Of a DNA stretch of 64,000 bases, positions 1 through 64,000 are shown one piece after another. Source of the stretch: an uncultured Flavobacteriaceae bacterium (lineage in GTDB: Bacteria > Bacteroidota > Bacteroidia > Flavobacteriales > Flavobacteriaceae); the NCBI GenBank assembly GCA_947494695.1, contig CANLWB010000002.1:62001-126000 (forward strand), read 5' to 3'. Positions within the stretch are counted from its first letter, which is position 1; each line of letters begins with the position of its first letter. The position numbers and the translations under genes were made by a program. Below the pieces are notes generated by a model. The model was not told the origin of the DNA, did not search any database, and saw only the letters and a program-made list of their open reading frames with translations.

Positions 1-567
1 AAGCGTATTGTAATTTTTGCGTCCGGTAGTGGTACTAATGCTGAAAATTTAATTAAGTTTTTTCAAAGCAGTGATAATGCATCTGTTATTCAGGTGCTTA
101 CCAACAATCCCCGTGCCAAAGTTTTAGATCGTGCCAAAAATCTCAATGTAAGCGCACTGTCCTTTAATAAGATTGCTTTTACTAAGACCGATGACGTCTT
201 AAATATTTTGAAGACCTCTAAGCCAGATCTTATTATTCTTGCTGGGTTCTTGTGGAAATTTCCTGAAGTTATTCTCGATCAATTTCCTAATAAGGTTGTT
301 AATGTTCACCCTGCCTTATTGCCTAAGTACGGAGGTAAAGGGATGTATGGAATGCATGTACATGAAGCTGTAGTTGCTAATCATGAAGTCGAAACGGGTA
401 TTACCATTCATTATGTTAATGAAAATTACGATGAAGGCGCTACTATTTTTCAGGCAAAATGTGACGTAAAACCTTCTGATACGGCTGAAGATGTGGCTGC
501 AAAAATTCATCAATTGGAAATGGAGCATTTTCCTAGGGTGGTTGAGAGAATATTAGATCCTAAATAA
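1..567 (+). CDS. purN: Phosphoribosylglycinamide formyltransferase, 5'-truncated by the window edge
   Basis: Transfers the formyl group of 10-formyl-THF to GAR in purine synthesis; cytosolic. The frame is open from base 1 and begins KRIVIFASGSGTNAENL, the usual N-terminus of PurN, so probably only the initiating Met codon lies outside the window. The family motif NVHPALLPKYGGKGMYG (about residues 100-116) contains the catalytic His, and HYVNENYDEG matches the region with the conserved catalytic Asp. It ends in a double stop (TAATAA). The next gene starts 5 bp downstream, so the two are probably co-transcribed. PurF lies further down the same strand, giving a loose purine neighbourhood. Confidence 0.95.
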   Translation, partial: KRIVIFASGSGTNAENLIKFFQSSDNASVIQVLTNNPRAKVLDRAKNLNVSALSFNKIAFTKTDDVLNILKTSKPDLIILAGFLWKFPEVILDQFPNKVVNVHPALLPKYGGKGMYGMHVHEAVVANHEVETGITIHYVNENYDEGATIFQAKCDVKPSDTAEDVAAKIHQLEMEHFPRVVERILDPK

Positions 568-572
568 TAATC

Positions 573-1268
573 ATGGTAGAGATTATTGATTTAAGTCAGG
601 ATATCTATGAGGGTATGCCGGTTTTTAAAGATTTACCTCAAGTTAAGGTAAGTGTGCACAACACTCACGAAGAATGGGATGGTATTATAAATGCTGAAAC
701 AAAAACTCCGGCGGTACATAAATTAGAATTTGGAGAGCATACCGGAACCCATGTTGATGCTATTAATCATATGGCTAAAGAGTATGAAGGACAATCTATA
801 GATACGATGCCACTATCCATGTTTTATACCGAAGGCATATGCTTAGATTTTTCATATAAGACATTTAATGAATTGATAGAGGTAGCCGATTTTAAAAGTG
901 CCTGCGAGAATCAAAAAATAGACATTAAAGAAAAAGATACCGTATTAATTTATACAGATCATTATAGAAAAACCTTTGATACCAATAATTGGAACCAGGG
1001 ACCAGGTCTTTCTGCAGATGCAGCAAGATGGTTGGGCAATAAAGGTATTTCAGCATTTGGTGTTGAAACGATGTCACCAGGTGTTTCGGGAGTTTCTAAT
1101 AAACAAGTACATTATATATGTGGGGAATTAGGTTTCACACATTATGAAAACATGATAAACCTTTATAAGTTAATTGGGCGAGGACGATTTCGTTTCATTG
1201 GTTTACCCTTAAAAATTAGGGGAGGAACAGGCTCTCCTGTCCGTGCTATTGCCGTTTTTGAAAGTTAA
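573..1268 (+). CDS. Cyclase family protein (kynurenine formamidase-like metal hydrolase)
   Basis: A 231-residue protein with the signature HTGTHVDAINHM near residue 65. In the cyclase/arylformamidase family (PF04199) this motif supplies His and Asp metal ligands. Members hydrolyse formamides or cyclic amides using Zn or Mn. It is slightly longer than the typical 200-210 residues. Nothing nearby belongs to tryptophan degradation, so the kynurenine formamidase activity sometimes assigned to this family is not supported by context. It starts 5 bp after purN on the same strand. The substrate is unknown. Confidence 0.85.
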   Translation: MVEIIDLSQDIYEGMPVFKDLPQVKVSVHNTHEEWDGIINAETKTPAVHKLEFGEHTGTHVDAINHMAKEYEGQSIDTMPLSMFYTEGICLDFSYKTFNELIEVADFKSACENQKIDIKEKDTVLIYTDHYRKTFDTNNWNQGPGLSADAARWLGNKGISAFGVETMSPGVSGVSNKQVHYICGELGFTHYENMINLYKLIGRGRFRFIGLPLKIRGGTGSPVRAIAVFES

Positions 1269-1278
1269 AATTAGTGTC

Positions 1279-1920
1279 ATGTCAAAGAAGAAAAAGAAAT
1301 ATTATACAGTTTGGAAAGGACATCATACGGGCGTTTTCGAATCCTGGAATGATTGCAAAGCACAGATAAAAGATTTTCAGGGTGCGCAGTATAAATCCTT
1401 TTCTACATTCGAAGCCGCTAAAAAGGCATTGAAAGGAAATTATAGGGATTACATTGGCAAAACTTCAAAATTTAAAAGTGAGTTATCTGATGTACAACTC
1501 AAAAAAATAGGACAACCCAATTATCGATCTATTTCTGTAGATGCCGCCTCTAGTGGAAACCCAGGTATAATGGAATATCGAGGTGTTGATACTAAAACAA
1601 AAAAACAACTCTTTATTAAAGGGCCATTTCAAGAAGGTACAAATAATATAGGAGAGTTTCTTGCTATAGTTCATGGCTTGGCTTTTTTAAAAAAACATAA
1701 TAGCGACCATATTATATATACCGATTCCAGGACAGCTATGAGTTGGGTAAGAAAAAAGAATTGCAACACCAAACTAGAGCGTACAGATAAGAATGAAACG
1801 CTGTTCGAACTTGTAGACAGAGCTGTTAATTGGCTCAAGAATAATACATATAAAACAGTTATTGTTAAATGGGAAACCAAGGCCTGGGGGGAAATTCCCG
1901 CAGATTTTGGTAGAAAATAG
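1279..1920 (+). CDS. Ribonuclease HI with viroplasmin-type N-terminal domain
   Basis: Cleaves the RNA strand of RNA-DNA hybrids. Two parts are visible. Residues about 5-50 carry the aromatic pattern YYTVWKGHHTGVF, typical of the caulimovirus VI/viroplasmin hybrid-binding domain. From about residue 85 an RNase H fold follows: SVDAASSGNPG (first catalytic Asp), a Glu in NNIGEFLAI, an Asp in YTDSRTA, and a final Asp in the tail PADFGRK. I start at the ATG at 1279, because the longer frame from 1243 overlaps the preceding gene and adds residues unlike the family. The gene is 10 bp from the cyclase gene and probably in its transcript. Confidence 0.9.
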   Translation: MSKKKKKYYTVWKGHHTGVFESWNDCKAQIKDFQGAQYKSFSTFEAAKKALKGNYRDYIGKTSKFKSELSDVQLKKIGQPNYRSISVDAASSGNPGIMEYRGVDTKTKKQLFIKGPFQEGTNNIGEFLAIVHGLAFLKKHNSDHIIYTDSRTAMSWVRKKNCNTKLERTDKNETLFELVDRAVNWLKNNTYKTVIVKWETKAWGEIPADFGRK

Positions 1921-1956
1921 TAGTTTTTTGGTTGGTATTGAAGAAATAAAAATATT

Positions 1957-1987
1957 CTTGAATAAGTATTTAAAAGACGTATCTTTG
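1957..1987 (+). promoter_or_regulatory. Bacteroidota-type promoter for the PfkB-family kinase gene
   Basis: A -33 element CTTG at 1957-1960 is followed by exactly 19 bp and a perfect -7 box TATCTTTG at 1980-1987. This fits the Bacteroidota consensus TTTG-N19-TAnnTTTG with one mismatch in the -33 element. Transcription would begin near 1993, about 18 nt before the start codon at 2011. Confidence 0.7.
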
Positions 1988-2010
1988 CACAAAATTATCA
2001 GGTCTCTTTT

Positions 2011-2937
2011 ATGAGTAAATTAGTAATAGTTGGTTCGGTAGCATTCGATGCTATCGAAACACCTTTCGGTAAAACCGATAAAATTCTTGGCGGCGCAGCT
2101 CCATTCATTGGGTTATCGGCCTCACAGTTCGATATAGACGCTTCAATTGTTTCCGTTGTAGGGGGTGATTTTCCTCAGGAATACCTAGACTTATTGTCTA
2201 ACAGAAGTATCGATATTTCGGCAATAGAAATTGTGAAGGAAGGAAAGACGTTTTTCTGGAGTGGACGTTATCATAACGACATGAATTCGCGCGATACCTT
2301 GGTTACAGAGTTGAATACATTAGCCGATTTTAATCCGGTAGTTCCAGAAGCTTATCGCGATGCGGAATATGTTATGCTTGGAAACTTGCATCCTATTGTA
2401 CAACAAGGTGTGTTAGATCAAATGAAGACTAAACCGAAACTCGTGGTTTTAGATACCATGAATTTCTGGATGGATTGCGCTCTGGAAGACCTATTGCGTG
2501 TTATTAAAAATGTTGATGTCATTACCATAAATGATGAAGAGGCGAGACAGCTTACAGGTGAGTATTCATTGGTTGTTGCTGCTAGAAAGATTCATGAAAT
2601 GGGTCCAAAATATGTGGTGATTAAGAAAGGTGAGCATGGCGCGTTATTATTTCATGATGACAGTGTGTTCTATGCACCAGCCTTACCATTGGAAGAAGTA
2701 TTTGATCCAACCGGAGCAGGAGATACATTTGCGGGAGGCTTTACAGGGTATCTGGCGAAAACAGATGATATCTCTTTTGAAAATATGAAGAATGCCGTAA
2801 TTTACGGGTCTACTCTGGCGTCGTTTTGTGTAGAGAAATTTGGAACGGAGCGTATGGAGAATGTATCAAGAGAAGAAGTTCATAAACGACTGCAGCAATT
2901 TAAACAATTAACGCAGTTTGACATCGAATTAACATAA
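2011..2937 (+). CDS. PfkB-family carbohydrate/nucleoside kinase
   Basis: A 308-residue ribokinase-fold sugar or nucleoside kinase. The C-terminal PfkB signature DPTGAGDTFAGGF (about residues 230-242) contains the anion-hole glycines and catalytic Asp. The N-terminal di-glycine region is LGGAAPFIG. Length matches the family. It has its own promoter and ends at a strong terminator, so it is probably monocistronic despite lying 145 bp before purF. The sequence motifs do not separate adenosine kinase, ribokinase and related activities. Confidence 0.88.
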   Translation: MSKLVIVGSVAFDAIETPFGKTDKILGGAAPFIGLSASQFDIDASIVSVVGGDFPQEYLDLLSNRSIDISAIEIVKEGKTFFWSGRYHNDMNSRDTLVTELNTLADFNPVVPEAYRDAEYVMLGNLHPIVQQGVLDQMKTKPKLVVLDTMNFWMDCALEDLLRVIKNVDVITINDEEARQLTGEYSLVVAARKIHEMGPKYVVIKKGEHGALLFHDDSVFYAPALPLEEVFDPTGAGDTFAGGFTGYLAKTDDISFENMKNAVIYGSTLASFCVEKFGTERMENVSREEVHKRLQQFKQLTQFDIELT

Positions 2938-2943
2938 ACACAG

Positions 2944-2970
2944 ACGCGCTCCTTTTAGGGCGCGTTTTTA
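2944..2970 (+). terminator. Intrinsic terminator after the PfkB gene
   Basis: GC-rich hairpin ACGCGCTCC / GGGCGCGT with loop TTTTA and one bulged T, followed by TTTTT. It lies 6 bp after the stop codon. Confidence 0.8.
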
Positions 2971-3082
2971 ATTAGAGAGTTGGTTTCCTGTAACACCTGA
3001 GTTAGTATAAGTGGAAGCAGGAAATTATTTATTTACCATTTTGATTTGCCTGGCAGGTTGAAATAAAAGAGAAAAATTACTT

Positions 3083-4981
3083 ATGAGTGATGCCTTAAAA
3101 CACGAATGTGGAATTGCAGTTATTAGACTTTTAAAACCGCTTGAATATTATAAGGAGAAATACGGAAGTGCCTTTTACGGTGTAAATAAGATGTATCTAA
3201 TGATGGAGAAACAGCACAATCGTGGTCAGGATGGTGCCGGTTTTGCTAGTATTAAGTTAGATATGAAACCTGGAGAGCGCTATATAAGCAGAGTGCGTTC
3301 GGTTGAACAACAGCCCATTCAGGATATTTTTGGCCAGATAAATGAAAGAATAAATAATGAATTAATTGCTCATCCGGAATATGCCGATGATGTTGCTTCA
3401 CAAAAGCGACACGTTCCTTATATAGGTGAGGTGTTATTAGGACATGTTCGTTATGGTACTTTTGGGAAAAATAGTGTAGAAAGTGTACATCCGTTTTTAA
3501 GGCAAAATAACTGGATGCATAGAAACCTTATCATGGCTGGGAACTTTAATATGACTAATGTTAAGGAACTTTTTGGAAACCTTATAGAATTAGGTCAGCA
3601 CCCAAAAGAGTATACCGATACCATCACGGTTATGGAAAAAATAGGTCACTTTTTGGATGATGCAGTGAGTAAAATTTATAAAGATCTTAAAAAGGAAGGT
3701 TATAATAAGAGAGAAGCATCACCTCTTATTGCCGAGCGCCTTAAAGTTGGAAAAATATTAAAAAGAGCGGCTAAGAACTGGGATGGGGGCTATGCTATGG
3801 CCGGACTTATTGGTCATGGTGACGCTTTCGTATTAAGAGACCCGGCTGGCATTCGTCCAGCGTATTATTATAAAGACGATGAAGTTGTTGTTGTAGCTTC
3901 AGAACGTCCTGTGATTCAAACGGTATTTGATGTTGATTTTGATGATGTCAAGGAATTAGACCCAGGAAAGGCTATTGTTATTAAAAAATCTGGGGAGGTG
4001 CGCTTTAAGCAAATATTAGAACCTTTGGAAAGAAAATCATGTTCTTTTGAGCGTATTTATTTTTCAAGGGGTAGTGATGCAGAGATTTACCAGGAACGAA
4101 AAACGCTTGGGAAGTTATTAATGCCAAAGGTTCTTGAGGCGATTAATCATGATACTAAGAATACGGTATTCTCATATATACCTAATACAGCTGAAACCTC
4201 GTTTTTTGGAATGATTGAAACAGCCGAGGCCTATATTAATAAGAAGAAGACTAAAACTATTTTAAGTGGTCAGCGTTCATTGTCTGCTGAAAAGGTAACC
4301 GAAATTTTATCAGAACATGCTCGGATTGAAAAAATCGCTATTAAGGATGTGAAGCTTAGAACCTTCATTACTGAGGACAGCAGTCGAGATGATTTGGTAG
4401 CTCACGTTTACGATGTTACTTATGGTGTTATAAAACCAAATGACAACCTGGTGATTATAGATGACAGTATTGTTAGAGGAACTACTTTGAAGAAGAGTAT
4501 TTTAAAGATGCTGGATCGTTTAAACCCTAAAAAAATTGTTGTTGTTTCTTCGGCACCTCAAATTCGTTATCCCGATTGTTATGGTATTGACATGGCGAAC
4601 CTTGAGAGTTTGGTCGCCTTTAGAGCTGCGTTAGAACTGTTAAAGGAACGTAATAGATATCACATTGTAGAAGAGGTGTATACTAAATGTATAGGCCAAA
4701 CGACTTTAGCAGATAAGGATGTTCAGAATTTTGTGAAAGAGATTTACGATCCGTTCACAGATGAAGAAATATCGGATAAAATTTCAGAATTACTAAGTGA
4801 TAAATCCATTAAAGCAGATGTAAAAATAATCTTTCAACCCGTTAAGAATTTACATGAGGCCTGTCCAGACCATTTAGGCGATTGGTATTTTACAGGTAAT
4901 TACCCGACAGTTGGAGGTAATAGAGTGGTTAACAGAGCATTTATTAACTTTTATGAAGGGAATAATGAACGTGCATACTAA
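3083..4981 (+). CDS. purF: Amidophosphoribosyltransferase (PurF type)
   Basis: Converts PRPP and glutamine to phosphoribosylamine, the first committed purine step. The N-terminus MSDALKHECGIAV has Cys9 as the likely N-terminal nucleophile after processing. EKQHNRGQDGAGFA and GHVRYGT are glutamine-amidotransferase class II motifs. VIIDDSIVRGTT near residue 460 is the PRPP-binding loop. At 632 residues it is clearly longer than the roughly 500-residue E. coli enzyme, with an extended C-terminus. Three predicted small-RNA units lie directly downstream on the same strand. Confidence 0.93.
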   Translation: MSDALKHECGIAVIRLLKPLEYYKEKYGSAFYGVNKMYLMMEKQHNRGQDGAGFASIKLDMKPGERYISRVRSVEQQPIQDIFGQINERINNELIAHPEYADDVASQKRHVPYIGEVLLGHVRYGTFGKNSVESVHPFLRQNNWMHRNLIMAGNFNMTNVKELFGNLIELGQHPKEYTDTITVMEKIGHFLDDAVSKIYKDLKKEGYNKREASPLIAERLKVGKILKRAAKNWDGGYAMAGLIGHGDAFVLRDPAGIRPAYYYKDDEVVVVASERPVIQTVFDVDFDDVKELDPGKAIVIKKSGEVRFKQILEPLERKSCSFERIYFSRGSDAEIYQERKTLGKLLMPKVLEAINHDTKNTVFSYIPNTAETSFFGMIETAEAYINKKKTKTILSGQRSLSAEKVTEILSEHARIEKIAIKDVKLRTFITEDSSRDDLVAHVYDVTYGVIKPNDNLVIIDDSIVRGTTLKKSILKMLDRLNPKKIVVVSSAPQIRYPDCYGIDMANLESLVAFRAALELLKERNRYHIVEEVYTKCIGQTTLADKDVQNFVKEIYDPFTDEEISDKISELLSDKSIKADVKIIFQPVKNLHEACPDHLGDWYFTGNYPTVGGNRVVNRAFINFYEGNNERAY

Positions 4982-5098
4982 ATTATTGATTTAGCAATTT
5001 TTGCCACTTAATTTGTCGAAAAACACATTTTATCTGAAAAATATGCTTTTAATCTAAAAAATAATCAAAAATATCTAAAATACGCATAAATTGGTCTC

Positions 5099-5171
5099 AC
5101 CATAACATAAGTAGGTTAAGTTCATGGTAGATTTGGGGCAAAAAAAGGTGAACATCTGTTCACCTTTTTTT
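5099..5171 (+). ncRNA. Predicted small RNA, unit 1 of 3
   Basis: A 73-nt unit. It opens with a hairpin, 5' arm ACCATAACATAA, loop GTAGG, 3' arm TTAAGTTCATGGT (11 pairs, one A-A mismatch, one bulged C). The linker AGATTTGGGGC follows, then a terminator stem GGTGAAC-atct-GTTCACC flanked by an A run and seven T. A -7 like box TAAATTGG starts exactly 12 bp before the unit (5087-5094). The frame contains no plausible protein. The family is not identified; Flavo-1 of Rfam is one possibility that a covariance-model search would settle. Confidence 0.72.
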
Positions 5172-5295
5172 ATGCAACGAAGTGTCTTCTTTTTAAAATT
5201 GCAATTTTATTATCCTGTTAAAAGTTAAACCCTGAGATTTTATTGGAGTTCTTTTATTTCAAAAAAATATATTAGCTACGACTACACCAACATAT

Positions 5296-5340
5296 AGTCT
5301 GCGCTTTGTAAGTTTTATGAATCATTTCATGAAACAGACT
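5296..5340. other. Inverted-repeat hairpin between small-RNA units 1 and 2
   Basis: AGTCTG (5296-5301) pairs with CAGACT (5335-5340). Inside, GTTTTATGAA pairs with TTCATGAAAC with one wobble, leaving a 10-nt bulge on the left. There is no T tract on either strand. It lies in the 300-bp spacer between units 1 and 2 and may be a decayed extra unit or an unrelated structure. Confidence 0.35.
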
Positions 5341-5395
5341 TTAAGCCTGTTAATTAAAATGAGATATTTCAAATCTGTAGTAGTTTTTTTTTATT

Positions 5396-5474
5396 TAAAA
5401 AACGTTTAAGCCGAGAAATGAGCATTTTAACTAAAATATTTTATCAGTTTTGAACATCAACATACATTTGGACT
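5396..5474 (+). promoter_or_regulatory. Upstream region of small-RNA unit 2 with conserved distal element and -7 box
   Basis: Its first 27 bp (5396-5422, including CGTTTAAGCCGAGAAATGAG) recur with one mismatch at 5596-5622, exactly 200 bp later, and at the same distance (79 bp) before the next unit. A perfect -7 box TACATTTG lies at 5463-5470. The -33 position holds TTTA rather than TTTG. Similarity between the two upstream regions falls off between the distal element and the -7 box, so the distal block appears to be under its own constraint, perhaps as an activator site. Confidence 0.6.
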
Positions 5475-5546
5475 ACCATAACATAAGTAGGTTAAGTTCA
5501 TGGTAGATTTGGGGCAAAAAGGTGGACATTAGTTCACCTTTTTTTT
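5475..5546 (+). ncRNA. Predicted small RNA, unit 2 of 3
   Basis: The first 45 nt are identical to unit 1 through the 5' hairpin and linker. The terminator stem reads GGTGGAC-atta-GTTCACC: one A-U pair of the other units is replaced by G-U, and the loop differs. Changes that preserve pairing argue for selection on RNA structure. The -7 box TACATTTG starts 12 bp upstream, as in the other copies. Confidence 0.75.
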
Positions 5547-5595
5547 ATACAATAAAGCATTGTCTTAAAGCATCATTTTTTCTTCTTTAAAATTC

Positions 5596-5674
5596 TAAAA
5601 AACGTTTAATCCGAGAAATGAGTAGTTAAACTAATAAATTTCATTACTTTTTTTTGTGGGTATATATTTACATC
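5596..5674 (+). promoter_or_regulatory. Upstream region of small-RNA unit 3 with conserved distal element and -7 box
   Basis: Carries the second copy of the 27-bp distal element (CGTTTAATCCGAGAAATGAG within 5596-5622), one base different from that of unit 2. The -7 like box TATATTTA is at 5663-5670, again starting 12 bp before the unit. No clear TTTG is seen at the -33 position. Confidence 0.55.
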
Positions 5675-5745
5675 ACCATAACATAAGTAGGTTAAGTTCA
5701 TGGTAGATTTGGGGCAAAAAGGTGAACTAATGTTCACCTTTTTTT
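5675..5745 (+). ncRNA. Predicted small RNA, unit 3 of 3
   Basis: A 71-nt copy with the same 5' hairpin and linker as units 1 and 2. The terminator stem is GGTGAAC-taat-GTTCACC with a run of seven T. The stem is conserved while the tetraloop differs in all three units (atct, atta, taat). Each unit has its own promoter-like box, so these look like independently transcribed paralogues rather than one processed transcript. Confidence 0.75.
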
Positions 5746-6210
5746 ATGCCCTTATTTTATTGAAAAAATTTTATGTATTGGTGACTTCGAGGAGAAATAT
5801 TTATTTGTAAATGACCCGTGATGAACGAAATGTCTTTTGTGCTAATTAGTGCGAAACCCGTTTCCAAATCTTAGATTCGTTAAAAATCTTCAAAGTTTCT
5901 CTATTTGGAATCTTCGATTAGATGAATATTTTTAAGTTCGTCATTTTCAATCTTAGTAATAGAGCATTTTCCCTTGGCCTGACTCCGCAAAGTCTTAAAT
6001 ACAAGCAAAAAGTCTAAATAGCTGTAAATAGATACTGGATAAGTGTATTGTAATAACAGGAAGAGCAGAAATTTTTAGCGCAAAATCGGGAGACTTTGCG
6101 CAGCTTGAGTCCAAACTTGTAAAAAACATTAAACTATTTTAGAGATAACCTAACGGATATAAGAGTATTGGCTTGAAACCCATATAGGGTTTGCATATCC
6201 GGTCATTGTA
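5746..6210. other. Non-coding stretch with inverted repeats
   Basis: No supported gene. Visible structures are TTCCAAAT (5862-5869) with ATTTGGAA (5903-5910); a hairpin GCGCAAA/TTTGCGC (6078-6101); and a nested element CGGATAT (6154-6160) with ATATCCG (6195-6201) enclosing AAACCC/GGGTTT. The last lies 10 bp past the end of the LuxR-type regulator gene and may terminate or stabilise its transcript, though it lacks a T tract. Confidence 0.4.
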
Positions 6211-6852
6211 TTAATCTAAATATTTCATTTTTATCGCGTATTTTGTTAATCCGGCTAGATTTCGTACACCCAGTTTGGCGATTAAATTTTTTCGATAGCT
6301 CTCAATAGTATGTTTACTTAGAAACAATTGATCTGCAATTTCCTGGGTGGTAAATTCTTTTGCAATTAACGTAATCACATCGATTTCTCGTTCGGTTAAT
6401 TTGACGTTTTCTTCTTTCTTTTTAGAGAATTTATTTTCCATATAAATCGCAGTGATCTCCTGGGAAAAATATTTATCACCCTTCAAGATGGTTTCTATGG
6501 CTTTAAGTAGTTCTTTCTTCTCGGCATTTTTTGGCACGTAACCGTCTATATTACTTTCTATAAGTGTATCAATCATATCCGGGTTGGTATGCATACTTAC
6601 AGCCAGAATTTTTAAAGCACTATTTTTTTCTTTTAAAGTTTTAGTTAAGGACATGCCATCCATTTCGGGCATGGTGATATCTGTGATAACCAGGTCTATG
6701 CGTTCGTTACTATTAATGTCTATGTATTTTGCAACCTGAGCGCCATTTTTTGCCGTTAGTAAAATATTATATGCTTCTTGAGATTCGAAAATGCTTAACA
6801 AACCATCTAAAAACATTTTATGATCGTCTGCAACAATTAGATTATATTTCAT
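6211..6852 (-). CDS. NarL/LuxR-type response regulator
   Basis: A 213-residue regulator. The receiver domain has the acidic pair in VADDHKMF and the phospho-acceptor Asp58 in VITDITMPEMDG. The C-terminal LuxR HTH (about 148-205) reads LTEREIDVITLIAKEFTTQE and continues with the recognition helix LSKHTIESYRKNL. It overlaps the upstream histidine kinase gene by 11 bp, so the two are translationally linked and should form one phosphorelay. The input signal is unknown. Confidence 0.93.
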   Translation of the reverse strand: MKYNLIVADDHKMFLDGLLSIFESQEAYNILLTAKNGAQVAKYIDINSNERIDLVITDITMPEMDGMSLTKTLKEKNSALKILAVSMHTNPDMIDTLIESNIDGYVPKNAEKKELLKAIETILKGDKYFSQEITAIYMENKFSKKKEENVKLTEREIDVITLIAKEFTTQEIADQLFLSKHTIESYRKNLIAKLGVRNLAGLTKYAIKMKYLD

Positions 6853-9001
6853 GAGTAGTGGGTTTTAAATTAGAAATTTCGATACTTATAATAGTACCTA
6901 TTTTGGGATTTGAATCAATATTTAATGTTCCGGATAATTTTTTTAATCGGTTTTTCATGTTTTTAAAACCTATGCCGCTAGTGTGCTTTTCGGTATTGAA
7001 GCCAACACCGTTGTCTTCAAAAATAATCCCCAGGTCATTATCTATCAAATTAATTTGAATATTAATAATACTGGCTTTAGCATGTTTTATGGTATTGGTT
7101 ATTAATTCCTGAATGATTTTAAAAATTTCTGCCTGTAAGTTTTCATTCAGAAGATCAATGTCTTTTTCGGGGTAGGCATTTAGATTTGGTGACATCGTAC
7201 TTCCTTCCAAAATATTATTAAGATATTCTCTTAAAATATTGCAAAAGTTATTTTCGCTAAACTTCTCTGGAACCAGATTATGAGATAAGTCTCTAACTTG
7301 TCTATAAGTATCATCGATTTGATGATTGATTGAATCTAAATCATTCATGCCAGAGTTGTTTAAGCGTAATTTAATTCCCGCCAAATTCCCGCCAATACTA
7401 TCATGAAGCTCCTGTGCGATACGCTCACGTTCGCTGATTTGTCCCTTTACTGAAGCTTTGACCAGTTTTAATTCCTGGTCTTTTAAAATAGAAGCTATAT
7501 TTTGCTCGTTAACTTCTTCTTGTTTTTTATTCAGTTCGCTTTGGGTTTTTAGTTTTAGATAGTAAGTGTATAGTAGTGCTATAATGGGGATTAAAAAGAC
7601 AAGAAAGGAGAAAAGAACAATATTTTTAATGACTTTTTGCCTTTCTGTTTCAGCCTGTTGAATTATAAATTGAGCTTCTTTAATTTCCTGGTTTTTTTTT
7701 AATAAGTTATTTTCATTAATTGCCTTTTCGGTCGCATTTTGTATAGTTAATAGTTCATTTTCACTTTGCTTTTGCTCTATTTCCCTTTGAAGTTCCAGAT
7801 TTTCAATGACCTCGCCCTGATGAGCCAGTTCTAGTTGCCTATTAACATTTTCTATTTGGAGGATGCTAATTTCTTTTTCTTTTTGAAGCGTTTGATACTT
7901 AACCTCCAGTTCGTTAATCTCTTTACTTTTTTGTAGTTTACTAATGGAGTCTTTTATAACAAAGTACTCTTTCGAAAAGTGGTAAGCTTTTTTGTAGTCG
8001 GACTGGCTAATGGCTATATTTTTTAGATGATTACAGATCACAGCTTGATGATCGAGATACCCCAGTTCCTTTGCGTTATACCAGGCCAAAGCGTAAGCCT
8101 GTTCTGCGTCTTTAAATTTAGAAGCATGCAATAAGATATTGCCAATGTTCATTTCGGCAGTTAGCTTCATCTTATTGAATTTATACTTATTAGACAGTTT
8201 TACAACACTGTCATATAGCATTAGGGCTTGATCATTTTTATCTTGAACTTGTGCGTTAGAAGCCAGACCTGATAGAATAGAAGCAGTGGCACCTCTATAC
8301 TGCTCTTTTTGAGCTAATTTGAGTGCTTTTTTTAAATATAGATTTGAGTTTAAGAAGTCTTGTTTTTCAGCATAAATTTGGCCAATATTTATATAACTCC
8401 CCATTCTTATTTCTATATCCCCCTTGTACGCTAAACATTCCTTAAAAAGGCGCAATGCTTGGTTGTATTCTCCCATGCTAACATAGCTTACACCAAGTCC
8501 ATGGAGGTGGGTATAGTAGCCGTCTTCAATATTATGTTTTTTGGCTAACAAGAGCCCTTTTTGGTGCCATTTTTTACTTTCTTCAACTAAACCTTTATGG
8601 TTACAATTAATTGCCAATAAATTATAAGCTGCTACAGTTCTGCTGCTTTTTATCGAGTCGTTTCCCACAGTGTTTAATTTCATAAAGGCCTTCACATAAA
8701 AAATGGAAGAATCGGATAATTGCCTGTTTCTGAAATAACTAGCTAATAGCAGGTGTGCATTGAATTTGGCATAGTGCGTTTTAGACGTTTTTCGAAGTTG
8801 GTGAGCCAGCTTATACACACTGGGATCTTCACGGTTTAAAAGATCAAAAGCATCCATGAGCTGCTTTTTTTCTTTGGCTTCTATGTCTGTGGTCGTTAAA
8901 TCCTTATTGGATGAAGTATTTAAGTCATTAACCTGGGCTACTATTGTTGTCGATAGTAGTAGTGAAATTTGTAGGAAGAAGTTGTTTAATGACTTTAACA
9001 T
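6842..9001 (-). CDS. TPR-containing sensor histidine kinase (HisKA_3 type)
   Basis: A 719-residue kinase. An N-terminal hydrophobic segment ending TIVAQ looks like a signal peptide, followed by about 330 residues of tetratricopeptide repeats, a long coiled coil, one membrane span (VLFSFLVFLIPIIALLY), a HisKA_3 dimerisation domain with the phospho-His in RIAQELHDSIGGNLAG, and an ATPase domain with the N box ELITNTIKHAKA and G boxes DNGVGF and SGIGF. This is the common Bacteroidota layout with extracytoplasmic TPRs as sensor. It is paired with the LuxR-type regulator at 6211-6852. Confidence 0.92.
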   Translation of the reverse strand: MLKSLNNFFLQISLLLSTTIVAQVNDLNTSSNKDLTTTDIEAKEKKQLMDAFDLLNREDPSVYKLAHQLRKTSKTHYAKFNAHLLLASYFRNRQLSDSSIFYVKAFMKLNTVGNDSIKSSRTVAAYNLLAINCNHKGLVEESKKWHQKGLLLAKKHNIEDGYYTHLHGLGVSYVSMGEYNQALRLFKECLAYKGDIEIRMGSYINIGQIYAEKQDFLNSNLYLKKALKLAQKEQYRGATASILSGLASNAQVQDKNDQALMLYDSVVKLSNKYKFNKMKLTAEMNIGNILLHASKFKDAEQAYALAWYNAKELGYLDHQAVICNHLKNIAISQSDYKKAYHFSKEYFVIKDSISKLQKSKEINELEVKYQTLQKEKEISILQIENVNRQLELAHQGEVIENLELQREIEQKQSENELLTIQNATEKAINENNLLKKNQEIKEAQFIIQQAETERQKVIKNIVLFSFLVFLIPIIALLYTYYLKLKTQSELNKKQEEVNEQNIASILKDQELKLVKASVKGQISERERIAQELHDSIGGNLAGIKLRLNNSGMNDLDSINHQIDDTYRQVRDLSHNLVPEKFSENNFCNILREYLNNILEGSTMSPNLNAYPEKDIDLLNENLQAEIFKIIQELITNTIKHAKASIINIQINLIDNDLGIIFEDNGVGFNTEKHTSGIGFKNMKNRLKKLSGTLNIDSNPKIGTIISIEISNLKPTTHEI

Positions 9002-9069
9002 AAACAGTTATTGATATAATAAAGGGCGCTTTTGTTTTGCTAAAAAAGCTATTTTACTTTATAAAACCA

Positions 9070-9102
9070 AAAACTCACTCTTAAAAAAGAATGAGTTTTT
9101 TA
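9070..9102 (-). terminator. Intrinsic terminator of the LipL32-like gene
   Basis: On the minus strand, AAAACTCATTCTT pairs with GAGTGAGTTTT across a T/A loop, followed by a T-rich tail. It lies 17 bp after the stop codon at 9119. Confidence 0.7.
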
Positions 9103-9118
9103 GTTTTTCAGTTAAGTT

Positions 9119-9802
9119 TTATAACCCTTTCTTTAATTCAGCAATGGTTTTAGCCATAACAACTCCAGGGAGTTTAATTGGTGCTCCAACTTGTGCTAAG
9201 AATGTTCCTTTTACTTCACCTCTTTTGTAAGTTGTAAATCCAATGCGATATAAACCTACTGTTAAGGCTTTTTGAGGATTACCAGCTTCACTCTTATACC
9301 TTAGTAACGAGTTGTACTTACTTCCACTAGGTTGTTTTGGCATTTCACTACTATCATCGTTACGTGCTAATACGAACCAGTTAGCACTGTTTACTGCGTC
9401 TTCACTAATTTTATCTTTGCTTATAATATCCGAGCGCTCTAAAGTAATGTATGTGTCGAAATACTCTTTTGAGCTTGCATTACTCTCGTAAGCCTTAGAG
9501 TTTATAGCCTTTTTAATTTTTGCTTTTCCAACCGGAGACATCATTCTTACTCCAAGTTCTGGAGCTACGGCAGGAATCCAAACGTAGATGTAATAGAATT
9601 TTTTATCCTCTTTTGTTTCATCTTCATTTCCTGGAGCTGCGTATCCCAAATAAGACACCATGTCTGTATAAGGAACTTTTATGGTTTTAGGCCCAATTTT
9701 CTTTTCTGTCAAGCCACCGAACTTTCCTAATTTTTGAGCATTTACAAAGCCCATGCTACCAATAACTAATAAGGCTATTGCAATTACATTTTTTGTTTTC
9801 AT
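9119..9802 (-). CDS. LipL32-like secreted surface protein
   Basis: A 227-residue exported protein with signal peptide MKTKNVIAIALLVIGSMGFV and a cleavage site near VNA-QK. Several blocks match what I remember of Leptospira LipL32: YYIYVWIPAV, GVRMMSP, KYNSLLR, and GLYRIGFTTYKRGEVKG near the end. LipL32 is the major Leptospira surface protein, and homologues are known in some marine Proteobacteria. Unlike LipL32 there is no lipobox Cys, so this form is probably periplasmic or soluble on the surface. It follows the membrane-protein gene at 9840-10259 after 37 bp, suggesting an operon. The function is unknown. Confidence 0.8.
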   Translation of the reverse strand: MKTKNVIAIALLVIGSMGFVNAQKLGKFGGLTEKKIGPKTIKVPYTDMVSYLGYAAPGNEDETKEDKKFYYIYVWIPAVAPELGVRMMSPVGKAKIKKAINSKAYESNASSKEYFDTYITLERSDIISKDKISEDAVNSANWFVLARNDDSSEMPKQPSGSKYNSLLRYKSEAGNPQKALTVGLYRIGFTTYKRGEVKGTFLAQVGAPIKLPGVVMAKTIAELKKGL

Positions 9803-9839
9803 TTACTAATTTTTATGTGTTGATCACTAATTTTTTAAT

Positions 9840-10259
9840 TTACCAAGGCATGAAAGAGGCAAAAATCATCCAGGCCCCTACAATAAGTCCTACAATTCCA
9901 AGTTTTCCTTGTTTTGGAGCTAATTTTGCTCTTAAAGCATTAGCTTTTTCTTTAGCTGCTTCGTTTTTAGATAAGATAAACTTATTAATTAATCCAAATC
10001 CTAACATAAAACCTAGTACAGCTTCTACAACATTTCCTGCTAATAATGAGATCCACCATATTGGGGTTGTAGAAAGCCAGCCAATGTTTAAAACGGCAGT
10101 AATAATTCCCCAAACACCCCAGCAGAAGAAAGCAAATCCAATCCATCCTTGGTAAGGTTCTATTTTTTCTAAAAGTTCTTTAGCATCTGGTTTTTTTGAT
10201 AAAAGCAATGATGGTACCGCTATAATACTTAATAAGATTAAGGTAATTCCCCAAGTCAT
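9840..10259 (-). CDS. Small multi-spanning membrane protein, partner of the LipL32-like gene
   Basis: A 139-residue integral membrane protein of unrecognised family with about four hydrophobic segments, at residues 2-20, 38-60, 66-92 and 117-137. A charged cytosolic-type loop ([15 protein letters not shown]) lies before the last span. It is directly upstream of the LipL32-like gene on the same strand, so it may be its partner or share regulation. A hairpin with a U tract lies in its leader (10362-10386). Confidence 0.75.
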
Positions 10260-10361
10260 AATTTTAAATGTTTAATGGTTAATATTCGTTTTTGTTGTTT
10301 TCAAATAATTATGGGACAAAGATGGAGCATTATGGAGTATACTGAAACATCCTTTTCAGTG

Positions 10362-10386
10362 AAAAAAATACCCTGTAAACAGGGTA
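10362..10386 (-). terminator. Terminator-like hairpin in the leader of the 9840-10259 gene
   Basis: On the minus strand, TACCCTG-TTTA-CAGGGTA is followed by seven T. It lies about 100 bp before the start codon at 10259 and after the superoxide dismutase terminator. A second palindrome (ATGGTA/TACCAT, 10407-10421) precedes it. It could be a back-up terminator or an attenuator. Confidence 0.5.
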
Positions 10387-10466
10387 GTCTAAAGTGTGAG
10401 TTGACTATGGTATTTTACCATTTAAGGTGGGTGTTTCCTGATAAACCTTGGTATTTCGGGTATAAA

Positions 10467-10501
10467 AAAACGCCTGGTAAATTTTACCAGGCGTTTTTTA
10501 A
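10467..10501. terminator. Bidirectional intrinsic terminator after sod
   Basis: A nearly perfect palindrome, CGCCTGGTAAA pairing with TTTACCAGGCG, flanked by A and T runs on both sides. It works on either strand. It lies 18 bp after the superoxide dismutase stop codon. Confidence 0.9.
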
Positions 10502-10518
10502 GTATGTCGTATTTTTTG

Positions 10519-11127
10519 TTATTTCGCTTCTGCGTAACGTCTTTCAACTTCGTTCCAGTTAACAACATTAAAAAATGCATTAATATAATCTGGACGTCTG
10601 TTTTGATAGTTTAAGTAGTAAGCATGCTCCCAAACATCAAGACCTAAAATGGGTGTACCTTCGCAACCAACTCCAGGCATTAATGGGTTGTCCTGATTTG
10701 GTGTAGAGCAAATTTCAACTTTACCACCTTCGAGTACACATAACCAGGCCCATCCAGAACCAAAACGTGTTGCCGCAGCTTTACTAAATGCAGCAATAAA
10801 ATCGTCTTTAGAACCATATGCAGCTTCGATAGCATCCTTTAATTCACCAGATAAATACCCTCTGTCTTCTGGTTTCATAACATCCCAGAATAATGAGTGA
10901 TTGTAAAAACCACCTCCGTTATTTCTTACGGCACCGTTATCCATATCTAAATTCTCAAGTATATCTTCGATAGATTTTCCTTCTAAATCTGTTCCAGCAA
11001 TGGCATTATTTAAATTGTTCGTATATCCTTGATGATGTTTAGAGTGGTGAATCTCCATAGTGCGTGCATCAATGTTTGGTTCTAATGCATCATAAGCGTA
11101 TCCTAATTTCGGTAATTCGAAAGCCAT
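10519..11127 (-). CDS. Superoxide dismutase, Fe/Mn family
   Basis: Dismutates superoxide in the cytosol. The 202 residues match family length. Metal ligands are recognisable: a His in [12 protein letters not shown] near residue 27, a His in YNHSLFW near 78, and Asp and His in the signature [12 protein letters not shown] near 164-175. The sequence does not tell the Fe form from the Mn form with confidence. It is monocistronic, with its own -7 box and strong terminator. Confidence 0.95.
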
Positions 11128-11165
11128 AGTTTTTTCGTTTTATAATATTAATGTTTAAATTCCTC

Positions 11166-11173
11166 CAAATTTA
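11166..11173 (-). promoter_or_regulatory. -7 box for superoxide dismutase
   Basis: Minus-strand TAAATTTG matches TAnnTTTG exactly and lies 39 bp upstream of the start codon. No clear TTTG is seen 19 bp further up, so the -33 element is weak. Confidence 0.5.
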
Positions 11174-11253
11174 CGGATAATGCACTGCAATTAAAAATAA
11201 TAAATTGTTATGAAACTATTGATAGTTTTTATCTTGTAGGCAAATTGTAGGGT

Positions 11254-14200
11254 ATGAATAAAAACCATTCTTTTACTATATACAACGCTTCTGCCGGGAG
11301 TGGAAAAACCTATACACTTGTAAAAGAATATTTAAAGATTTTACTTAAATCTAGTAACCTGGAGACGTTTAAACGCATTTTGGCCATTACGTTCACAAAT
11401 AAGGCAGTTGCCGAGATGAAAGAACGTATTATAGAAACGCTTCAAAAATTCTCCAACATTTCCATTTTAGATAAACCCGATAGTATGTTTCATTCTATTT
11501 GTGAAGCACTACAAATGGAGCCTATAGATCTTCATACAAAATCAAACAAATTATTAAATACAATTATACATAATTATGCTGCATTCGATATTTCTACCAT
11601 CGATGGTTTTACGCATAAATTAATTAGAACGTTTGCTTACGATTTAAAGTTACCCTTAAACTTTGAGGTTGAACTAGATCAGGAAGGTTTGTTGAATGAA
11701 GCCGTAAATAGCCTTATTGAAAAGGCGGGTACAGATGAAGCACTTACCAAACTGCTTATTGATTTTGCTATAGAGAAAGCCGATGAAGATAAGAGTTGGG
11801 ATGTGTCTTTTGATTTTAATAACATTGCAAAGTTACTGGTTAACGAAAATGATATTCCTTTTATAGAAGCGCTAAAAGATAAAACCTTAGAAGATTTTAA
11901 AACTCTAAAAGGGCAATTGAAGAAGGATGTGTTGGGGCTTGAAGATCTTGTAACTAAAAAAGCCCAGGACATATTAGCTTTAATTGATGCATCAGGCTTA
12001 GAGTTTAATGATTTTTCGGGAAGTTATTTACCAAAATATTTTAAGAACTTGGTCGATAAAAAGTTTGACCTGAATTTTTCGGCCAAATGGCAGGAAGATC
12101 TCGAAACGAAAGTGTTGTGCCCAAAACGTGTTACAGATGCCATAGCTTCTGTTATTGAACAAATTCAACCACAATTAGCCGATGGTTTTTATAGAACCAA
12201 AGCGCAGGTTTTTCAGCTTAAATTTTTAAAAGCGTTTTATAAAAATATAACTCCCTTGTCGGTTTTAAATGTGATTAATAAGGAGCTAACTGCTTTAAAG
12301 GAAGAGCAGAATAAAATGCTTATTTCAGAATTTAATTCCATTATAAGTAAAGAAATAAAAAACCAACCAACACCATTTATATATGAGCGTATTGGTGAAA
12401 AATTTAATCATTATTTTATTGATGAATTTCAGGATACGTCGGTAATGCAGTGGGAGAATTTAATTCCGCTCTTAGGAAATTCGTTGTCCTCGGAAACAGG
12501 AACTGTTATGTTGGTAGGTGATGCCAAGCAAGCCATTTATCGCTGGAGAGGGGGTAAAGCAGAACAATTTATAGGTTTGTTTAACGATGAGAATCCGTTT
12601 TATGTTGAAAAGCAAATCGAAAACCTTCCCACAAATTATAGAAGCAATAGAAGTGTAGTGGAATTTAATAATGGGTTTTTTAATCACCTTTCAAGTGAAG
12701 TATTTGGTGAACCCATATATAGAAACCTCTATGAAGAAGCACATCAAAATACATGTTTAGATGGTGCAGGTTATGTTGCATTATCCTTTTTAGATTTTGA
12801 TAAAGAAGATGATAGAGATGAATTGTATTCCGAACATGTTTTAAGAACGATTAGAGGTTGTTTGGATAATGGGTTTAAGTTTGAAGATATTTGTGTTTTA
12901 GTTCGAAAAAAGAGAGAAGGGGTTAGCGTTGCTCATTATTTGAGTCAACATGATGTCCCTATCGTATCATCAGAAACTTTATTGATTGGTAATTCGCCCG
13001 AAGTAAATTTTATAAATCATGTTTTAAGGCTTTTAATTCAGCCGAAGAATGATGAAGTGAAAATAGAAATCCTCAATTATTTAACAACGCTTTTTAAGGT
13101 TGAAGATAAACACGATTTCTTTGCGAAACATAAAGGCTTATCCATTGAGATGCTCTTTGAAGAATTGGAAATCTTCAATGTATTTGTTGACGGTGGCCAG
13201 TTATTGCAGTTACCTCTGTACGATTTAGCAGAGACTATTGTAAGAGGATTTAATTTGATAGAATCGTCGAATGCCTATGTTCAATTTTATTTAGATATTG
13301 TTTTAGACTTCACTCAAAAAAAAGGATCAGATATTTCAAGGTTTTTGGAATATTTCGATAAGAAAAAGGGAAGTTTGAGCATTGTATCTCCCAAAGGGCA
13401 GAATGCCGTTCAAATAATGACCATACATAAATCTAAGGGGTTAGAATTTCCTGTTGTCGTTTTTCCCTATGCCGATTTAGATATCTATCGGGAATTAGAC
13501 CCTAAGGAATGGTTTAAAATAGACGAAGCGAAGTATGCTGGTTTTTCACATACCTTATTGAATTATAGTAAAGATTTTGAAAATTACGGAGCGGTGGGGC
13601 AGCAAATTTATGCCAATCATCAATCGGAATTAGAACTGGATAATATCAATTTATTATATGTGGCATTAACGCGTGCAGTTGAACAATTATATGTGATTTC
13701 AAAAAAGGATATGTCTTCAAAAGGTATCGCAAATAATAAACGATATTCCGGTTTATTAATCAACTATTTGCAGCATTTAGGATTATGGAATGACACGCAA
13801 TCTGTTTATGCCTTTGGTGAGTCTGTTAAGATAAGTGAAGACTTGGGAACAACCAAAGAAACCGCATTTCAGCAAGAATTTATTTCTACAGCGAAAGAAA
13901 CACTTAATATTAAGGTGGTTACAAAATCCGGGTTACTTTGGGATACAAATCAACAGGAAGCGATTGAAAAAGGAAATCTTATCCACAATATGATGGCCCT
14001 GGTGAAAACGAAGGAGGATATAGATTTTGTTATCAATGATTTTTTGCGCATGTCATTGATTACTAATGAACAAACAAACGAGTTGAAACAAACCATTGTT
14101 AAAATTGTTGAGCACCCAAAATTAATAGCGTACTTCAATTCAGAGTATACCATATATAATGAGCGGGATATTATAACTAAAGAAGGAATCATCCTAAGAC

Positions 14201-14385
14201 CAGATCGTTTGGTAATAAACTCTAATAGAGAGGCGGTTATTATAGATTACAAAACGGGAGCAGAAGACAAGACACATTGGCAACAGTTACAATCGTATCA
14301 GGACGTACTGGAAGAGATGAAGATATCCGTAGTAAAGAAAACACTCGTATATATAGACGAAATTATTAGAGTAAAAGAACTGTAA
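11254..14385 (+). CDS. AddA-like UvrD-family helicase-nuclease
   Basis: A 1043-residue SF1A helicase for double-strand-break processing. Walker A is NASAGSGKT (residues 11-19), Walker B is FIDEFQDTS near 388, helicase motif VI is LLYVALTRAVEQLY near 805, and a C-terminal PD-(D/E)XK nuclease core IIDYKTG lies near 997 with a following QLQSYQ helix. This is the AddA/RecB architecture. The AddB-like partner is encoded at 16224 on the same strand, but an OmpA gene with its own promoter sits between them. Confidence 0.9.
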   Translation: MNKNHSFTIYNASAGSGKTYTLVKEYLKILLKSSNLETFKRILAITFTNKAVAEMKERIIETLQKFSNISILDKPDSMFHSICEALQMEPIDLHTKSNKLLNTIIHNYAAFDISTIDGFTHKLIRTFAYDLKLPLNFEVELDQEGLLNEAVNSLIEKAGTDEALTKLLIDFAIEKADEDKSWDVSFDFNNIAKLLVNENDIPFIEALKDKTLEDFKTLKGQLKKDVLGLEDLVTKKAQDILALIDASGLEFNDFSGSYLPKYFKNLVDKKFDLNFSAKWQEDLETKVLCPKRVTDAIASVIEQIQPQLADGFYRTKAQVFQLKFLKAFYKNITPLSVLNVINKELTALKEEQNKMLISEFNSIISKEIKNQPTPFIYERIGEKFNHYFIDEFQDTSVMQWENLIPLLGNSLSSETGTVMLVGDAKQAIYRWRGGKAEQFIGLFNDENPFYVEKQIENLPTNYRSNRSVVEFNNGFFNHLSSEVFGEPIYRNLYEEAHQNTCLDGAGYVALSFLDFDKEDDRDELYSEHVLRTIRGCLDNGFKFEDICVLVRKKREGVSVAHYLSQHDVPIVSSETLLIGNSPEVNFINHVLRLLIQPKNDEVKIEILNYLTTLFKVEDKHDFFAKHKGLSIEMLFEELEIFNVFVDGGQLLQLPLYDLAETIVRGFNLIESSNAYVQFYLDIVLDFTQKKGSDISRFLEYFDKKKGSLSIVSPKGQNAVQIMTIHKSKGLEFPVVVFPYADLDIYRELDPKEWFKIDEAKYAGFSHTLLNYSKDFENYGAVGQQIYANHQSELELDNINLLYVALTRAVEQLYVISKKDMSSKGIANNKRYSGLLINYLQHLGLWNDTQSVYAFGESVKISEDLGTTKETAFQQEFISTAKETLNIKVVTKSGLLWDTNQQEAIEKGNLIHNMMALVKTKEDIDFVINDFLRMSLITNEQTNELKQTIVKIVEHPKLIAYFNSEYTIYNERDIITKEGIILRPDRLVINSNREAVIIDYKTGAEDKTHWQQLQSYQDVLEEMKISVVKKTLVYIDEIIRVKEL

Positions 14386-14698
14386 CGTTTAATTAAGATT
14401 TATTTTTAATAGTATGTAATGACTTAGAATATGCGTTGTATTCGGTAAATTAAGGGTTGATTTTTTCTTAGTTTTAAAATGAATTACATGCGTTTTTGGC
14501 AAGTAGATATTAATATAATTGAACATTTTTTCTTATTCCAAAACGGGAATCGAGGGAATATATGTACAGCTTTTAGTAGTCACATCCATTGATGTTTAGG
14601 TTAGATTATTGTTGGGTTTACTCAAAATAAAAAAAAACAAGAAATTATCTGGACTATTGATAAACAAACGGAATGTGCTATTTTTTTATATATTTGTC
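14386..14698. other. Intergenic region before ompA, no gene seen
   Basis: AT-rich with no supported ORF and no clear terminator after the helicase gene. The promoter of the OmpA-family gene lies at its downstream edge. Confidence 0.5.
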
Positions 14699-14729
14699 TT
14701 TGTTAATAAATTTTAACAACTTACATTTG
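14699..14729 (+). promoter_or_regulatory. Consensus Bacteroidota promoter for the OmpA-family gene
   Basis: A perfect TTTG at 14699-14702, exactly 19 bp of spacer, then a perfect TACATTTG at 14722-14729. This is the full TTTG-N19-TAnnTTTG consensus, the strongest promoter in the window, as expected for an abundant outer-membrane protein. The leader would be about 30 nt. Confidence 0.85.
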
Positions 14730-14765
14730 TTTACAATTAACACTTAAAAATTAAACTTTTTGAAT

Positions 14766-16127
14766 ATGAAAAATCTTAGCAGATTATTATTCGCTATGTT
14801 GTTTGTATTTGTTTGCAGCAACACGAATGCGCAAGACAAAAACAACCCATGGCAAATTACTATTGGGGCAAATGCTGTAGATGCATTCCCTTCTGGTGAT
14901 GGTGCTCCCTTTAGTGAAGGAATTTTTGACCAATACTTTAATGTAGGTGATCACTGGAACATTTTGCCATCGTTGTCGACTATCTCAGTGTCTAAATATG
15001 TAGGAGATGGATTTTCTTTTGGAGTTACAGGATCTATAAATAAAATCGAAAACTGGGGAGATGAGCCTGTAGATGATTTATCTTATTATGCAGCCGATGG
15101 TACTATTAAATATAACGTTGGTGAAGTATTAGATTGGAAAACCTTTGAGCCTTTTTTAGGTGTAGGTGGTGGTTACACATGGGTTGACGAAGTTGGAGCT
15201 GGATCTTTAAACGGAACTTTAGGGTTTAACGTTTGGTTTAGTGATAACATTGGTTTAACTGTGCAATCTGCATACAAGCATGTATTTGAAGATTATTTAG
15301 CTACACATTTCCAACATTCAGTAGGTATTTCTATCAAGTTTGGTGGAGCTGATTCTGATGATGATGGTATCTACGATAAAGATGATGCTTGTCCAGACGT
15401 TCCTGGTTTAGAAGCTTTCAACGGATGTCCTGATACAGATGGTGATGGTATAGAAGATAGTAAAGATTCTTGTCCTAACGAAGCTGGTTTAGCTGAACTT
15501 AATGGTTGTCCAGATTCAGATGGTGATGGTATTGCCGATAAAGATGATGCTTGTCCTACGGTTGCTGGATTAAAGAACTTAGGAGGTTGTCCAGATGCAG
15601 ACGGTGATGGTGTAAAAGACGGAGACGATAAGTGTCCAAACACTGCTGGTCCTGCTGCTAACAACGGATGCCCTTGGCCAGATACTGATGGTGACGGTGT
15701 ATTAGATAAAGATGATAAATGTCCAGATGTTAAAGGTACTGTTGCTAACAATGGTTGTCCAGAAGTTACTGAAGAAGTACAAAAAACATTAAATGAGTAC
15801 GCTAAGACGATCTTATTCGATACAGGTAGATCTACTATCAAATCTCAGTCTGAAGAAGTATTAAGCGATATCGTTAAGATCTTAAACGAGTACCCAACAG
15901 CTACATTTACGGTAGAAGGTCACACAGATAGTACGGGTAGAGCATCAACAAACCAAAAATTATCTGAGTCTAGAGCAAAAGCTGTAAAAGATTACTTGGT
16001 ATCTCATGGTGTTAACGGTTCTAGATTATCTTCTGTTGGATATGGTAAGGATAGACCAATTGCTTCTAACAAAACAAGAAAAGGTAGAGCTCAAAACAGA
16101 CGTGTTGAGATCAACTTAATAAAATAA
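14766..16127 (+). CDS. OmpA-family outer-membrane protein with thrombospondin type 3 repeats
   Basis: A 453-residue protein. The signal peptide ends in CSNTNAQ. A beta-barrel-like region spans about 20-200. Five calcium-binding TSP3 repeats with alternating Asp (for example [14 protein letters not shown]) span about 200-330. The C-terminal OmpA peptidoglycan-binding domain contains EGHTDSTG and the family tail [11 protein letters not shown] use the ATG at 14766; a TTG six bases earlier is in frame but less likely. It has its own promoter and terminator. It probably anchors the outer membrane to the cell wall. Confidence 0.93.
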
Positions 16128-16160
16128 GAAACTAAATATTAGTTTTAAAATAAGTTTTAT

Positions 16161-16194
16161 AAAAAACGCTTCGGATTTCCGAGGCGTTTTTTAT
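16161..16194 (+). terminator. Intrinsic terminator after the OmpA-family gene
   Basis: ACGCTTCGGA pairs with TCCGAGGCGT with one wobble, flanked by A and T runs. Confidence 0.85.
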
Positions 16195-16223
16195 TTTTAA
16201 CGGTATCAATCCATTATGCTTAG

Positions 16224-18986
16224 ATGACAACTTTTATTTTTGATGTTTTAAAAGATTTGCAACACCACACCAAGGATCTTTCCCAATTTACGTTTGTGTT
16301 GCCAAGTAAGCGAGCCGGATTGTTTCTCAAACATCAACTCTTTAAAGTTGCTAATCAAACCATTTTTTCTCCTCATATAATGAGTATTGAAGAATTTGTG
16401 GAGGAGTTGTCTCAATTAAAGAGTACGTCGAATACAGAGCTTCTATTTGAGTTTTACAGTGCTTATGTGAAGCTAACCAAACCGGAAGAGACAGATTCAT
16501 TTGAATCGTTTTCCAAATGGGCGCAAATACTGCTTCAGGATTTTAACGAAATAGACCGCTATCTCATCCCTCAAAAGAACATCTTTGAATATTTAAGTGC
16601 CATTCAGGATTTAAACCACTGGTCTTTAGAAGATCATAAAACCGATTTTGTTAAAAACTACCTGTCCTTTTGGAATAAGCTTCATAGTTACTACAATGAG
16701 TTTACCGAACAGCTTATAAGTAAAAATATAGGATATCAAGGCTTAATTTATAGAGAGGCCGTTACAAATTTAGAGCCTTATATACAAAGTCACCCTAATA
16801 AGCAACACGTCTTTTTAGGTTTTAACGCATTAAACACTGCTGAGGAAACGATCATTCAGGAGTTGCTTCAAAGTAATTTAGCGAAAGTTTATTGGGATAT
16901 AGACCGTGTTTTTTTGGATAACCCGAAACACGATGCGGCACTGTTTACAAGAGCTCATAAAAAGAATTGGACGTATTTTGAAAACCACCCATTTAACTGG
17001 GTAACAGCAAACTATTCTAAAGAAAAAAACATGTCTGTTTTTGGTATTCCTAAGAATATAGGTCAGGCAAAATACATAGGCACGCTTTTAAAGAATTTGC
17101 AAAAAGAGAATGAATCACTGCAAAACACAGCTGTTGTTTTAGGAGATGAAAACCTTTTGGTACCAGTGTTGAATTCACTACCATCAACCGCAGGTATGCT
17201 GAATATAACGATGGGGTTTCCTTTGAAGTCCATTCCAATAGCATCCTTATTCGATGCCCTGTTTCATTTGCATAAAACCACACCAAATAGTTTTTATTAT
17301 AAGGATGTAATTAATATTATTTCGCATCAGTTTATTAGACCATTATTTTACTCTAATGGAACAGATTTGGCATCAAAAATGGTTGAAACTATTGATACAA
17401 ATAATCTGGTTTATCTCACTGTAGAACGTTTAAAGCAACTAGCGAACGGTCATGACGAGTTGATTAATCTATTGTTCGCTAATTGGAATACATCTGTAGA
17501 AATCGCTTTAAAGAATTGCTCGCAGTTAATTATTCGTATTAAAAGCTTTTTAGATGAAGACAAGCCTTCAAATTTGTTGTCGTTAGAATATTTGTTTCGT
17601 TTTAATGAGCTTTTTAATGGACTGTCTCGTTTAAATAGTACCTATCACCACATTAAGGATGTTTCCACCCTTTACGGTGTTTACAGGGAGTTATTAAGCT
17701 CAGAGACCTTAGATTTTCAGGGAGAGCCGTTGCAAGGACTTCAAATTATGGGCATGTTGGAATCTCGTGTTTTAGATTTTGAAACCGTTATTATTTCTTC
17801 TGTTAACGAGGGTATTCTCCCTTCGGGGAAAACCAATAATTCGTTTATTCCGTTTGATGTTAAATTGGAAAATAAACTTCCAACCTATAAAGAAAAGGAT
17901 GCCGTTTATACCTATCATTTTTACAGGCTTTTACAACGTGCTAAGAATGTATATATTCTCTATAACACCGAGGCAGATGTCTTAACAGGGGGTGAAAGAA
18001 GCCGATTTATTACCCAGCTTGAAATGGAAGGAATACATCATATAAATCATCAAATTATTGCTCCACAAGTTCCAGTAATTGAATCGGTATTAAATGTCGT
18101 AGAAAAGACACCATCTGTAGTGAACGATTTGAGATTGGTTGCAGAAAAGGGGCTTTCCCCTTCATCGTTGACCAATTATATTCGAAACCCAATGGATTTC
18201 TATTATCAGAAAATATTAAAAATAAAGGAACATGATAATGTCGAAGAGACCGTAGCTGCAAATACCCTTGGAACCGTTGTGCACAACACTCTTGAAGACT
18301 TTTATAAGCCCCTGGTTGGTGTGTTGCTATCTGTAGAAACTGTTAAGAACCTAAAAAAGGATATCGTAAAAACAGTGACCCATCATTTTAAAGACGTTTA
18401 TAAAGAAGGTGATATAAGCAAGGGAAAAAACTTGATAATTTTTGAAATCGCCAAACGTTATGTGTCAAACTTTTTGGATTTAGAAATTGAAGACTTAAAG
18501 TCGGGTAATGCTATAAAAATAGTGGCTATTGAAACAGATAATAGAATAACCGTAGATATTCCAGGTCTCGATTTTCCAGTGACTTTTACTGGAAAAGTAG
18601 ATCGAGTAGATGAATACAATGGAGTCACCAGAGTTATAGATTATAAAACCGGACGGGTAGATCAGGGCAGTGTTGAGGTGGTCGATTGGGATGCTATCAC
18701 TACAGATTACTCGAAATACAGTAAGAGCTTTCAGGTGCTTACCTATGTGTATATGATGCATCTGTCTGGAGACATACAACTTCCTGTTGAGGCAGGAATT
18801 ATATCTTTTAAAAACCTAAAAAAAGGCGTTTTAAAATTTTCTAAGAAAGACAAGCCTGGTGCATATGCAAAGAAGGATAGTTTAATTACTCAAGACACTA
18901 TAGATCATTTTAGTAAAGAACTAAAACAGCTTGTCATAGAAATTTGTAACCCCAATGTTCCATTTACAGAAAAAGAAGTACCATGA
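16224..18986 (+). CDS. AddB-like PD-(D/E)XK nuclease
   Basis: A 920-residue protein. The N-terminus TFVLPSKRAGLFLKHQL is a degenerate helicase-like start without a good Walker A, as in many AddB homologues. The C-terminal nuclease domain carries LGTVVHNTLEDFY, GKVDRVDEYNG and the core RVIDYKTGRVD near residues 804-814. I do not see the four-Cys iron-sulphur arrangement of Bacillus AddB. It is probably the partner of the AddA-like protein. It overlaps the following hydrolase gene by 4 bp (ATGA). Confidence 0.85.
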   Translation: MTTFIFDVLKDLQHHTKDLSQFTFVLPSKRAGLFLKHQLFKVANQTIFSPHIMSIEEFVEELSQLKSTSNTELLFEFYSAYVKLTKPEETDSFESFSKWAQILLQDFNEIDRYLIPQKNIFEYLSAIQDLNHWSLEDHKTDFVKNYLSFWNKLHSYYNEFTEQLISKNIGYQGLIYREAVTNLEPYIQSHPNKQHVFLGFNALNTAEETIIQELLQSNLAKVYWDIDRVFLDNPKHDAALFTRAHKKNWTYFENHPFNWVTANYSKEKNMSVFGIPKNIGQAKYIGTLLKNLQKENESLQNTAVVLGDENLLVPVLNSLPSTAGMLNITMGFPLKSIPIASLFDALFHLHKTTPNSFYYKDVINIISHQFIRPLFYSNGTDLASKMVETIDTNNLVYLTVERLKQLANGHDELINLLFANWNTSVEIALKNCSQLIIRIKSFLDEDKPSNLLSLEYLFRFNELFNGLSRLNSTYHHIKDVSTLYGVYRELLSSETLDFQGEPLQGLQIMGMLESRVLDFETVIISSVNEGILPSGKTNNSFIPFDVKLENKLPTYKEKDAVYTYHFYRLLQRAKNVYILYNTEADVLTGGERSRFITQLEMEGIHHINHQIIAPQVPVIESVLNVVEKTPSVVNDLRLVAEKGLSPSSLTNYIRNPMDFYYQKILKIKEHDNVEETVAANTLGTVVHNTLEDFYKPLVGVLLSVETVKNLKKDIVKTVTHHFKDVYKEGDISKGKNLIIFEIAKRYVSNFLDLEIEDLKSGNAIKIVAIETDNRITVDIPGLDFPVTFTGKVDRVDEYNGVTRVIDYKTGRVDQGSVEVVDWDAITTDYSKYSKSFQVLTYVYMMHLSGDIQLPVEAGIISFKNLKKGVLKFSKKDKPGAYAKKDSLITQDTIDHFSKELKQLVIEICNPNVPFTEKEVP

Positions 18987-19828
18987 TTCATAAAGAAAGT
19001 ATAGTTATAGACGGCAAGCATGAACGTCCAATTTTAATTGATATCACGCAGGATACATCGCGAACAGAAAAGCCCATTGTTATTTTTTGTCATGGGTATA
19101 AAGGATTTAAAGATTGGGGAGCCTGGAATCTTATGGCTAATGCATTTGCCGAAGCCGGATTTTATTTTATAAAATTTAATTTTTCTCATAATGGAGGGAC
19201 TATGGAGCAACCCATTGACTTTCCAGATTTGGAAGCCTTTGGGAATAATAATTACACTAAAGAATTGAATGATTTAGAGTCTGTAATCGATTGGGTTTTT
19301 GATTATGAGGGTTTAAAAGATTTTGGAGACATCAATACTCTCAGCTTGATTGGCCATAGTCGCGGTGGTGGAATCGTATGTATTAAAGCCGAAGAAGATT
19401 CTCGAATAAAAAACATAATAAGCTTGGCTGGCGTATGCGATTTTGGGAAAAGAACAGCTACTGTTGGTGATCTGGAGTCCTGGAAAGAGGAAGGTGTAAA
19501 ATATGTACTTAACGGCAGAACAAAACAACAAATGCCACACTATTATCAGTTCTATGAAGATTTTATAAATAATGAAGAACGCCTTACTATTAAAAGAGCA
19601 GTGTTAAATTTAAAAATTCCATATTTAGTTATACACGGAACAGGAGATACCAGTGTTTTTATTGATGAGGCCGAAAGCCTTCACCAATGGAGCCATAAGA
19701 GCTCCTTGAAAATAATTGATGATGCGAATCATGTTTTTGGAAGCTCACACCCCTGGAATAAAAATGAGATGCCTAAGCATTTAAAAGAAGCAACTTTGGA
19801 AATATTTTCTTTTTTAAGTGATTCTTAA
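18983..19828 (+). CDS. Alpha/beta hydrolase
   Basis: A 281-residue serine hydrolase fold. The nucleophile elbow is GHSRGGGIV near residue 126, the oxyanion region is FCHGYKGFKDWG, and the C-terminal catalytic His is in DDANHVFGSSHPW. There is no signal peptide. It starts inside the stop of the AddB-like gene, so it is translationally coupled to it, but no functional link is evident. The substrate is unknown. Confidence 0.85.
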   Translation: MIHKESIVIDGKHERPILIDITQDTSRTEKPIVIFCHGYKGFKDWGAWNLMANAFAEAGFYFIKFNFSHNGGTMEQPIDFPDLEAFGNNNYTKELNDLESVIDWVFDYEGLKDFGDINTLSLIGHSRGGGIVCIKAEEDSRIKNIISLAGVCDFGKRTATVGDLESWKEEGVKYVLNGRTKQQMPHYYQFYEDFINNEERLTIKRAVLNLKIPYLVIHGTGDTSVFIDEAESLHQWSHKSSLKIIDDANHVFGSSHPWNKNEMPKHLKEATLEIFSFLSDS

Positions 19829-19882
19829 AAAGGAGACTGTCCACAATGTTTTATTCATAATGAAGATGATCTTACCATCAGT

Positions 19883-19904
19883 TTTCTAAAACAGCTTTTA
19901 GAAA
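19883..19904. other. Hairpin between convergent genes
   Basis: A perfect 9-bp stem TTTCTAAAA-cagc-TTTTAGAAA between the ends of the hydrolase and beta-galactosidase genes. There is no proper T tract, so a terminator role is only possible. Confidence 0.35.
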
Positions 19905-19961
19905 CATAAAAGTCACGTCAATTTCATTAATATTCAATGTTGTACATTGTCAACCAGTTAT

Positions 19962-23123
<3,162 letters not shown>

Positions 23124-23197
23124 TTAGAGTGATACCTATTCACAAATATAATTGTTTACACAAAAACTAGTATGTGCAAGCTATATTTATTTGACCT

Positions 23198-23371
23198 TTA
23201 AATTTTTAGTTCATGAACGCATCTTGGCTTTTTATATGGATTGATAGCTTTGACTTTTATAAGGTGCAGGTCAATGGTTAGTTTATTCGAATCGTCAGTT
23301 TCTATGTCTTTATAAGGGTTAAGGCGTAACTTACAGTCGCTGCACGAGGGTGTTTTTTTGACCGAAGACAT
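23198..23371 (-). CDS. Small hypothetical protein, 57 residues
   Basis: An open frame from ATG at 23371 to TAA at 23198, starting 27 bp after the end of the Fur-type gene on the same strand. It begins MSSVKKTPSCSDCKLRLNPY, and there is a third Cys near the C-terminus (KPRCVHEL). The CxxC pair could bind metal, which would suit the neighbour, but I recognise no family. It ends about 135 bp before the beta-galactosidase start. Confidence 0.55.
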   Translation of the reverse strand: MSSVKKTPSCSDCKLRLNPYKDIETDDSNKLTIDLHLIKVKAINPYKKPRCVHELKI

Positions 23372-23398
23372 GATAATGGGTTATTCATTAACTCATTT

Positions 23399-23827
23399 TT
23401 AGCTGGAAAGACAGGAGCTACAAATACCACTGATGGTATAGCTTATTTTTTGGACTAAAAATTTTTCTAAAACCTGAATTTTTGGAATTTTAACATCACT
23501 CAGACAGTAGGTTTGCGAGCATTCATTACAGATAATGTGAACATGTTCATCGGTATGTGTTTCTTCTGGGCATTCGTGACTGCATAAGGCATATCTTATG
23601 CCATGACTATCTTCTGAAGCTTTATGCAATATACCATGTTCTTCAAAAGAACTTAACGTTCTATAGATAGTAACCCGATCATGAGTTATGTTCATATGAG
23701 AAATAACTTCCTTAGCCGATAACGCATAGTTATGGGTCATAAATATTTTAAGCATCTCAATACGTGCAGAGGTCTTTTTTAATGTATGAGACTCGAGCAG
23801 TTCTTCTATATGTTTTTGTGTATTCAT
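23399..23827 (-). CDS. Fur-family transcriptional repressor
   Basis: A 142-residue metalloregulator. The N-terminal winged helix contains LSAKEVISHMN and DRVTIYRTLSSFEEHGIL. A His-rich segment HTDEHVHIICNECSQTYC provides metal ligands and the first structural Cys pair, and GICSSC near the end gives the second. Length is normal. It could be Fur, Zur or PerR; the sequence does not decide. The downstream gene encodes the 57-residue protein with a CxxC motif. Confidence 0.9.
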   Translation of the reverse strand: MNTQKHIEELLESHTLKKTSARIEMLKIFMTHNYALSAKEVISHMNITHDRVTIYRTLSSFEEHGILHKASEDSHGIRYALCSHECPEETHTDEHVHIICNECSQTYCLSDVKIPKIQVLEKFLVQKISYTISGICSSCLSS

Positions 23828-24062
23828 GAATCATTAGAATTCGAAAAAACTTTAAAAAACAAGGGTTATAACGGCCTACATTTTTAATCGTTTTTCAGGT
23901 TAAACCCACTTCTCAAAGATACTTATTTTATTAGAAAAAGAGATGTTAAAGCTTTGATTATTACGATATGTTTTACTATTTGGAGCGGTTTTGAAATGAA
24001 TCATAATTACAACCCCGTAGTAAATGCTTTAAACGGAAATTAAGCTGATTTTATATCAATAA

Positions 24063-24092
24063 AAAAGCAGTTACAAATTTGTAACTGCTTTA
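24063..24092 (-). terminator. Perfect palindromic terminator beside the displaced tRNA half
   Basis: AGCAGTTACAAA followed by its exact complement TTTGTAACTGCT, flanked by A and T runs. It lies 9 bp past the 3' end of the tRNA fragment, so it was probably the tRNA-Ala terminator before the island inserted. Confidence 0.7.
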
Positions 24093-24100
24093 TGGTTATG

Positions 24101-24143
24101 TGGAGAAGATCGGATTCGAACCGACGACCTCTTGACTGCCAGT
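24101..24143 (-). pseudogene. Displaced 3' half of tRNA-Ala (left attachment site)
   Basis: 43 bp matching the 3' half of the intact tRNA at 40133-40175, from the discriminator base to the anticodon loop, with 40 identical positions. Two of the three differences change T-stem pair 50-64 from G-C to U-A, keeping it paired. The third is in the T loop. The match stops abruptly at 24143. This is the expected footprint of tRNA-targeted integration, with the original 3' end left behind. Confidence 0.88.
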
Positions 24144-24256
24144 TACTAAAAGTAATATTTCTTTTTTTAATAAATGATTTCAAATAGCCTATAAACACTA
24201 GGGTTTTTAAGAAGTTATATTTTATATGTTTTCAGATGATAACTTATAATATACTT

Positions 24257-24291
24257 AAATGTTTGACCTATGTTTGACCCAATGTCAAACA
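24257..24291. repeat. Left arm-type integrase-site candidate
   Basis: Holds a 26-bp sequence (24257-24282) identical to 40060-40085. It contains two direct copies of TGTTTGACC; the second forms an inverted pair with GTCAAACA ending at 24291. It lies 113 bp inside the core. Repeated short sites inside both ends of a tyrosine-integrase element are typical arm sites. Confidence 0.65.
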
Positions 24292-24292
24292 T

Positions 24293-24625
24293 TTACAACT
24301 CCCTCCATATTCCTTCCTTACAATGAGTAAGCTCTATTAACTTAGTTTGCTTTTCTATTCTACCTCTTAATGATAAACCATTTTTTACTTCATGGAACTC
24401 TTCAAACTGAGATTCTCCTTGCTCTAAAAAAAGTTCTACTTGAAATAAAACATCCAAGTGAAAGTATAAAAAGACATCCACCACTTCAAACCCCAAGACT
24501 CTTTTTATATCTCCTTTAACATATCTAAACATATCATAAGTTTCAGTAGAGTCTTCCGGTTCTAAATCAAACTCCCAGTTCTCATAATGCATCCCAATTT
24601 GAAATGGTATAAAATCTAGTTTCAT
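24293..24625 (-). CDS. Hypothetical protein, 110 residues
   Basis: No family recognised. The acidic soluble protein begins MKLDFIPFQIGMHYENWEFD. I start at the ATG at 24625, because the longer frame begins with GTG inside the terminator of the preceding gene. Its stop codon touches the left arm repeats, so it is the leftmost gene of the island. Confidence 0.6.
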   Translation of the reverse strand: MKLDFIPFQIGMHYENWEFDLEPEDSTETYDMFRYVKGDIKRVLGFEVVDVFLYFHLDVLFQVELFLEQGESQFEEFHEVKNGLSLRGRIEKQTKLIELTHCKEGIWREL

Positions 24626-24637
24626 AATGTTTGGGTA

Positions 24638-24664
24638 TAAAAAAACCACCTATGTTAAGGTGGT
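24638..24664 (-). terminator. Intrinsic terminator after the small lipoprotein gene
   Basis: Minus-strand hairpin ACCACCT / AGGTGGT with a 6-nt loop, followed by seven T. It lies 28 bp past the stop at 24692. Confidence 0.8.
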
Positions 24665-24691
24665 TCTGTAATCATGCTATTAATAAACTAT

Positions 24692-25054
24692 TTATTTAAA
24701 ATCTGATAAATAGTATGTTCCTTGATAATGCCAGTCTAATGCATTAAACTCCCATTCTATTCCATTAATCTTTACATAGCCTTTTATCTTTTTTTGACTG
24801 CCTTGGATTTCTAAAGAAAAATGGTTTGCATATTCAGGTAAACTAAAAGATACTTGACTTTTATCCTTATATTCTTTTACATCTTTTGCATCAAAGAAAG
24901 CTTCTTTGTCTATGGGTACTATCTTCATATAAGATGCCTTTCCTTCTGTTAAAACTATTTCCACTAATGAACTGTTGCTATTATCATCATCTTTTGAACA
25001 TGAAGATAGTACTAATGCTAATAATAAAATGGATACCTTAACTATGTTTTTCAT
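24692..25054 (-). CDS. Small lipoprotein, function unknown
   Basis: A 120-residue protein with a type II signal peptide (MKNIVKVSILLLALVLSSC) and acidic residues KDDDNSN right after the lipobox Cys, as is common in exported Bacteroidota lipoproteins. The remainder looks like a small beta-rich domain. It lies between two island genes on the same strand, 41 bp from the membrane-protein gene. Confidence 0.75.
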   Translation of the reverse strand: MKNIVKVSILLLALVLSSCSKDDDNSNSSLVEIVLTEGKASYMKIVPIDKEAFFDAKDVKEYKDKSQVSFSLPEYANHFSLEIQGSQKKIKGYVKINGIEWEFNALDWHYQGTYYLSDFK

Positions 25055-25095
25055 TGTCTTAAATGTTAAATTGATTTGTAATTATATGATGTATA

Positions 25096-25791
25096 TCACT
25101 GTTTGGTTAGTTTAGAAACCTTAGACTCATAATCCTCCTTGTTCATTATTCCTGCCTTATATGCTCTTTCGTATTGCTGTAAGGAAGTATTCCTATGTTC
25201 TTCTTGTTGTATAAGCTTCAACAGTTCTTCAAATTCATTGGAGTATGCTCTTTTAATCTTCATTAAGGGTATGTCATACTCATGTCCTATGGCAATAGAA
25301 TTATTTGATTTACGTACGTCAGAAGTTAATTCTTTTAGTGATGATATCTTTTCTTTTGTACTATTTGCTAACTCTTTAAATAATGGTTTGCTGGTACTTG
25401 GAACTTTGTATATTGTTTTGCCCAATGCCAAAGCTACAAGGCTTGCATGAGACTCAAGTATTCCAAGTATAAACCATAGAGTGTAGTTCCTGTTTTGTTC
25501 CTTAGCCCTATTAGCTACATATAGAGCCATGATTAACTTAATAATACTAAGAATGGCATACATTAAGGATGACCCCATTTGAATGTCAAAGGAGTGTTCT
25601 AAAATCAACAACAGGACAGTAATTAAAAGAAAAAGGCTTATTGAAGTATAAATGAGACCATTTGTATTTTGAAAAAGCTTTCTTTCCTTATTACCTCTTT
25701 CTATATAAGCAATACCTGTAAATAATACAGATACAATAGATATAAAGACTAGTGTTGTAATGATTATAGTAATAATTGATTTTAATTCCAT
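25096..25791 (-). CDS. Membrane protein with SHOCT-like C-terminus
   Basis: A 231-residue protein with four likely membrane spans in the first 130 residues, then a soluble helical tail ending YERAYKAGIMNKEDYESKVS. That ending resembles the SHOCT motif, a short C-terminal domain found on many membrane and signalling proteins. It is divergent from the XRE regulator gene, with a palindromic operator candidate between them. The function is unknown. Confidence 0.65.
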   Translation of the reverse strand: MELKSIITIIITTLVFISIVSVLFTGIAYIERGNKERKLFQNTNGLIYTSISLFLLITVLLLILEHSFDIQMGSSLMYAILSIIKLIMALYVANRAKEQNRNYTLWFILGILESHASLVALALGKTIYKVPSTSKPLFKELANSTKEKISSLKELTSDVRKSNNSIAIGHEYDIPLMKIKRAYSNEFEELLKLIQQEEHRNTSLQQYERAYKAGIMNKEDYESKVSKLTKQ

Positions 25792-25871
25792 GGTGTATAA
25801 AATTTAATTGTTTGGTGTTGATTTGATTATATAAGGTTCACCAATACTTACCTAGTCACCCATCACAAAAC

Positions 25872-25885
25872 TATCATATATGATA
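25872..25885. promoter_or_regulatory. Palindromic operator candidate in the divergent xre promoter region
   Basis: A perfect 14-bp palindrome TATCATATATGATA between the membrane-protein gene and the XRE gene. A half-copy, TATGATAG, recurs at 25931-25938, immediately before the XRE start codon. The arrangement suits autoregulation by the XRE protein. Confidence 0.5.
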
Positions 25886-25939
25886 TGTGTCAGGACAAAT
25901 ATAAACTTTTTCTTCACCTGGACAATCAAATATGATAGG

Positions 25940-26176
25940 ATGGAAAAAGAATTTGTTCTTAAAAAGATAGGTGCGAAGATTAAAGAGGTAAGGATTAGCA
26001 AGGGTTTATCTCAGGTTGAGCTTGTTGCTAGAATGGAAATAAGTACTGACCCTAACAATATATCCAGACTTGAAGCTGGCAGAAGCAACTTAACCATGTT
26101 TACGTTATATAGGTTAAGTAAAGCCTTAGAAGTCCCTATGAAGGATTTGATAGATGTAGACTTAACCCGTAACTAA
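25940..26176 (+). CDS. XRE-family HTH regulator
   Basis: A 78-residue single-domain DNA-binding protein. The HTH spans about 10-65, with KGLSQVELVARMEISTDPNN and ISRLEAGRSNLT. I start at the ATG at 25940; the longer frame from 25880 adds 20 unrelated residues and would run through the operator-like palindrome. It is divergent from the membrane-protein gene and probably represses its own promoter and that of the neighbour. Confidence 0.85.
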   Translation: MEKEFVLKKIGAKIKEVRISKGLSQVELVARMEISTDPNNISRLEAGRSNLTMFTLYRLSKALEVPMKDLIDVDLTRN

Positions 26177-26443
26177 TTTTAGCTATTAAGCAGTTACTGT
26201 ATTAAATTACCCTATTACATTAGGTTAGTTAAATAATCTGTCCATTCCCTATAGTTTACATATTACAATCCAATAAACTTAACTCATTTTGGCTATATTA
26301 ATATGTAGTTACGCTTTTACATTAGTGCAATAAAGGAGTCTATAATACATTTATGAGTTATCACACATTCACTCCAATATCCAACAGTCTAACAATAACT
26401 ATATCCATCCTTTAAGATATTACACTAAAAGTACATCCAACAA

Positions 26444-26881
26444 CTACAGCAAAAGCATTTCATCTTTAAAGCTGTAATACCCATCTTTTGAGATAATCAA
26501 ATGGTCTAATAGATTCAAATCAACTAGTTCACAAGCCAACTTAAGTTTTGAGGTTATACTCTTATCTGCTCTGCTTGGTTTCAAGTTACCTGAAGGGTGG
26601 TTGTGGATTAAGATTATACTGTGTGCATTACATTTTAGTGCTACTGCTAAAACCATTTTAACATCTACATGAACACATGCTGTACCTCCTTTAAATAATT
26701 CATGTAAACCTAGTACTACATTAGCTTTGTTGAGCAGTAATATCTTAAATTCTTCTTGGTATTCTATGGTATCCATATTCCAATGAGACAAGGCTACATT
26801 ATAAGCAGTTCCACTACTGGATATTTTAATTTTCTTCTTATTAGTGTTTGAATAAAACACTTTTATTTCTGAGGCTTTCAT
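26444..26881 (-). CDS. RadC-like JAB-domain protein
   Basis: A 145-residue protein with the JAMM metal-binding pattern HNHPSGNLKPSRAD near residues 93-106. It lacks the N-terminal helix-hairpin-helix of full RadC, so only the JAB domain is present. Short RadC forms are common on mobile elements of Bacteroidota and their activity is unknown. It lies 78 bp downstream of the 131-residue protein gene on the same strand. Confidence 0.82.
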   Translation of the reverse strand: MKASEIKVFYSNTNKKKIKISSSGTAYNVALSHWNMDTIEYQEEFKILLLNKANVVLGLHELFKGGTACVHVDVKMVLAVALKCNAHSIILIHNHPSGNLKPSRADKSITSKLKLACELVDLNLLDHLIISKDGYYSFKDEMLLL

Positions 26882-26959
26882 AATTAAAAAATTAAAATCC
26901 GTCCATTTTCTGTTTCATATAAATATATACTAGCAAAAAGTGGACGGATTGGATTAATA

Positions 26960-27355
26960 CTAAATAGATTGTTCTGCTAATTGTGAAACTCCATTTTGAG
27001 AAAATGTAGAAGTGTCTGCCATTAACTGGTCTATTACTTCATCTTGTTTATTAGCTTCTTCATATTCTGGAACAAATACCCATCTATGATTTAAGGTAAG
27101 TTCCTCTCCTGTTTCTTTGACCACGTAATTGTATGGTTCAACTTCTTTCTTTTCTATTGTACCAGGAATTTCAGAACCAATTAATGCTTTACATGTTTGC
27201 TCATCAAATGTACTCGTTACATAAGCCTTTTTTGCTGTGGCGTAATATTGACCTGTCTTACTCAATGACATCTCAACACCACCTTGTAATTCTAAAATAA
27301 AGAAAGGTGTACCATCTTCTTTTTCTCTTTCTTTATAGCCTATAATTCTAACCAT
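26960..27355 (-). CDS. Hypothetical island protein with FSQNGV tail
   Basis: 131 residues, family not recognised. The N-terminal part (MVRIIGYKEREKEDGTPFF) looks beta-rich, and an acidic linker (EANKQDEVIDQL) follows. The C-terminus TFSQNGVSQLAEQSI shares the hexamer FSQNGV with the C-terminus of the ATPase encoded at 35385-36257. A short conserved tail after an acidic linker recalls how SSB-type proteins recruit partners, but that is inference. Confidence 0.6.
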   Translation of the reverse strand: MVRIIGYKEREKEDGTPFFILELQGGVEMSLSKTGQYYATAKKAYVTSTFDEQTCKALIGSEIPGTIEKKEVEPYNYVVKETGEELTLNHRWVFVPEYEEANKQDEVIDQLMADTSTFSQNGVSQLAEQSI

Positions 27356-27891
27356 AATTTCTAATTTTTGAGTTGTGAAATAACCTAACTAACTATTCTA
27401 ATAGAATATCATTACAACTATCACCTTGAATGAAATGCTATTAAAATAAAATCAGGTACAAATGGAATTCATCTGCACAAATTGGTGAGGGTATTTAGTG
27501 CGTCTGTTTGTTCAGAGTTTGAGTGAGGGGTTGGTTTACTTACTAAGCTCAATAAATATCTTATGTGTTCTAGTTAGAAATAAACTCTACAGATTAGTAT
27601 GAAAATTAGTTGATGCTTTCAAATTGTCACAAAGAAAAATTTCCTTTAAAAATCAACTTAATATATATTCCCTCAAAAAAACAAATTCTCCCTCAGAAAG
27701 GGGTGGGGTATCCTACTTTTTCAATTGAATGGGGATACTTTATATAAAGGTAGGCTATACACACTTAATATTAAATTTTAATTTTTATAAGAAAAAAAAC
27801 ATATATTTATGAGATTTTTCTTAAAAGAAGAAACCATATTAATCTTTGAGAAATAATTTTTTAAAGAATAATTAATCATAAACCAACCATT
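27356..27891. other. Long non-coding region with structured segment
   Basis: No ORF of credible length. The segment 27700-27756 has overlapping inverted repeats: GTATCC with GGATAC, and CCTAC with GTAGG, beside a G-rich run GGGGTGGGG. It could be a replication or transfer origin of the island or the 5' region of the next gene. No evidence decides between these. Confidence 0.35.
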
Positions 27892-30126
27892 ATGAAAAAC
27901 ATTATATTAACGCTACTTATAACTTTATCCTTTATTGGATTACAAGCACAAGAAGTTACTAGAAGTCTATTACATTTAGGAAATAAATTTGAGGTAAAAA
28001 TAGAACACTCAAAAAACAATTTGTTTATGGTGTATATTACCAATACAACAAATGATGGTTCGGCGAAAAACAAAAGTATTTCTAATACTTTCACAGAAGC
28101 AGAATTTCAAAAATGGGTAGCCAAAGAGTTTGATAAACTTATAAAAAACTATACGTTTAGTACAAAAACAATTCAAAGTTTACAGCTATCTAAAGAACAA
28201 GTGAATGAGTTAGATAAAATAACTGATGATATTTATAAAAATTTTACACCAGTAAAAGATACTCTAGTAGTACGTTTTAAAAAAGATGTAGAATATGGTT
28301 CTTTTAATGATTTCAAAATTAAGATAGATAATGGAGATTATAAAAAAGGAAAAAACTCTTATTACTTAATAGATAAAAAAGACTCTAAATATTACATAAA
28401 TATTGATACATTAAACTTCACAAACGAAAAAGAGTTTTTCGAACAATTAAATATTGCTACTTCCAAAGATACTGCTAAAATTTATAAACATTTATATCCC
28501 AAGGAAGAGTTGAAAAAAGCGGTAAACAAAGAATTTTCAAAAGTGAATTTTCAAAAAACTGCAGCATTACACAAAGGTTCATTTAAAAATGATGGTTTTC
28601 AGTTTATAGGAAATTATAGTGCAGAAGATGCCACAAAAGTCGTCTATGCTACTGAGATTTTACAGGAAGCAAAAAACAAATTCTTTACCCTACGTTTTTG
28701 TAGCAATAAAGAAGATACAGCTTGTATAAACACTATAAAATTAGATTTTGATGTAAGCAAAGAAAAGTTAAAAAGTGTTATTAATGAATCATTAAATCCA
28801 GATATAACAGAAGAGGAACATATTGTTTTATATTTAAAATGCCAAACATTAAACAATGATGTGTATGATAAAGTAATAAAAGCACCTGTACAAAAAGAAG
28901 TAGACTCTCTTATCAATCTTATAGAAAATGAGCGTACTAAATATTCTGGAATCCTAAAATTAAATAGCGAGGCTAAAATCTATAAAAAGCCTAAAACAGA
29001 GAATTTTACATTAATAAGTATAGAAGATACTAATAAGAAATTTATACCCGCTTATGCGTCTGTTCGTTTTTTTAACAAAAGAGCCAACAATATTGTTTTG
29101 GTGGGTAATGTTGTAGATTCATCTGGAGAGGTAATACAAGAACAGGTTTCTGTGAACTTTCAATGGAGTATTCCTATACGTAGTTTTAATAGTAATTTAA
29201 ATAGCATTAGCATTGTAGATTCTAAGGGCAAAACCATTGGGCACATAAACTACAATGAAGTGTTTCAATATTACCCTTACGAAGAAAAATTCAACTATGC
29301 TGTTAAAAACAAAGAGTATAGAGTTACAGCCAATGATAGTGTAAAAATAGAACAACGTAAACTAGCAAATTACTTTAATCCCATTATTTTTTCTGACTTT
29401 TTAGGATTAACCCCAGGTTCAGAAAATGGGTTACTATTTGCAGAAGGAAGAGTAAACATTCCAATGTGGATTTTTAACGTTAGAAAAACTTCTTTCTTTA
29501 CAGCACTACGTGCGGATATAAACCTTTCTTTATACAATGGTTTTAATGATACCTCTAGAGCAATCACAAAAACGAGCACAACAGCAATTAACTTAGCAAA
29601 TCCTGTTGATGTTAATTTGTTTGACCATGTAAAATTTGCTAATGTAATGGCAGGCATTTCTTTAGACGTTTTTAATTTAGAATTAAAAGGGTTAAGTACG
29701 GACATCAGTTTAGGTGGAGGTGTGCGTTATTATAGAGCCGCATTAAATCATACACAAACAAATACAACGGGTGCAGATATTATTACAACAGACCAATTAA
29801 ATGCTTTGGCTCCAGAGTTAAATATTAATTTTCAAATACGTCCACAAACTAATTTTGGTGCAGATTTAAATCTTTCATATAGTTGGTTGAATGCAAGAGG
29901 TTCTAGAAACGATACTCCTATAAATATTTTAGGAGACACAAAAGACAAACGTATGTTTCGTCTAAACCTAGATATTTTCTCTAAAATAAACCCAGATAAT
30001 TCTAATGGTGGGGTATATGGTAGAATAGGAGGTTTTTATAGCATAGCTTCTAAAGACTTTTACCCTCAAATTATGGTGGGTTATGCTACCAATTTATCGT
30101 CTTTTGTAAATAAATTTAAGAAGTAA
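27892..30126 (+). CDS. Large secreted protein, probably outer-membrane associated
   Basis: 744 residues, family not recognised. The signal peptide is MKNIILTLLITLSFIGLQAQ. The first 480 residues are Lys- and Asn-rich and look like repeated small alpha/beta units. From about 490 the alternating hydrophobic pattern and Gly/aromatic content (for example DISLGGGVRYYR and GGVYGRIGGFYS) suggest an outer-membrane beta-barrel. It is a lone gene on its strand in this part of the island and may be cargo affecting the cell surface. Confidence 0.6.
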   Translation: MKNIILTLLITLSFIGLQAQEVTRSLLHLGNKFEVKIEHSKNNLFMVYITNTTNDGSAKNKSISNTFTEAEFQKWVAKEFDKLIKNYTFSTKTIQSLQLSKEQVNELDKITDDIYKNFTPVKDTLVVRFKKDVEYGSFNDFKIKIDNGDYKKGKNSYYLIDKKDSKYYINIDTLNFTNEKEFFEQLNIATSKDTAKIYKHLYPKEELKKAVNKEFSKVNFQKTAALHKGSFKNDGFQFIGNYSAEDATKVVYATEILQEAKNKFFTLRFCSNKEDTACINTIKLDFDVSKEKLKSVINESLNPDITEEEHIVLYLKCQTLNNDVYDKVIKAPVQKEVDSLINLIENERTKYSGILKLNSEAKIYKKPKTENFTLISIEDTNKKFIPAYASVRFFNKRANNIVLVGNVVDSSGEVIQEQVSVNFQWSIPIRSFNSNLNSISIVDSKGKTIGHINYNEVFQYYPYEEKFNYAVKNKEYRVTANDSVKIEQRKLANYFNPIIFSDFLGLTPGSENGLLFAEGRVNIPMWIFNVRKTSFFTALRADINLSLYNGFNDTSRAITKTSTTAINLANPVDVNLFDHVKFANVMAGISLDVFNLELKGLSTDISLGGGVRYYRAALNHTQTNTTGADIITTDQLNALAPELNINFQIRPQTNFGADLNLSYSWLNARGSRNDTPINILGDTKDKRMFRLNLDIFSKINPDNSNGGVYGRIGGFYSIASKDFYPQIMVGYATNLSSFVNKFKK

Positions 30127-30249
30127 TAAAAAATCTAAAACAAATATTTCATTGAAAAAACATTTAGTATACCCTCTCTATTTTTTAGCATTAAGCCATA
30201 GTATTTTTAACAATTATACTGACACGGCTTTTTAATATAATAAATCACT

Positions 30250-30393
30250 ATGTGGAAAGACAGCGAAACAGATATTGACTTATTAGACTTTGACTATTTA
30301 ATAAGTATGACAAAAAACATCATAGAAAATGATGAACTTACCCCCAGCAGTTTAAGAAGAAATAGAAAACCTAACATAATTTTGATGTACTAA
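30250..30393 (+). pseudogene. N-terminal remnant resembling a KAP-type P-loop NTPase
   Basis: A 47-codon frame beginning MWKDSETDIDLLDFDYL and continuing ENDELTPSSL. From memory this is the start of KAP-family P-loop NTPases, where a Walker A motif (GxxGxGKS) normally follows within a few residues. Here it runs into RRNRKPNIILMY and stops, so the ATPase body is lost. It lies 11 bp before the zinc-ribbon gene. It is best read as scar tissue from cargo replacement at this site. Confidence 0.5.
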
Positions 30394-30404
30394 AAACAAT
30401 ATGC

Positions 30405-30629
30405 ATGCTGGATTTAAATTATTTTGAAATTCAAATATCTTGTCCTAAATGCAAGTATACTATTGATATATACCTTATTGATGTTAAAAATGAAGATGTA
30501 GTCTTTTGTCACAACTGTAAAGCATCAATCCAATTAAAAGATAGTGACGCTTCATCCTATAAAGGAATTAAAGAAATCAATAATACTTTTAATGAATTGA
30601 AAAATACACTAAAAAAACTAGGAAAATAA
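30405..30629 (+). CDS. Zinc-ribbon small protein
   Basis: A 74-residue protein with two Cys pairs, CPKC (residues 13-16) and CHNC (35-38), forming a likely zinc ribbon. A helical, Lys-rich C-terminus (NNTFNELKNTLKKLGK) follows. One base separates its stop from the ATG of the PD-(D/E)XK nuclease gene, so the two are translationally coupled and probably act together. No named family. Confidence 0.72.
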   Translation: MLDLNYFEIQISCPKCKYTIDIYLIDVKNEDVVFCHNCKASIQLKDSDASSYKGIKEINNTFNELKNTLKKLGK

Positions 30630-30630
30630 A

Positions 30631-31584
30631 ATGTATTATAATCATAATTTGAGAACTGAGCTACAGGAATGGAAAAGTAGACTAGTGAGAGCTGATTTTA
30701 ATCTGTTTGGAAATCAATTAAAGTTCTTTTTTGATTTTATAGAAAATAATAAGCTTTTATACGGATTGCTAAAAGAGGCTAATCATAAATATAAGTTTGA
30801 AAAAACTTTTTTTGACAATTTGGATAAAAGTGAAGGGTATTTTGATGTTGAATTTAAAAGCCCTGCTGAACAAGCTGCCTACTCCTATCAATTAATTCAA
30901 CATTGCGTTTCTATTGTAGGTTTTTCTAAAATAAATCAAAACTATTATTATGGAATAGGTGAATATAATGCTCAAGAAATTGTTATAATTGAAAATATAA
31001 TTACACCTATTATTTATTTTTTTCACGATGTACTGAACAAATCTAACTCAACAACTTATTTATTGGAAAAGTACAAAAGAAGAGTAGAATGGTTTACCAA
31101 GAGCAGTCTAATTGACAAATATAAATGTGCTACCAAGAATTATGAAGATATTTTAGAAGAAGATTTAAAACTATTTCTTTTTGACCAAGGAATAGATTAT
31201 CCTTTTTCCACTCCTAAGTCTGCTTCTGGAAGAGCAGATATAATAGGTGCAATTGATACTGAAAATCCATTAATTATTGAAATTAAAATACTAGACAAAG
31301 AAAAGAACTATGGATTAGAAAGGGTAAAATCTGGATTTCATCAAATTGTAAATTACACTAATGACTATAATAAAGATGATGGCTACTTAGTGATATTTAA
31401 TTTTGATAAAGTTAAGTATGACTTTAAACTTGACAACATCAATTCATTTCCTCCTATGTTAACACTAAACAACAAAACTTATTATTTCATAATAATTAAT
31501 ATGTATGACAAAGAAACTGCAAGTAAATTAGGTCGTATTGAGAAAATTGAAATTTCGGAAGGTCAATTATTAAAAAGTAATTAA
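30631..31584 (+). CDS. PD-(D/E)XK nuclease-like protein
   Basis: 317 residues. The N-terminal 165 residues are helical with no recognised domain. The C-terminal region has a restriction-nuclease-like core: Glu176/Glu177 on a helix, Asp203 in SGRADIIGA, Glu217 and Lys219 in PLIIEIKI, and Gln238 in GFHQIVNYTND, followed by a hydrophobic strand GYLVIF. This order (E, D, ExK, Q) is the PD-(D/E)XK signature. It is coupled to the zinc-ribbon gene and lies 94 bp before the Gabija-like ATPase gene, on the same strand. It may be an accessory effector of the defence locus. Confidence 0.72.
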   Translation: MYYNHNLRTELQEWKSRLVRADFNLFGNQLKFFFDFIENNKLLYGLLKEANHKYKFEKTFFDNLDKSEGYFDVEFKSPAEQAAYSYQLIQHCVSIVGFSKINQNYYYGIGEYNAQEIVIIENIITPIIYFFHDVLNKSNSTTYLLEKYKRRVEWFTKSSLIDKYKCATKNYEDILEEDLKLFLFDQGIDYPFSTPKSASGRADIIGAIDTENPLIIEIKILDKEKNYGLERVKSGFHQIVNYTNDYNKDDGYLVIFNFDKVKYDFKLDNINSFPPMLTLNNKTYYFIIINMYDKETASKLGRIEKIEISEGQLLKSN

Positions 31585-31678
31585 TAAGGAAAGTATAATT
31601 ACATCCAATCTAATTTACTATGTAGTTTATATGGTTTTACAATGATGAGATTACAATTATTATCACAAAACAAACTCT

Positions 31679-33370
31679 ATGAAAATATCATATGTGAAAA
31701 TTGAAAACTATAGAAATTTTCAAAATTTCGAAATAACACTACCTAAATTGTCTATTCTCATTGGTGAAAATGACTCAGGTAAAAGTAATTTCATAAATGC
31801 CCTAAAACTACCTCTTTCTGGTAATGAATTTGAGTTTGGTTCTAGAAGGTTATACCCTTCTGATTTCAATACAAATACTATAAAAAAATTCTATAATGAC
31901 TTTCCTAGCTCTGTAGAAAAGAATACAATTATTCCAATAATAAAAGTAACTATAAGATTTGATGAGATTAATGATGAGGATAACTATGCTAAGGCAATAG
32001 TGGGGAAATGGATAACAGAACTTGAAGGAGAGGATATTTATGAAATACAATATGTCTTTAAACCCAAAAATAATGATGAATTTATAGAATACATTGAGCT
32101 TCAATTGAAAGAAAAAACTAAAAACGAAGAGCCTGTATTGCCAACAGAACTTTATGAATACGCTGTTGTATCAACTAATAATAGAAAATCAATCTCATTT
32201 CATGAATTAAAACATATATCAATAAATATAATTAATGCAGAAAGAGATGACTTCTCCGTATCCAATACAATGAAGTCAAATAGTGTATTGGCAAAACTTT
32301 TAGAGAAAGAATTAAATGAGCAAGAGAAATCTCAGATTCACAATGCATATAAGAAGTTTTTTCAAGAAATAAAGAATCAAGATAACTTTAGTAAAATTTT
32401 CAAAAAAGATGAAAGTTTTAAAAACATTGATGACCTAATAGATAATATAGATTGTATTCCTAATCTAGCAAACTTGAAAAATATTCTCTCTAATATAACT
32501 TTAGGTTATGGAAATGAATTTCTTTACCAAAAAGGATTAGGTGTTAGGAATTTAATTTTCATTTTACTTTTTTTTCAACATTATAAAAACAAGGAAGAAA
32601 ACTTTAATTTGAACTGTATTGAAGAACCAGAATCTCATCTAAGCACAAATAATCTTAATTTAATTTTAGATTATATAATGAAGACTAACAGTAAATTAAA
32701 TGATTCTAGCTTATCTCAAACTATAATTACTACTCATAAACCAGAAGTAATTAATAAGTTAAAATTCAACAATGTCATTGCTTTAAGTAATAATAAAGCT
32801 ATTTCTTTTCAAGATATAGACAAAGATTTAGTTAGCTATTTAGCAAAAAGACCAAACTTTGATATTCTAAAACTCCTCTTTTCTAATAAGATAATACTTG
32901 TAGAAGGAACTACAGAGGAAATGTTGATAAATACTTATCTTGACATTGAAAAGGATAGTCTCTATAATATAGATGTACTAAGTATAGGTCATAAAGGGTT
33001 TAGGAAATTTCTAGATGTTTGGCTAAAATTAAACGAAAAAAACCTAAACAAAAAAATAGGTATAATTAGAGATTTTGACAACCAACCTAATGCTAAAAAT
33101 GAGCATGACAAATATCACAATGCCAATACAATTTATGTGAGCACCAGTAGTTTGTATACTTTAGAAGATGATTTAGTAAATACTGACAAAAATTACGAAC
33201 AAATATCAAAACATTTTGAGCTTGGAGATTCAAATGCTGATGAAGTATCTAAATACATGAAAGATAATAAAGCAGAAAGTATGCTCTCACTTTGTAATGC
33301 TATTTTAAATAAAGACATTACAATCAAACTTTCAAAACATATTTCTAATGTTATTAAGTTTTTAAAATGA
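31679..33370 (+). CDS. gajA: GajA-like OLD-family ATPase with TOPRIM nuclease domain
   Basis: 563 residues, close to the known size of GajA. Walker A is GENDSGKS (29-36), an ABC-like signature YQKGLGVRN lies near 283-291, Walker B is NCIEEPESHL (312-321), and the H-loop is TTHKPE. The TOPRIM domain starts at ILVEG (406-410, catalytic Glu409), continues with RDFD (Asp465, Asp467), and ends with an acidic TLEDD (494-498). Together with the next gene this is the Gabija layout, in which GajA nicks DNA and is controlled by nucleotides. The last 4 bp overlap the helicase start (ATGA). Confidence 0.85.
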   Translation: MKISYVKIENYRNFQNFEITLPKLSILIGENDSGKSNFINALKLPLSGNEFEFGSRRLYPSDFNTNTIKKFYNDFPSSVEKNTIIPIIKVTIRFDEINDEDNYAKAIVGKWITELEGEDIYEIQYVFKPKNNDEFIEYIELQLKEKTKNEEPVLPTELYEYAVVSTNNRKSISFHELKHISINIINAERDDFSVSNTMKSNSVLAKLLEKELNEQEKSQIHNAYKKFFQEIKNQDNFSKIFKKDESFKNIDDLIDNIDCIPNLANLKNILSNITLGYGNEFLYQKGLGVRNLIFILLFFQHYKNKEENFNLNCIEEPESHLSTNNLNLILDYIMKTNSKLNDSSLSQTIITTHKPEVINKLKFNNVIALSNNKAISFQDIDKDLVSYLAKRPNFDILKLLFSNKIILVEGTTEEMLINTYLDIEKDSLYNIDVLSIGHKGFRKFLDVWLKLNEKNLNKKIGIIRDFDNQPNAKNEHDKYHNANTIYVSTSSLYTLEDDLVNTDKNYEQISKHFELGDSNADEVSKYMKDNKAESMLSLCNAILNKDITIKLSKHISNVIKFLK

Positions 33371-34773
33371 TTGAAATTCAAGTTGCTGGTGCAGGAGCAG
33401 GAAAAACATATAGTCTCGCAGAAAGATTAAGTCAACTAGAAATTAATGCAAAAGACAATAAGTTAATATATGCCATAACATATACTAATTCAGCAAAAAA
33501 TAAAATCAAAAATACTCTAATTGATTTAAAGGGCTTTAACCATCAAAATATTATTGTTGAAACTATCCATAGTTTTCTGTTAAATGAAATTATTTACCCT
33601 TATAGTTCTTATATATTGAATGAAATTTATACAAAATCTGTTTCATTTCCTTTACCTGTTAAACCACAATTCAAAAATTTTAAGAAAAAACAATTAAGAG
33701 AATACGAGATTATACATAACGAAGATGTATTCAAAAAATCAAAAATTATTATTGATGTAACCAATAGCAAACATTCAAACCGTAATAAACGTAGAAAAGT
33801 AAATAAAGTTATTGAGTTGATTAAATCTAGAGTTCAAAATATTTTTATTGATGAAGTTCAAGACTTAGATGAAGACACTATTAAGGTTTTTGATGTTTTG
33901 GGTAATGCAGGTTTAAACATTTATATGGTTGGTGACCCTAAACAAGCAATTAAATTTAACAGAGCTTTTAGTGATTATATTAATCAATGTATTGAAAAAA
34001 AATCTAAAGAATATAATATACTTAAACCAATAAATAATACAAGAAGAGTTCCAAGTAGTATACTTTCTATATCTAATCTATTTTGTCCGGAAGGACAAAT
34101 ACAATCAAACATTTTCAAAAAAACTGGTTCTGTTTCTTACTGTTTTGGAAATAAAGAACAATTAAACAACATAAGCTCTAATTTTTTAAATAAGCAATCT
34201 TTAATATACATTGAGAAATCCCATGAAAGTTATCTAACCAAAAAAAATAATAGCACTTTGCATTTACCTGTTACTTTAGAAGATAAAATAAGGAACCTTA
34301 AAAAATTTAGACATTTAGATTCAGGCTTATTTTTAGAATCAATTTTATTAGAAATAAAAAGAAAATCTATAATACTTTCTCCTAAAGCAATTATTAGTGA
34401 AATGACATCCAAGTATGAAATAGACTTGAGTAAGCCTGAATATGCCGAATTAATTCAAAATTTAGAAAAATTCAAAAGTTTGGAAGAATATGAAATTGTA
34501 TCAAGTATAGATTCTGTAAAAGGCTTAGAGTCTGATTTATGTGTTTTTATTCTAAATGAGAATATGTTCAATTACCTTTTCAAAAAAATCACTAAAGCAA
34601 AGTACCATAATAAAATTTGGAATAAATTATATGTCGCTCTAACCAGAACTTCGAATGAATTAATATTCTTTATAGATATGAATTTGTTTTCAAAAACTAA
34701 CTTATCAGAAATTGAAGCTTCCTTTGCATCTCTTGAAATATCAAAATTAGATTTAGAAAATACACCCACTTAA
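33367..34773 (+). CDS. gajB: GajB-like UvrD-family helicase
   Basis: 468 residues, near the usual GajB size. SF1A motifs in order: Walker A GAGAGKT (8-14), motif II FIDEVQDLD near 160, motif III MVGDPKQAI near 187, motif IV NTRRVPSS, motif V SVKGLESD, and motif VI KLYVALTRT near 420. There is no nuclease domain, unlike AddA. Its start overlaps the stop of the GajA-like gene by 4 bp, so the proteins are made together. A 7-bp hairpin (TACACCC/GGGTGTA) spans its stop codon. Confidence 0.85.
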   Translation: MIEIQVAGAGAGKTYSLAERLSQLEINAKDNKLIYAITYTNSAKNKIKNTLIDLKGFNHQNIIVETIHSFLLNEIIYPYSSYILNEIYTKSVSFPLPVKPQFKNFKKKQLREYEIIHNEDVFKKSKIIIDVTNSKHSNRNKRRKVNKVIELIKSRVQNIFIDEVQDLDEDTIKVFDVLGNAGLNIYMVGDPKQAIKFNRAFSDYINQCIEKKSKEYNILKPINNTRRVPSSILSISNLFCPEGQIQSNIFKKTGSVSYCFGNKEQLNNISSNFLNKQSLIYIEKSHESYLTKKNNSTLHLPVTLEDKIRNLKKFRHLDSGLFLESILLEIKRKSIILSPKAIISEMTSKYEIDLSKPEYAELIQNLEKFKSLEEYEIVSSIDSVKGLESDLCVFILNENMFNYLFKKITKAKYHNKIWNKLYVALTRTSNELIFFIDMNLFSKTNLSEIEASFASLEISKLDLENTPT

Positions 34774-34885
34774 TAGCGGGTGTACCAATCAACTCAAAAA
34801 CCAATGGTTGTTATAACCACCATTAAGAGTTTGTGCTCGTCCATTTGTCAATTCAACAGCATTTACATTTCTATCTAAAAAAATG

Positions 34886-35407
34886 CTACTTGAAAAAAGA
34901 GATAATTTTCTCAGCTAGTGAATCATCCAATCCCGTATTGAAGTTAGTTTGAAAAAAATAAGGTTTTTGACTTTCTAAAAAATCATCTTCATCATCTAAT
35001 ATGGCATATTTAATTGATGACTTGAACTTATTTCTATTATCATCTAACCATTCTTGAATTTCAAGCCCTCTAGGTATTGGATTTTCCATATCATATGAAG
35101 ACGAAATAGGAGTTTTTCCATAGATTTTACCCTTAAACCCAACTGCATAGAATATATTTTGCAACTCTTGTAAATCTCTTAGTAATCTCCAAGATGAAGA
35201 AATAATAATTCTAGCTTCAGTTTCATTAACTATTTTATTTAAATACTCTATACAAACAGGGTCAAAATATCTTTTTATTGACTTGTCAAGAGCTTTACAA
35301 CTATTTGAATTATACCATTGCGTGCTATTTAAAACACCATCTATGTCAAGAAACAAAATATTTATAATAAAATTCTCACTGAGACTAAACAATATTTCCA
35401 ACTCCAT
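34886..35407 (-). CDS. HAD-fold phosphatase-like protein
   Basis: 173 residues with all HAD motifs: FLDIDGVLNS (Asp21, Asp23), IISSSWR (motif II) and AILDDEDDF (motif IV). The pattern SSSWRLLRD resembles the HAD domain grouped with Swiss Army Knife RNA-repair proteins, which is suggestive next to defence genes. Its start lies inside the 3' end of the ATPase gene (23-bp overlap in another frame), so it is translationally coupled to that gene. It converges with the GajB-like gene. Confidence 0.75.
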   Translation of the reverse strand: MELEILFSLSENFIINILFLDIDGVLNSTQWYNSNSCKALDKSIKRYFDPVCIEYLNKIVNETEARIIISSSWRLLRDLQELQNIFYAVGFKGKIYGKTPISSSYDMENPIPRGLEIQEWLDDNRNKFKSSIKYAILDDEDDFLESQKPYFFQTNFNTGLDDSLAEKIISFFK

Positions 35408-36257
35408 TTTGGCTGAAATTTTTGGGATGAATTAGTTTTTCGAGTTGCTCTTTCTTGTTAATAAATTGAGCCTGTAAGCTCTGTTGAAAAGAGGCATGTT
35501 CTTTATAAATTTCGGATAACTCTGAAATGGATAATGCGTTGTTTATCTTTTCTAGCACTTCTTCACTTGTAACTGGTTTTGCATGGCACCATTTCAAGAG
35601 TTTTTCACCTGTTTTAGTAGTAATTACGAATTCCTGTGAAGAAGAAAACAGATTAGTTCTGTCTTTAGAAACCTTACATTTATGTTGGTTGTTTACTAGT
35701 TCAAAATTTACAATTAGTTCGTACTCATACCCCTGTCTAGTTATTTCCTTTGTACCATGCTTAACAACTTCCATTCTTCCATTACTTCCAACATTTAAGG
35801 AGTAATCTACTTTTCTTCTTGTAGTAGTTATAATATGACAACTAGATTGTAATACCCTGTCTATAAATGCTTGGTGTCTTGCACCTACTTTACTCCAATC
35901 TTGAAACTTTGAGCCTAATTTTGCATGGATATCTAAACAGCCTCCTTTACCATTCCACTCTTGGCTTATACTGTCTATAATTATAACTTCTATATTTTCT
36001 GATTTTTCACAGACTTCAATAGCCTCTATGTAATGTTCTGGACTGTAAGGGGCTTTTAAGTCTAAGACATTAAAATTACCTAAGTTTGAATATAAAGATG
36101 CACTACTATTTTCTGTATCTATTACAGCTATTTTACTCCAATCTTGTGTTATTCCATAAGCTAATAGTAAAGCACTATAAGTCTTACCAAATCCACTAGC
36201 TCCGGATATTCCTAACCTGAGCTTTACATTTTGTCTTTTACTTTGTTTTAAGTTCAT
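35385..36257 (-). CDS. RecA-fold ATP-binding protein (AAA_24-like)
   Basis: 290 residues. Walker A is GASGFGKT (19-26) and Walker B is EVIIIDSIS near 95. A mid-protein segment TTTRRKVDY is seen. The shape resembles phage and plasmid AAA_24 NTPases linked to recombination or replication. The C-terminus HPKNFSQNGVGNIV shares FSQNGV with the protein at 26960-27355. It is followed by a coupled HAD gene, while the integrase gene lies about 310 bp upstream. It is likely a replication or recombination factor of the island. Confidence 0.75.
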   Translation of the reverse strand: MNLKQSKRQNVKLRLGISGASGFGKTYSALLLAYGITQDWSKIAVIDTENSSASLYSNLGNFNVLDLKAPYSPEHYIEAIEVCEKSENIEVIIIDSISQEWNGKGGCLDIHAKLGSKFQDWSKVGARHQAFIDRVLQSSCHIITTTRRKVDYSLNVGSNGRMEVVKHGTKEITRQGYEYELIVNFELVNNQHKCKVSKDRTNLFSSSQEFVITTKTGEKLLKWCHAKPVTSEEVLEKINNALSISELSEIYKEHASFQQSLQAQFINKKEQLEKLIHPKNFSQNGVGNIV

Positions 36258-36568
36258 AATTTATTTTTATTAAGATTAATATTTACCTGAAATATGTATT
36301 CAGATTAAACTGAAAAAGCATCTTACCCAGGTAGTAAAATGCTTTTTTTGATGTGTTTTTTAAGAAATGGCTATTAGCTATAAAATGCTTTCAAGCCCTA
36401 TATTTGTTGAGTTTAAGAGCTTCTATGTCAAGAAAAAATAGTAGCTTTGTGCATCTTTACAGCTACAAAAACTACTACTAAAGTAGTCCTCGTCCAGAGT
36501 TCCTGCGTTGTAAAATCCAAAGATTTTTCCAGGATGGGAAGATTTAAAAAGAAACCCTATTAGTTTCA
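36258..36568. other. Non-coding region between integrase and ATPase genes
   Basis: 311 bp. Contains the terminator-like hairpin listed separately. At 36440-36484 repeated complementary segments (TAGTAGC, GCTAC, ACTACTA, AGTAGT) could fold in competing ways. The palindrome ACTACTAAAGTAGT is the clearest part. No ORF. Confidence 0.4.
36313..36350. terminator. Intrinsic terminator between integrase and ATPase genes
   Basis: AAAAAGCAT and ATGCTTTTT pair, with an inner TTAC/GTAA stem separated by one mismatch, and a T run follows. It is symmetrical enough to work on either strand. On the minus strand it precedes the ATPase gene, so it would end transcription from the integrase side. Confidence 0.65.
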
Positions 36569-37789
36569 CTATAAATCCATTAGTTTTCTATTCTCTTTAT
36601 CTAAGGTTTCATTGTCAAAATCCTTTAAATAAGACATTGTAATGTTTACATCTGCATGACCCATCATTTCAGATATTTTTTCAATTGGTGTTCCGCTCAT
36701 TTTTAGAATAGTGGCAAAACTATGTCTAGCAACATATGAGGTTAAAGGCTTTTCAATATTAGCCAACTCCCCAAGTTCTTTGAGTCTTTTATTATACTTA
36801 CTAAGCACTTTACACTTTCTATAATGTATTTGCTGGGCATTTAACCCCTCTTTTAATAGTATAGGAAAAACAAATTGAGTATGTCTGTTCTGGCTTTTAT
36901 AATAGTCCAATATAGCTTGAGCTTTGTCAATAATTTCAAGGTTAAATTTTCCTTTAGTTTTAGACCTCGTATATTGCATTCTACCATTTTGGATATTAGA
37001 CCACTTTAAAAGCATCATATCTTGAAAATTCATCCCTCTTGTGTAAATAGAGAACATAAAGTAATTATGAGTTTCTATTAAGTGTGGATGTTCATTTAAG
37101 TCAATATCCCTAATGCTTCTAAACTCCTCTATGGTTAAAGCTCTTTTAACAGGCTTAGATTTTAGCTTAGATATTTTATAATCTCTAAAAGGATAAATCT
37201 CTTGAGGTATCAACTTTCTTGTGATAGCCTTATTAATAATAGACCTCAGCTCTCTCATTTTAAAAGCAATACCACCATTCTGATTACCATTCATTCTCAG
37301 GAAAGCCTCATATTTTTCTAAAAATTCTGGAGTTACACTCTGAAAAGGAATATGATTGCCCTTGAACTTTAACAATGAATCTTTGGTGCTTTTATATGCA
37401 TTAGCATTGCTAATTCTATTTGCATCAACCATTTCTTTTATTATCATATCAAAAAACTCTAGCACATCACTGGTTTTAGTGAGTTTAGTACCTCTGAACT
37501 TTTCTTCAAATTGAGCTAGGGTAAAATCTACTTTTTGTGCTAAAAAGTCATCTACTATTTTTAAAGCTTTTTGCTCTAGCTTTAGTAATATTCTATTTCT
37601 TTGATTCCAATTAGAGTGTGACTTCTTGAATCTCTTATTATTAAAATCCCAATCTTTCTCAAAGCAACTTACACCAAGTGTAATAGTTTTGGATTTCCTA
37701 TCTTTTACAATACGCATAACAATGGGATACTCTCCTCTCGCATTGGCTTTCTTCCTAAGTAGTATATTAATGCTTGCCATTGTTTGCAT
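36569..37789 (-). CDS. Tyrosine recombinase (island integrase)
   Basis: 406 residues in the layout of Bacteroidota phage and ICE integrases: arm-binding N-terminal domain (MASINILLRKKANARGEYPI), core-binding SAM-like domain (about 110-205), and catalytic domain. Catalytic features are an Arg in FSIYTRGMNFQDM, an Arg in YVARHSFAT, a His in MMGHADVN, and the Tyr nucleophile in TMSYLKDF. A start at the second Met (37780) is equally plausible. It is expected to act on the tRNA-Ala core and the arm repeats. It is transcribed away from the right end. Confidence 0.93.
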   Translation of the reverse strand: MQTMASINILLRKKANARGEYPIVMRIVKDRKSKTITLGVSCFEKDWDFNNKRFKKSHSNWNQRNRILLKLEQKALKIVDDFLAQKVDFTLAQFEEKFRGTKLTKTSDVLEFFDMIIKEMVDANRISNANAYKSTKDSLLKFKGNHIPFQSVTPEFLEKYEAFLRMNGNQNGGIAFKMRELRSIINKAITRKLIPQEIYPFRDYKISKLKSKPVKRALTIEEFRSIRDIDLNEHPHLIETHNYFMFSIYTRGMNFQDMMLLKWSNIQNGRMQYTRSKTKGKFNLEIIDKAQAILDYYKSQNRHTQFVFPILLKEGLNAQQIHYRKCKVLSKYNKRLKELGELANIEKPLTSYVARHSFATILKMSGTPIEKISEMMGHADVNITMSYLKDFDNETLDKENRKLMDL

Positions 37790-37845
37790 TTATTGGAAGA
37801 GTGATGTATTCCCTATATAAAAAGTGGAGAAAACATCACTCTAGG

Positions 37846-38736
37846 TTAAAAATTAATTAGTTGTAAATACTTCTTTTGCAAGAGACCTTTTAGAAGGGAT
37901 TTAACTTGAAGTAAATTATGTTTGTTAAGTAACTCTTGATAGGCTCTAATATGCCTCATTTTGGTTTGATTTGACCTACTAGATATAACTCTCTCCCAAT
38001 ACGAATAGCTATTATATCTTATGAGCTTGCATAAGTCATTTTCAGGTATTGTAGACTCATCATAGCTGTCTACAATGGTCATTTCATTAAACCTTTGCAT
38101 AAGGCATATAAACAACTTTCTAAGTTTTTGTTTATCCTTAAGGTCTGTAATTTTATATATACCATACTTTTGAAACTCCTTAGCCTTTAGAAACCTAATT
38201 TCAAATCTTAAAATATTTTGAGGTAAACTATATTGTCTAGCCTTGTCATATATCTTAATTACAAAGTTGTGATAGTCAAATTGCCTTAGTTCACCTCTAC
38301 CATTAAAAACCCTATTATGATTAGCTCCTTTTTGTTTATGCATTAATACATTATTTCTTATAATTTGTTGAGCTGAAACAGGTGTTTCTATATTAAATCC
38401 AAACTCAAACTGAGTAAGGTTTGCTATATCCACATCTATAAGCTTGCTTGAAATATAATCCAACATGTAACAGAGCTTACTGTATCCAAAGTCATCATGG
38501 TTATGTGCGTCTTGACTAAACTTATCATTATAAGCTTTATGAATAGAATTATACACATAGCCATGTTTGGAAGTTACCTTTACTTCTAAACCATTAAAAC
38601 AAGTTCTATAAGGATATTTGATTTGTCCTGTATGCAATCCAAATAGAGTGTCTAATTCTTTAAAGTTTTCTTCTTGGCAAACAAAGTGTTCAAACTTATC
38701 CTTATCTCTGTAAAACAACCTTACAAAATCTACCAT
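37846..38736 (-). CDS. Replication-initiator-like protein
   Basis: 296 residues. The pattern LTQFEFGFNIETP, then VIKIYDKARQYSL, then ILRFEIRFLKAKEFQKYGI resembles rolling-circle replication initiators of small Bacteroidota elements and filamentous phage. Tyr in IKIYDKA is a candidate nucleophile. No clear HUH metal motif is seen, so the assignment is moderate. It overlaps the excisionase-like gene by 7 bp and precedes the integrase, so the three form one mobility operon. Confidence 0.6.
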   Translation of the reverse strand: MVDFVRLFYRDKDKFEHFVCQEENFKELDTLFGLHTGQIKYPYRTCFNGLEVKVTSKHGYVYNSIHKAYNDKFSQDAHNHDDFGYSKLCYMLDYISSKLIDVDIANLTQFEFGFNIETPVSAQQIIRNNVLMHKQKGANHNRVFNGRGELRQFDYHNFVIKIYDKARQYSLPQNILRFEIRFLKAKEFQKYGIYKITDLKDKQKLRKLFICLMQRFNEMTIVDSYDESTIPENDLCKLIRYNSYSYWERVISSRSNQTKMRHIRAYQELLNKHNLLQVKSLLKGLLQKKYLQLINF

Positions 38737-39056
38737 AACTCATTAATATTTGAGTTAATACTATTTTGGTTAAGTTGTTCTATGATTTCAGAATCTGGAG
38801 CAACCCTACTAGTTTCAATCCAAGCATCTACTTCAATTCTTTTAAAGTAAATTTTCTTGCCTCCGGGATTATAAAAAGGAATTTCCTTTTTACTAGTTAT
38901 TTTGTATACAGCAGATTTTGATAGCCCTAAATAATCAGCTAGTTCGTCTACTGTTATAAATTCTTTTAATGGCTTTAGAATTTCAGCCCATTCTTGTCTT
39001 ATTAATTGTATTTGTTCATTTGTAAACACATCACTTTGAATGTTTTCCATAATCAT
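38730..39056 (-). CDS. Excisionase-like HTH protein
   Basis: 108 residues with a MerR-like excisionase HTH: ITVDELADYLGLSKSAVYKI followed by the wing GGKKIYFKRIEVDAWIE. This is the standard HTH_17 form that begins many Bacteroidota element operons. It overlaps the replication-initiator-like gene by 7 bp. It is probably a recombination directionality factor or regulator. Confidence 0.85.
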   Translation of the reverse strand: MIMENIQSDVFTNEQIQLIRQEWAEILKPLKEFITVDELADYLGLSKSAVYKITSKKEIPFYNPGGKKIYFKRIEVDAWIETSRVAPDSEIIEQLNQNSINSNINELW

Positions 39057-39168
39057 TTAGATTTAGGAATGTCCGGACATTCAATTATTTAATAACACAA
39101 AGAAAGAGGGTTGGAAACCTTGAAATAGTAAAATGTAATAAGAGTGTAAGGTAAAATGTAAGGTGAAG

Positions 39169-40035
39169 CTATTCTCTAAGAATAGTATTCATTTCTTGAA
39201 TAATTTTGTCAATTTTAGTAGTAGGCTTAATCTCAGTTCTATTATAATTTGTTTCTGTTAAAACTGTATTTCTCTTAGTTAAAAACCTACCTGACTTCTC
39301 TATTGCTTTTGGAGTTAAAGATGTAAATAGTGGTCTTATCTTTTCAATAAACACTTTGGCTACAGAGTTCTGGCAATTAAACTTAATAATCCTATCTGGG
39401 CTAGAGGGGTTTTCAAGAAACACCTCTAGGAATGTGTTTTCATCTACCACATCAAATTCAATAATTTCAAACTTATCTGCCACATCATATAATTCCCTAA
39501 ATCTACTTCTGGTTATAGTATCCTTAAACCCAAAATAGGAGAGCTTTTCATCTGCCCGTTTTATGGCAATAGGCTTAATTTGATATCTAGTGAGTAAATG
39601 GTTTTCAATAAACTTTAGAGCTTTACTTAATTCTATATAATCTGGATATAGTTTGTCTGCTCTTAATTGTAAATAATGTATTTCTTGATTTATATTTTGT
39701 AGTAATGGTTTATATGGTTTACTTGCTTCTGACTTATCATAAACAAGTTTATCAATTGCTTTAGTTACATTATTAGCATTTTTGGAAAGTTCTTTTTTAT
39801 GTTCCTTGTAAAAATTATAAGTAACTAATGCCTCAACAGGCTCAATAGTGTTATGCTGGTCTGAAAACAAGCCCCAATATACAATAATCCCCTTTTCATA
39901 GTCTTGAGATTCAACCAGAGAACCATATCTCTCAGCAATATTATTTATTGCTATGTCTCTTAAAAAGTTAAGTTTATTAGATTCTAAGAGTTTCTGAAAA
40001 TAGGATAATATGTTATGTGAAGTTTGCTGGTTCAT
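39169..40035 (-). CDS. Hypothetical protein, 288 residues, next to the right end
   Basis: Not recognised. Soluble and mostly helical, with a central charged region; the N-terminus is MNQQTSHNILSYFQKLLESN. It is the first gene inside the right end, on the same strand as the excisionase-like and integrase genes and 112 bp upstream of the former. Its position suggests a role tied to the island backbone rather than cargo. Confidence 0.65.
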   Translation of the reverse strand: MNQQTSHNILSYFQKLLESNKLNFLRDIAINNIAERYGSLVESQDYEKGIIVYWGLFSDQHNTIEPVEALVTYNFYKEHKKELSKNANNVTKAIDKLVYDKSEASKPYKPLLQNINQEIHYLQLRADKLYPDYIELSKALKFIENHLLTRYQIKPIAIKRADEKLSYFGFKDTITRSRFRELYDVADKFEIIEFDVVDENTFLEVFLENPSSPDRIIKFNCQNSVAKVFIEKIRPLFTSLTPKAIEKSGRFLTKRNTVLTETNYNRTEIKPTTKIDKIIQEMNTILRE

Positions 40036-40059
40036 AAGATTAAATAAGCCATAAAGATA

Positions 40060-40085
40060 AAATGTTTGACCTATGTTTGACCCAA
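40060..40085. repeat. Right arm-type integrase-site candidate
   Basis: A 26-bp sequence identical to and in the same orientation as 24257-24282, containing TGTTTGACC twice (11-bp pitch). It lies 71 bp inside the core at the right end. The third, inverted half-site seen on the left is absent here. Confidence 0.65.
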
Positions 40086-40090
40086 CAAAA

Positions 40091-40121
40091 AATAAAAAAG
40101 CCTCACATTGCTGTAAGGCTT
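40091..40121 (-). terminator. Element-supplied terminator of tRNA-Ala
   Basis: Minus-strand hairpin AAGCCT and AGGCTT arms with inner ACA/TGT, then a T-rich tail. It lies 11 bp past the tRNA 3' end. It differs from the terminator next to the displaced half (24063-24092), so the island brought its own. Confidence 0.75.
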
Positions 40122-40132
40122 ATTATTACTAG

Positions 40133-40206
40133 TGGAGAAGAGCGGACTCGAACCGCCGACCTCTTGACTGCCAGTCAAGCGCTCTAGCCAACTGAGCTAC
40201 ATCCCC
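40133..40206 (-). tRNA. tRNA-Ala (anticodon GGC)
   Basis: 74 nt, CCA not encoded. The acceptor begins GGGGAUG and contains the G3-U70 pair that identifies alanine tRNAs. The D stem is GCUC/GAGC. The anticodon loop CUGGCAG sits on a CUUGA/UCAAG stem and gives anticodon GGC. The T loop is UUCGAGU. The 3' half (40133-40175) was most likely supplied by the island; the 5' half is chromosomal. Confidence 0.95.
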
Positions 40207-40279
40207 ATTACCCTATAATTCATAAGATAAAGACAATTCATGACGTTTAGACCATGTCGTATTTACCCATATTAGGATG

Positions 40280-40287
40280 CAAATATA
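40280..40287 (-). promoter_or_regulatory. -7 box for tRNA-Ala
   Basis: Minus-strand TATATTTG fits TAnnTTTG and lies 73 bp upstream of the mature 5' end. It is on the chromosomal side, so tRNA expression does not depend on the island. Confidence 0.45.
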
Positions 40288-40418
40288 TACATTTCACACA
40301 AAACCCCACAACTAAATGAAGCTGCCATTTTAAATTAATTTTTTAATATGTCAGGTTTTGGTTTTTGTAATTGCCCTTAAGAGATTATCTTTAAATGTTT
40401 TTAGAATAAAATCAAAAG

Positions 40419-41486
40419 ATGCGTTATTTATCGATATTCATTACTGTTACCCTGCTTGTTTCACATTCCATTTCGGCCTGTAGCATGTATAAAATAACAA
40501 GAAATGGGAAAACCATAGTTGGAAATAATGAAGATTGGTTTAGTGCAAATACTCAAATTTGGTTTGTTCCGAAAGGAAATGAAGCATACGGAGTTATGAA
40601 CGTTGGGTTTAACAATGATTTCCCTCAAGGAGCTATCAATGAGGCCGGTTTAATGTTTGATGGTTTTGCCATGCCTTACTTAAAGATTGAAAATAGCAAA
40701 GGGAAAACAAAAGTTCCTATACCAACATTAATTACATCGATCATGCATAATTATTCCAGCGTCAAAGATGTTAAGACGTATTTGTCGGGTGTAGATTTGA
40801 GTTATTTAGAAACGAGTATGCTTGTTTTTGTAGATAGAAGTGGAGCATATTTGATTGTTGAGGGCGATGAGCTAATTTTAGGATATGATTCTGAGCAATC
40901 ATTTTCTAACTTCTATCCTTCCCAAACCTCTAACTCTGATGAAGTAAATATAGACTTCTATCAAAAAGGGCTACAACATCTCAAAGCATCAGAACCACAA
41001 CCCAGCTTTGATTACTGCAGCACGGTTATGAATAGCTTTCAACAAGACATCACTCAGTATACTACAATTTATGATTTAGAAGATTGCAAGATTCGAGTAT
41101 ACCACTATCAAAATTTTGACACCTTCATTGAAATAGACTTAGTCGAAGAACTCAAAAAAGGAGGACATAAACTTATAATTCCTGAATTATTCTCTAAAAG
41201 CACAAAAGGCTACCAATATTATAAGATGTATAATGATGCAGATGCGGTTATTAAGCACTATGAAACGCTTTGGGAAGACGAAAGTGAAAAATTGGACTCT
41301 AAAGCCAAAAAAATATTAGAAAATAAAATTACCCAGGTCATAACGCATATAGCAACCGATTGGGCATATGTTAAAAAAGACAGTAATAGAGCAATTAAGA
41401 TATATAAACTAATTATTGAGCTTTTTCCAGAAAATCAAAATGCTAAACGAATATTGGATAAATTTCTAGAAACCCAGGGAAAGTGA
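40419..41486 (+). CDS. Secreted Ntn-hydrolase, linear amide C-N hydrolase type
   Basis: 355 residues. The signal peptide ends SHSISA, so cleavage exposes Cys as the new N-terminus (CSMYKITRNGKTIVGNNEDW). Cys1 with the following NNEDW is the choloylglycine/acid-amidase pattern. The C-terminal ~80 residues are helical and TPR-like (RAIKIYKLIIELFPENQNAK). Substrates may be bile-salt-like or N-acyl amides; nothing nearby narrows this. First gene right of the island. Confidence 0.8.
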   Translation: MRYLSIFITVTLLVSHSISACSMYKITRNGKTIVGNNEDWFSANTQIWFVPKGNEAYGVMNVGFNNDFPQGAINEAGLMFDGFAMPYLKIENSKGKTKVPIPTLITSIMHNYSSVKDVKTYLSGVDLSYLETSMLVFVDRSGAYLIVEGDELILGYDSEQSFSNFYPSQTSNSDEVNIDFYQKGLQHLKASEPQPSFDYCSTVMNSFQQDITQYTTIYDLEDCKIRVYHYQNFDTFIEIDLVEELKKGGHKLIIPELFSKSTKGYQYYKMYNDADAVIKHYETLWEDESEKLDSKAKKILENKITQVITHIATDWAYVKKDSNRAIKIYKLIIELFPENQNAKRILDKFLETQGK

Positions 41487-41558
41487 TGCCCGTAATATTC
41501 AAACAAAAGGATAATATGGTATGCCGTGTTATTGTGGTTGATTTAGGATAAGAATAAA

Positions 41559-42926
41559 TTACTTCACTATCGCTTCATTACTAAAAAAGAATTTACGCCG
41601 ATTAAGTGTATAAAAACCAACGAGTACAAAAGCACCAATTTCTGCAAAAGTGCGCGAAAGCCATATCCAGTCCTTTTCATGACCTAAATATTCAGGCATT
41701 AAAAACAGAGGTACAACCACTAAAACACATCCCTTAAGCAGGTTTAAGATAACCGATGGAATCAATTTGCCAATACTTTGTAGATACGCACCAAAAATAT
41801 AATTAGGACCAGCGACTATGAAGAAAAGAAAAAATAAACCCAATGAATTTGAGGCCATGGTTTTAAACGCCTCAGGTTCTGAACCTGAAAATATATTTAC
41901 AAGAAACTCCGGTATTAGAAAGCCTAAGGCAGCAACGACAATACCAAGAACGAAGGTAAATAAAAGTGAAAATTTAAAAACATCGAGTACTCTGTTTGGT
42001 AGTTTTGCACCAATGTTAAAAGTCATAATAGGTAATGCCGAAATCATAGCCGAGGTAAATAGCCTCAAGAAAATAAAACTTAAATAATTAATAATACCAA
42101 ATACAGCAACGGCGAGAGTTCCTATCTGTGCTAACCTCATATTTATTAGCAATAGCCCTGCAGAAAAAGAAATCTCGGACACGAATGATGGAACCCCATA
42201 ATTAAGTAGTTCTCTCCATTCCTTTATTTTAATTGTGAATTTATAATGACGAATTTTTAAATGTCCTTTCTCCTTATTGATATAATAAACCAGATAACAG
42301 GTTGATAACAATATAGAAATACCGGTAGCAATTGATGCGCCTTTTGTTCCAAAAGGGAATACGACAACAAATAATAGATCCAATAAGATATTTAGTATTA
42401 CCGCGAAAACGGTTGCGTTCCTAGTTATCTTTGGAGCGCCATCATGGCTAATGGCGTTTCCTAAAATCATTCTCACGAGAAAAATCGGCGTCCACATAAA
42501 TCCCCAAAACATATAATCTAATGTTTTATCGAATAATTCAGTTGTCCTGTTACCCACTAAAAAATAAACAATATCACTAGCTATAAAAGGTGTTAATGCT
42601 ATGATTACAAGACTAAATAATATGGCCAGGCTGGTTGTAAATTGAAAAACCTCTTGTGCCTTGTCATAATGACCAGCTCCGATATGTTTTCCAATTAAAA
42701 TACCACCTCCAATAACCAATGTTAAACCAAACGCAATGAAGACTGTAATGATAATCCCAAACATTCCAACAGCAGCAACCCCTTCTTTACCCACATATTG
42801 AGCGAGAATGGTGCCATCTACAATCTGGAGTATGGTAACGGACAATAAACTGGTTAAGACAGGAACGTAATATTTAAAAAACAATGACCTTATTGGATCT
42901 TTATCTAACTGCATATTATGTTCCAT
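41559..42926 (-). CDS. MATE-family efflux transporter
   Basis: 455 residues with about 12 membrane spans in two related halves. The N-terminal half includes ILQIVDGTILAQYVGKEGVA, the usual first-helix region of MATE transporters. It is probably a cation-driven exporter of drugs or metabolites. Alone on its strand. Confidence 0.9.
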   Translation of the reverse strand: MEHNMQLDKDPIRSLFFKYYVPVLTSLLSVTILQIVDGTILAQYVGKEGVAAVGMFGIIITVFIAFGLTLVIGGGILIGKHIGAGHYDKAQEVFQFTTSLAILFSLVIIALTPFIASDIVYFLVGNRTTELFDKTLDYMFWGFMWTPIFLVRMILGNAISHDGAPKITRNATVFAVILNILLDLLFVVVFPFGTKGASIATGISILLSTCYLVYYINKEKGHLKIRHYKFTIKIKEWRELLNYGVPSFVSEISFSAGLLLINMRLAQIGTLAVAVFGIINYLSFIFLRLFTSAMISALPIMTFNIGAKLPNRVLDVFKFSLLFTFVLGIVVAALGFLIPEFLVNIFSGSEPEAFKTMASNSLGLFFLFFIVAGPNYIFGAYLQSIGKLIPSVILNLLKGCVLVVVPLFLMPEYLGHEKDWIWLSRTFAEIGAFVLVGFYTLNRRKFFFSNEAIVK

Positions 42927-43372
42927 GGTTTATTTTTTTTTGGCAGCGAAGTTACACTATTTTTTGAAATGGTGAGAACGAAGCAATTCATTCAAGCATC
43001 TCCAAATTTATTTAGTACACGATAGTCTTTAAATACGCTTATGATGACCAACCAAAATATTCAGTAGACGTTTGCCTTGTTATGTGTCTAAAACCTTGTA
43101 AAATGTAAAATTTGATAAAAACCCAGATTCCAGGACAACACCATAAAGTGCTAAATGTGAATGTAATGTGCTTTCTTAATACGTTTTGTTTCTACCGTTT
43201 TTCAATTTTGAATTTAAATAGAGGTATTGAAAACTTAACTTCAAAACGATACAGGGAAATTGCTGCTAGAAAAAGATTTGAGCCATTTAGGTTCGACGTC
43301 TTAAATCGGACTTTTCCAGTTTAAAAAGGCATGTGCTTTAGTAGTATAAAAGACAAGGGGTTTTAGCCATTA
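42927..43372. other. Intergenic region, nothing supported
   Basis: 446 bp. A 70-codon frame at 43112-43324 has no family resemblance and an odd composition. No repeats or clear terminators seen. Confidence 0.4.
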
Positions 43373-44257
43373 CTACATAGTGTTAGGCCTTAAAATTTTC
43401 TCAATCATATTTTTAGCATTCTCATTATTGGGGTTTATGCTTAGAGATTTATAATAGCTTTTTAAAGCTTGATCATAGTTTTTAGCTTTAAAATGAGCTT
43501 CTCCCAGACTATCATACACGCTGTGTTTATATGGAAATATCTTAGAGTTTAGATCAAAAACATACAAAGCTTTATCTATTTGATTTGAAGTTAAAAGTGT
43601 ATACCCGTAAGTATTTAACTCGCGACTCCCTTTTACATATTCGGCTAGTTCTACAACTAATAAAGGAGCCTCTAGTTTTAAATTATCGATGCTTTTAGAT
43701 TTAAGTAAATCATGTAGCCGAATCACGGCATGATAGTTTGGGATATATGGTTCTCCGGAGGTAATTCTTAGCACATCACGCTCGAAAGTTTCTTTGGGAA
43801 ACTCGACAATCCTATTAACTTCTTTACCATCTTTGTAAAAAATAAAATTTGGTACACGGTGTATATTTAATCCTTTTTCTTCACCTCCCGGGCTTTGTTT
43901 ATACGCATCAGGTGTTTTATCAACAGCTATAACTTTAAGTTGCTTTTGGGGGAAATTTGCAGCATCTAAAAGTTTGCAAAATCTGGGAACCTCGCGCTTG
44001 CTGTCTTTACACCAGGAGCCCATAAAAACCGTAATTTGATAATCTTTTAAATCAGTTTTAATGCGTTTTACAATGCTTTTGTTAACCAAATAGTCATTGT
44101 AATTTTTAGAAAACCAGGTGTTATACGGTGTTGTTGTAAGGACATTTTTGTCTATTTCTCCAAGAAGAAGGGCGTCTTCTTTCTTAGTATTCCCTGTTTG
44201 AGAAAAACCCATGTGTAGATTCAATAATAGGATGAATAAAGTGCGTATTTGTTTCAT
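43373..44257 (-). CDS. Secreted thioredoxin-fold protein with TPR tail
   Basis: 294 residues. The start at 44257 gives a signal peptide (MKQIRTLFILLLNLHMGFSQ); a longer frame from 44308 would bury it. The thioredoxin-like domain has FMGSWCKDSKRE, a single-Cys CxxS site in place of CxxC, so disulphide reduction by a dithiol is unlikely. The C-terminus is a tetratricopeptide pair (SLGEAHFKAKNYDQALKSYY). It is divergent from the LytS-type kinase gene. Confidence 0.82.
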   Translation of the reverse strand: MKQIRTLFILLLNLHMGFSQTGNTKKEDALLLGEIDKNVLTTTPYNTWFSKNYNDYLVNKSIVKRIKTDLKDYQITVFMGSWCKDSKREVPRFCKLLDAANFPQKQLKVIAVDKTPDAYKQSPGGEEKGLNIHRVPNFIFYKDGKEVNRIVEFPKETFERDVLRITSGEPYIPNYHAVIRLHDLLKSKSIDNLKLEAPLLVVELAEYVKGSRELNTYGYTLLTSNQIDKALYVFDLNSKIFPYKHSVYDSLGEAHFKAKNYDQALKSYYKSLSINPNNENAKNMIEKILRPNTM

Positions 44258-44463
44258 GATTGAAATTGTTTGAAACCAAAAGTAGCACGCACTTTTGTGA
44301 AAATCCAAGTATGGTGGATCGCTTACAGGATTAACAATGCAAGTGGCGACATGTTGATTACAAACAACATTTTGGACGTTGGTAACTACAAAACGGGTTT
44401 TTGTACATAATCTTTGATAGTTATAGCTTTTCTATTTACTTTTCATTAATATAATACACAAGT

Positions 44464-45435
44464 TTGATAGCATTTATTAAAAAACATACCTCGCAAATAT
44501 TGGTACACATCCTGTTTTGGATGCTGTTTGTGTTTGTGTCTTTGTTTTTGTTTTCAGATTTTTACTGGAAAGAAAATCCGTTTCTTCAATATCTAGTGCT
44601 TTTAGTGGTTCTGGTTTATGCTAACAATTTATTTTTACTTCCATTTTTCGTAAGGAAAAGAATGTATATGATTTATACATTGGTGTTTGCAGTCATTTCA
44701 TTTTTAGCTACACTACTATATTGCTATGCTTTTGCTAATTGCGGGTGTTCTGTTTTTAAATGCTTAAGTGATTATTTATGGCAATCGTTGGTTCCTCTAA
44801 TTTTCTTTTCGTTTATCTGGATTTTGTTCCGGTTTATAGATAAAGAAAGAGAGGTGGAAATTATAAAAAAGGAGCATGTAGAAATGGAACTTAAATTTTT
44901 AAAGTCGCAGATAAATCCTCATGTATTGTTTAATAATTTAAATACGATCTACTCGTATTCGCTGGAAAATCCAAATGAAGTTCCAGACATGATTTTAATG
45001 CTATCAGATAATCTTAAACATGTCCTTTATGAAAGTAATTCCAAAACGATTTCATTAGAAAAAGAGATTCAGTTTATAGATAATTATATGAAGTTTCAGA
45101 AACTTAGGACAGAAGGAACGAAGTATATTAATTATAAGAAGGATATAGACTCCTATAAACACCAAATCGCACCATTGCTTTTAATAACACTTATAGAAAA
45201 TGCCTTTAAACATAGTGCATTGCATAGTGAAATTCTAATTTCTATTCATGTTCGAAGCGAGATGTTAGAATGTATTTGTGAAAATGATTATGATAAAGAA
45301 AAAGTAAATACAACCGATTTTAAAATTGGTCTACAAAACCTGGAAAAAAGACTGGAACTCATTTATAAAGATCGATATGAGTTTAGTATTAACAGAAATG
45401 ATACGTTCAAGGTGTACTTAAAACTTAATTTTTAA
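44464..45435 (+). CDS. LytS/YehU-type sensor histidine kinase
   Basis: 323 residues. Four membrane spans in the first 130 residues, then a His_kinase domain with FLKSQINPHVLFNNLNTIYS (phospho-His) and an ATPase region with LITLIENAFKHSA. No ATG fits the family N-terminus: an in-frame stop lies at 44452-44454, so translation probably starts at TTG 44464. It is 7 bp upstream of its LytTR regulator. Confidence 0.9.
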   Translation: MIAFIKKHTSQILVHILFWMLFVFVSLFLFSDFYWKENPFLQYLVLLVVLVYANNLFLLPFFVRKRMYMIYTLVFAVISFLATLLYCYAFANCGCSVFKCLSDYLWQSLVPLIFFSFIWILFRFIDKEREVEIIKKEHVEMELKFLKSQINPHVLFNNLNTIYSYSLENPNEVPDMILMLSDNLKHVLYESNSKTISLEKEIQFIDNYMKFQKLRTEGTKYINYKKDIDSYKHQIAPLLLITLIENAFKHSALHSEILISIHVRSEMLECICENDYDKEKVNTTDFKIGLQNLEKRLELIYKDRYEFSINRNDTFKVYLKLNF

Positions 45436-45442
45436 TAGAATT

Positions 45443-46138
45443 ATGATAAACTGTGTAGTCATAGAAGACGAAATTCCAGCTCAAAACATCTTAAAAAGTT
45501 TTATTGAAAAAATACCAGAAGTTGTTTTGGTAGATACCTTTAAAGCGGCTATTGAAGCCAATTCGTTTCTAAGAAATAATACGGTTGATATTATTTTTCT
45601 TGATATTAATTTACCTGATATGTCGGGGTTAGATTTTATTAAAACCGTTAAAAACCCTCCGGCAGTTATTATGACCACTGCCTACCCAGAGTATGCGGCC
45701 AGTAGTTTTGAGCTGGATACCATTATAGATTACCTGGTAAAACCGTTTTCATTTGATAGGTTTTTAAAAGCGATAAACAAAGCTAAAGACCGATTAGAAG
45801 TGCCTGAACCTGTCTTAGAAGAACATAATGATGAGGTTATTTTTTTAAACGTGGATAAAACACTTCACAAACTTATTTTGAGTTCTATTTTATATATTGA
45901 GTCCGATCGAAATTATATCACCGTGGTTACCGAAACCCAAAAACTCTCCTATGTGGATTCACTTAAAAACTGGGTGGAAAAACTTCCTGAAAATCAGTTT
46001 ATTCAGGTGCATAAATCCTTCGTAATAAATAGTAAGTATGTGAATAAGATTTCCGGAAATTCTGTATATATAACAACGCATAAAATCCCAATAGGAAGAA
46101 CATATAAGCAAGAATTACTAAAGGTTTTGGGGGTATAG
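45443..46138 (+). CDS. LytTR-family response regulator
   Basis: 231 residues. Receiver domain with the acidic pair VIEDE and phospho-acceptor Asp54 in IIFLDINLPDMSG. The LytTR DNA-binding domain (about 130-230) contains ILYIESDRNYITVVTE and FIQVHKSFVINSKYV. It pairs with the adjacent kinase. A short hairpin (TCTAAA/TTTAGA, then eight T) follows its stop and probably terminates the operon. Confidence 0.93.
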   Translation: MINCVVIEDEIPAQNILKSFIEKIPEVVLVDTFKAAIEANSFLRNNTVDIIFLDINLPDMSGLDFIKTVKNPPAVIMTTAYPEYAASSFELDTIIDYLVKPFSFDRFLKAINKAKDRLEVPEPVLEEHNDEVIFLNVDKTLHKLILSSILYIESDRNYITVVTETQKLSYVDSLKNWVEKLPENQFIQVHKSFVINSKYVNKISGNSVYITTHKIPIGRTYKQELLKVLGV

Positions 46139-46141
46139 GGT

Positions 46142-46169
46142 TCTAAACGACCATTTTAGACTTTTTTTT
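46142..46169 (+). terminator. Short intrinsic terminator after the LytTR gene
   Basis: TCTAAA-cgaccat-TTTAGA followed by C and eight T. The stem is weak but the T run is long. It begins 4 bp after the stop codon. Confidence 0.5.
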
Positions 46170-46610
46170 ATAGAAATATAGTTGCTATCTTTACCATAAG
46201 TGACTATTTAGAGGTTTTTATAGTATAAGATTTGGAATAACTACCTAAAAATATTTTGGCTGTTTATGAGCAATTATAGATGACGAGTTCGTTAGACAAA
46301 GCATGTTAATTATTATAATTTTGTTGTAAATATTGGTTTATTGCTAATTAATATGAAACTTTAAGATATTCGTAACACTCATATTATGTGATGTTTGATT
46401 TGTTTTAATGAGATCAAAGTTCATAACATAGCTTTCAAGGTTGATTAAGGGTGAGCATGAAAGTTATTCTCCGTCATTATAGTAGACCACCACTAGAGAT
46501 GTCCATAAGTATTTAAGTTTTTTATATCTATAGGGAGTATTGTTATTCCACAAAGCTTGATGCGCTTTTTATGATTGACGACATTTTTAAACACTAAAAA
46601 AGAATTGGGT
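46170..46610. other. Intergenic region, nothing clearly supported
   Basis: 441 bp of AT-rich sequence without a credible ORF or repeat. It presumably carries the promoter of the aminotransferase gene, but no consensus -33/-7 pair was found. Confidence 0.4.
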
Positions 46611-47753
46611 ATGCAGCATGTGTCTAAACTGCCAAATGTAGAAACGACTATTTTTTCAATTATGAGTAAGTTATCGAACGAGCATGATGCGATTAACTTG
46701 TCTCAAGGGTTTCCCAATTTTAAAAGTGATCAAGCGCTAACAGATTTAGTTAGTAAGGCTATGAACTCTGGTTATAATCACTATGCACCCATGGCTGGGA
46801 ACATGGAGTTACGAGAAGCCATCGCTAATAAAATTGATATGTTGTATGGTTCTAAATACCATCCAGAAGATGAAATTACCGTAACTGCCGGAGCAACTCA
46901 AGCCATTTTTACAATAATAAACACTTACATCGGTAGAGGTGATGAGGTTATCGTTTTTAAACCAGCATACGATAGTTACGAACCTGCTATAGTATTAAAT
47001 GGTGGTAAAGCCGTTCATGTTCAACTACATGCACCAACATTTAAGACCAATTGGGATGAAGTAAGTGCCAAGATAACTCCCCGTACCAAGATGATCATTG
47101 TAAATACGCCTCATAATCCTACAGGAACGATATTTACTAAAGAAGATATGCTACAATTGGATAAGATCACAAAAGATACCGATATTATAGTTTTGAGTGA
47201 TGAAGTTTATGAGCATATGATTTTTGATGATGAAAAACATCAAAGTGCCTGCCTATTTCCTGGTTTGAAGGCCAGAAGTTTTGTGGTGGCATCTTTTTGT
47301 AAAACGTTCCATAATACAGGATGGCGAATTGGGTACTGCTGTGCGCCCAGAGGGCTTATGAAGGAGTATATGAAAGTGCATCAATTTAATGTGTTCTGTA
47401 TTCACCACCCAACACAAAAGGGAATCGCGGACTATATGTTAAACCCAGATAATTATTTAAAGTTACCTGCGTTTTACCAAAAGAAACGTGATTTGTTTTT
47501 GGATCTCATTAAAGATTCAAGGTTTAACTTTATACCTTCTAAAGGCACTTATTTTCAGGTATTGGATTATTCGGATATTACCGAAGAACACGATGTCGAT
47601 TTTGCTAAGCGATTAACTATTGATTCCCGTGTAGCGTCTATCCCTTTATCGGTTTTTAATAGCGATAATTTGGATAATAAAGTGTTGCGTTTTTGTTTTG
47701 CGAAAACCGACGCCACATTAAAAGCAGCAGCCGAGATATTAAACCGTATTTAA
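46611..47753 (+). CDS. PLP-dependent methionine/aromatic aminotransferase
   Basis: 380 residues, class I aminotransferase. AINLSQGFPNF near the N-terminus is the kynurenine/methionine aminotransferase signature. The PLP Lys is in ASFCKTFHNTGWRIGY. I use the ATG at 46611, since family members start just before VSKLPNV; a TTG at 46575 would add 12 residues. Its neighbour, 3 bp downstream, is an omega-amidase. The pair is known to salvage 2-oxo acids through glutamine transamination, so the likely role is recycling 4-methylthio-2-oxobutanoate to methionine. Confidence 0.88.
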   Translation: MQHVSKLPNVETTIFSIMSKLSNEHDAINLSQGFPNFKSDQALTDLVSKAMNSGYNHYAPMAGNMELREAIANKIDMLYGSKYHPEDEITVTAGATQAIFTIINTYIGRGDEVIVFKPAYDSYEPAIVLNGGKAVHVQLHAPTFKTNWDEVSAKITPRTKMIIVNTPHNPTGTIFTKEDMLQLDKITKDTDIIVLSDEVYEHMIFDDEKHQSACLFPGLKARSFVVASFCKTFHNTGWRIGYCCAPRGLMKEYMKVHQFNVFCIHHPTQKGIADYMLNPDNYLKLPAFYQKKRDLFLDLIKDSRFNFIPSKGTYFQVLDYSDITEEHDVDFAKRLTIDSRVASIPLSVFNSDNLDNKVLRFCFAKTDATLKAAAEILNRI

Positions 47754-47756
47754 AGC

Positions 47757-48539
47757 ATGAAAGAAGACCTTAAACTTGCTCTGATTCAATCTGATTTAGT
47801 CTGGGAGCATTCAAAAGAAAATTGTCAAAACTTTTCTAATAAAATAGAGTCGATCTCTGAAGAGGTAGATATTATCGTGCTTCCCGAGATGTTTACAACG
47901 GGTTTCACCATGAATGCCGGTACTGTTGCTGAAGCTATGGATGGAGAAACAGTTCAATGGATGCAGAAGATGGCCTCTAAAACAAATGCAGCCATTGTTG
48001 GAAGTGCTGTGATTTTAGAAGATGATACCTATTATAATCGTTTGATTTTTGCAGAACCTTCTGGGAAAATCCATCATTACGATAAGAAGCATACATTTAC
48101 GTTGGTGGGCGAAGATAACGTATATGGAGCGGGGACAGAAAAACTAATTATTGATTACAAAGGCTGGAAAATTTGTCCACTTATTTGTTACGATCTGCGT
48201 TTTCCGGTATGGGCAAGAAATATAGAGGATTACGACATTTTAATGTATGTTGCCAATTGGCCTAAAACCAGAGTGTCTGCATGGGATGCTCTTTTAAAGG
48301 CTCGTGCAATTGAAAACATGTGCTATTGCATTGGTGTGAATCGCATTGGGAAAGATGGCGTTAATGTTGAGTATTCTGGGCATAGTGCAGCCTATGATGT
48401 TTTAGGAAACACAATAACCTCGATAGAACCAGGTAAAGAACAAATTGAAGTCGTTACCCTTGAAAAAAAACATGTTGAAGCTTATAGAAATAAACTCAAG
48501 TTTTTAGAAGATAGAGACCGCTTTACTCTTCTTCAATAA
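47757..48539 (+). CDS. Omega-amidase, nitrilase superfamily
   Basis: 260 residues with the Glu-Lys-Cys triad: VLPEMFTTGF, KKHTF and ICYDLRFPVW. MYVANWPKTRVSAWDALLKA is the conserved strand after the Cys. It hydrolyses 2-oxoglutaramate-type amides left by glutamine transamination. It lies 3 bp after the aminotransferase gene and its last 17 bp overlap the convergent lipoprotein gene. Confidence 0.9.
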   Translation: MKEDLKLALIQSDLVWEHSKENCQNFSNKIESISEEVDIIVLPEMFTTGFTMNAGTVAEAMDGETVQWMQKMASKTNAAIVGSAVILEDDTYYNRLIFAEPSGKIHHYDKKHTFTLVGEDNVYGAGTEKLIIDYKGWKICPLICYDLRFPVWARNIEDYDILMYVANWPKTRVSAWDALLKARAIENMCYCIGVNRIGKDGVNVEYSGHSAAYDVLGNTITSIEPGKEQIEVVTLEKKHVEAYRNKLKFLEDRDRFTLLQ

Positions 48540-50142
48540 AATTAAGCGTTTGAATATGCCCCCAATCGGGTCTCACTTCATTATCCATTTCAAAGTGAAT
48601 CACACGTTCAGACTGTCGCTTTTTAAGGTAGCTTCCAGGGTCGTATTTACCGTTACCATTTTCATCGAAAATAACCCGAATCGAATATTTCCCGGAATCT
48701 AAATTACTAAAATCTAAGGTTTCCTTTTTGGTGGAGTATTGTTCGTATTTAATTTCTCCCTTATCATTTGTAAGTTGAACAATAACTGGGTATTTCGCAT
48801 TGTTTAAGGTAAAGCGTATGTTCCCGAAATCAGATTCCTTTCTCGTTTTTAGCGTATAACTTAAAGTATCGTTTGTATCATCAAAGAAATCCTTAATGGC
48901 CTCAGGAAGAAGTTGTATATTATAAGCCCTGTCCTCAACTTTATCAAAGTTAAAAGCGTAAGTATTACTGAGGGTGTCAAATTTGGTAGTGAAATCAATT
49001 TGTGTTGAATCTTGATCTATTAATCTAATTTTAGTCGTATCGATGCTAACTAATGGCGTATTTCCGAAAATTTTAAAAGGTTCATTAAAACCAATGTTTC
49101 CATTGGGCTCAGCTTCCAAATATAGAGAGTCGCGTTCTTGTTCTGTAATCCTTACAGTATGTTCCTTTTCAAGTTCAAGACTTGGATGTGTCACTTGAAA
49201 TATAAGGGAGTCTACCTCTAGACGTGGTTTGTACCAATACAATAGACTGTCTGTTGCGACATCTTTAGTAATTCGGTGTTCAAATTCAGGAGGTGTTTCA
49301 GATAGAATATCAATCGCCATACCAGTAGCATCACCTTCATAACCAAAAGCAATTTTTTCTCCAGACAAGAGCTTGGGTCTTGTACTGTTAAAGTCTAATT
49401 CTTCCGAAAACAACTTCAAAGTATACAAGGTATCTGTAGGGACATCAATAAAGTCATTATAAAAGCCAATTTGATCTGTTTTTTGCTGAAATTTATTATC
49501 GCCGTTACCATCTTTCATTGCGATTAGCATATACTTCCCTTCCTTAATATTGTCTATTGAAAATGTTGTAACACTATCTAAGGTATTGGTAATATATCTG
49601 GGAGTTTCCTTATAAATAATGGAATCCTGGAAGGTAGAATCTACTTCATAAAGCGCTACAGAAACAAAGGTTTCTGGTGTCTTGTACAAGGCATCAACAA
49701 TAGTTCCCTTAACACTTAAAGAGTCAATATAATCACCAGTTGCAAATACATACCTATAATACGGATATGGATTGCCTTCATTATTATCGGTAATGCTGTT
49801 TCCAAAATTAAAGGCGTACGTGGTATTAGGTTGAAGTGTATCGTGAATTTTTATGGTAATGTACTTACTGGCTCCCCCCAGAGGTGTTATTTCTGGTTGT
49901 GTTTTCATAGGAGGAGAAATAATAAGCTGCTTATTTATATCTTTAATTTTAATGTACTCATCAAAATAGATCTCTATTTCTTTACCATTGAAATTGGTAG
50001 AATAGTTTTCTGGTTTTGAACCTATAATTACGGGCGGATCTTCATCTTTTGGGCCTCCTCCAGGAGTACCCCGGTTTGCGCAGTTAATAAAAAACAAGCT
50101 TATAAAGACAACTAAAAGAAAATTTGAAAGGGCTTTATTCAT
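48523..50142 (-). CDS. Ig-like domain lipoprotein
   Basis: 539 residues. Signal peptide with lipobox FFINC, then a Gly/Pro-rich linker GTPGGGPKDEDPP and an Ig-like Big_5 domain (PVIIGSKPENYSTNF). The rest appears as repeated beta domains. I use the ATG at 50142; two residues earlier an alternative ATG exists. This is a common Flavobacteriaceae surface lipoprotein of unknown role. It is convergent with the omega-amidase gene. Confidence 0.85.
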   Translation of the reverse strand: MNKALSNFLLVVFISLFFINCANRGTPGGGPKDEDPPVIIGSKPENYSTNFNGKEIEIYFDEYIKIKDINKQLIISPPMKTQPEITPLGGASKYITIKIHDTLQPNTTYAFNFGNSITDNNEGNPYPYYRYVFATGDYIDSLSVKGTIVDALYKTPETFVSVALYEVDSTFQDSIIYKETPRYITNTLDSVTTFSIDNIKEGKYMLIAMKDGNGDNKFQQKTDQIGFYNDFIDVPTDTLYTLKLFSEELDFNSTRPKLLSGEKIAFGYEGDATGMAIDILSETPPEFEHRITKDVATDSLLYWYKPRLEVDSLIFQVTHPSLELEKEHTVRITEQERDSLYLEAEPNGNIGFNEPFKIFGNTPLVSIDTTKIRLIDQDSTQIDFTTKFDTLSNTYAFNFDKVEDRAYNIQLLPEAIKDFFDDTNDTLSYTLKTRKESDFGNIRFTLNNAKYPVIVQLTNDKGEIKYEQYSTKKETLDFSNLDSGKYSIRVIFDENGNGKYDPGSYLKKRQSERVIHFEMDNEVRPDWGHIQTLNFIEEE

Positions 50143-50148
50143 TACCAA

Positions 50149-50487
50149 TTTAAATTTTGCACAAACCTAAGCAATTTTAGAGATATAACGATGAATAGCA
50201 ATTCAACATTGTAATAATGTGGTTAATTTGTGTCTTCTTTTAAGTATTTAACGTGAATATTGTTTAAGGGTTTAAAAAGTCTCTTCGGGTATCACTCTTT
50301 TTAGTATGATACCAGCCTGCTAACTGGCAGCTATCGAGACGTGTTTTGGTCGAAAATTTATGTCTGTTTAAGTCATGAATACACGAATACTATGTTAATT
50401 TTTAACTTTTTGAAATCGCCAATCAATAAAGCGATGGGTTTCAGATTGGAAGATTTATTTGTATGTTTTGAGAACATAGACAGTTTA
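50149..50487. other. Intergenic region with branched RNA-like structure
   Basis: 339 bp between the Ig-like lipoprotein gene and comF. Besides the structure listed at 50274-50340, nothing is evident. Confidence 0.45.
50274..50340 (-). terminator. Branched terminator or small structured RNA
   Basis: On the minus strand an outer stem GTCTC/GAGAC encloses two hairpins, AGCTGC/GCAGGCT (one bulge) and GGTATCA/TGATACC, and is followed by TTTTT. This is a three-way junction ending in a terminator-type tail, about 150 bp past the comF stop. It may be a 3' UTR terminator or a separate small RNA. Confidence 0.5.
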
Positions 50488-51165
50488 TTATGCAATGGCC
50501 ATGGTGGCAATACTTATTTTTACATGTTTTGCCTGACGCAATGTGGTAATGCATGCTTCTAAAGTCGCTCCCGTTGTTATAATATCATCAACCAATAGAA
50601 TATGTTTATTTTCTATAGATGAGGTATCCATTAAGGAGAACAGTTCGTTACTGTCATTCCAACGCGCTAAACGCTTTTTATTCACCTGTGATTTGGTTGC
50701 TGTAACTTTTAAAAGAAGATCATCATGGTACTTAGCCTCTAAAGCTTTGGCAATTTGTATACCAAATTTAGCAACCTGATTGTATCCGCGCTGTCGAAGT
50801 TTCTTTTTGTGCAGAGGAACGGGAATTACCAAATCCACAGTTTTAAAGGTGTCTAAAGTACGAAGCTCACCGCCTAACCAATCTCCCAAAAAGCCTCCAA
50901 TATGCTCATAGCCCTTGTATTTTAATCCATGAATTAATTGTTGAACCAGACCTTTTTTCTCGAACCTAAATAAAGCTGTTCCGTATACTATTTTGGCTCT
51001 TCCATACAGTACTTTGGCCATAGCAGCATCATTATTAAAATGAAAATTTGTTACTGGTAAGTTATGACGGCAATCCGTACAAATGGTTTTTTCCTTATCG
51101 CTTAACACATGTAGACAGGCATAACATACTTTTGGGAAAAATAAATTAAGGAGAGCGTTCAGCAT
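50488..51165 (-). CDS. ComF-family phosphoribosyltransferase-like protein
   Basis: 225 residues. An N-terminal zinc-ribbon (CYACL...CTDC) precedes a PRTase-like domain with VDLVIPVPLHKKKLRQRGYN and the PRPP-type loop LLVDDIITTGATLEA. ComF proteins take part in DNA uptake during competence. Length is normal. Monocistronic by position. Confidence 0.92.
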   Translation of the reverse strand: MLNALLNLFFPKVCYACLHVLSDKEKTICTDCRHNLPVTNFHFNNDAAMAKVLYGRAKIVYGTALFRFEKKGLVQQLIHGLKYKGYEHIGGFLGDWLGGELRTLDTFKTVDLVIPVPLHKKKLRQRGYNQVAKFGIQIAKALEAKYHDDLLLKVTATKSQVNKKRLARWNDSNELFSLMDTSSIENKHILLVDDIITTGATLEACITTLRQAKHVKISIATMAIA

Positions 51166-51264
51166 GTTGCTATCGATACATTATAATTAAGCTTTATAAA
51201 ATAAATACTTTTAATATGAATACATTCCCAAGCCAAGGCCATTATGAACTTATTTACTTAAACA

Positions 51265-52953
51265 TTAGTTTTCATCTCGCATGAGCAGCCAGTCTTTGGC
51301 GTCTCTTTTGTTCGAACCTGCTATTCGTTCATCAAGTTCGGTGATTTCGAACTCATCTTTATAGGCTTTGATAATATCTTCCCTGTCTATACCAAGTCCC
51401 ATGCCTTCTTTTATGGCTTCATCCAATCGCGTTCTTTCGGCCACTTTTCCAATAGAAAAAACGACGGCTTGAGCTTTTAATGTCGGATCTATTTCTTTAG
51501 GTTCAGAGACCTTAATGCTATAGGGTTGAGGGGTTAAATCTTTCACGTCGAGACTAGCGAGTTTCTTGGTTAAATTATCAAACGTATTTCTTATTTGAGA
51601 CATGGAGTCCTGAGTAATATCTATTGGTCCGGGTAATTCAGAAAGAAAATCGGTATCAGATATTCCTATTCCTGAAATCTCATATTCCACATTTGCATGT
51701 CCCATTTCGCTAGCTGCACCAACAACCCAATAATTAATTTTAGTGCCTATCGCAATATTAGAAATCTTAACCTTTAGTCTAATGCCAACACCGTATCGTG
51801 TTTCAATGACTTCGCTACCTTCATGCCCATGATCTGAAACATCTGTTGATAGTGCTATGGTTCTATTGATTATTACAGAGTTGAATTTACCCGAAAAATC
51901 AACTGTAGAGGCGATTCTAAGTGAGGTGGAAAAATCTAAACTTACTTCGGAAAACTCATCCTTTAATAGCTTAGCCTCATTGGCCCAATCTGTTGGTTTA
52001 GGATGTGGCTTGTATTTGTTTGAAAAATTTGTTCCGGACAATACAATAAAATCTCCGTTAGAATCAACAGCGGGCTCAATATCTACCCAACTGGTATTGT
52101 TAAAAATGTCATTATTTGTTTTGTTGTAGGTGCCATTAATCCAGCGCCGCGCGTTTTGTTTTTGATCTGAATTAGGTTTTAAATACGCATTGTCTAATCC
52201 AAAGTAGGTATACATAAACTGTATAACATTTTCATTGACATTAAAGGTCTTGTAAGTTCTCGCTTCTAATATAGCATCTTTCAGGCTTAACCCCTCTTTT
52301 ACCTTTAAAGCTCCAAAATAAATAGATTTTGTGTCCGAATTCTCTAGATTGCGATACGAACTATCGAGAACCTCTATAGGGTATAGTTTGTTGATATTCC
52401 CCTTTTTAAGCTCTAATTTGGCCTCGTTGATAAACTTTTTCAACTGTTTGAAAGATTCAATATCGAAGGCCGTTTTGTTTTCTTTAGGCAGGTATTTGGC
52501 CAGTCTGGCAGACATCGCCCCGTATTGGTTTATGTTGTAATTAACCTTTGCATGATTTAACGTTGCGGCAGCGGCAACGACACTAAAATTAGCGTTAATA
52601 TTGGATTCAATATCTTTTACATCGAGTGTAAATCCATAACCGTAACCATAGCGCTTTCTTATATAACCCTCCGCACTACTAGGTATGAGTTTAAATTGGT
52701 TAGAATACAAGGTGACCAGATATCTAATACTCATATTCTTAATATTTGAATTGCCGTTTACAAAGCCACCTATATTTAAAGAATTACTGCTAGTCCTATT
52801 AGTTATTTTCTGTTCTATCTTAAATGATATTAACTCAAAATCTTCCTTTTGTATGCCATTCTCGACTTCATCTATTAGTGCTTTAACCTCTTCATTTTCT
52901 ATGTTTAAACGCGTAAGAGAATTAATGTCAACTGGAATTAAACTGTTTTTCAT
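51265..52953 (-). CDS. Hypothetical protein with large internal duplication
   Basis: 562 residues without signal peptide or membrane span; no family recognised. Residues 101-156 (RYGYGYGFTLDVKDI then LNHAKVNYNI) and 386-441 (RYGVGIRLKVKISNI then MGHANVEYEI) align over their whole length. The flanking parts also match, including YFGALKVKEGLSLKDAI with VFSIGKVAERTRLDEAI. So the protein is two copies of a domain of about 200-220 residues. It is the last gene of a run of three on this strand, after the 134- and 115-residue proteins. Confidence 0.7.
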   Translation of the reverse strand: MKNSLIPVDINSLTRLNIENEEVKALIDEVENGIQKEDFELISFKIEQKITNRTSSNSLNIGGFVNGNSNIKNMSIRYLVTLYSNQFKLIPSSAEGYIRKRYGYGYGFTLDVKDIESNINANFSVVAAAATLNHAKVNYNINQYGAMSARLAKYLPKENKTAFDIESFKQLKKFINEAKLELKKGNINKLYPIEVLDSSYRNLENSDTKSIYFGALKVKEGLSLKDAILEARTYKTFNVNENVIQFMYTYFGLDNAYLKPNSDQKQNARRWINGTYNKTNNDIFNNTSWVDIEPAVDSNGDFIVLSGTNFSNKYKPHPKPTDWANEAKLLKDEFSEVSLDFSTSLRIASTVDFSGKFNSVIINRTIALSTDVSDHGHEGSEVIETRYGVGIRLKVKISNIAIGTKINYWVVGAASEMGHANVEYEISGIGISDTDFLSELPGPIDITQDSMSQIRNTFDNLTKKLASLDVKDLTPQPYSIKVSEPKEIDPTLKAQAVVFSIGKVAERTRLDEAIKEGMGLGIDREDIIKAYKDEFEITELDERIAGSNKRDAKDWLLMRDEN

Positions 52954-53061
52954 ATTTGTAAATTCAAGGGTTTAGTATTTATATTAAGTGGGGTATTTTT
53001 ATATAGTATCTCAATCTTAAGGTGTAATTACAAACAGACTTAAAGCATGTGTTATATGATG

Positions 53062-53466
53062 TTAAATTTTTGCCTTTTCTAGTTCCAATTGCAGTCCCTT
53101 AATTTGAAAATCGTTACCATTAATTTTTAGGTTTTTCTCAAAATCAAAGGGTGAAACATGACATTCAACATTAAGCCGTCCTTCGCTGTTTCCAGGTTTT
53201 ACTCTTTTTATTTTAAATTGAGCCAGGTTTATTATGTTATCTTTCGAATATGCTATGGCGTCATCTATTTTTTTCATTTTTTCTGGCTCGCTTGTCTCCA
53301 AATAGGTCAGGTTAATTTCTTTATAAGCGTAAAGAAAAATTACGGCATTGACAAAATCATCACTATCAAAGGCCTTTTTTCCAGAAATGTAAAGCGCTTC
53401 TTTTTCTGCTTGCGAATAGCTTAGGGCACATACCATGGTAAATATTATTGCGATTATTGCTTTCAT
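53062..53466 (-). CDS. Small secreted protein, function unknown
   Basis: 134 residues with a signal peptide (MKAIIAIIFTMVCALSYSQA) and a helical segment of TPR type (EALYISGKKAFDSDDFVNAV), then a beta-rich end. It lies 2 bp after the gene at 53469-53816, so the two are co-transcribed, and 108 bp before the duplicated protein gene. Confidence 0.7.
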   Translation of the reverse strand: MKAIIAIIFTMVCALSYSQAEKEALYISGKKAFDSDDFVNAVIFLYAYKEINLTYLETSEPEKMKKIDDAIAYSKDNIINLAQFKIKRVKPGNSEGRLNVECHVSPFDFEKNLKINGNDFQIKGLQLELEKAKI

Positions 53467-53468
53467 AA

Positions 53469-53816
53469 TTAATCTAATTTTGGTTTATCCTTAAAAAAAT
53501 CGTCGTTTGATATTTCTGCACTCAGGTCTTGAGAATAATCCCCGTTTTTAAATTCATTTTGAGCTTTAAAACCTGAAACTATGGTAAAGCAAATTATTAA
53601 AGCCCCTAAAACAGCAAAGAAAGAACCTGGGGCAGCATTCCTTAAGACAAGTTTTAAGTCCTTAAAACTCGATTCGAGTTCACCTGCTCTTCCCCAAATA
53701 CCTTTTGAAAAGAGTTTGTATCCCAAAAATATCGAAATGGAACCAACGACAAGGCATATTATTTTATACGTAAGTGCGGAGACAATAATATAGGTGTTAA
53801 TTTCTGAATTATCCAT
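53469..53816 (-). CDS. Small two-span membrane protein
   Basis: 115 residues with two hydrophobic segments, about 10-33 (YIIVSALTYKIICLVVGS) and 60-82 (APGSFFAVLGALIICFTI), and an acidic C-terminal tail. No family recognised. First gene of the three-gene run; 2 bp separate it from the secreted protein gene. Confidence 0.68.
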   Translation of the reverse strand: MDNSEINTYIIVSALTYKIICLVVGSISIFLGYKLFSKGIWGRAGELESSFKDLKLVLRNAAPGSFFAVLGALIICFTIVSGFKAQNEFKNGDYSQDLSAEISNDDFFKDKPKLD

Positions 53817-54052
53817 AATGTTTGATTTAGTTAAAATAAAATATGGCCTTTTTATACTTGTAAATTTTCAATACGAAAACCACATAATGACTTAATGTCT
53901 AACAAGTTAAATAAGATTCAAATAGATTAAATACCTGGTTGTGGGAAAATTACAATAAATTTAAGGATTATTTTTACAAGATCAAAATCAATAAAAATCA
54001 TTATACACGATTATTTTTAGCGAAACGACTCCCTTAGTTTAAAGCGGTTTTT

Positions 54053-54060
54053 TATTTTTG
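54053..54060 (+). promoter_or_regulatory. -7 box for glycyl-tRNA synthetase
   Basis: TATTTTTG matches TAnnTTTG. Transcription would start 5-7 bp downstream, at or next to the ATG at 54065, implying a leaderless or nearly leaderless mRNA. Confidence 0.5.
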
Positions 54061-54064
54061 CAAC

Positions 54065-55606
54065 ATGGCAAATCAAGACGATCAATTTAAGAAGGTTATT
54101 TCACATGCTAAGGAGTATGGATATGTGTTTCAAAGCAGTGAAATTTATGATGGATTAAGTGCAGTGTATGACTATGCACAAAACGGAGCGGAGTTAAAGA
54201 AAAACATTCGTGATTACTGGTGGAAAGCGATGGTGCAGATGCATGAAAACATTGTGGGTATTGATGCCGCAATTTTTATGCACCCTACAACCTGGAAAGC
54301 TTCTGGGCATGTCGATGCATTTAACGATCCTCTAATCGATAATAAAGACTCCAAAAAACGTTATCGTGCCGATGTTTTAATTGAAGACTATTGTGCTAAG
54401 ATTGAAGCTAAGATTGATAAGGAAGTGGCCAAAGCAGCTAAACGTTTTGGTGATGCTTTTAATAAAGAAGAATTTGTTGCAACCAATGGTCGTGTTTTAG
54501 GCTATCAGGAAAAAATAAAAACAACGCTTTCGCGTATGGCAAAATCTTTAGAAAATGAAGATTTAGCCGATGTAAAGGCACTTATAGAAGAGTTAGGTAT
54601 TGCAGATCCTTTAACGGGAAGTAAGAACTGGACCGATGTTAAACAGTTTAACCTTATGTTTGGTACCAAACTGGGGGCTTCGGCAGATTCCGCAATGGAT
54701 TTATACTTACGTCCGGAAACGGCACAAGGGATTTTTGTGAACTTCCTGAATGTTCAAAAAACAGGGCGTATGAAGATTCCGTTTGGAATCGCTCAAACTG
54801 GAAAGGCTTTTAGAAATGAAATTGTTGCCAGACAGTTTATCTTTAGAATGCGTGAGTTTGAACAAATGGAAATGCAATTTTTTATAAAGCCTGGAACTCA
54901 AAAGAAATGGTATGAGTATTGGAAAGAGACCCGATTAAAGTGGCATTTATCATTAGGTATGGGAGAAGATAATTACCGTTTCCACGATCACGAAAAGCTG
55001 GCACATTATGCCGATGCTGCTGCCGATATCGAATTTAAATTTCCATTCGGATTTAAAGAACTGGAAGGGATACATTCTCGTACGGATTTCGATTTGAAGG
55101 CGCATGAAGAACACTCCGGAAAGAAGATGCAGTATTTCGATCACGAAGAAAATGCAAGCTATACCCCGTACGTATTGGAAACATCTATTGGTTTAGATAG
55201 AATGTTTTTAGCTATATTCTCAAATTCCTTGCAAGAGGAAGCCTTAGAAAATGGAACTACGCGTACCGTTTTAAAATTACCAAGTGTATTGGCTCCTGTA
55301 AAAGCAGCAGTTTTACCATTGGTTAAAAAAGATGGTTTACCAGATGTAGCCCGTAAGATTGTAGAGGAATTAAAATGGGATTTCAACGTGATTTACGATG
55401 AAAAAGATGCTGTGGGAAGACGTTACAGAAGACAAGATGCAAATGGAACACCATTCTGTATTACAGTAGATCATGATACTTTAAAGGACAATATGGTCAC
55501 CATTAGGCATCGAGACACCATGGAACAACAACGTGTTAAAATTGATGCTTTGAGAGAGATCATTAAAGCGGAAGTCGATGTGCGTTCCTGGTTGATGAAG
55601 ATGTAG
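54065..55606 (+). CDS. glyS: Glycyl-tRNA synthetase, single-chain (alpha2) type
   Basis: 513 residues of the eukaryote-like homodimeric class II form, not the two-subunit bacterial form. Class II motif 2 is FRNEIVARQFIFRMREFEQM, motif 3 is VLETSIGLDRMFLAIF, and the C-terminal anticodon-binding domain starts near 410 (LAPVKAAVLPLVKK). It attaches glycine to tRNA-Gly. Its upstream -7 box leaves almost no leader. Confidence 0.95.
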   Translation: MANQDDQFKKVISHAKEYGYVFQSSEIYDGLSAVYDYAQNGAELKKNIRDYWWKAMVQMHENIVGIDAAIFMHPTTWKASGHVDAFNDPLIDNKDSKKRYRADVLIEDYCAKIEAKIDKEVAKAAKRFGDAFNKEEFVATNGRVLGYQEKIKTTLSRMAKSLENEDLADVKALIEELGIADPLTGSKNWTDVKQFNLMFGTKLGASADSAMDLYLRPETAQGIFVNFLNVQKTGRMKIPFGIAQTGKAFRNEIVARQFIFRMREFEQMEMQFFIKPGTQKKWYEYWKETRLKWHLSLGMGEDNYRFHDHEKLAHYADAAADIEFKFPFGFKELEGIHSRTDFDLKAHEEHSGKKMQYFDHEENASYTPYVLETSIGLDRMFLAIFSNSLQEEALENGTTRTVLKLPSVLAPVKAAVLPLVKKDGLPDVARKIVEELKWDFNVIYDEKDAVGRRYRRQDANGTPFCITVDHDTLKDNMVTIRHRDTMEQQRVKIDALREIIKAEVDVRSWLMKM

Positions 55607-55801
55607 AATTTCTTTGTATTACACGGGTTTCTAAGTGAACTTTAATCGATAAATAGCTTTTTATTCTTGGAAGATACAGTTTTGTCGTGCCTATAAAGGT
55701 TAAGCCTTAGTGGCAGGACATCTCGTAAGGAGGAAATCCCCATAGGTATTGTCTTAGGCTTTTTATTACTTCGACGAGTGCTGTTGAGAGTTTTTGCGAC
55801 T

Positions 55802-56272
55802 TTAAATTCGTATCTGCCTATCAATTTGTTGATCCAAAGAAATAATGGATTCCGTTCTTAAAACCCCAACAATATTTTGAATTTTACCATTTAGCAATTG
55901 CATGAGGTGCTGATTGTTATAGGCCAGCATTTTTATAAAAATATTCCAGTCGCCTGTGGTGTAGTGACACTCTAAGACTTCTGGGATTTTTTTCAGGGAT
56001 CTAATAACGTCTTCGGTATTTGCGGCTTTTTCGAGATATATACCAACAAAAGTCATGGTTGAATAACCTAAAACCTTAGGATCGATTATAAATTGAGATC
56101 CCGAAATAAGCTTCGATTTTTCCAGTTTTCGCAGGCGTTGGTGAATGGCGGCACCCGAAATTCCAACACTACGGGCAATCTCCAAAATAGGTGTTCTGGC
56201 ATCTTCAGTTAATGCGCGTAAAATTTTTTTATCGATACCATCAATTATTATAGGCTTGTTTTTGGACTTCAT
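55802..56272 (-). CDS. Lrp/AsnC-family transcriptional regulator
   Basis: 156 residues. N-terminal HTH (DKKILRALTEDARTPILEIA with recognition helix GAAIHQRLRKLE) and C-terminal RAM ligand-binding domain (CHYTTGDWNIFIKML). It lies next to saccharopine dehydrogenase, on the same strand and downstream, so it may sense lysine or a related amino acid; that is inference from position. Confidence 0.92.
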   Translation of the reverse strand: MKSKNKPIIIDGIDKKILRALTEDARTPILEIARSVGISGAAIHQRLRKLEKSKLISGSQFIIDPKVLGYSTMTFVGIYLEKAANTEDVIRSLKKIPEVLECHYTTGDWNIFIKMLAYNNQHLMQLLNGKIQNIVGVLRTESIISLDQQIDRQIRI

Positions 56273-56346
56273 TTGTTAAATCTTAGAAGGTAAAAATAGC
56301 GAATTGATTTCGAATTGAAATTAAAGTGTATTATCTAAATAACTTC

Positions 56347-56418
56347 TGGTGGTTGAGCGGAGTCGAAACCACATTAGCAAAATACGAGCAAAGTCGTTTC
56401 GACTTCACTCAACCACCA
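56347..56418. repeat. REP-like long inverted repeat
   Basis: The left arm TGGTGGTTGAGCGGAGTCG and the right arm CGACTTCACTCAACCACCA are complementary over about 23 positions with one mismatch and one wobble, around a 26-bp loop. The motif GGTTGAGCGGAGTCGAAAC is familiar as a dispersed repeat in Flavobacteriaceae genomes. It sits between saccharopine dehydrogenase and the Lrp gene. Confidence 0.75.
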
Positions 56419-56442
56419 AGTAAAATGGTATTATTTTAACGA

Positions 56443-57807
56443 CTAATTATTTAAAGGATTATATCCTAAATAAGGCACTTCCTTTTCCTGAAATGTCACA
56501 CCAAAGGTTTCCAATTCCTTTAAAATGGGTTCGTACACCTCTTTGGTAATTGGAATTTGCACCCCGGGAGTGGTTATTTTTTTGTTTAGAATTCCCAGAG
56601 TAGCCATAGCAACTGGTAGTCCTACGGTTTTAGCCATTGCAGTATATGTTTGATTTTCACCCAACACAACCATATTCGCATCAATTTGATATGTTTTACC
56701 ATGCTTTTCATAACCAAATTTATGATACATCACAATCATGTCTTTGTCGTTCTCATCAAGAGTCCAGCTATCGGTAAGTATTTTTTGAAGAATCTGTGCC
56801 GGTGTGGCTTTTTTAAGGCCTACTTTCTTATTGGGATTAAAGATATCCAGTTCAACCAATTTTTCCCATACAATATCATCTTGATCAATTTTAAGAGCAT
56901 GTCTTAGTTTTAATTCAACAGAATCGAAAGGACTGTACGTTAAAAAAGCATTAATAAAATCGCGATAACTCATATTTTCACTATCCTCAATAGTATAGCT
57001 ATCATCGGTCATTCCCAGAATTACAAAAATATTCCAGGCACGACTAAAGCCAACGCGTCTCATAGTACCTCTGTAAAGCGTCCGTACATTGTCTAATCCA
57101 TAAACACTTTGGTATTTTAAAGAATCTCTATTGGCGTAGGCTTCAAAGCGTCCGAAACCATCAATATCTAAAAACTCCGTACGTCGAAACAAACGGTGGT
57201 ATGGAATGTATTTGTAGGTACCCTCCTGTAAAAATTTGGCCGTTCCACCTTGCCCAGCTGTAACCACATTTCTGGGGTTCCAGGTAAACTTATAATTCCA
57301 TAAATTAGTATCGCTTTCAGGAGCTACCAGTCCACCGGTGAATGACTCAAATAAAATAATTTTTCCGTTGTTTTCACGAATACGGTCCAAAACCTGCATG
57401 GCACTCATATGATCAATACCAGGATCTACACCAATCTCGTTCATAAGAATTAATCCTTTTGCTTTGGCATCTGCATCTAGAGCCTGCATGTCTGGACTCA
57501 CGTAAGAGGCGGTTACCATATGCTTACCATGCTGTACACAATCTTTGGCAACTTCAATATGAAAACGAGCAGGTAGCATAGACACTACAATATCTGCATT
57601 TTTTATAGCATTGGTGCGTGACACCTTATCAAAAATATCCAGAGATATGGCCTTGGCATTTTCATGATGATTTACAAGCTTTTTAGCTGCGTTAAGGTTT
57701 AAATCGCAAACCGTAATAAAAAGGTGTTCAGCGGTGGATTTATTCAACAAATATTTTAGAAGGCTGGAAGCCGATTTTCCCGAACCAATGACTAAAATGT
57801 TTCGCAT
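56443..57807 (-). CDS. Saccharopine dehydrogenase family protein
   Basis: 454 residues. The N-terminal Rossmann motif VIGSGKSASSLLKYL binds NAD(P). NEIGVDPGIDHMSAMQ and ESFTGGLVAPESD are conserved in saccharopine reductase/dehydrogenase enzymes of lysine metabolism. Length suits the saccharopine-type class. Downstream lies an Lrp-family regulator. Substrate direction cannot be told from the sequence. Confidence 0.88.
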   Translation of the reverse strand: MRNILVIGSGKSASSLLKYLLNKSTAEHLFITVCDLNLNAAKKLVNHHENAKAISLDIFDKVSRTNAIKNADIVVSMLPARFHIEVAKDCVQHGKHMVTASYVSPDMQALDADAKAKGLILMNEIGVDPGIDHMSAMQVLDRIRENNGKIILFESFTGGLVAPESDTNLWNYKFTWNPRNVVTAGQGGTAKFLQEGTYKYIPYHRLFRRTEFLDIDGFGRFEAYANRDSLKYQSVYGLDNVRTLYRGTMRRVGFSRAWNIFVILGMTDDSYTIEDSENMSYRDFINAFLTYSPFDSVELKLRHALKIDQDDIVWEKLVELDIFNPNKKVGLKKATPAQILQKILTDSWTLDENDKDMIVMYHKFGYEKHGKTYQIDANMVVLGENQTYTAMAKTVGLPVAMATLGILNKKITTPGVQIPITKEVYEPILKELETFGVTFQEKEVPYLGYNPLNN

Positions 57808-57887
57808 AATAAGAATAGTTAACTAGTTTTGTGAAAACGAATTTAATAAATACGGTAGGTTTTAATAGCCTGACCAACCTATATGTT

Positions 57888-58286
57888 ATGAACAAAAAAA
57901 TATTAGTTACGGCTTCAATTTTAGGATTATTGGCTGTCGTTTTTGGGGCATTTGGGGCGCACGCATTGAAAGAATTAATCACAGTTAACGCACAGCAAAC
58001 TTTTGAAACTGGTGTAAGGTACCAGATGTACCACGCTATTTTACTACTATTTATAGGAAGTACCTCACATATAAAGCAAAAAACAAAAAAGATGTTACTT
58101 GGGGTAATCGTTTTGGGAATTGTTTTATTCTCCGGATCAATTTACGGATTGGCAACAAATTTGTTAACAACTTTTGATTTTAGAACCATTGGTTTTGTGA
58201 CTCCAGTAGGTGGATTACTGCTTATTTCGGCTTGGGGATTGCTCATTGCGAATTTTTTAAAGATTAAGCCTAAAAACGGAGTTTAA
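57888..58286 (+). CDS. DUF423 membrane protein
   Basis: 132 residues and four membrane spans. The family signature is FGAFGAHALKE near residue 24, with ETGVRYQMYHAILLL following. I use the ATG at 57888; the longer frame from 57831 overlaps the upstream divergent promoter area and lacks similarity. Function unknown across the family. Confidence 0.9.
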   Translation: MNKKILVTASILGLLAVVFGAFGAHALKELITVNAQQTFETGVRYQMYHAILLLFIGSTSHIKQKTKKMLLGVIVLGIVLFSGSIYGLATNLLTTFDFRTIGFVTPVGGLLLISAWGLLIANFLKIKPKNGV

Positions 58287-58312
58287 TAATAAACAGATTG
58301 AAATAATTGTCT

Positions 58313-58320
58313 TAATTTTG
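58313..58320 (+). promoter_or_regulatory. -7 box for PEP carboxykinase
   Basis: TAATTTTG matches TAnnTTTG and lies 26 bp before the start codon at 58347. The -33 position is not clear. Confidence 0.5.
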
Positions 58321-58346
58321 CACAATAAATAATTTTATTGCAAACT

Positions 58347-59963
58347 ATGGTAAACTATAATCAAGTTACGAAAACGATTTCGTTGGATACCTATGGAATT
58401 AAAAATGCTAATGTAAGGTATCAACTTTCACCAGATGAACTTCATAAGATTACTATCGAAAAAGAGTTGGGGCAGGAAGCTTCATCCGGAGCCTTAGCGG
58501 TTAATACGGGTGAATTTACAGGCCGATCTCCACAGGATCGGTTTATTGTTAAAGACGATATTACCCGCGATCTTATTTGGTGGGGAGATATCAATATTCC
58601 GTTTGATCCTGGTAAATTTGATGCTTTATACAATAAAGTCGTGGATTATTTGTCGGGTAAAGAGGTATTTGTAAGAGACAGTTATGCCTGCGCAGATAAA
58701 GATTATAGATTAAATATACGTGTTATAAATGAATACCCATGGAGCAATCAATTTGCTTATAACATGTTTTTAAGACCAACAGAAGATGAGTTAAAAGACT
58801 TCGATCCGGAATGGACCGTAGTAAATGCTCCTGGTTTTATGGCGAATCCCGAAGTAGATGGGACAAGACAACACAATTTTGCCATCTTAAACTTTTCTAA
58901 GAAAATTGCATTAATAGGAGGGACAGGATATACTGGAGAGATTAAAAAAGGTATATTCTCAGCACTTAATTTTATACTTCCAGTCTTTAAAAGTACCCTC
59001 CCCATGCATTGTAGTGCTAATGTTGGTAAAGAAGGTGATACGGCTATTTTCTTTGGACTTTCAGGTACCGGTAAAACAACACTTTCAACAGACCCTAATA
59101 GAAGTCTAATTGGTGATGATGAACACGGTTGGACTAATGAGAATTCGGTATTTAATTTTGAAGGAGGATGCTATGCAAAAGTTATCAACCTATCCAGAGA
59201 TAAAGAACCAGAGATTTTTGATGCCATTAAAAAAGGAGCCATTCTTGAAAATGTTATATTGGATGATAAAGGGCAGGTAGATTTTGGAAATACAAGTATT
59301 ACTCAAAATACAAGAGTTAGTTACCCCATAGAGCATATCGAAAATATTCAGATACCATCTACTGGAAAGAATACTAAAAACATTTTTTTCTTAACAGCAG
59401 ATGCTTTTGGAGTGCTGCCTCCAATATCTAAACTAACACCAAGCCAGGCTGCATATCACTTTATTTCAGGATATACTGCGAAAGTAGCGGGAACAGAAGC
59501 CGGAGTTGTAGAACCGCAACCATCATTTTCGGCTTGTTTTGGAGCGCCTTTTATGCCACTACATCCTGCTAAATATGCAGAAATGCTAAGTAAGAAGATG
59601 AAGGAGTCTGGTGTTAATGTATGGTTGGTAAATACGGGTTGGACCGGCGGACCATATGGTGTTGGTAAACGTATGGAATTAAAATATACCCGTGCAATGA
59701 TTAACGCTGTTTTAAATGGCGATTTAGGATTATACAATTACGACGATTATCATATACACTCAGTGTTTGGAGTGGCACAACCTAGAGCGTGCCCTGGTGT
59801 TCCAACGAGGGTTTTAAGTCCGAGAGCCACATGGAACGACGACGAAGGTTACTATACAACAGCCTTTAAATTAACCAATGCATTTCGTGAGAATTTTAAA
59901 AAGTTCGAATCGTATTGCAATGAGGAGATTAGACGAGGAGGTCCTCAACGTTATGCTTTTTAA
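58347..59963 (+). CDS. pckA: Phosphoenolpyruvate carboxykinase (ATP)
   Basis: 538 residues. It converts oxaloacetate and ATP to PEP, CO2 and ADP in gluconeogenesis. Kinase-1 motif GLSGTGKTTLS near 241-251, kinase-2 LIGDDEHGW near 257, and substrate site motif FTGRSPQDRF near 53. I use ATG 58347; a TTG 9 bp upstream is in frame. It ends with a strong terminator. Confidence 0.96.
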   Translation: MVNYNQVTKTISLDTYGIKNANVRYQLSPDELHKITIEKELGQEASSGALAVNTGEFTGRSPQDRFIVKDDITRDLIWWGDINIPFDPGKFDALYNKVVDYLSGKEVFVRDSYACADKDYRLNIRVINEYPWSNQFAYNMFLRPTEDELKDFDPEWTVVNAPGFMANPEVDGTRQHNFAILNFSKKIALIGGTGYTGEIKKGIFSALNFILPVFKSTLPMHCSANVGKEGDTAIFFGLSGTGKTTLSTDPNRSLIGDDEHGWTNENSVFNFEGGCYAKVINLSRDKEPEIFDAIKKGAILENVILDDKGQVDFGNTSITQNTRVSYPIEHIENIQIPSTGKNTKNIFFLTADAFGVLPPISKLTPSQAAYHFISGYTAKVAGTEAGVVEPQPSFSACFGAPFMPLHPAKYAEMLSKKMKESGVNVWLVNTGWTGGPYGVGKRMELKYTRAMINAVLNGDLGLYNYDDYHIHSVFGVAQPRACPGVPTRVLSPRATWNDDEGYYTTAFKLTNAFRENFKKFESYCNEEIRRGGPQRYAF

Positions 59964-59985
59964 GCAAAGCGAGGTTAATTAAAAT

Positions 59986-60020
59986 AAAAAAGGATGATTT
60001 TAAAAAAATCATCCTTTTTT
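59986..60020. terminator. Bidirectional terminator after pckA
   Basis: Stem GGATGATTT/AAATCATCC with A-rich loop, flanked by six A and six T. It may serve pckA and the convergent hemD gene. Confidence 0.85.
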
Positions 60021-60086
60021 ATTGTTTTGTATTGAAGTGGTTTAAACTGTTTTGATTCAAATATAAAACGTTAAACCATTTAGAGT

Positions 60087-60836
60087 TTATTTTCCTTTAT
60101 TGACTTTGTCAATGTATTTCTGCAAAGCCATAGTCATTGATGGCGTCTCTGGTGTTGGAGCAGAGATATCTACTCGTAAACCTTTTGCCTCTACTGCTTT
60201 TATGGTCGTGTTACCGAAAACAGCGATGCGCGTGTCGTTTTGTTTAAAATCTGGGAAATTCTGGAATAAGGATTCGATTCCAGAAGGGCTAAAGAACACT
60301 AAAATATCGTAATAAACATCGGCGAGATCAGATAGGTCACTAACCACTGTTTTATAGAAGGTAGCTTGTTTCCAATCAACACCTAATGCATCTAAAGTAG
60401 CCGGAACGGCTGGCTTTACTTTATCGGTGTTAGGTAATAAGAATGTTTCATCTTTGTACTTTTTAATTAATGGGGACAATTCGGCAAACGTACGTTTACC
60501 TACATAAATTTTACGTTTTCTATAGACCACGTATTTTTGGAGGTAAAAAGCAACAGCTTCAGACTGACAAAAATACTTCATCGTGTCTGGAACTTTAAAA
60601 CGCATGTCTTCTGCGATTCTAAAAAAGTGATCCACAGCATTTCTACTGGTAAGAATGATAGCCGTATAGTTATTTAAATCAACCTTTTGTTGTCTAATCT
60701 CTTTAGCAGAGACACCTTCAACGTGAATAAAAGGTCTGAAATCTATTTTTACCTTTTGTTTCTCTTGTAAATCAAAGTAGGGTGAGTTCTCTATTTTAGG
60801 TTCTGGTTGAGATACTAAAATTGTTTTTACTTTCAT
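60087..60836 (-). CDS. hemD: Uroporphyrinogen-III synthase
   Basis: 249 residues of the HemD fold: LVSQPEPKIENSPYFD at the start, TAIILTSRNAVDHFF (first domain end), and FFSPSGIESLFQNFP in the second domain, followed by VFGNTTIKAVEAKGL. It cyclises hydroxymethylbilane in haem synthesis. It lies 25 bp after the DUF4271 gene on the same strand; this pair is common in flavobacteria. Confidence 0.88.
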   Translation of the reverse strand: MKVKTILVSQPEPKIENSPYFDLQEKQKVKIDFRPFIHVEGVSAKEIRQQKVDLNNYTAIILTSRNAVDHFFRIAEDMRFKVPDTMKYFCQSEAVAFYLQKYVVYRKRKIYVGKRTFAELSPLIKKYKDETFLLPNTDKVKPAVPATLDALGVDWKQATFYKTVVSDLSDLADVYYDILVFFSPSGIESLFQNFPDFKQNDTRIAVFGNTTIKAVEAKGLRVDISAPTPETPSMTMALQKYIDKVNKGK

Positions 60837-60861
60837 ACTTGTAAGTAGTTTGTTCTTCTAA

Positions 60862-61509
60862 TTAGTTGGCAAAAAACACCTTATATAAAACAATGTAAGG
60901 CGAGATTTCGAGTGCGCAAAGATACAAAATAAAATAAAAATAATTGTATTTTATTAAACTTTGATGCGCCTTAAAAGAAGTTATAAGCCCAATAATATTA
61001 ACAATTGCCAATAATAGGACCGAAATGTAAATAATAGGTAAAGTTGGCTTAAAACTAAATAGAAGAAGTGCGTTTATGGGAAGTAATAAAATACCCAAAT
61101 AGTTTTTGTAGCTTATTTTTTGGAAAAGGTAGTCATCTATTAAACTATCTATTTCAAAAACACTTCCTATAAGTCTCTCAATAAGTACTTTGATTAAAAT
61201 TAAAACAGCTATGCTAAATGCGATTTTAAACATCTCATCTAAGGAGAGTAGTTCTCCTCCCGTTGCATATTTATGGATAATGAAAATGAAAACGGATAGT
61301 GAAATAACTAAATTACTAAATAATAAGGCGTCGAATTTATCGAAGAACTTTTGTTCTCTGGAATAGATCTTTAAATATTTAGAGTTCCCCACAACAAATA
61401 CAAAGTCATCAAAACGCTTTGGAGACGTCAGTTTTGCAATGGCAACAATAATGAATCCAATAGTTAGTAAGATTGTATACAGATCATTTGAAATAATATC
61501 CCGAAGCAT
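60862..61509 (-). CDS. DUF4271 membrane protein
   Basis: 215 residues with six or seven hydrophobic spans. The pattern YLKIYSREQKFFDKFDALLF and its position directly before hemD fit the DUF4271 family of Bacteroidota. Function unknown; synteny suggests a link with haem synthesis or the envelope. Confidence 0.8.
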   Translation of the reverse strand: MLRDIISNDLYTILLTIGFIIVAIAKLTSPKRFDDFVFVVGNSKYLKIYSREQKFFDKFDALLFSNLVISLSVFIFIIHKYATGGELLSLDEMFKIAFSIAVLILIKVLIERLIGSVFEIDSLIDDYLFQKISYKNYLGILLLPINALLLFSFKPTLPIIYISVLLLAIVNIIGLITSFKAHQSLIKYNYFYFILYLCALEISPYIVLYKVFFAN

Positions 61510-61586
61510 GCCATAAAATTATTATAATTATTAACATGACTTATAATTATTAAGTAATATTTAAAAAAAATAAACGGTTATTACCG

Positions 61587-61594
61587 TACATTTG
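61587..61594 (+). promoter_or_regulatory. -7 box for the glycosyltransferase-dihydroorotase operon
   Basis: A perfect TACATTTG 32 bp before the start codon at 61627. No TTTG at the expected -33 position. Confidence 0.55.
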
Positions 61595-61626
61595 CTAAAA
61601 TTAAAAAGAGTCAATTTAGTTAAAGA

Positions 61627-62349
61627 ATGACGGATACGATAGTTATCATTCCTACTTATAACGAGATAGAGAACGTCGAAGCCATTATACGAGCGACTTT
61701 TTTGGAGTCGGACGATATACATATCCTTATTGTAGATGATAGTTCGCCTGATGGAACCGCGGCAAAGGTGAAAGCGCTTCAGGAGCGTTATCCAAACAGG
61801 TTATTTCTTGAAATACGAAAGGAAAAATCGGGATTAGGGCGAGCGTATATTCATGGTTTTAAATGGTGTTTGGAAAGGACGTATCAATATATTTTTGAAA
61901 TGGACGCGGATTTCTCTCATAATCCAAAGGATCTTAAAAGACTTTACAAAGCCTGTCATATTAAGGGAGCCGATCTAGCTATTGGGTCGAGATATAAAAC
62001 CGGGGTTAATGTTGTGAACTGGCCCATGTCGCGTGTTCTTATTTCCTATTTTGCATCCAAATATGTACGTATTATTACCGGAATGAAAATTCACGATACT
62101 ACGGCTGGGTATGTATGTTACAAAAGACAAGTATTGGAAACCATAGGCTTAGACTCTATTAAGTTTATTGGCTATGCATTTCAAATAGAAATGAAATTTA
62201 AGGCTTACTTAAAGAAGTTTATAATTACTGAAGTGCCGGTCATTTTTACCGATAGAACGGAAGGTGAATCAAAATTAAGTTCATCTATTATAACCGAGGC
62301 CATTTTTGGAGTGATTACAATGAAAATTAAAAGCTTTTTTAAAAAATAA
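61627..62349 (+). CDS. Dolichyl/polyprenol-phosphate mannosyltransferase-type GT2 enzyme
   Basis: 240 residues, family 2 glycosyltransferase of the DPM1 type. IIPTYNEIENVEAI opens the nucleotide-sugar fold, LIVDDSSPDGTA follows, and the metal site is FEMDADFSHNP. No C-terminal membrane anchor, as in DPM1-like short forms. It probably moves a sugar from a nucleotide donor to a polyprenyl phosphate. It is 5 bp before the dihydroorotase gene. Confidence 0.9.
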   Translation: MTDTIVIIPTYNEIENVEAIIRATFLESDDIHILIVDDSSPDGTAAKVKALQERYPNRLFLEIRKEKSGLGRAYIHGFKWCLERTYQYIFEMDADFSHNPKDLKRLYKACHIKGADLAIGSRYKTGVNVVNWPMSRVLISYFASKYVRIITGMKIHDTTAGYVCYKRQVLETIGLDSIKFIGYAFQIEMKFKAYLKKFIITEVPVIFTDRTEGESKLSSSIITEAIFGVITMKIKSFFKK

Positions 62350-62354
62350 AATAT

Positions 62355-63701
62355 ATGGAATCAAGGTCAATTCTTATAAAGAATGCGAATATTGTTAATG
62401 AAGGTGCTATTGTTAAGGGCGATGTGTTAATTGAAGGGGAGTATATAAAAAAGATAGACGATTCCATAAATGTTGAATCCAATAATATACTTGTTGTAGA
62501 TGCTAAGGGAAAGTATTTATTACCTGGAGCGATTGATGATCAGGTTCATTTTAGAGAACCAGGACTAACTCATAAAGGTAATATAGAGACCGAATCGCGA
62601 GCCGCAATCGCAGGAGGTATTACGTCGTTTATTGAAATGCCGAATACGAACCCACAAACCACAACGATAGAAAAATTAGAACAGAAGTTCGATATAGCTT
62701 CAAAAACATCCTTTGCTAATTATTCGTTTATGTTTGGTGGAACCAACGACAATTTGGATGAAATTTTAAAACTTGATGTAAATCAAGCGGCCGGGTTAAA
62801 GCTGTTTTTAGGATCTTCTACAGGAAATATGTTGGTCGATGATTTAGATGTGCTTGAGAAGATTTTTAAAAGTACGAAGATGGTGATTTCTGTTCATTGC
62901 GAGGATGAAGGCACTATTAGACGTAATTTTCAAAAGCACGTTGAAGCCTATGGAGACGATATTCCTATTAAAAATCACCCCATTATAAGGAGTGAGGAAG
63001 CTTGTTACATCTCCTCTTCAAGAGCTATTGAGTTGGCGAAAAAAACGGGTGCACGATTGCATGTGTTTCACCTATCAACTGGAAAAGAAACGCATTTATT
63101 CGACAATAGTATTCCGTTAAAAGATAAAAAAATTACAGCCGAAGTTTGTACACATCACCTTTGGTTTAGCGATGAGGACTACGATAAAAAAGGAACATTT
63201 ATTAAATGGAATCCGGCCGTAAAAACCGCAGATGACAGAGAGCAACTCTGGGACGCATTGTTGGATGACAGGATTGATGTTTTGGCGACCGATCATGCAC
63301 CACATACTTTAGAGGAGAAGAAGAACGTTTATACTAAAGCACCTTCTGGTGGCCCTTTGGTGCAGCATGCGCTACCGGCTATGCTAGAAATGTACCATAG
63401 AGGAAAAATTTCTTTAGAAAAAGTGGTAGAGAAAATGTCTCATAACCCGGCAATTTTATTCCAGATTGCAAGAAGAGGGTACATTAAAGAGGGCTTTTTT
63501 GCCGATTTGGTACTTGTGGATTTGGATAGTCCATGGACTGTAGAAAAAGATAATATTTTATATAAATGCGGTTGGTCTCCTTTTGAAGGAACAACCTTTA
63601 AATCTAAGGTGACTCATACCATTTTAAATGGTAGTTTGGTATACGAAAATTCTAAATTTAGTGAAGCAAAAGCAGGTAAACGATTAACTTTTAACAGATG
63701 A
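62355..63701 (+). CDS. pyrC: Dihydroorotase, class I-like amidohydrolase
   Basis: 448 residues. Metal-binding DQVHFREPGLTHKG near 61-74, an Asn/Thr substrate motif MPNTNP, His residues in SVHCEDEG, and the catalytic region ATDHAPHT near 313-320. It cyclises carbamoyl aspartate in pyrimidine synthesis. Its stop overlaps the start of the following lipoprotein gene (ATGA). The symbol is by activity; no other pyr gene is in view. Confidence 0.9.
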   Translation: MESRSILIKNANIVNEGAIVKGDVLIEGEYIKKIDDSINVESNNILVVDAKGKYLLPGAIDDQVHFREPGLTHKGNIETESRAAIAGGITSFIEMPNTNPQTTTIEKLEQKFDIASKTSFANYSFMFGGTNDNLDEILKLDVNQAAGLKLFLGSSTGNMLVDDLDVLEKIFKSTKMVISVHCEDEGTIRRNFQKHVEAYGDDIPIKNHPIIRSEEACYISSSRAIELAKKTGARLHVFHLSTGKETHLFDNSIPLKDKKITAEVCTHHLWFSDEDYDKKGTFIKWNPAVKTADDREQLWDALLDDRIDVLATDHAPHTLEEKKNVYTKAPSGGPLVQHALPAMLEMYHRGKISLEKVVEKMSHNPAILFQIARRGYIKEGFFADLVLVDLDSPWTVEKDNILYKCGWSPFEGTTFKSKVTHTILNGSLVYENSKFSEAKAGKRLTFNR

Positions 63702-64000
63702 TTTTAAAACGCCTCTCCATATACTTATTTCTAATATTGTCTGTTTCGGCTTGTCATGATATGGAAAAGCCTAAAAAACCGGATAACTTAATACCTAAGG
63801 ACAAAATGGTTGATATTTTGATAGATGCCAAGTTGATATCCTCGGCCAGTTCTGTAAATAGAAAAATTATGGAGGATCGCGGCGTTAAGTTAAATCAATA
63901 TGTTTTTGAAAAACACAATATTGATAGCTTGCAGTTTGTCTTGAGCAATGAATATTATGCCTTTTATATAAAGGACTATCAAGAGATTTATGGTAAAATT
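63698..64000 (+). CDS. DUF4296-type lipoprotein, truncated by the window edge
   Basis: The frame from ATG 63698 is open to the end of the window (101 codons). Type II signal peptide with lipobox SVSAC, then a predicted DUF4296 pattern (LIPKDKMVDILIDAKLI) near residues 31-47. It overlaps the dihydroorotase stop by 4 bp, so it is translationally coupled. DUF4296 proteins are common small Bacteroidota lipoproteins of unknown role. Confidence 0.8.
   Translation, partial: MILKRLSIYLFLILSVSACHDMEKPKKPDNLIPKDKMVDILIDAKLISSASSVNRKIMEDRGVKLNQYVFEKHNIDSLQFVLSNEYYAFYIKDYQEIYGKI

Follow-up and report, generated by a model that had tools for sequence, protein, structure and literature searches.

A zinc-ribbon protein and a PD-(D/E)XK nuclease encoded as a two-gene module beside a divergent Gabija pair on a tRNA-Ala integrative element of a Flavobacteriaceae bacterium

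Two gene pairs lie side by side in the window, a 64,000-nucleotide stretch from an uncultured Flavobacteriaceae bacterium. One pair is Gabija. The other encodes a zinc-ribbon protein (ZnR) and a nuclease of the PD-(D/E)XK superfamily; it is a conserved, dedicated operon, an independent two-gene module that is not tied to Gabija, and no existing name was found for it. This second pair is probably an anti-phage or anti-mobile-element module (probability about 0.6). An integrative element of 16 kb at a tRNA-Ala gene carries both pairs.

All four genes are adjacent on the forward strand, with the coordinates, sizes and spacing that an earlier sequence-only reading had given. The ZnR gene (30405..30629) encodes a 74-aa Cys4 zinc-ribbon protein with the motifs CPKC and CHNC (C13, C16, C35 and C38) and an aspartate at D46. 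It is followed after 1 bp by the nuclease gene (30631..31584), the 317-aa product of which has an N-terminal helical region (approximately residues 1-166) and then a C-terminal PD-(D/E)XK domain with E172, D203, E217-x-K219, Q238 and Y242. A gap of 94 bp (31585..31678) leads to gajA (31679..33370; 563 aa), which overlaps gajB (33367..34773; 468 aa) by 4 bp. Promoter-like matches occur inside this gap, and their frequency in the region is not above that in shuffled sequences.

PMC10781630 defines Gabija as neighbouring gajA and gajB genes in one operon, and gives the residues that define the GajA sites. In the window, gajA and gajB are contiguous and resemble Gabija in gene order, overlap and motifs. 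GajA combines an ABC ATPase (GENDSGKS) with a TOPRIM nuclease of OLD class 2 in which both the glutamate (LVEG, 407-410) and the DxD (DFD, 465-467) are present, and GajB is a UvrD-like SF1 helicase with a Walker A motif (AGAGAGKT) and a DExQD box (DEVQD). PADLOC models for GajA (E=1.3e-204) and GajB (E=1.8e-135) were matched over nearly their full length, which bears out the earlier identification of the two proteins. Judged by sequence, 31679-34773 is a member of Gabija. It differs from the solved examples, however: in phmmer searches the GajA structures align with no more than the first 63 residues of the window GajA, and the nearest solved structures for GajB are UvrD/PcrA helicases rather than any GajB, so the pair is best described as a divergent Gabija. 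No close relative of this GajA was found at E<=1e-40 in 298 other genomes of the family or in plasmids, or at E<=1e-20 in phages, and viral contigs searched by pattern gave none either.

The nuclease is encoded at 35 other places in about ten phyla, three of these copies being broken or truncated: a fragment beside tRNA-Asn (L042), a frame-broken gene behind an intact ZnR (L050) and a frame-broken gene with no ZnR seen (L016). Nine further matches were dropped as chance (E of 2.7e-4 or worse, several with internal stops), and L002 was kept. An alignment of 33 members, which counts the window and omits the three defective copies, confirms the residues named earlier (Asp203, Glu217, Lys219 and Gln238) and adds two more: D203, K219, Q238, E172 and Y242 are invariant in 33/33, and position 217 holds E in 22 members and D in the other 11. 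The D...(D/E)xK signature together with the helix E and the Q, by which the PD-(D/E)XK superfamily is recognised, is kept in all 33. For the alpha-beta-beta-beta-alpha-beta fold of the superfamily, the AlphaFold model places helices at 171-185 and 229-245 and strands at 216-222 and 250-257, and the active-site loop (191-209) has pLDDT<50. With this model, which is weak at that loop, Foldseek returned no PDB match at E<=0.001.

The C-terminal profile of the nuclease, compared with 28 PDDEXK_3 (PF13366) proteins, scores 26.1 with the catalytic residues E...D...ExK...Q...Y in register, a score reached by 0/150 column shuffles (maximum 20.5), although the hhalign probability is low (12%). PF13366 itself matches only 1/33 members (E=0.091), and the nuclease differs from that family in its extra N-terminal helical region and its ZnR partner. 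The N-terminal ~100 residues weakly match PDC-M14B of the PADLOC candidate PDC-M14 (E=1.3e-5 in the window; best E 1.3e-12 across the nucleases, with up to 13/33 members for one model), but in the window under half of the model's 267 residues are matched and the C-terminal nuclease is missed. A search for PDC-M14B loci that might have a ZnR of their own found none among 149 genomes of the family at E<=1e-5, nor at E<=1e-10 in 296 genomes of the phylum of G767, where the controls were likewise unmatched and absence is not established; a set of 10 genomes gave three weak matches, two of which (L098, L099) lie by their coordinates inside the nuclease itself. The suggestion that the pair could be a new module is supported, since nothing in Pfam, NCBIfam or PHROG matches the window nuclease at E<=1 and PADLOC gives just this N-terminal match to a candidate. 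In Shedu, too, a PD-(D/E)XK nuclease follows an N-terminal region that varies (PMC12839542). The nuclease profile shows no similarity to four Shedu proteins, and identity with Shedu was rejected; SduA_C (PF14082) is absent from the 12 Pfam families matched by the 33 members at E<=0.1. Shedu is not known to have a ZnR gene.

ZnR is the usual partner of this nuclease. It lies upstream in 29/35 places (27/30 genome loci and 2/5 plasmid loci), and in 29 intact pairs the gap between the genes ranges from -4 to +25 bp (median 2). All 29 aligned ZnR proteins have the same four cysteines and D46; the alignment omits L035 as a near-copy of L034. The predicted structure ends in a C-terminal helix (50-73), and the top Foldseek matches include zinc ribbons (Kti11, S27/LysW type), none with E<=0.001; PADLOC gave no match to the window ZnR at E<=1. 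Distances among ZnR proteins follow those among their nucleases (28 pairs; Mantel r=0.85, with 0/5000 permutations as high). A ZnR profile run on 355 genomes of the phylum matched G000, G127 and G409, and a nuclease profile run on a 395-genome sample, possibly not an identical set of genomes, matched the same three. The pair also moves as a unit, since in two pairs of genera it is the only segment in common, amid unrelated flanks: the Flagellimonas and Leeuwenhoekiella loci have only 6405-7603 in common (83%), a segment that starts 3 bp ahead of ZnR and stops 15 bp past the nuclease, and Zoogloea and Achromobacter have the pair alone. ZnR may be dispensable at some loci, because an intact-looking nuclease stands without an adjacent ZnR at L013, L014, L023 and L040.

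The sequence-only reading had offered two views of the four genes, an extended Gabija or two systems side by side. The former would make ZnR and the nuclease accessory subunits working with GajAB, as the adjacency of all four genes on one strand might suggest. GajA- and GajB-like neighbours were sought by phmmer with filters off, using the proteins of the window and of L047 as queries, in neighbourhoods reaching up to ~7 kb per side and less in several loci. A Gabija-type pair (GajA plus helicase), which PADLOC models also recognise, does lie upstream of ZnR and the nuclease in L047, but the order is reversed and its GajA is 21% identical to that of the window. L035 may be a further case, with a UvrD-like gene on the opposite strand at a distance of 4.7 kb, for which the nearest PDB sequences are UvrD/PcrA helicases, preceded by a partial 178-aa ORF with a DxD seen by eye and no PDB match. 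L032 has a lone ATPase of 559 aa that is closest to OLD nucleases (E=1.1e-28), and no helicase partner was seen there. Within the DNA examined, L047 is the only one of the 35 places where a GajA-plus-helicase pair was recognised. ZnR and the nuclease recur without gajAB and are not Gabija components; different genera have the pair alone in common, and in the window the 94-bp gap divides the two sets. On this evidence across 35 loci an extended Gabija was dismissed as very improbable, and the evidence favours the view that two neighbouring systems are present.

Elsewhere, the company of the pair sometimes points to defence. Neighbours were analysed at 26 of the 35 places (137 proteins, 20 of them scanned singly); L012-L016, L023, L024, L034 and L042 stood outside this analysis because they are plasmid records, near-duplicates or truncated, because the gene is frame-broken, or because ORFs in their GC-rich DNA could not be called cleanly. 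In at least 7/26 loci, one of the three called genes to the left or right is a PADLOC-type neighbour. The pair sits between HmaA and HmaB in L025, and other loci have QatB (L031), an LmuA-like protein (L027), PDC-S32 (L026), PD-T4-1 (L028), the Gabija-type pair (L047) and an MmeI-type enzyme (L032). The 137 neighbours matched 230 PADLOC models against 9 for 107 control proteins from hand-picked stretches of one genome, one protein being able to match many models (HmaA alone 46); against this one-genome control, recurrence beside known defence genes is above background. The earlier reading had also held that its proposal would fall if the two upstream genes sat mostly beside unrelated housekeeping genes. 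On that test, PADLOC-type neighbours stand at no fewer than seven of the 26 loci, and L022 is apparently beside glycolysis genes in a housekeeping-like setting; the share of 7/26 and the setting of L022 weigh against a defence role.

In the proposed mechanism, the nuclease would cut DNA with metal ions, and ZnR would bind it, probably at the N-terminal helical region, either supplying target recognition or restraining the nuclease until invading DNA is met. Because the pair has no methylase partner, it would have to tell self from non-self by some property of the invading DNA or of the infection itself. A broader proposal, which we hold tentatively and at slightly under even odds, is that ZnR and the nuclease make up a widespread, previously unnamed immune system of two genes. 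In it a free-standing zinc ribbon would serve a PD-(D/E)XK effector as sensor or specificity factor, and the system would be able to join others, as where it lies within Hma or next to Qat and Gabija. Should the pair prove to be a defence system, it would contribute a compact nuclease module of ~1.2 kb for which PADLOC-DB 2.0.0 has a partial match only, and the small zinc gene of which is easy to miss. It would also raise the question of how a nuclease without a methylase spares its host, and whether the zinc ribbon is the deciding part. With the families and catalytic residues given, the role of the pair is directly testable.

Other roles for the pair have to be weighed against immunity. A small first gene that touches or overlaps a larger second one, on plasmids and islands, recalls a toxin-antitoxin system in which ZnR would be the antitoxin and the nuclease the toxin, stabilising mobile elements and perhaps defending by abortive infection; the intact ZnR beside a frame-broken nuclease in L050 agrees with this. 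The four loci with an intact-looking nuclease and no adjacent ZnR argue against it, however, and embedding in an Hma operon better suits a defence accessory, so this account is unlikely. Also unlikely is a restriction accessory, whether an alternative restriction subunit for methylase systems in the vicinity (Hma, type IIG, HsdMS) or a modification-dependent (type IV-like) enzyme. Methylases do occur near the pair in L025, where HmaA and HmaB flank it, and in L032, where an MmeI-type enzyme (structure match to MmeI, E=4.6e-253) lies 89 bp downstream, and L047 has HsdM/HsdS-like ORFs upstream, judged by eye. On the other hand, N6_Mtase was matched by 2/137 neighbours (among the best 25 of 103 Pfam families), and in the window the nuclease has no cognate methyltransferase beside it, as Type II restriction-modification would require, and no methylase was found among the scanned proteins of the element.

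A housekeeping or element-maintenance nuclease, acting in replication or recombination, would account for the many neighbours that are not recognised defence genes and for the plasmid-borne loci. A housekeeping role fits badly, however, because the pair is rare (3/395 genomes of the phylum), patchy and horizontally moved. The nuclease also has no match in phage records or in viral contigs, the latter scanned by short patterns. A role outside defence is accordingly given still less credence than the two preceding accounts, and two independent systems side by side, a Gabija and a probable ZnR/nuclease defence module, remain the preferred reading.

The element that carries both systems ends on the right at a tRNA-Ala gene (anticodon ggc; 40132..40206, reverse strand), the probable attachment site, and its probable left end is a 44-nt copy (93%) of one end of that gene at 24100..24143 on the forward strand. 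It encodes a tyrosine integrase (36569..37789) and an HTH_17 protein (38730..39056) with a putative excisionase-like role, both on the reverse strand. Just before ZnR, a 47-aa ORF on the forward strand (30250..30393) resembles a KAP NTPase from a Qat locus, but in the first 35 residues of that protein alone (43% across these 35 aa; tblastn E=0.003 over the window), and is likely the remnant of a lost QatA-like gene.

The four genes that the sequence-only reading had placed here were all confirmed on the plus strand: the zinc-ribbon protein gene (ZnR, 30405-30629), the PD-(D/E)XK-type nuclease gene (30631-31584), gajA (31679-33370) and gajB (33367-34773). Judged by sequence, the downstream two genes are Gabija, if a divergent one, because of their PADLOC, Pfam and phmmer matches and the two-protein makeup (GajA and GajB) of Gabija operons as described in PMC10781630. 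The PADLOC models of GajA (E=1.3e-204) and GajB (E=1.8e-135) match over almost the whole length, and Pfam places AAA_15, OLD-like TOPRIM and UvrD-helicase domains in the two products, which bears out the proposed GajA/GajB pair. The top PDB matches of the window's GajA by phmmer are solved GajA structures (E=1.2e-8; residues 1-63 only), and those of its GajB are UvrD/PcrA helicases, with no GajB structure among them. The system is called divergent because no close GajA relatives were found in plasmids or among the family sample's 298 other genomes (E<=1e-40), in phages (E<=1e-20) or in viral contigs (pattern scan). The upstream ZnR/nuclease pair is not Gabija and is independent of it; of the two earlier readings, two systems side by side is supported and an extended Gabija is not, since among the 35 other nuclease places a GajA-plus-helicase pair was recognised only near L047, in flanks of up to about 7 kb. 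Separate transcription units would fit the 94-bp gap before gajA, and a promoter scan gave no excess over shuffles (39 sites against 35.3 +/- 6.9).

ZnR and the nuclease form a dedicated pair in a conserved two-gene operon, a module in which a PD-(D/E)XK nuclease is partnered by a zinc-ribbon protein. Nuclease relatives were found at 35 places, namely five plasmid records and 30 loci of the genome collection, with one Flavobacterium and one Melioribacteraceae genome counted among the latter. Of the 30 genome loci, 27 carry a ZnR gene on the upstream side of the nuclease (the exceptions are L023, L040 and L042, the last with a truncated nuclease); among the five plasmid records, ZnR accompanies the nuclease in two (L012 from Streptomyces phaeoluteigriseus and L015, Polaromonas pPNAP03) and is absent from L013, L014 and the frame-broken L016. 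Measured over 29 intact pairs, one of them the window's, the intergenic distance is -4 to +25 bp with a median of 2. Searched alone in 355 genomes of the phylum (E<=1e-6; at most 16 candidates scored per genome, in a sample that may differ from the 395 genomes used for the nuclease), the ZnR profile matched in three genomes (G000, G127 and G409), each time beside the nuclease, and in no further genome. Distances between ZnRs and between nucleases are correlated over 28 pairs (Mantel r=0.85; as high in 0 of 5000 permutations). The ZnR ORF of the Polaromonas plasmid (5359-5601) abuts the nuclease gene and has no entry in the plasmid's incomplete gene table. At the WOR-3 locus L023 (96-1490), a larger gene that by eye resembles the GIY-YIG (T5orf172) type occupies the ZnR position.

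Both the nuclease site and the zinc site are conserved. Residues E172, D203, K219, Q238 and Y242 are invariant in 33/33 nucleases, position 217 is E in 22 and D in 11 of them, and C13, C16, C35, C38 and D46 are invariant in 29/29 ZnRs. A profile of the nuclease C-terminal part scored 26.1 in hhalign against 28 PDDEXK_3 proteins from the order's genomes, compared with a mean of 12.3 and a maximum of 20.5 for 150 column shuffles and 16.2 for the reversed profile. E172, D203, E217-x-K219, Q238 and Y242 align in register with the PDDEXK_3 catalytic residues; because the probability given by hhalign itself is low (12%), the weight of this match is placed on the shuffles and the catalytic register. 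Shedu was ruled out by profile comparison, as four Shedu proteins are without similarity to the nuclease. The AlphaFold model of the nuclease (mean pLDDT 80.7, pTM 0.55) predicts the expected helix-strand-helix-strand order in the C-terminal half, is unreliable at residues 191-209, and gave no Foldseek match in the PDB at E<=0.001. ZnR is predicted to have a long helix preceded by short strands, and its top Foldseek matches, none with E<=0.001, include zinc ribbons, among them Kti11 and archaeal ribosomal proteins.

The pair is without a name in PADLOC, Pfam, PHROG, NCBIfam and the literature searched. The window's nuclease had no match in Pfam, PHROG or NCBIfam at E<=1, and its sole PADLOC match is a partial, N-terminal likeness to PDC-M14B (E=1.3e-5, about 100 of 267 model positions). 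Any one Pfam family matches at most two of the 33 nucleases (best E=0.002, FeoB_Cyto), and ZnR had only weak zinc-ribbon matches in the libraries searched, scoring under the curated cut-off wherever a library states one. The accessible parts of the literature searched (few subscription papers; PMC12839542 and PMC12988326 included) yielded no account of the pair.

Record titles and tree labels assign the 35 places to Bacteroidota, Ignavibacteriota, Planctomycetota, WOR-3, Pseudomonadota, Chloroflexota, Bacillota, Spirochaetota, Actinomycetota and Dormibacterota; no relatives were found in phage records or, by scans with short patterns, in viral contigs. The nuclease is rare in the window's phylum (3/395 sampled genomes, the window's own included) and genus (1/12, namely the window's own). 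The two genes move as a unit, by joint transfer. Between 14.6-kb stretches of Flagellimonas (L029) and Leeuwenhoekiella (L030), similarity is confined to 6405-7603 (83%; blastn E<=1e-5), comprising the two genes with margins of 3 and 15 bp, and the DNA similar between Zoogloea (L026) and Achromobacter (L027) is the pair alone (blastn). Two Flavobacterium species (L034 and L035) have a 3.5-kb segment in common (6112-9630, 98.8%; its right end is near the end of one contig), a recent transfer that holds the pair and genes for two further proteins, of 275 aa and of 303/361 aa. The tree places a Leptospirales sequence among 11 Bacteroidota sequences (100/100), nested in a larger, mostly Bacteroidota clade that includes a Neobacillus sequence (100/100); Planctomycetota and Ignavibacteriota sequences are paired at 92/95, under the starred level. 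The nuclease fragment of L042 (6766-7591) follows a tRNA-Asn gene at a distance of about 100 bp and is a remnant at a likely integration site.

From what is known of the family, the PD-(D/E)XK domain would carry out metal-dependent DNA cleavage. Less certainly, ZnR may contact the nuclease and decide when or what it cuts, and the target may be DNA of phages or plasmids. Chief among the alternative readings are a toxin-antitoxin pair and a restriction accessory. In four cases a nuclease that looks intact has no ZnR next to it, which argues against an obligate antitoxin role of ZnR. The surroundings of the pair were surveyed at 26 of the 35 places, taking at most three called genes per side and proteins of at least 95 aa, 137 in total. 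At E<=1e-10 these proteins matched 230 different PADLOC models, compared with 9 for 107 control proteins drawn from eight regions picked by hand in the window's own genome; such model counts are inflated because a single protein can match many models (HmaA alone matches 46 at E<=1e-8). At L025 the pair sits within an Hma operon, a tight run of HmaA (510-3935), ZnR (3943-4182), nuclease (4192-5169) and HmaB (5166-7934). Other neighbours are an LmuA-like protein (L027), QatB (L031), PDC-S32 directly upstream (L026), a PD-T4-1 match (L028) and, at L032, an enzyme that matches the MmeI structure over its whole length (E=4.6e-253). At L047 a GajA-like ATPase gene overlaps a UvrD-like gene; the GajB match among the 137 proteins (E=5.2e-222) was assigned to this locus because its helicase answers to the window's GajB. 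A PADLOC-type neighbour was thus identified in at least 7 of 26 loci, a minimum since individual scans covered 20 of the 137 proteins and since further matches among the 137 (PDC-S22, PDC-S01, and AbiEii and AbiH in Pfam) are not counted towards any locus. Against a defence reading, many loci are without a recognised defence gene, and the neighbours of L022 seem to be genes for glyceraldehyde-3-phosphate dehydrogenase and phosphoglycerate kinase (Pfam, with the locus assignment inferred). At L035, 4.7 kb from the pair and on the opposite strand, a UvrD-like gene follows a partial ORF that contains a DxD motif (12284-14582), possibly another Gabija- or OLD-type pair.

The window's four genes probably lie inside a 16.0-kb element bounded by tRNA-Ala repeats, with a 44-nt copy (93%) of one tRNA-Ala end at 24100-24143 as a direct repeat on the left and the tRNA-Ala gene (40132-40206) on the right. 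The element encodes an integrase (36569-37789) and an excisionase-like HTH protein. Its G+C is 26% over 30-35 kb and about 30% in most of the remainder, compared with 34-35% in much of the flanks. Partial second copies of the tRNA-Ala end on the same contig in three genomes (G683, G685 and G686) suggest that this site is an integration hotspot in the genus. A 47-aa ORF just upstream of ZnR (30250-30393) resembles the first 35 residues of a Qat-locus KAP/QatA-type NTPase and is likely the remnant of another defence gene, a sign of cargo turnover at this spot. A 744-aa protein (27892-30126) with a start that is signal-peptide-like by eye had no clear match in Pfam, PHROG or NCBIfam. On the strand opposite gajB, a HAD_SAK_2 protein gene overlaps an AAA_24/Sak4-like ATPase gene (34886-36257), both phage-type genes. 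An exact 26-nt direct repeat, in which GTTTGACC or TGTTTGACC is itself repeated, lies inside each element end (24257-24282 and 40060-40085), and these copies are possible integrase arm sites.
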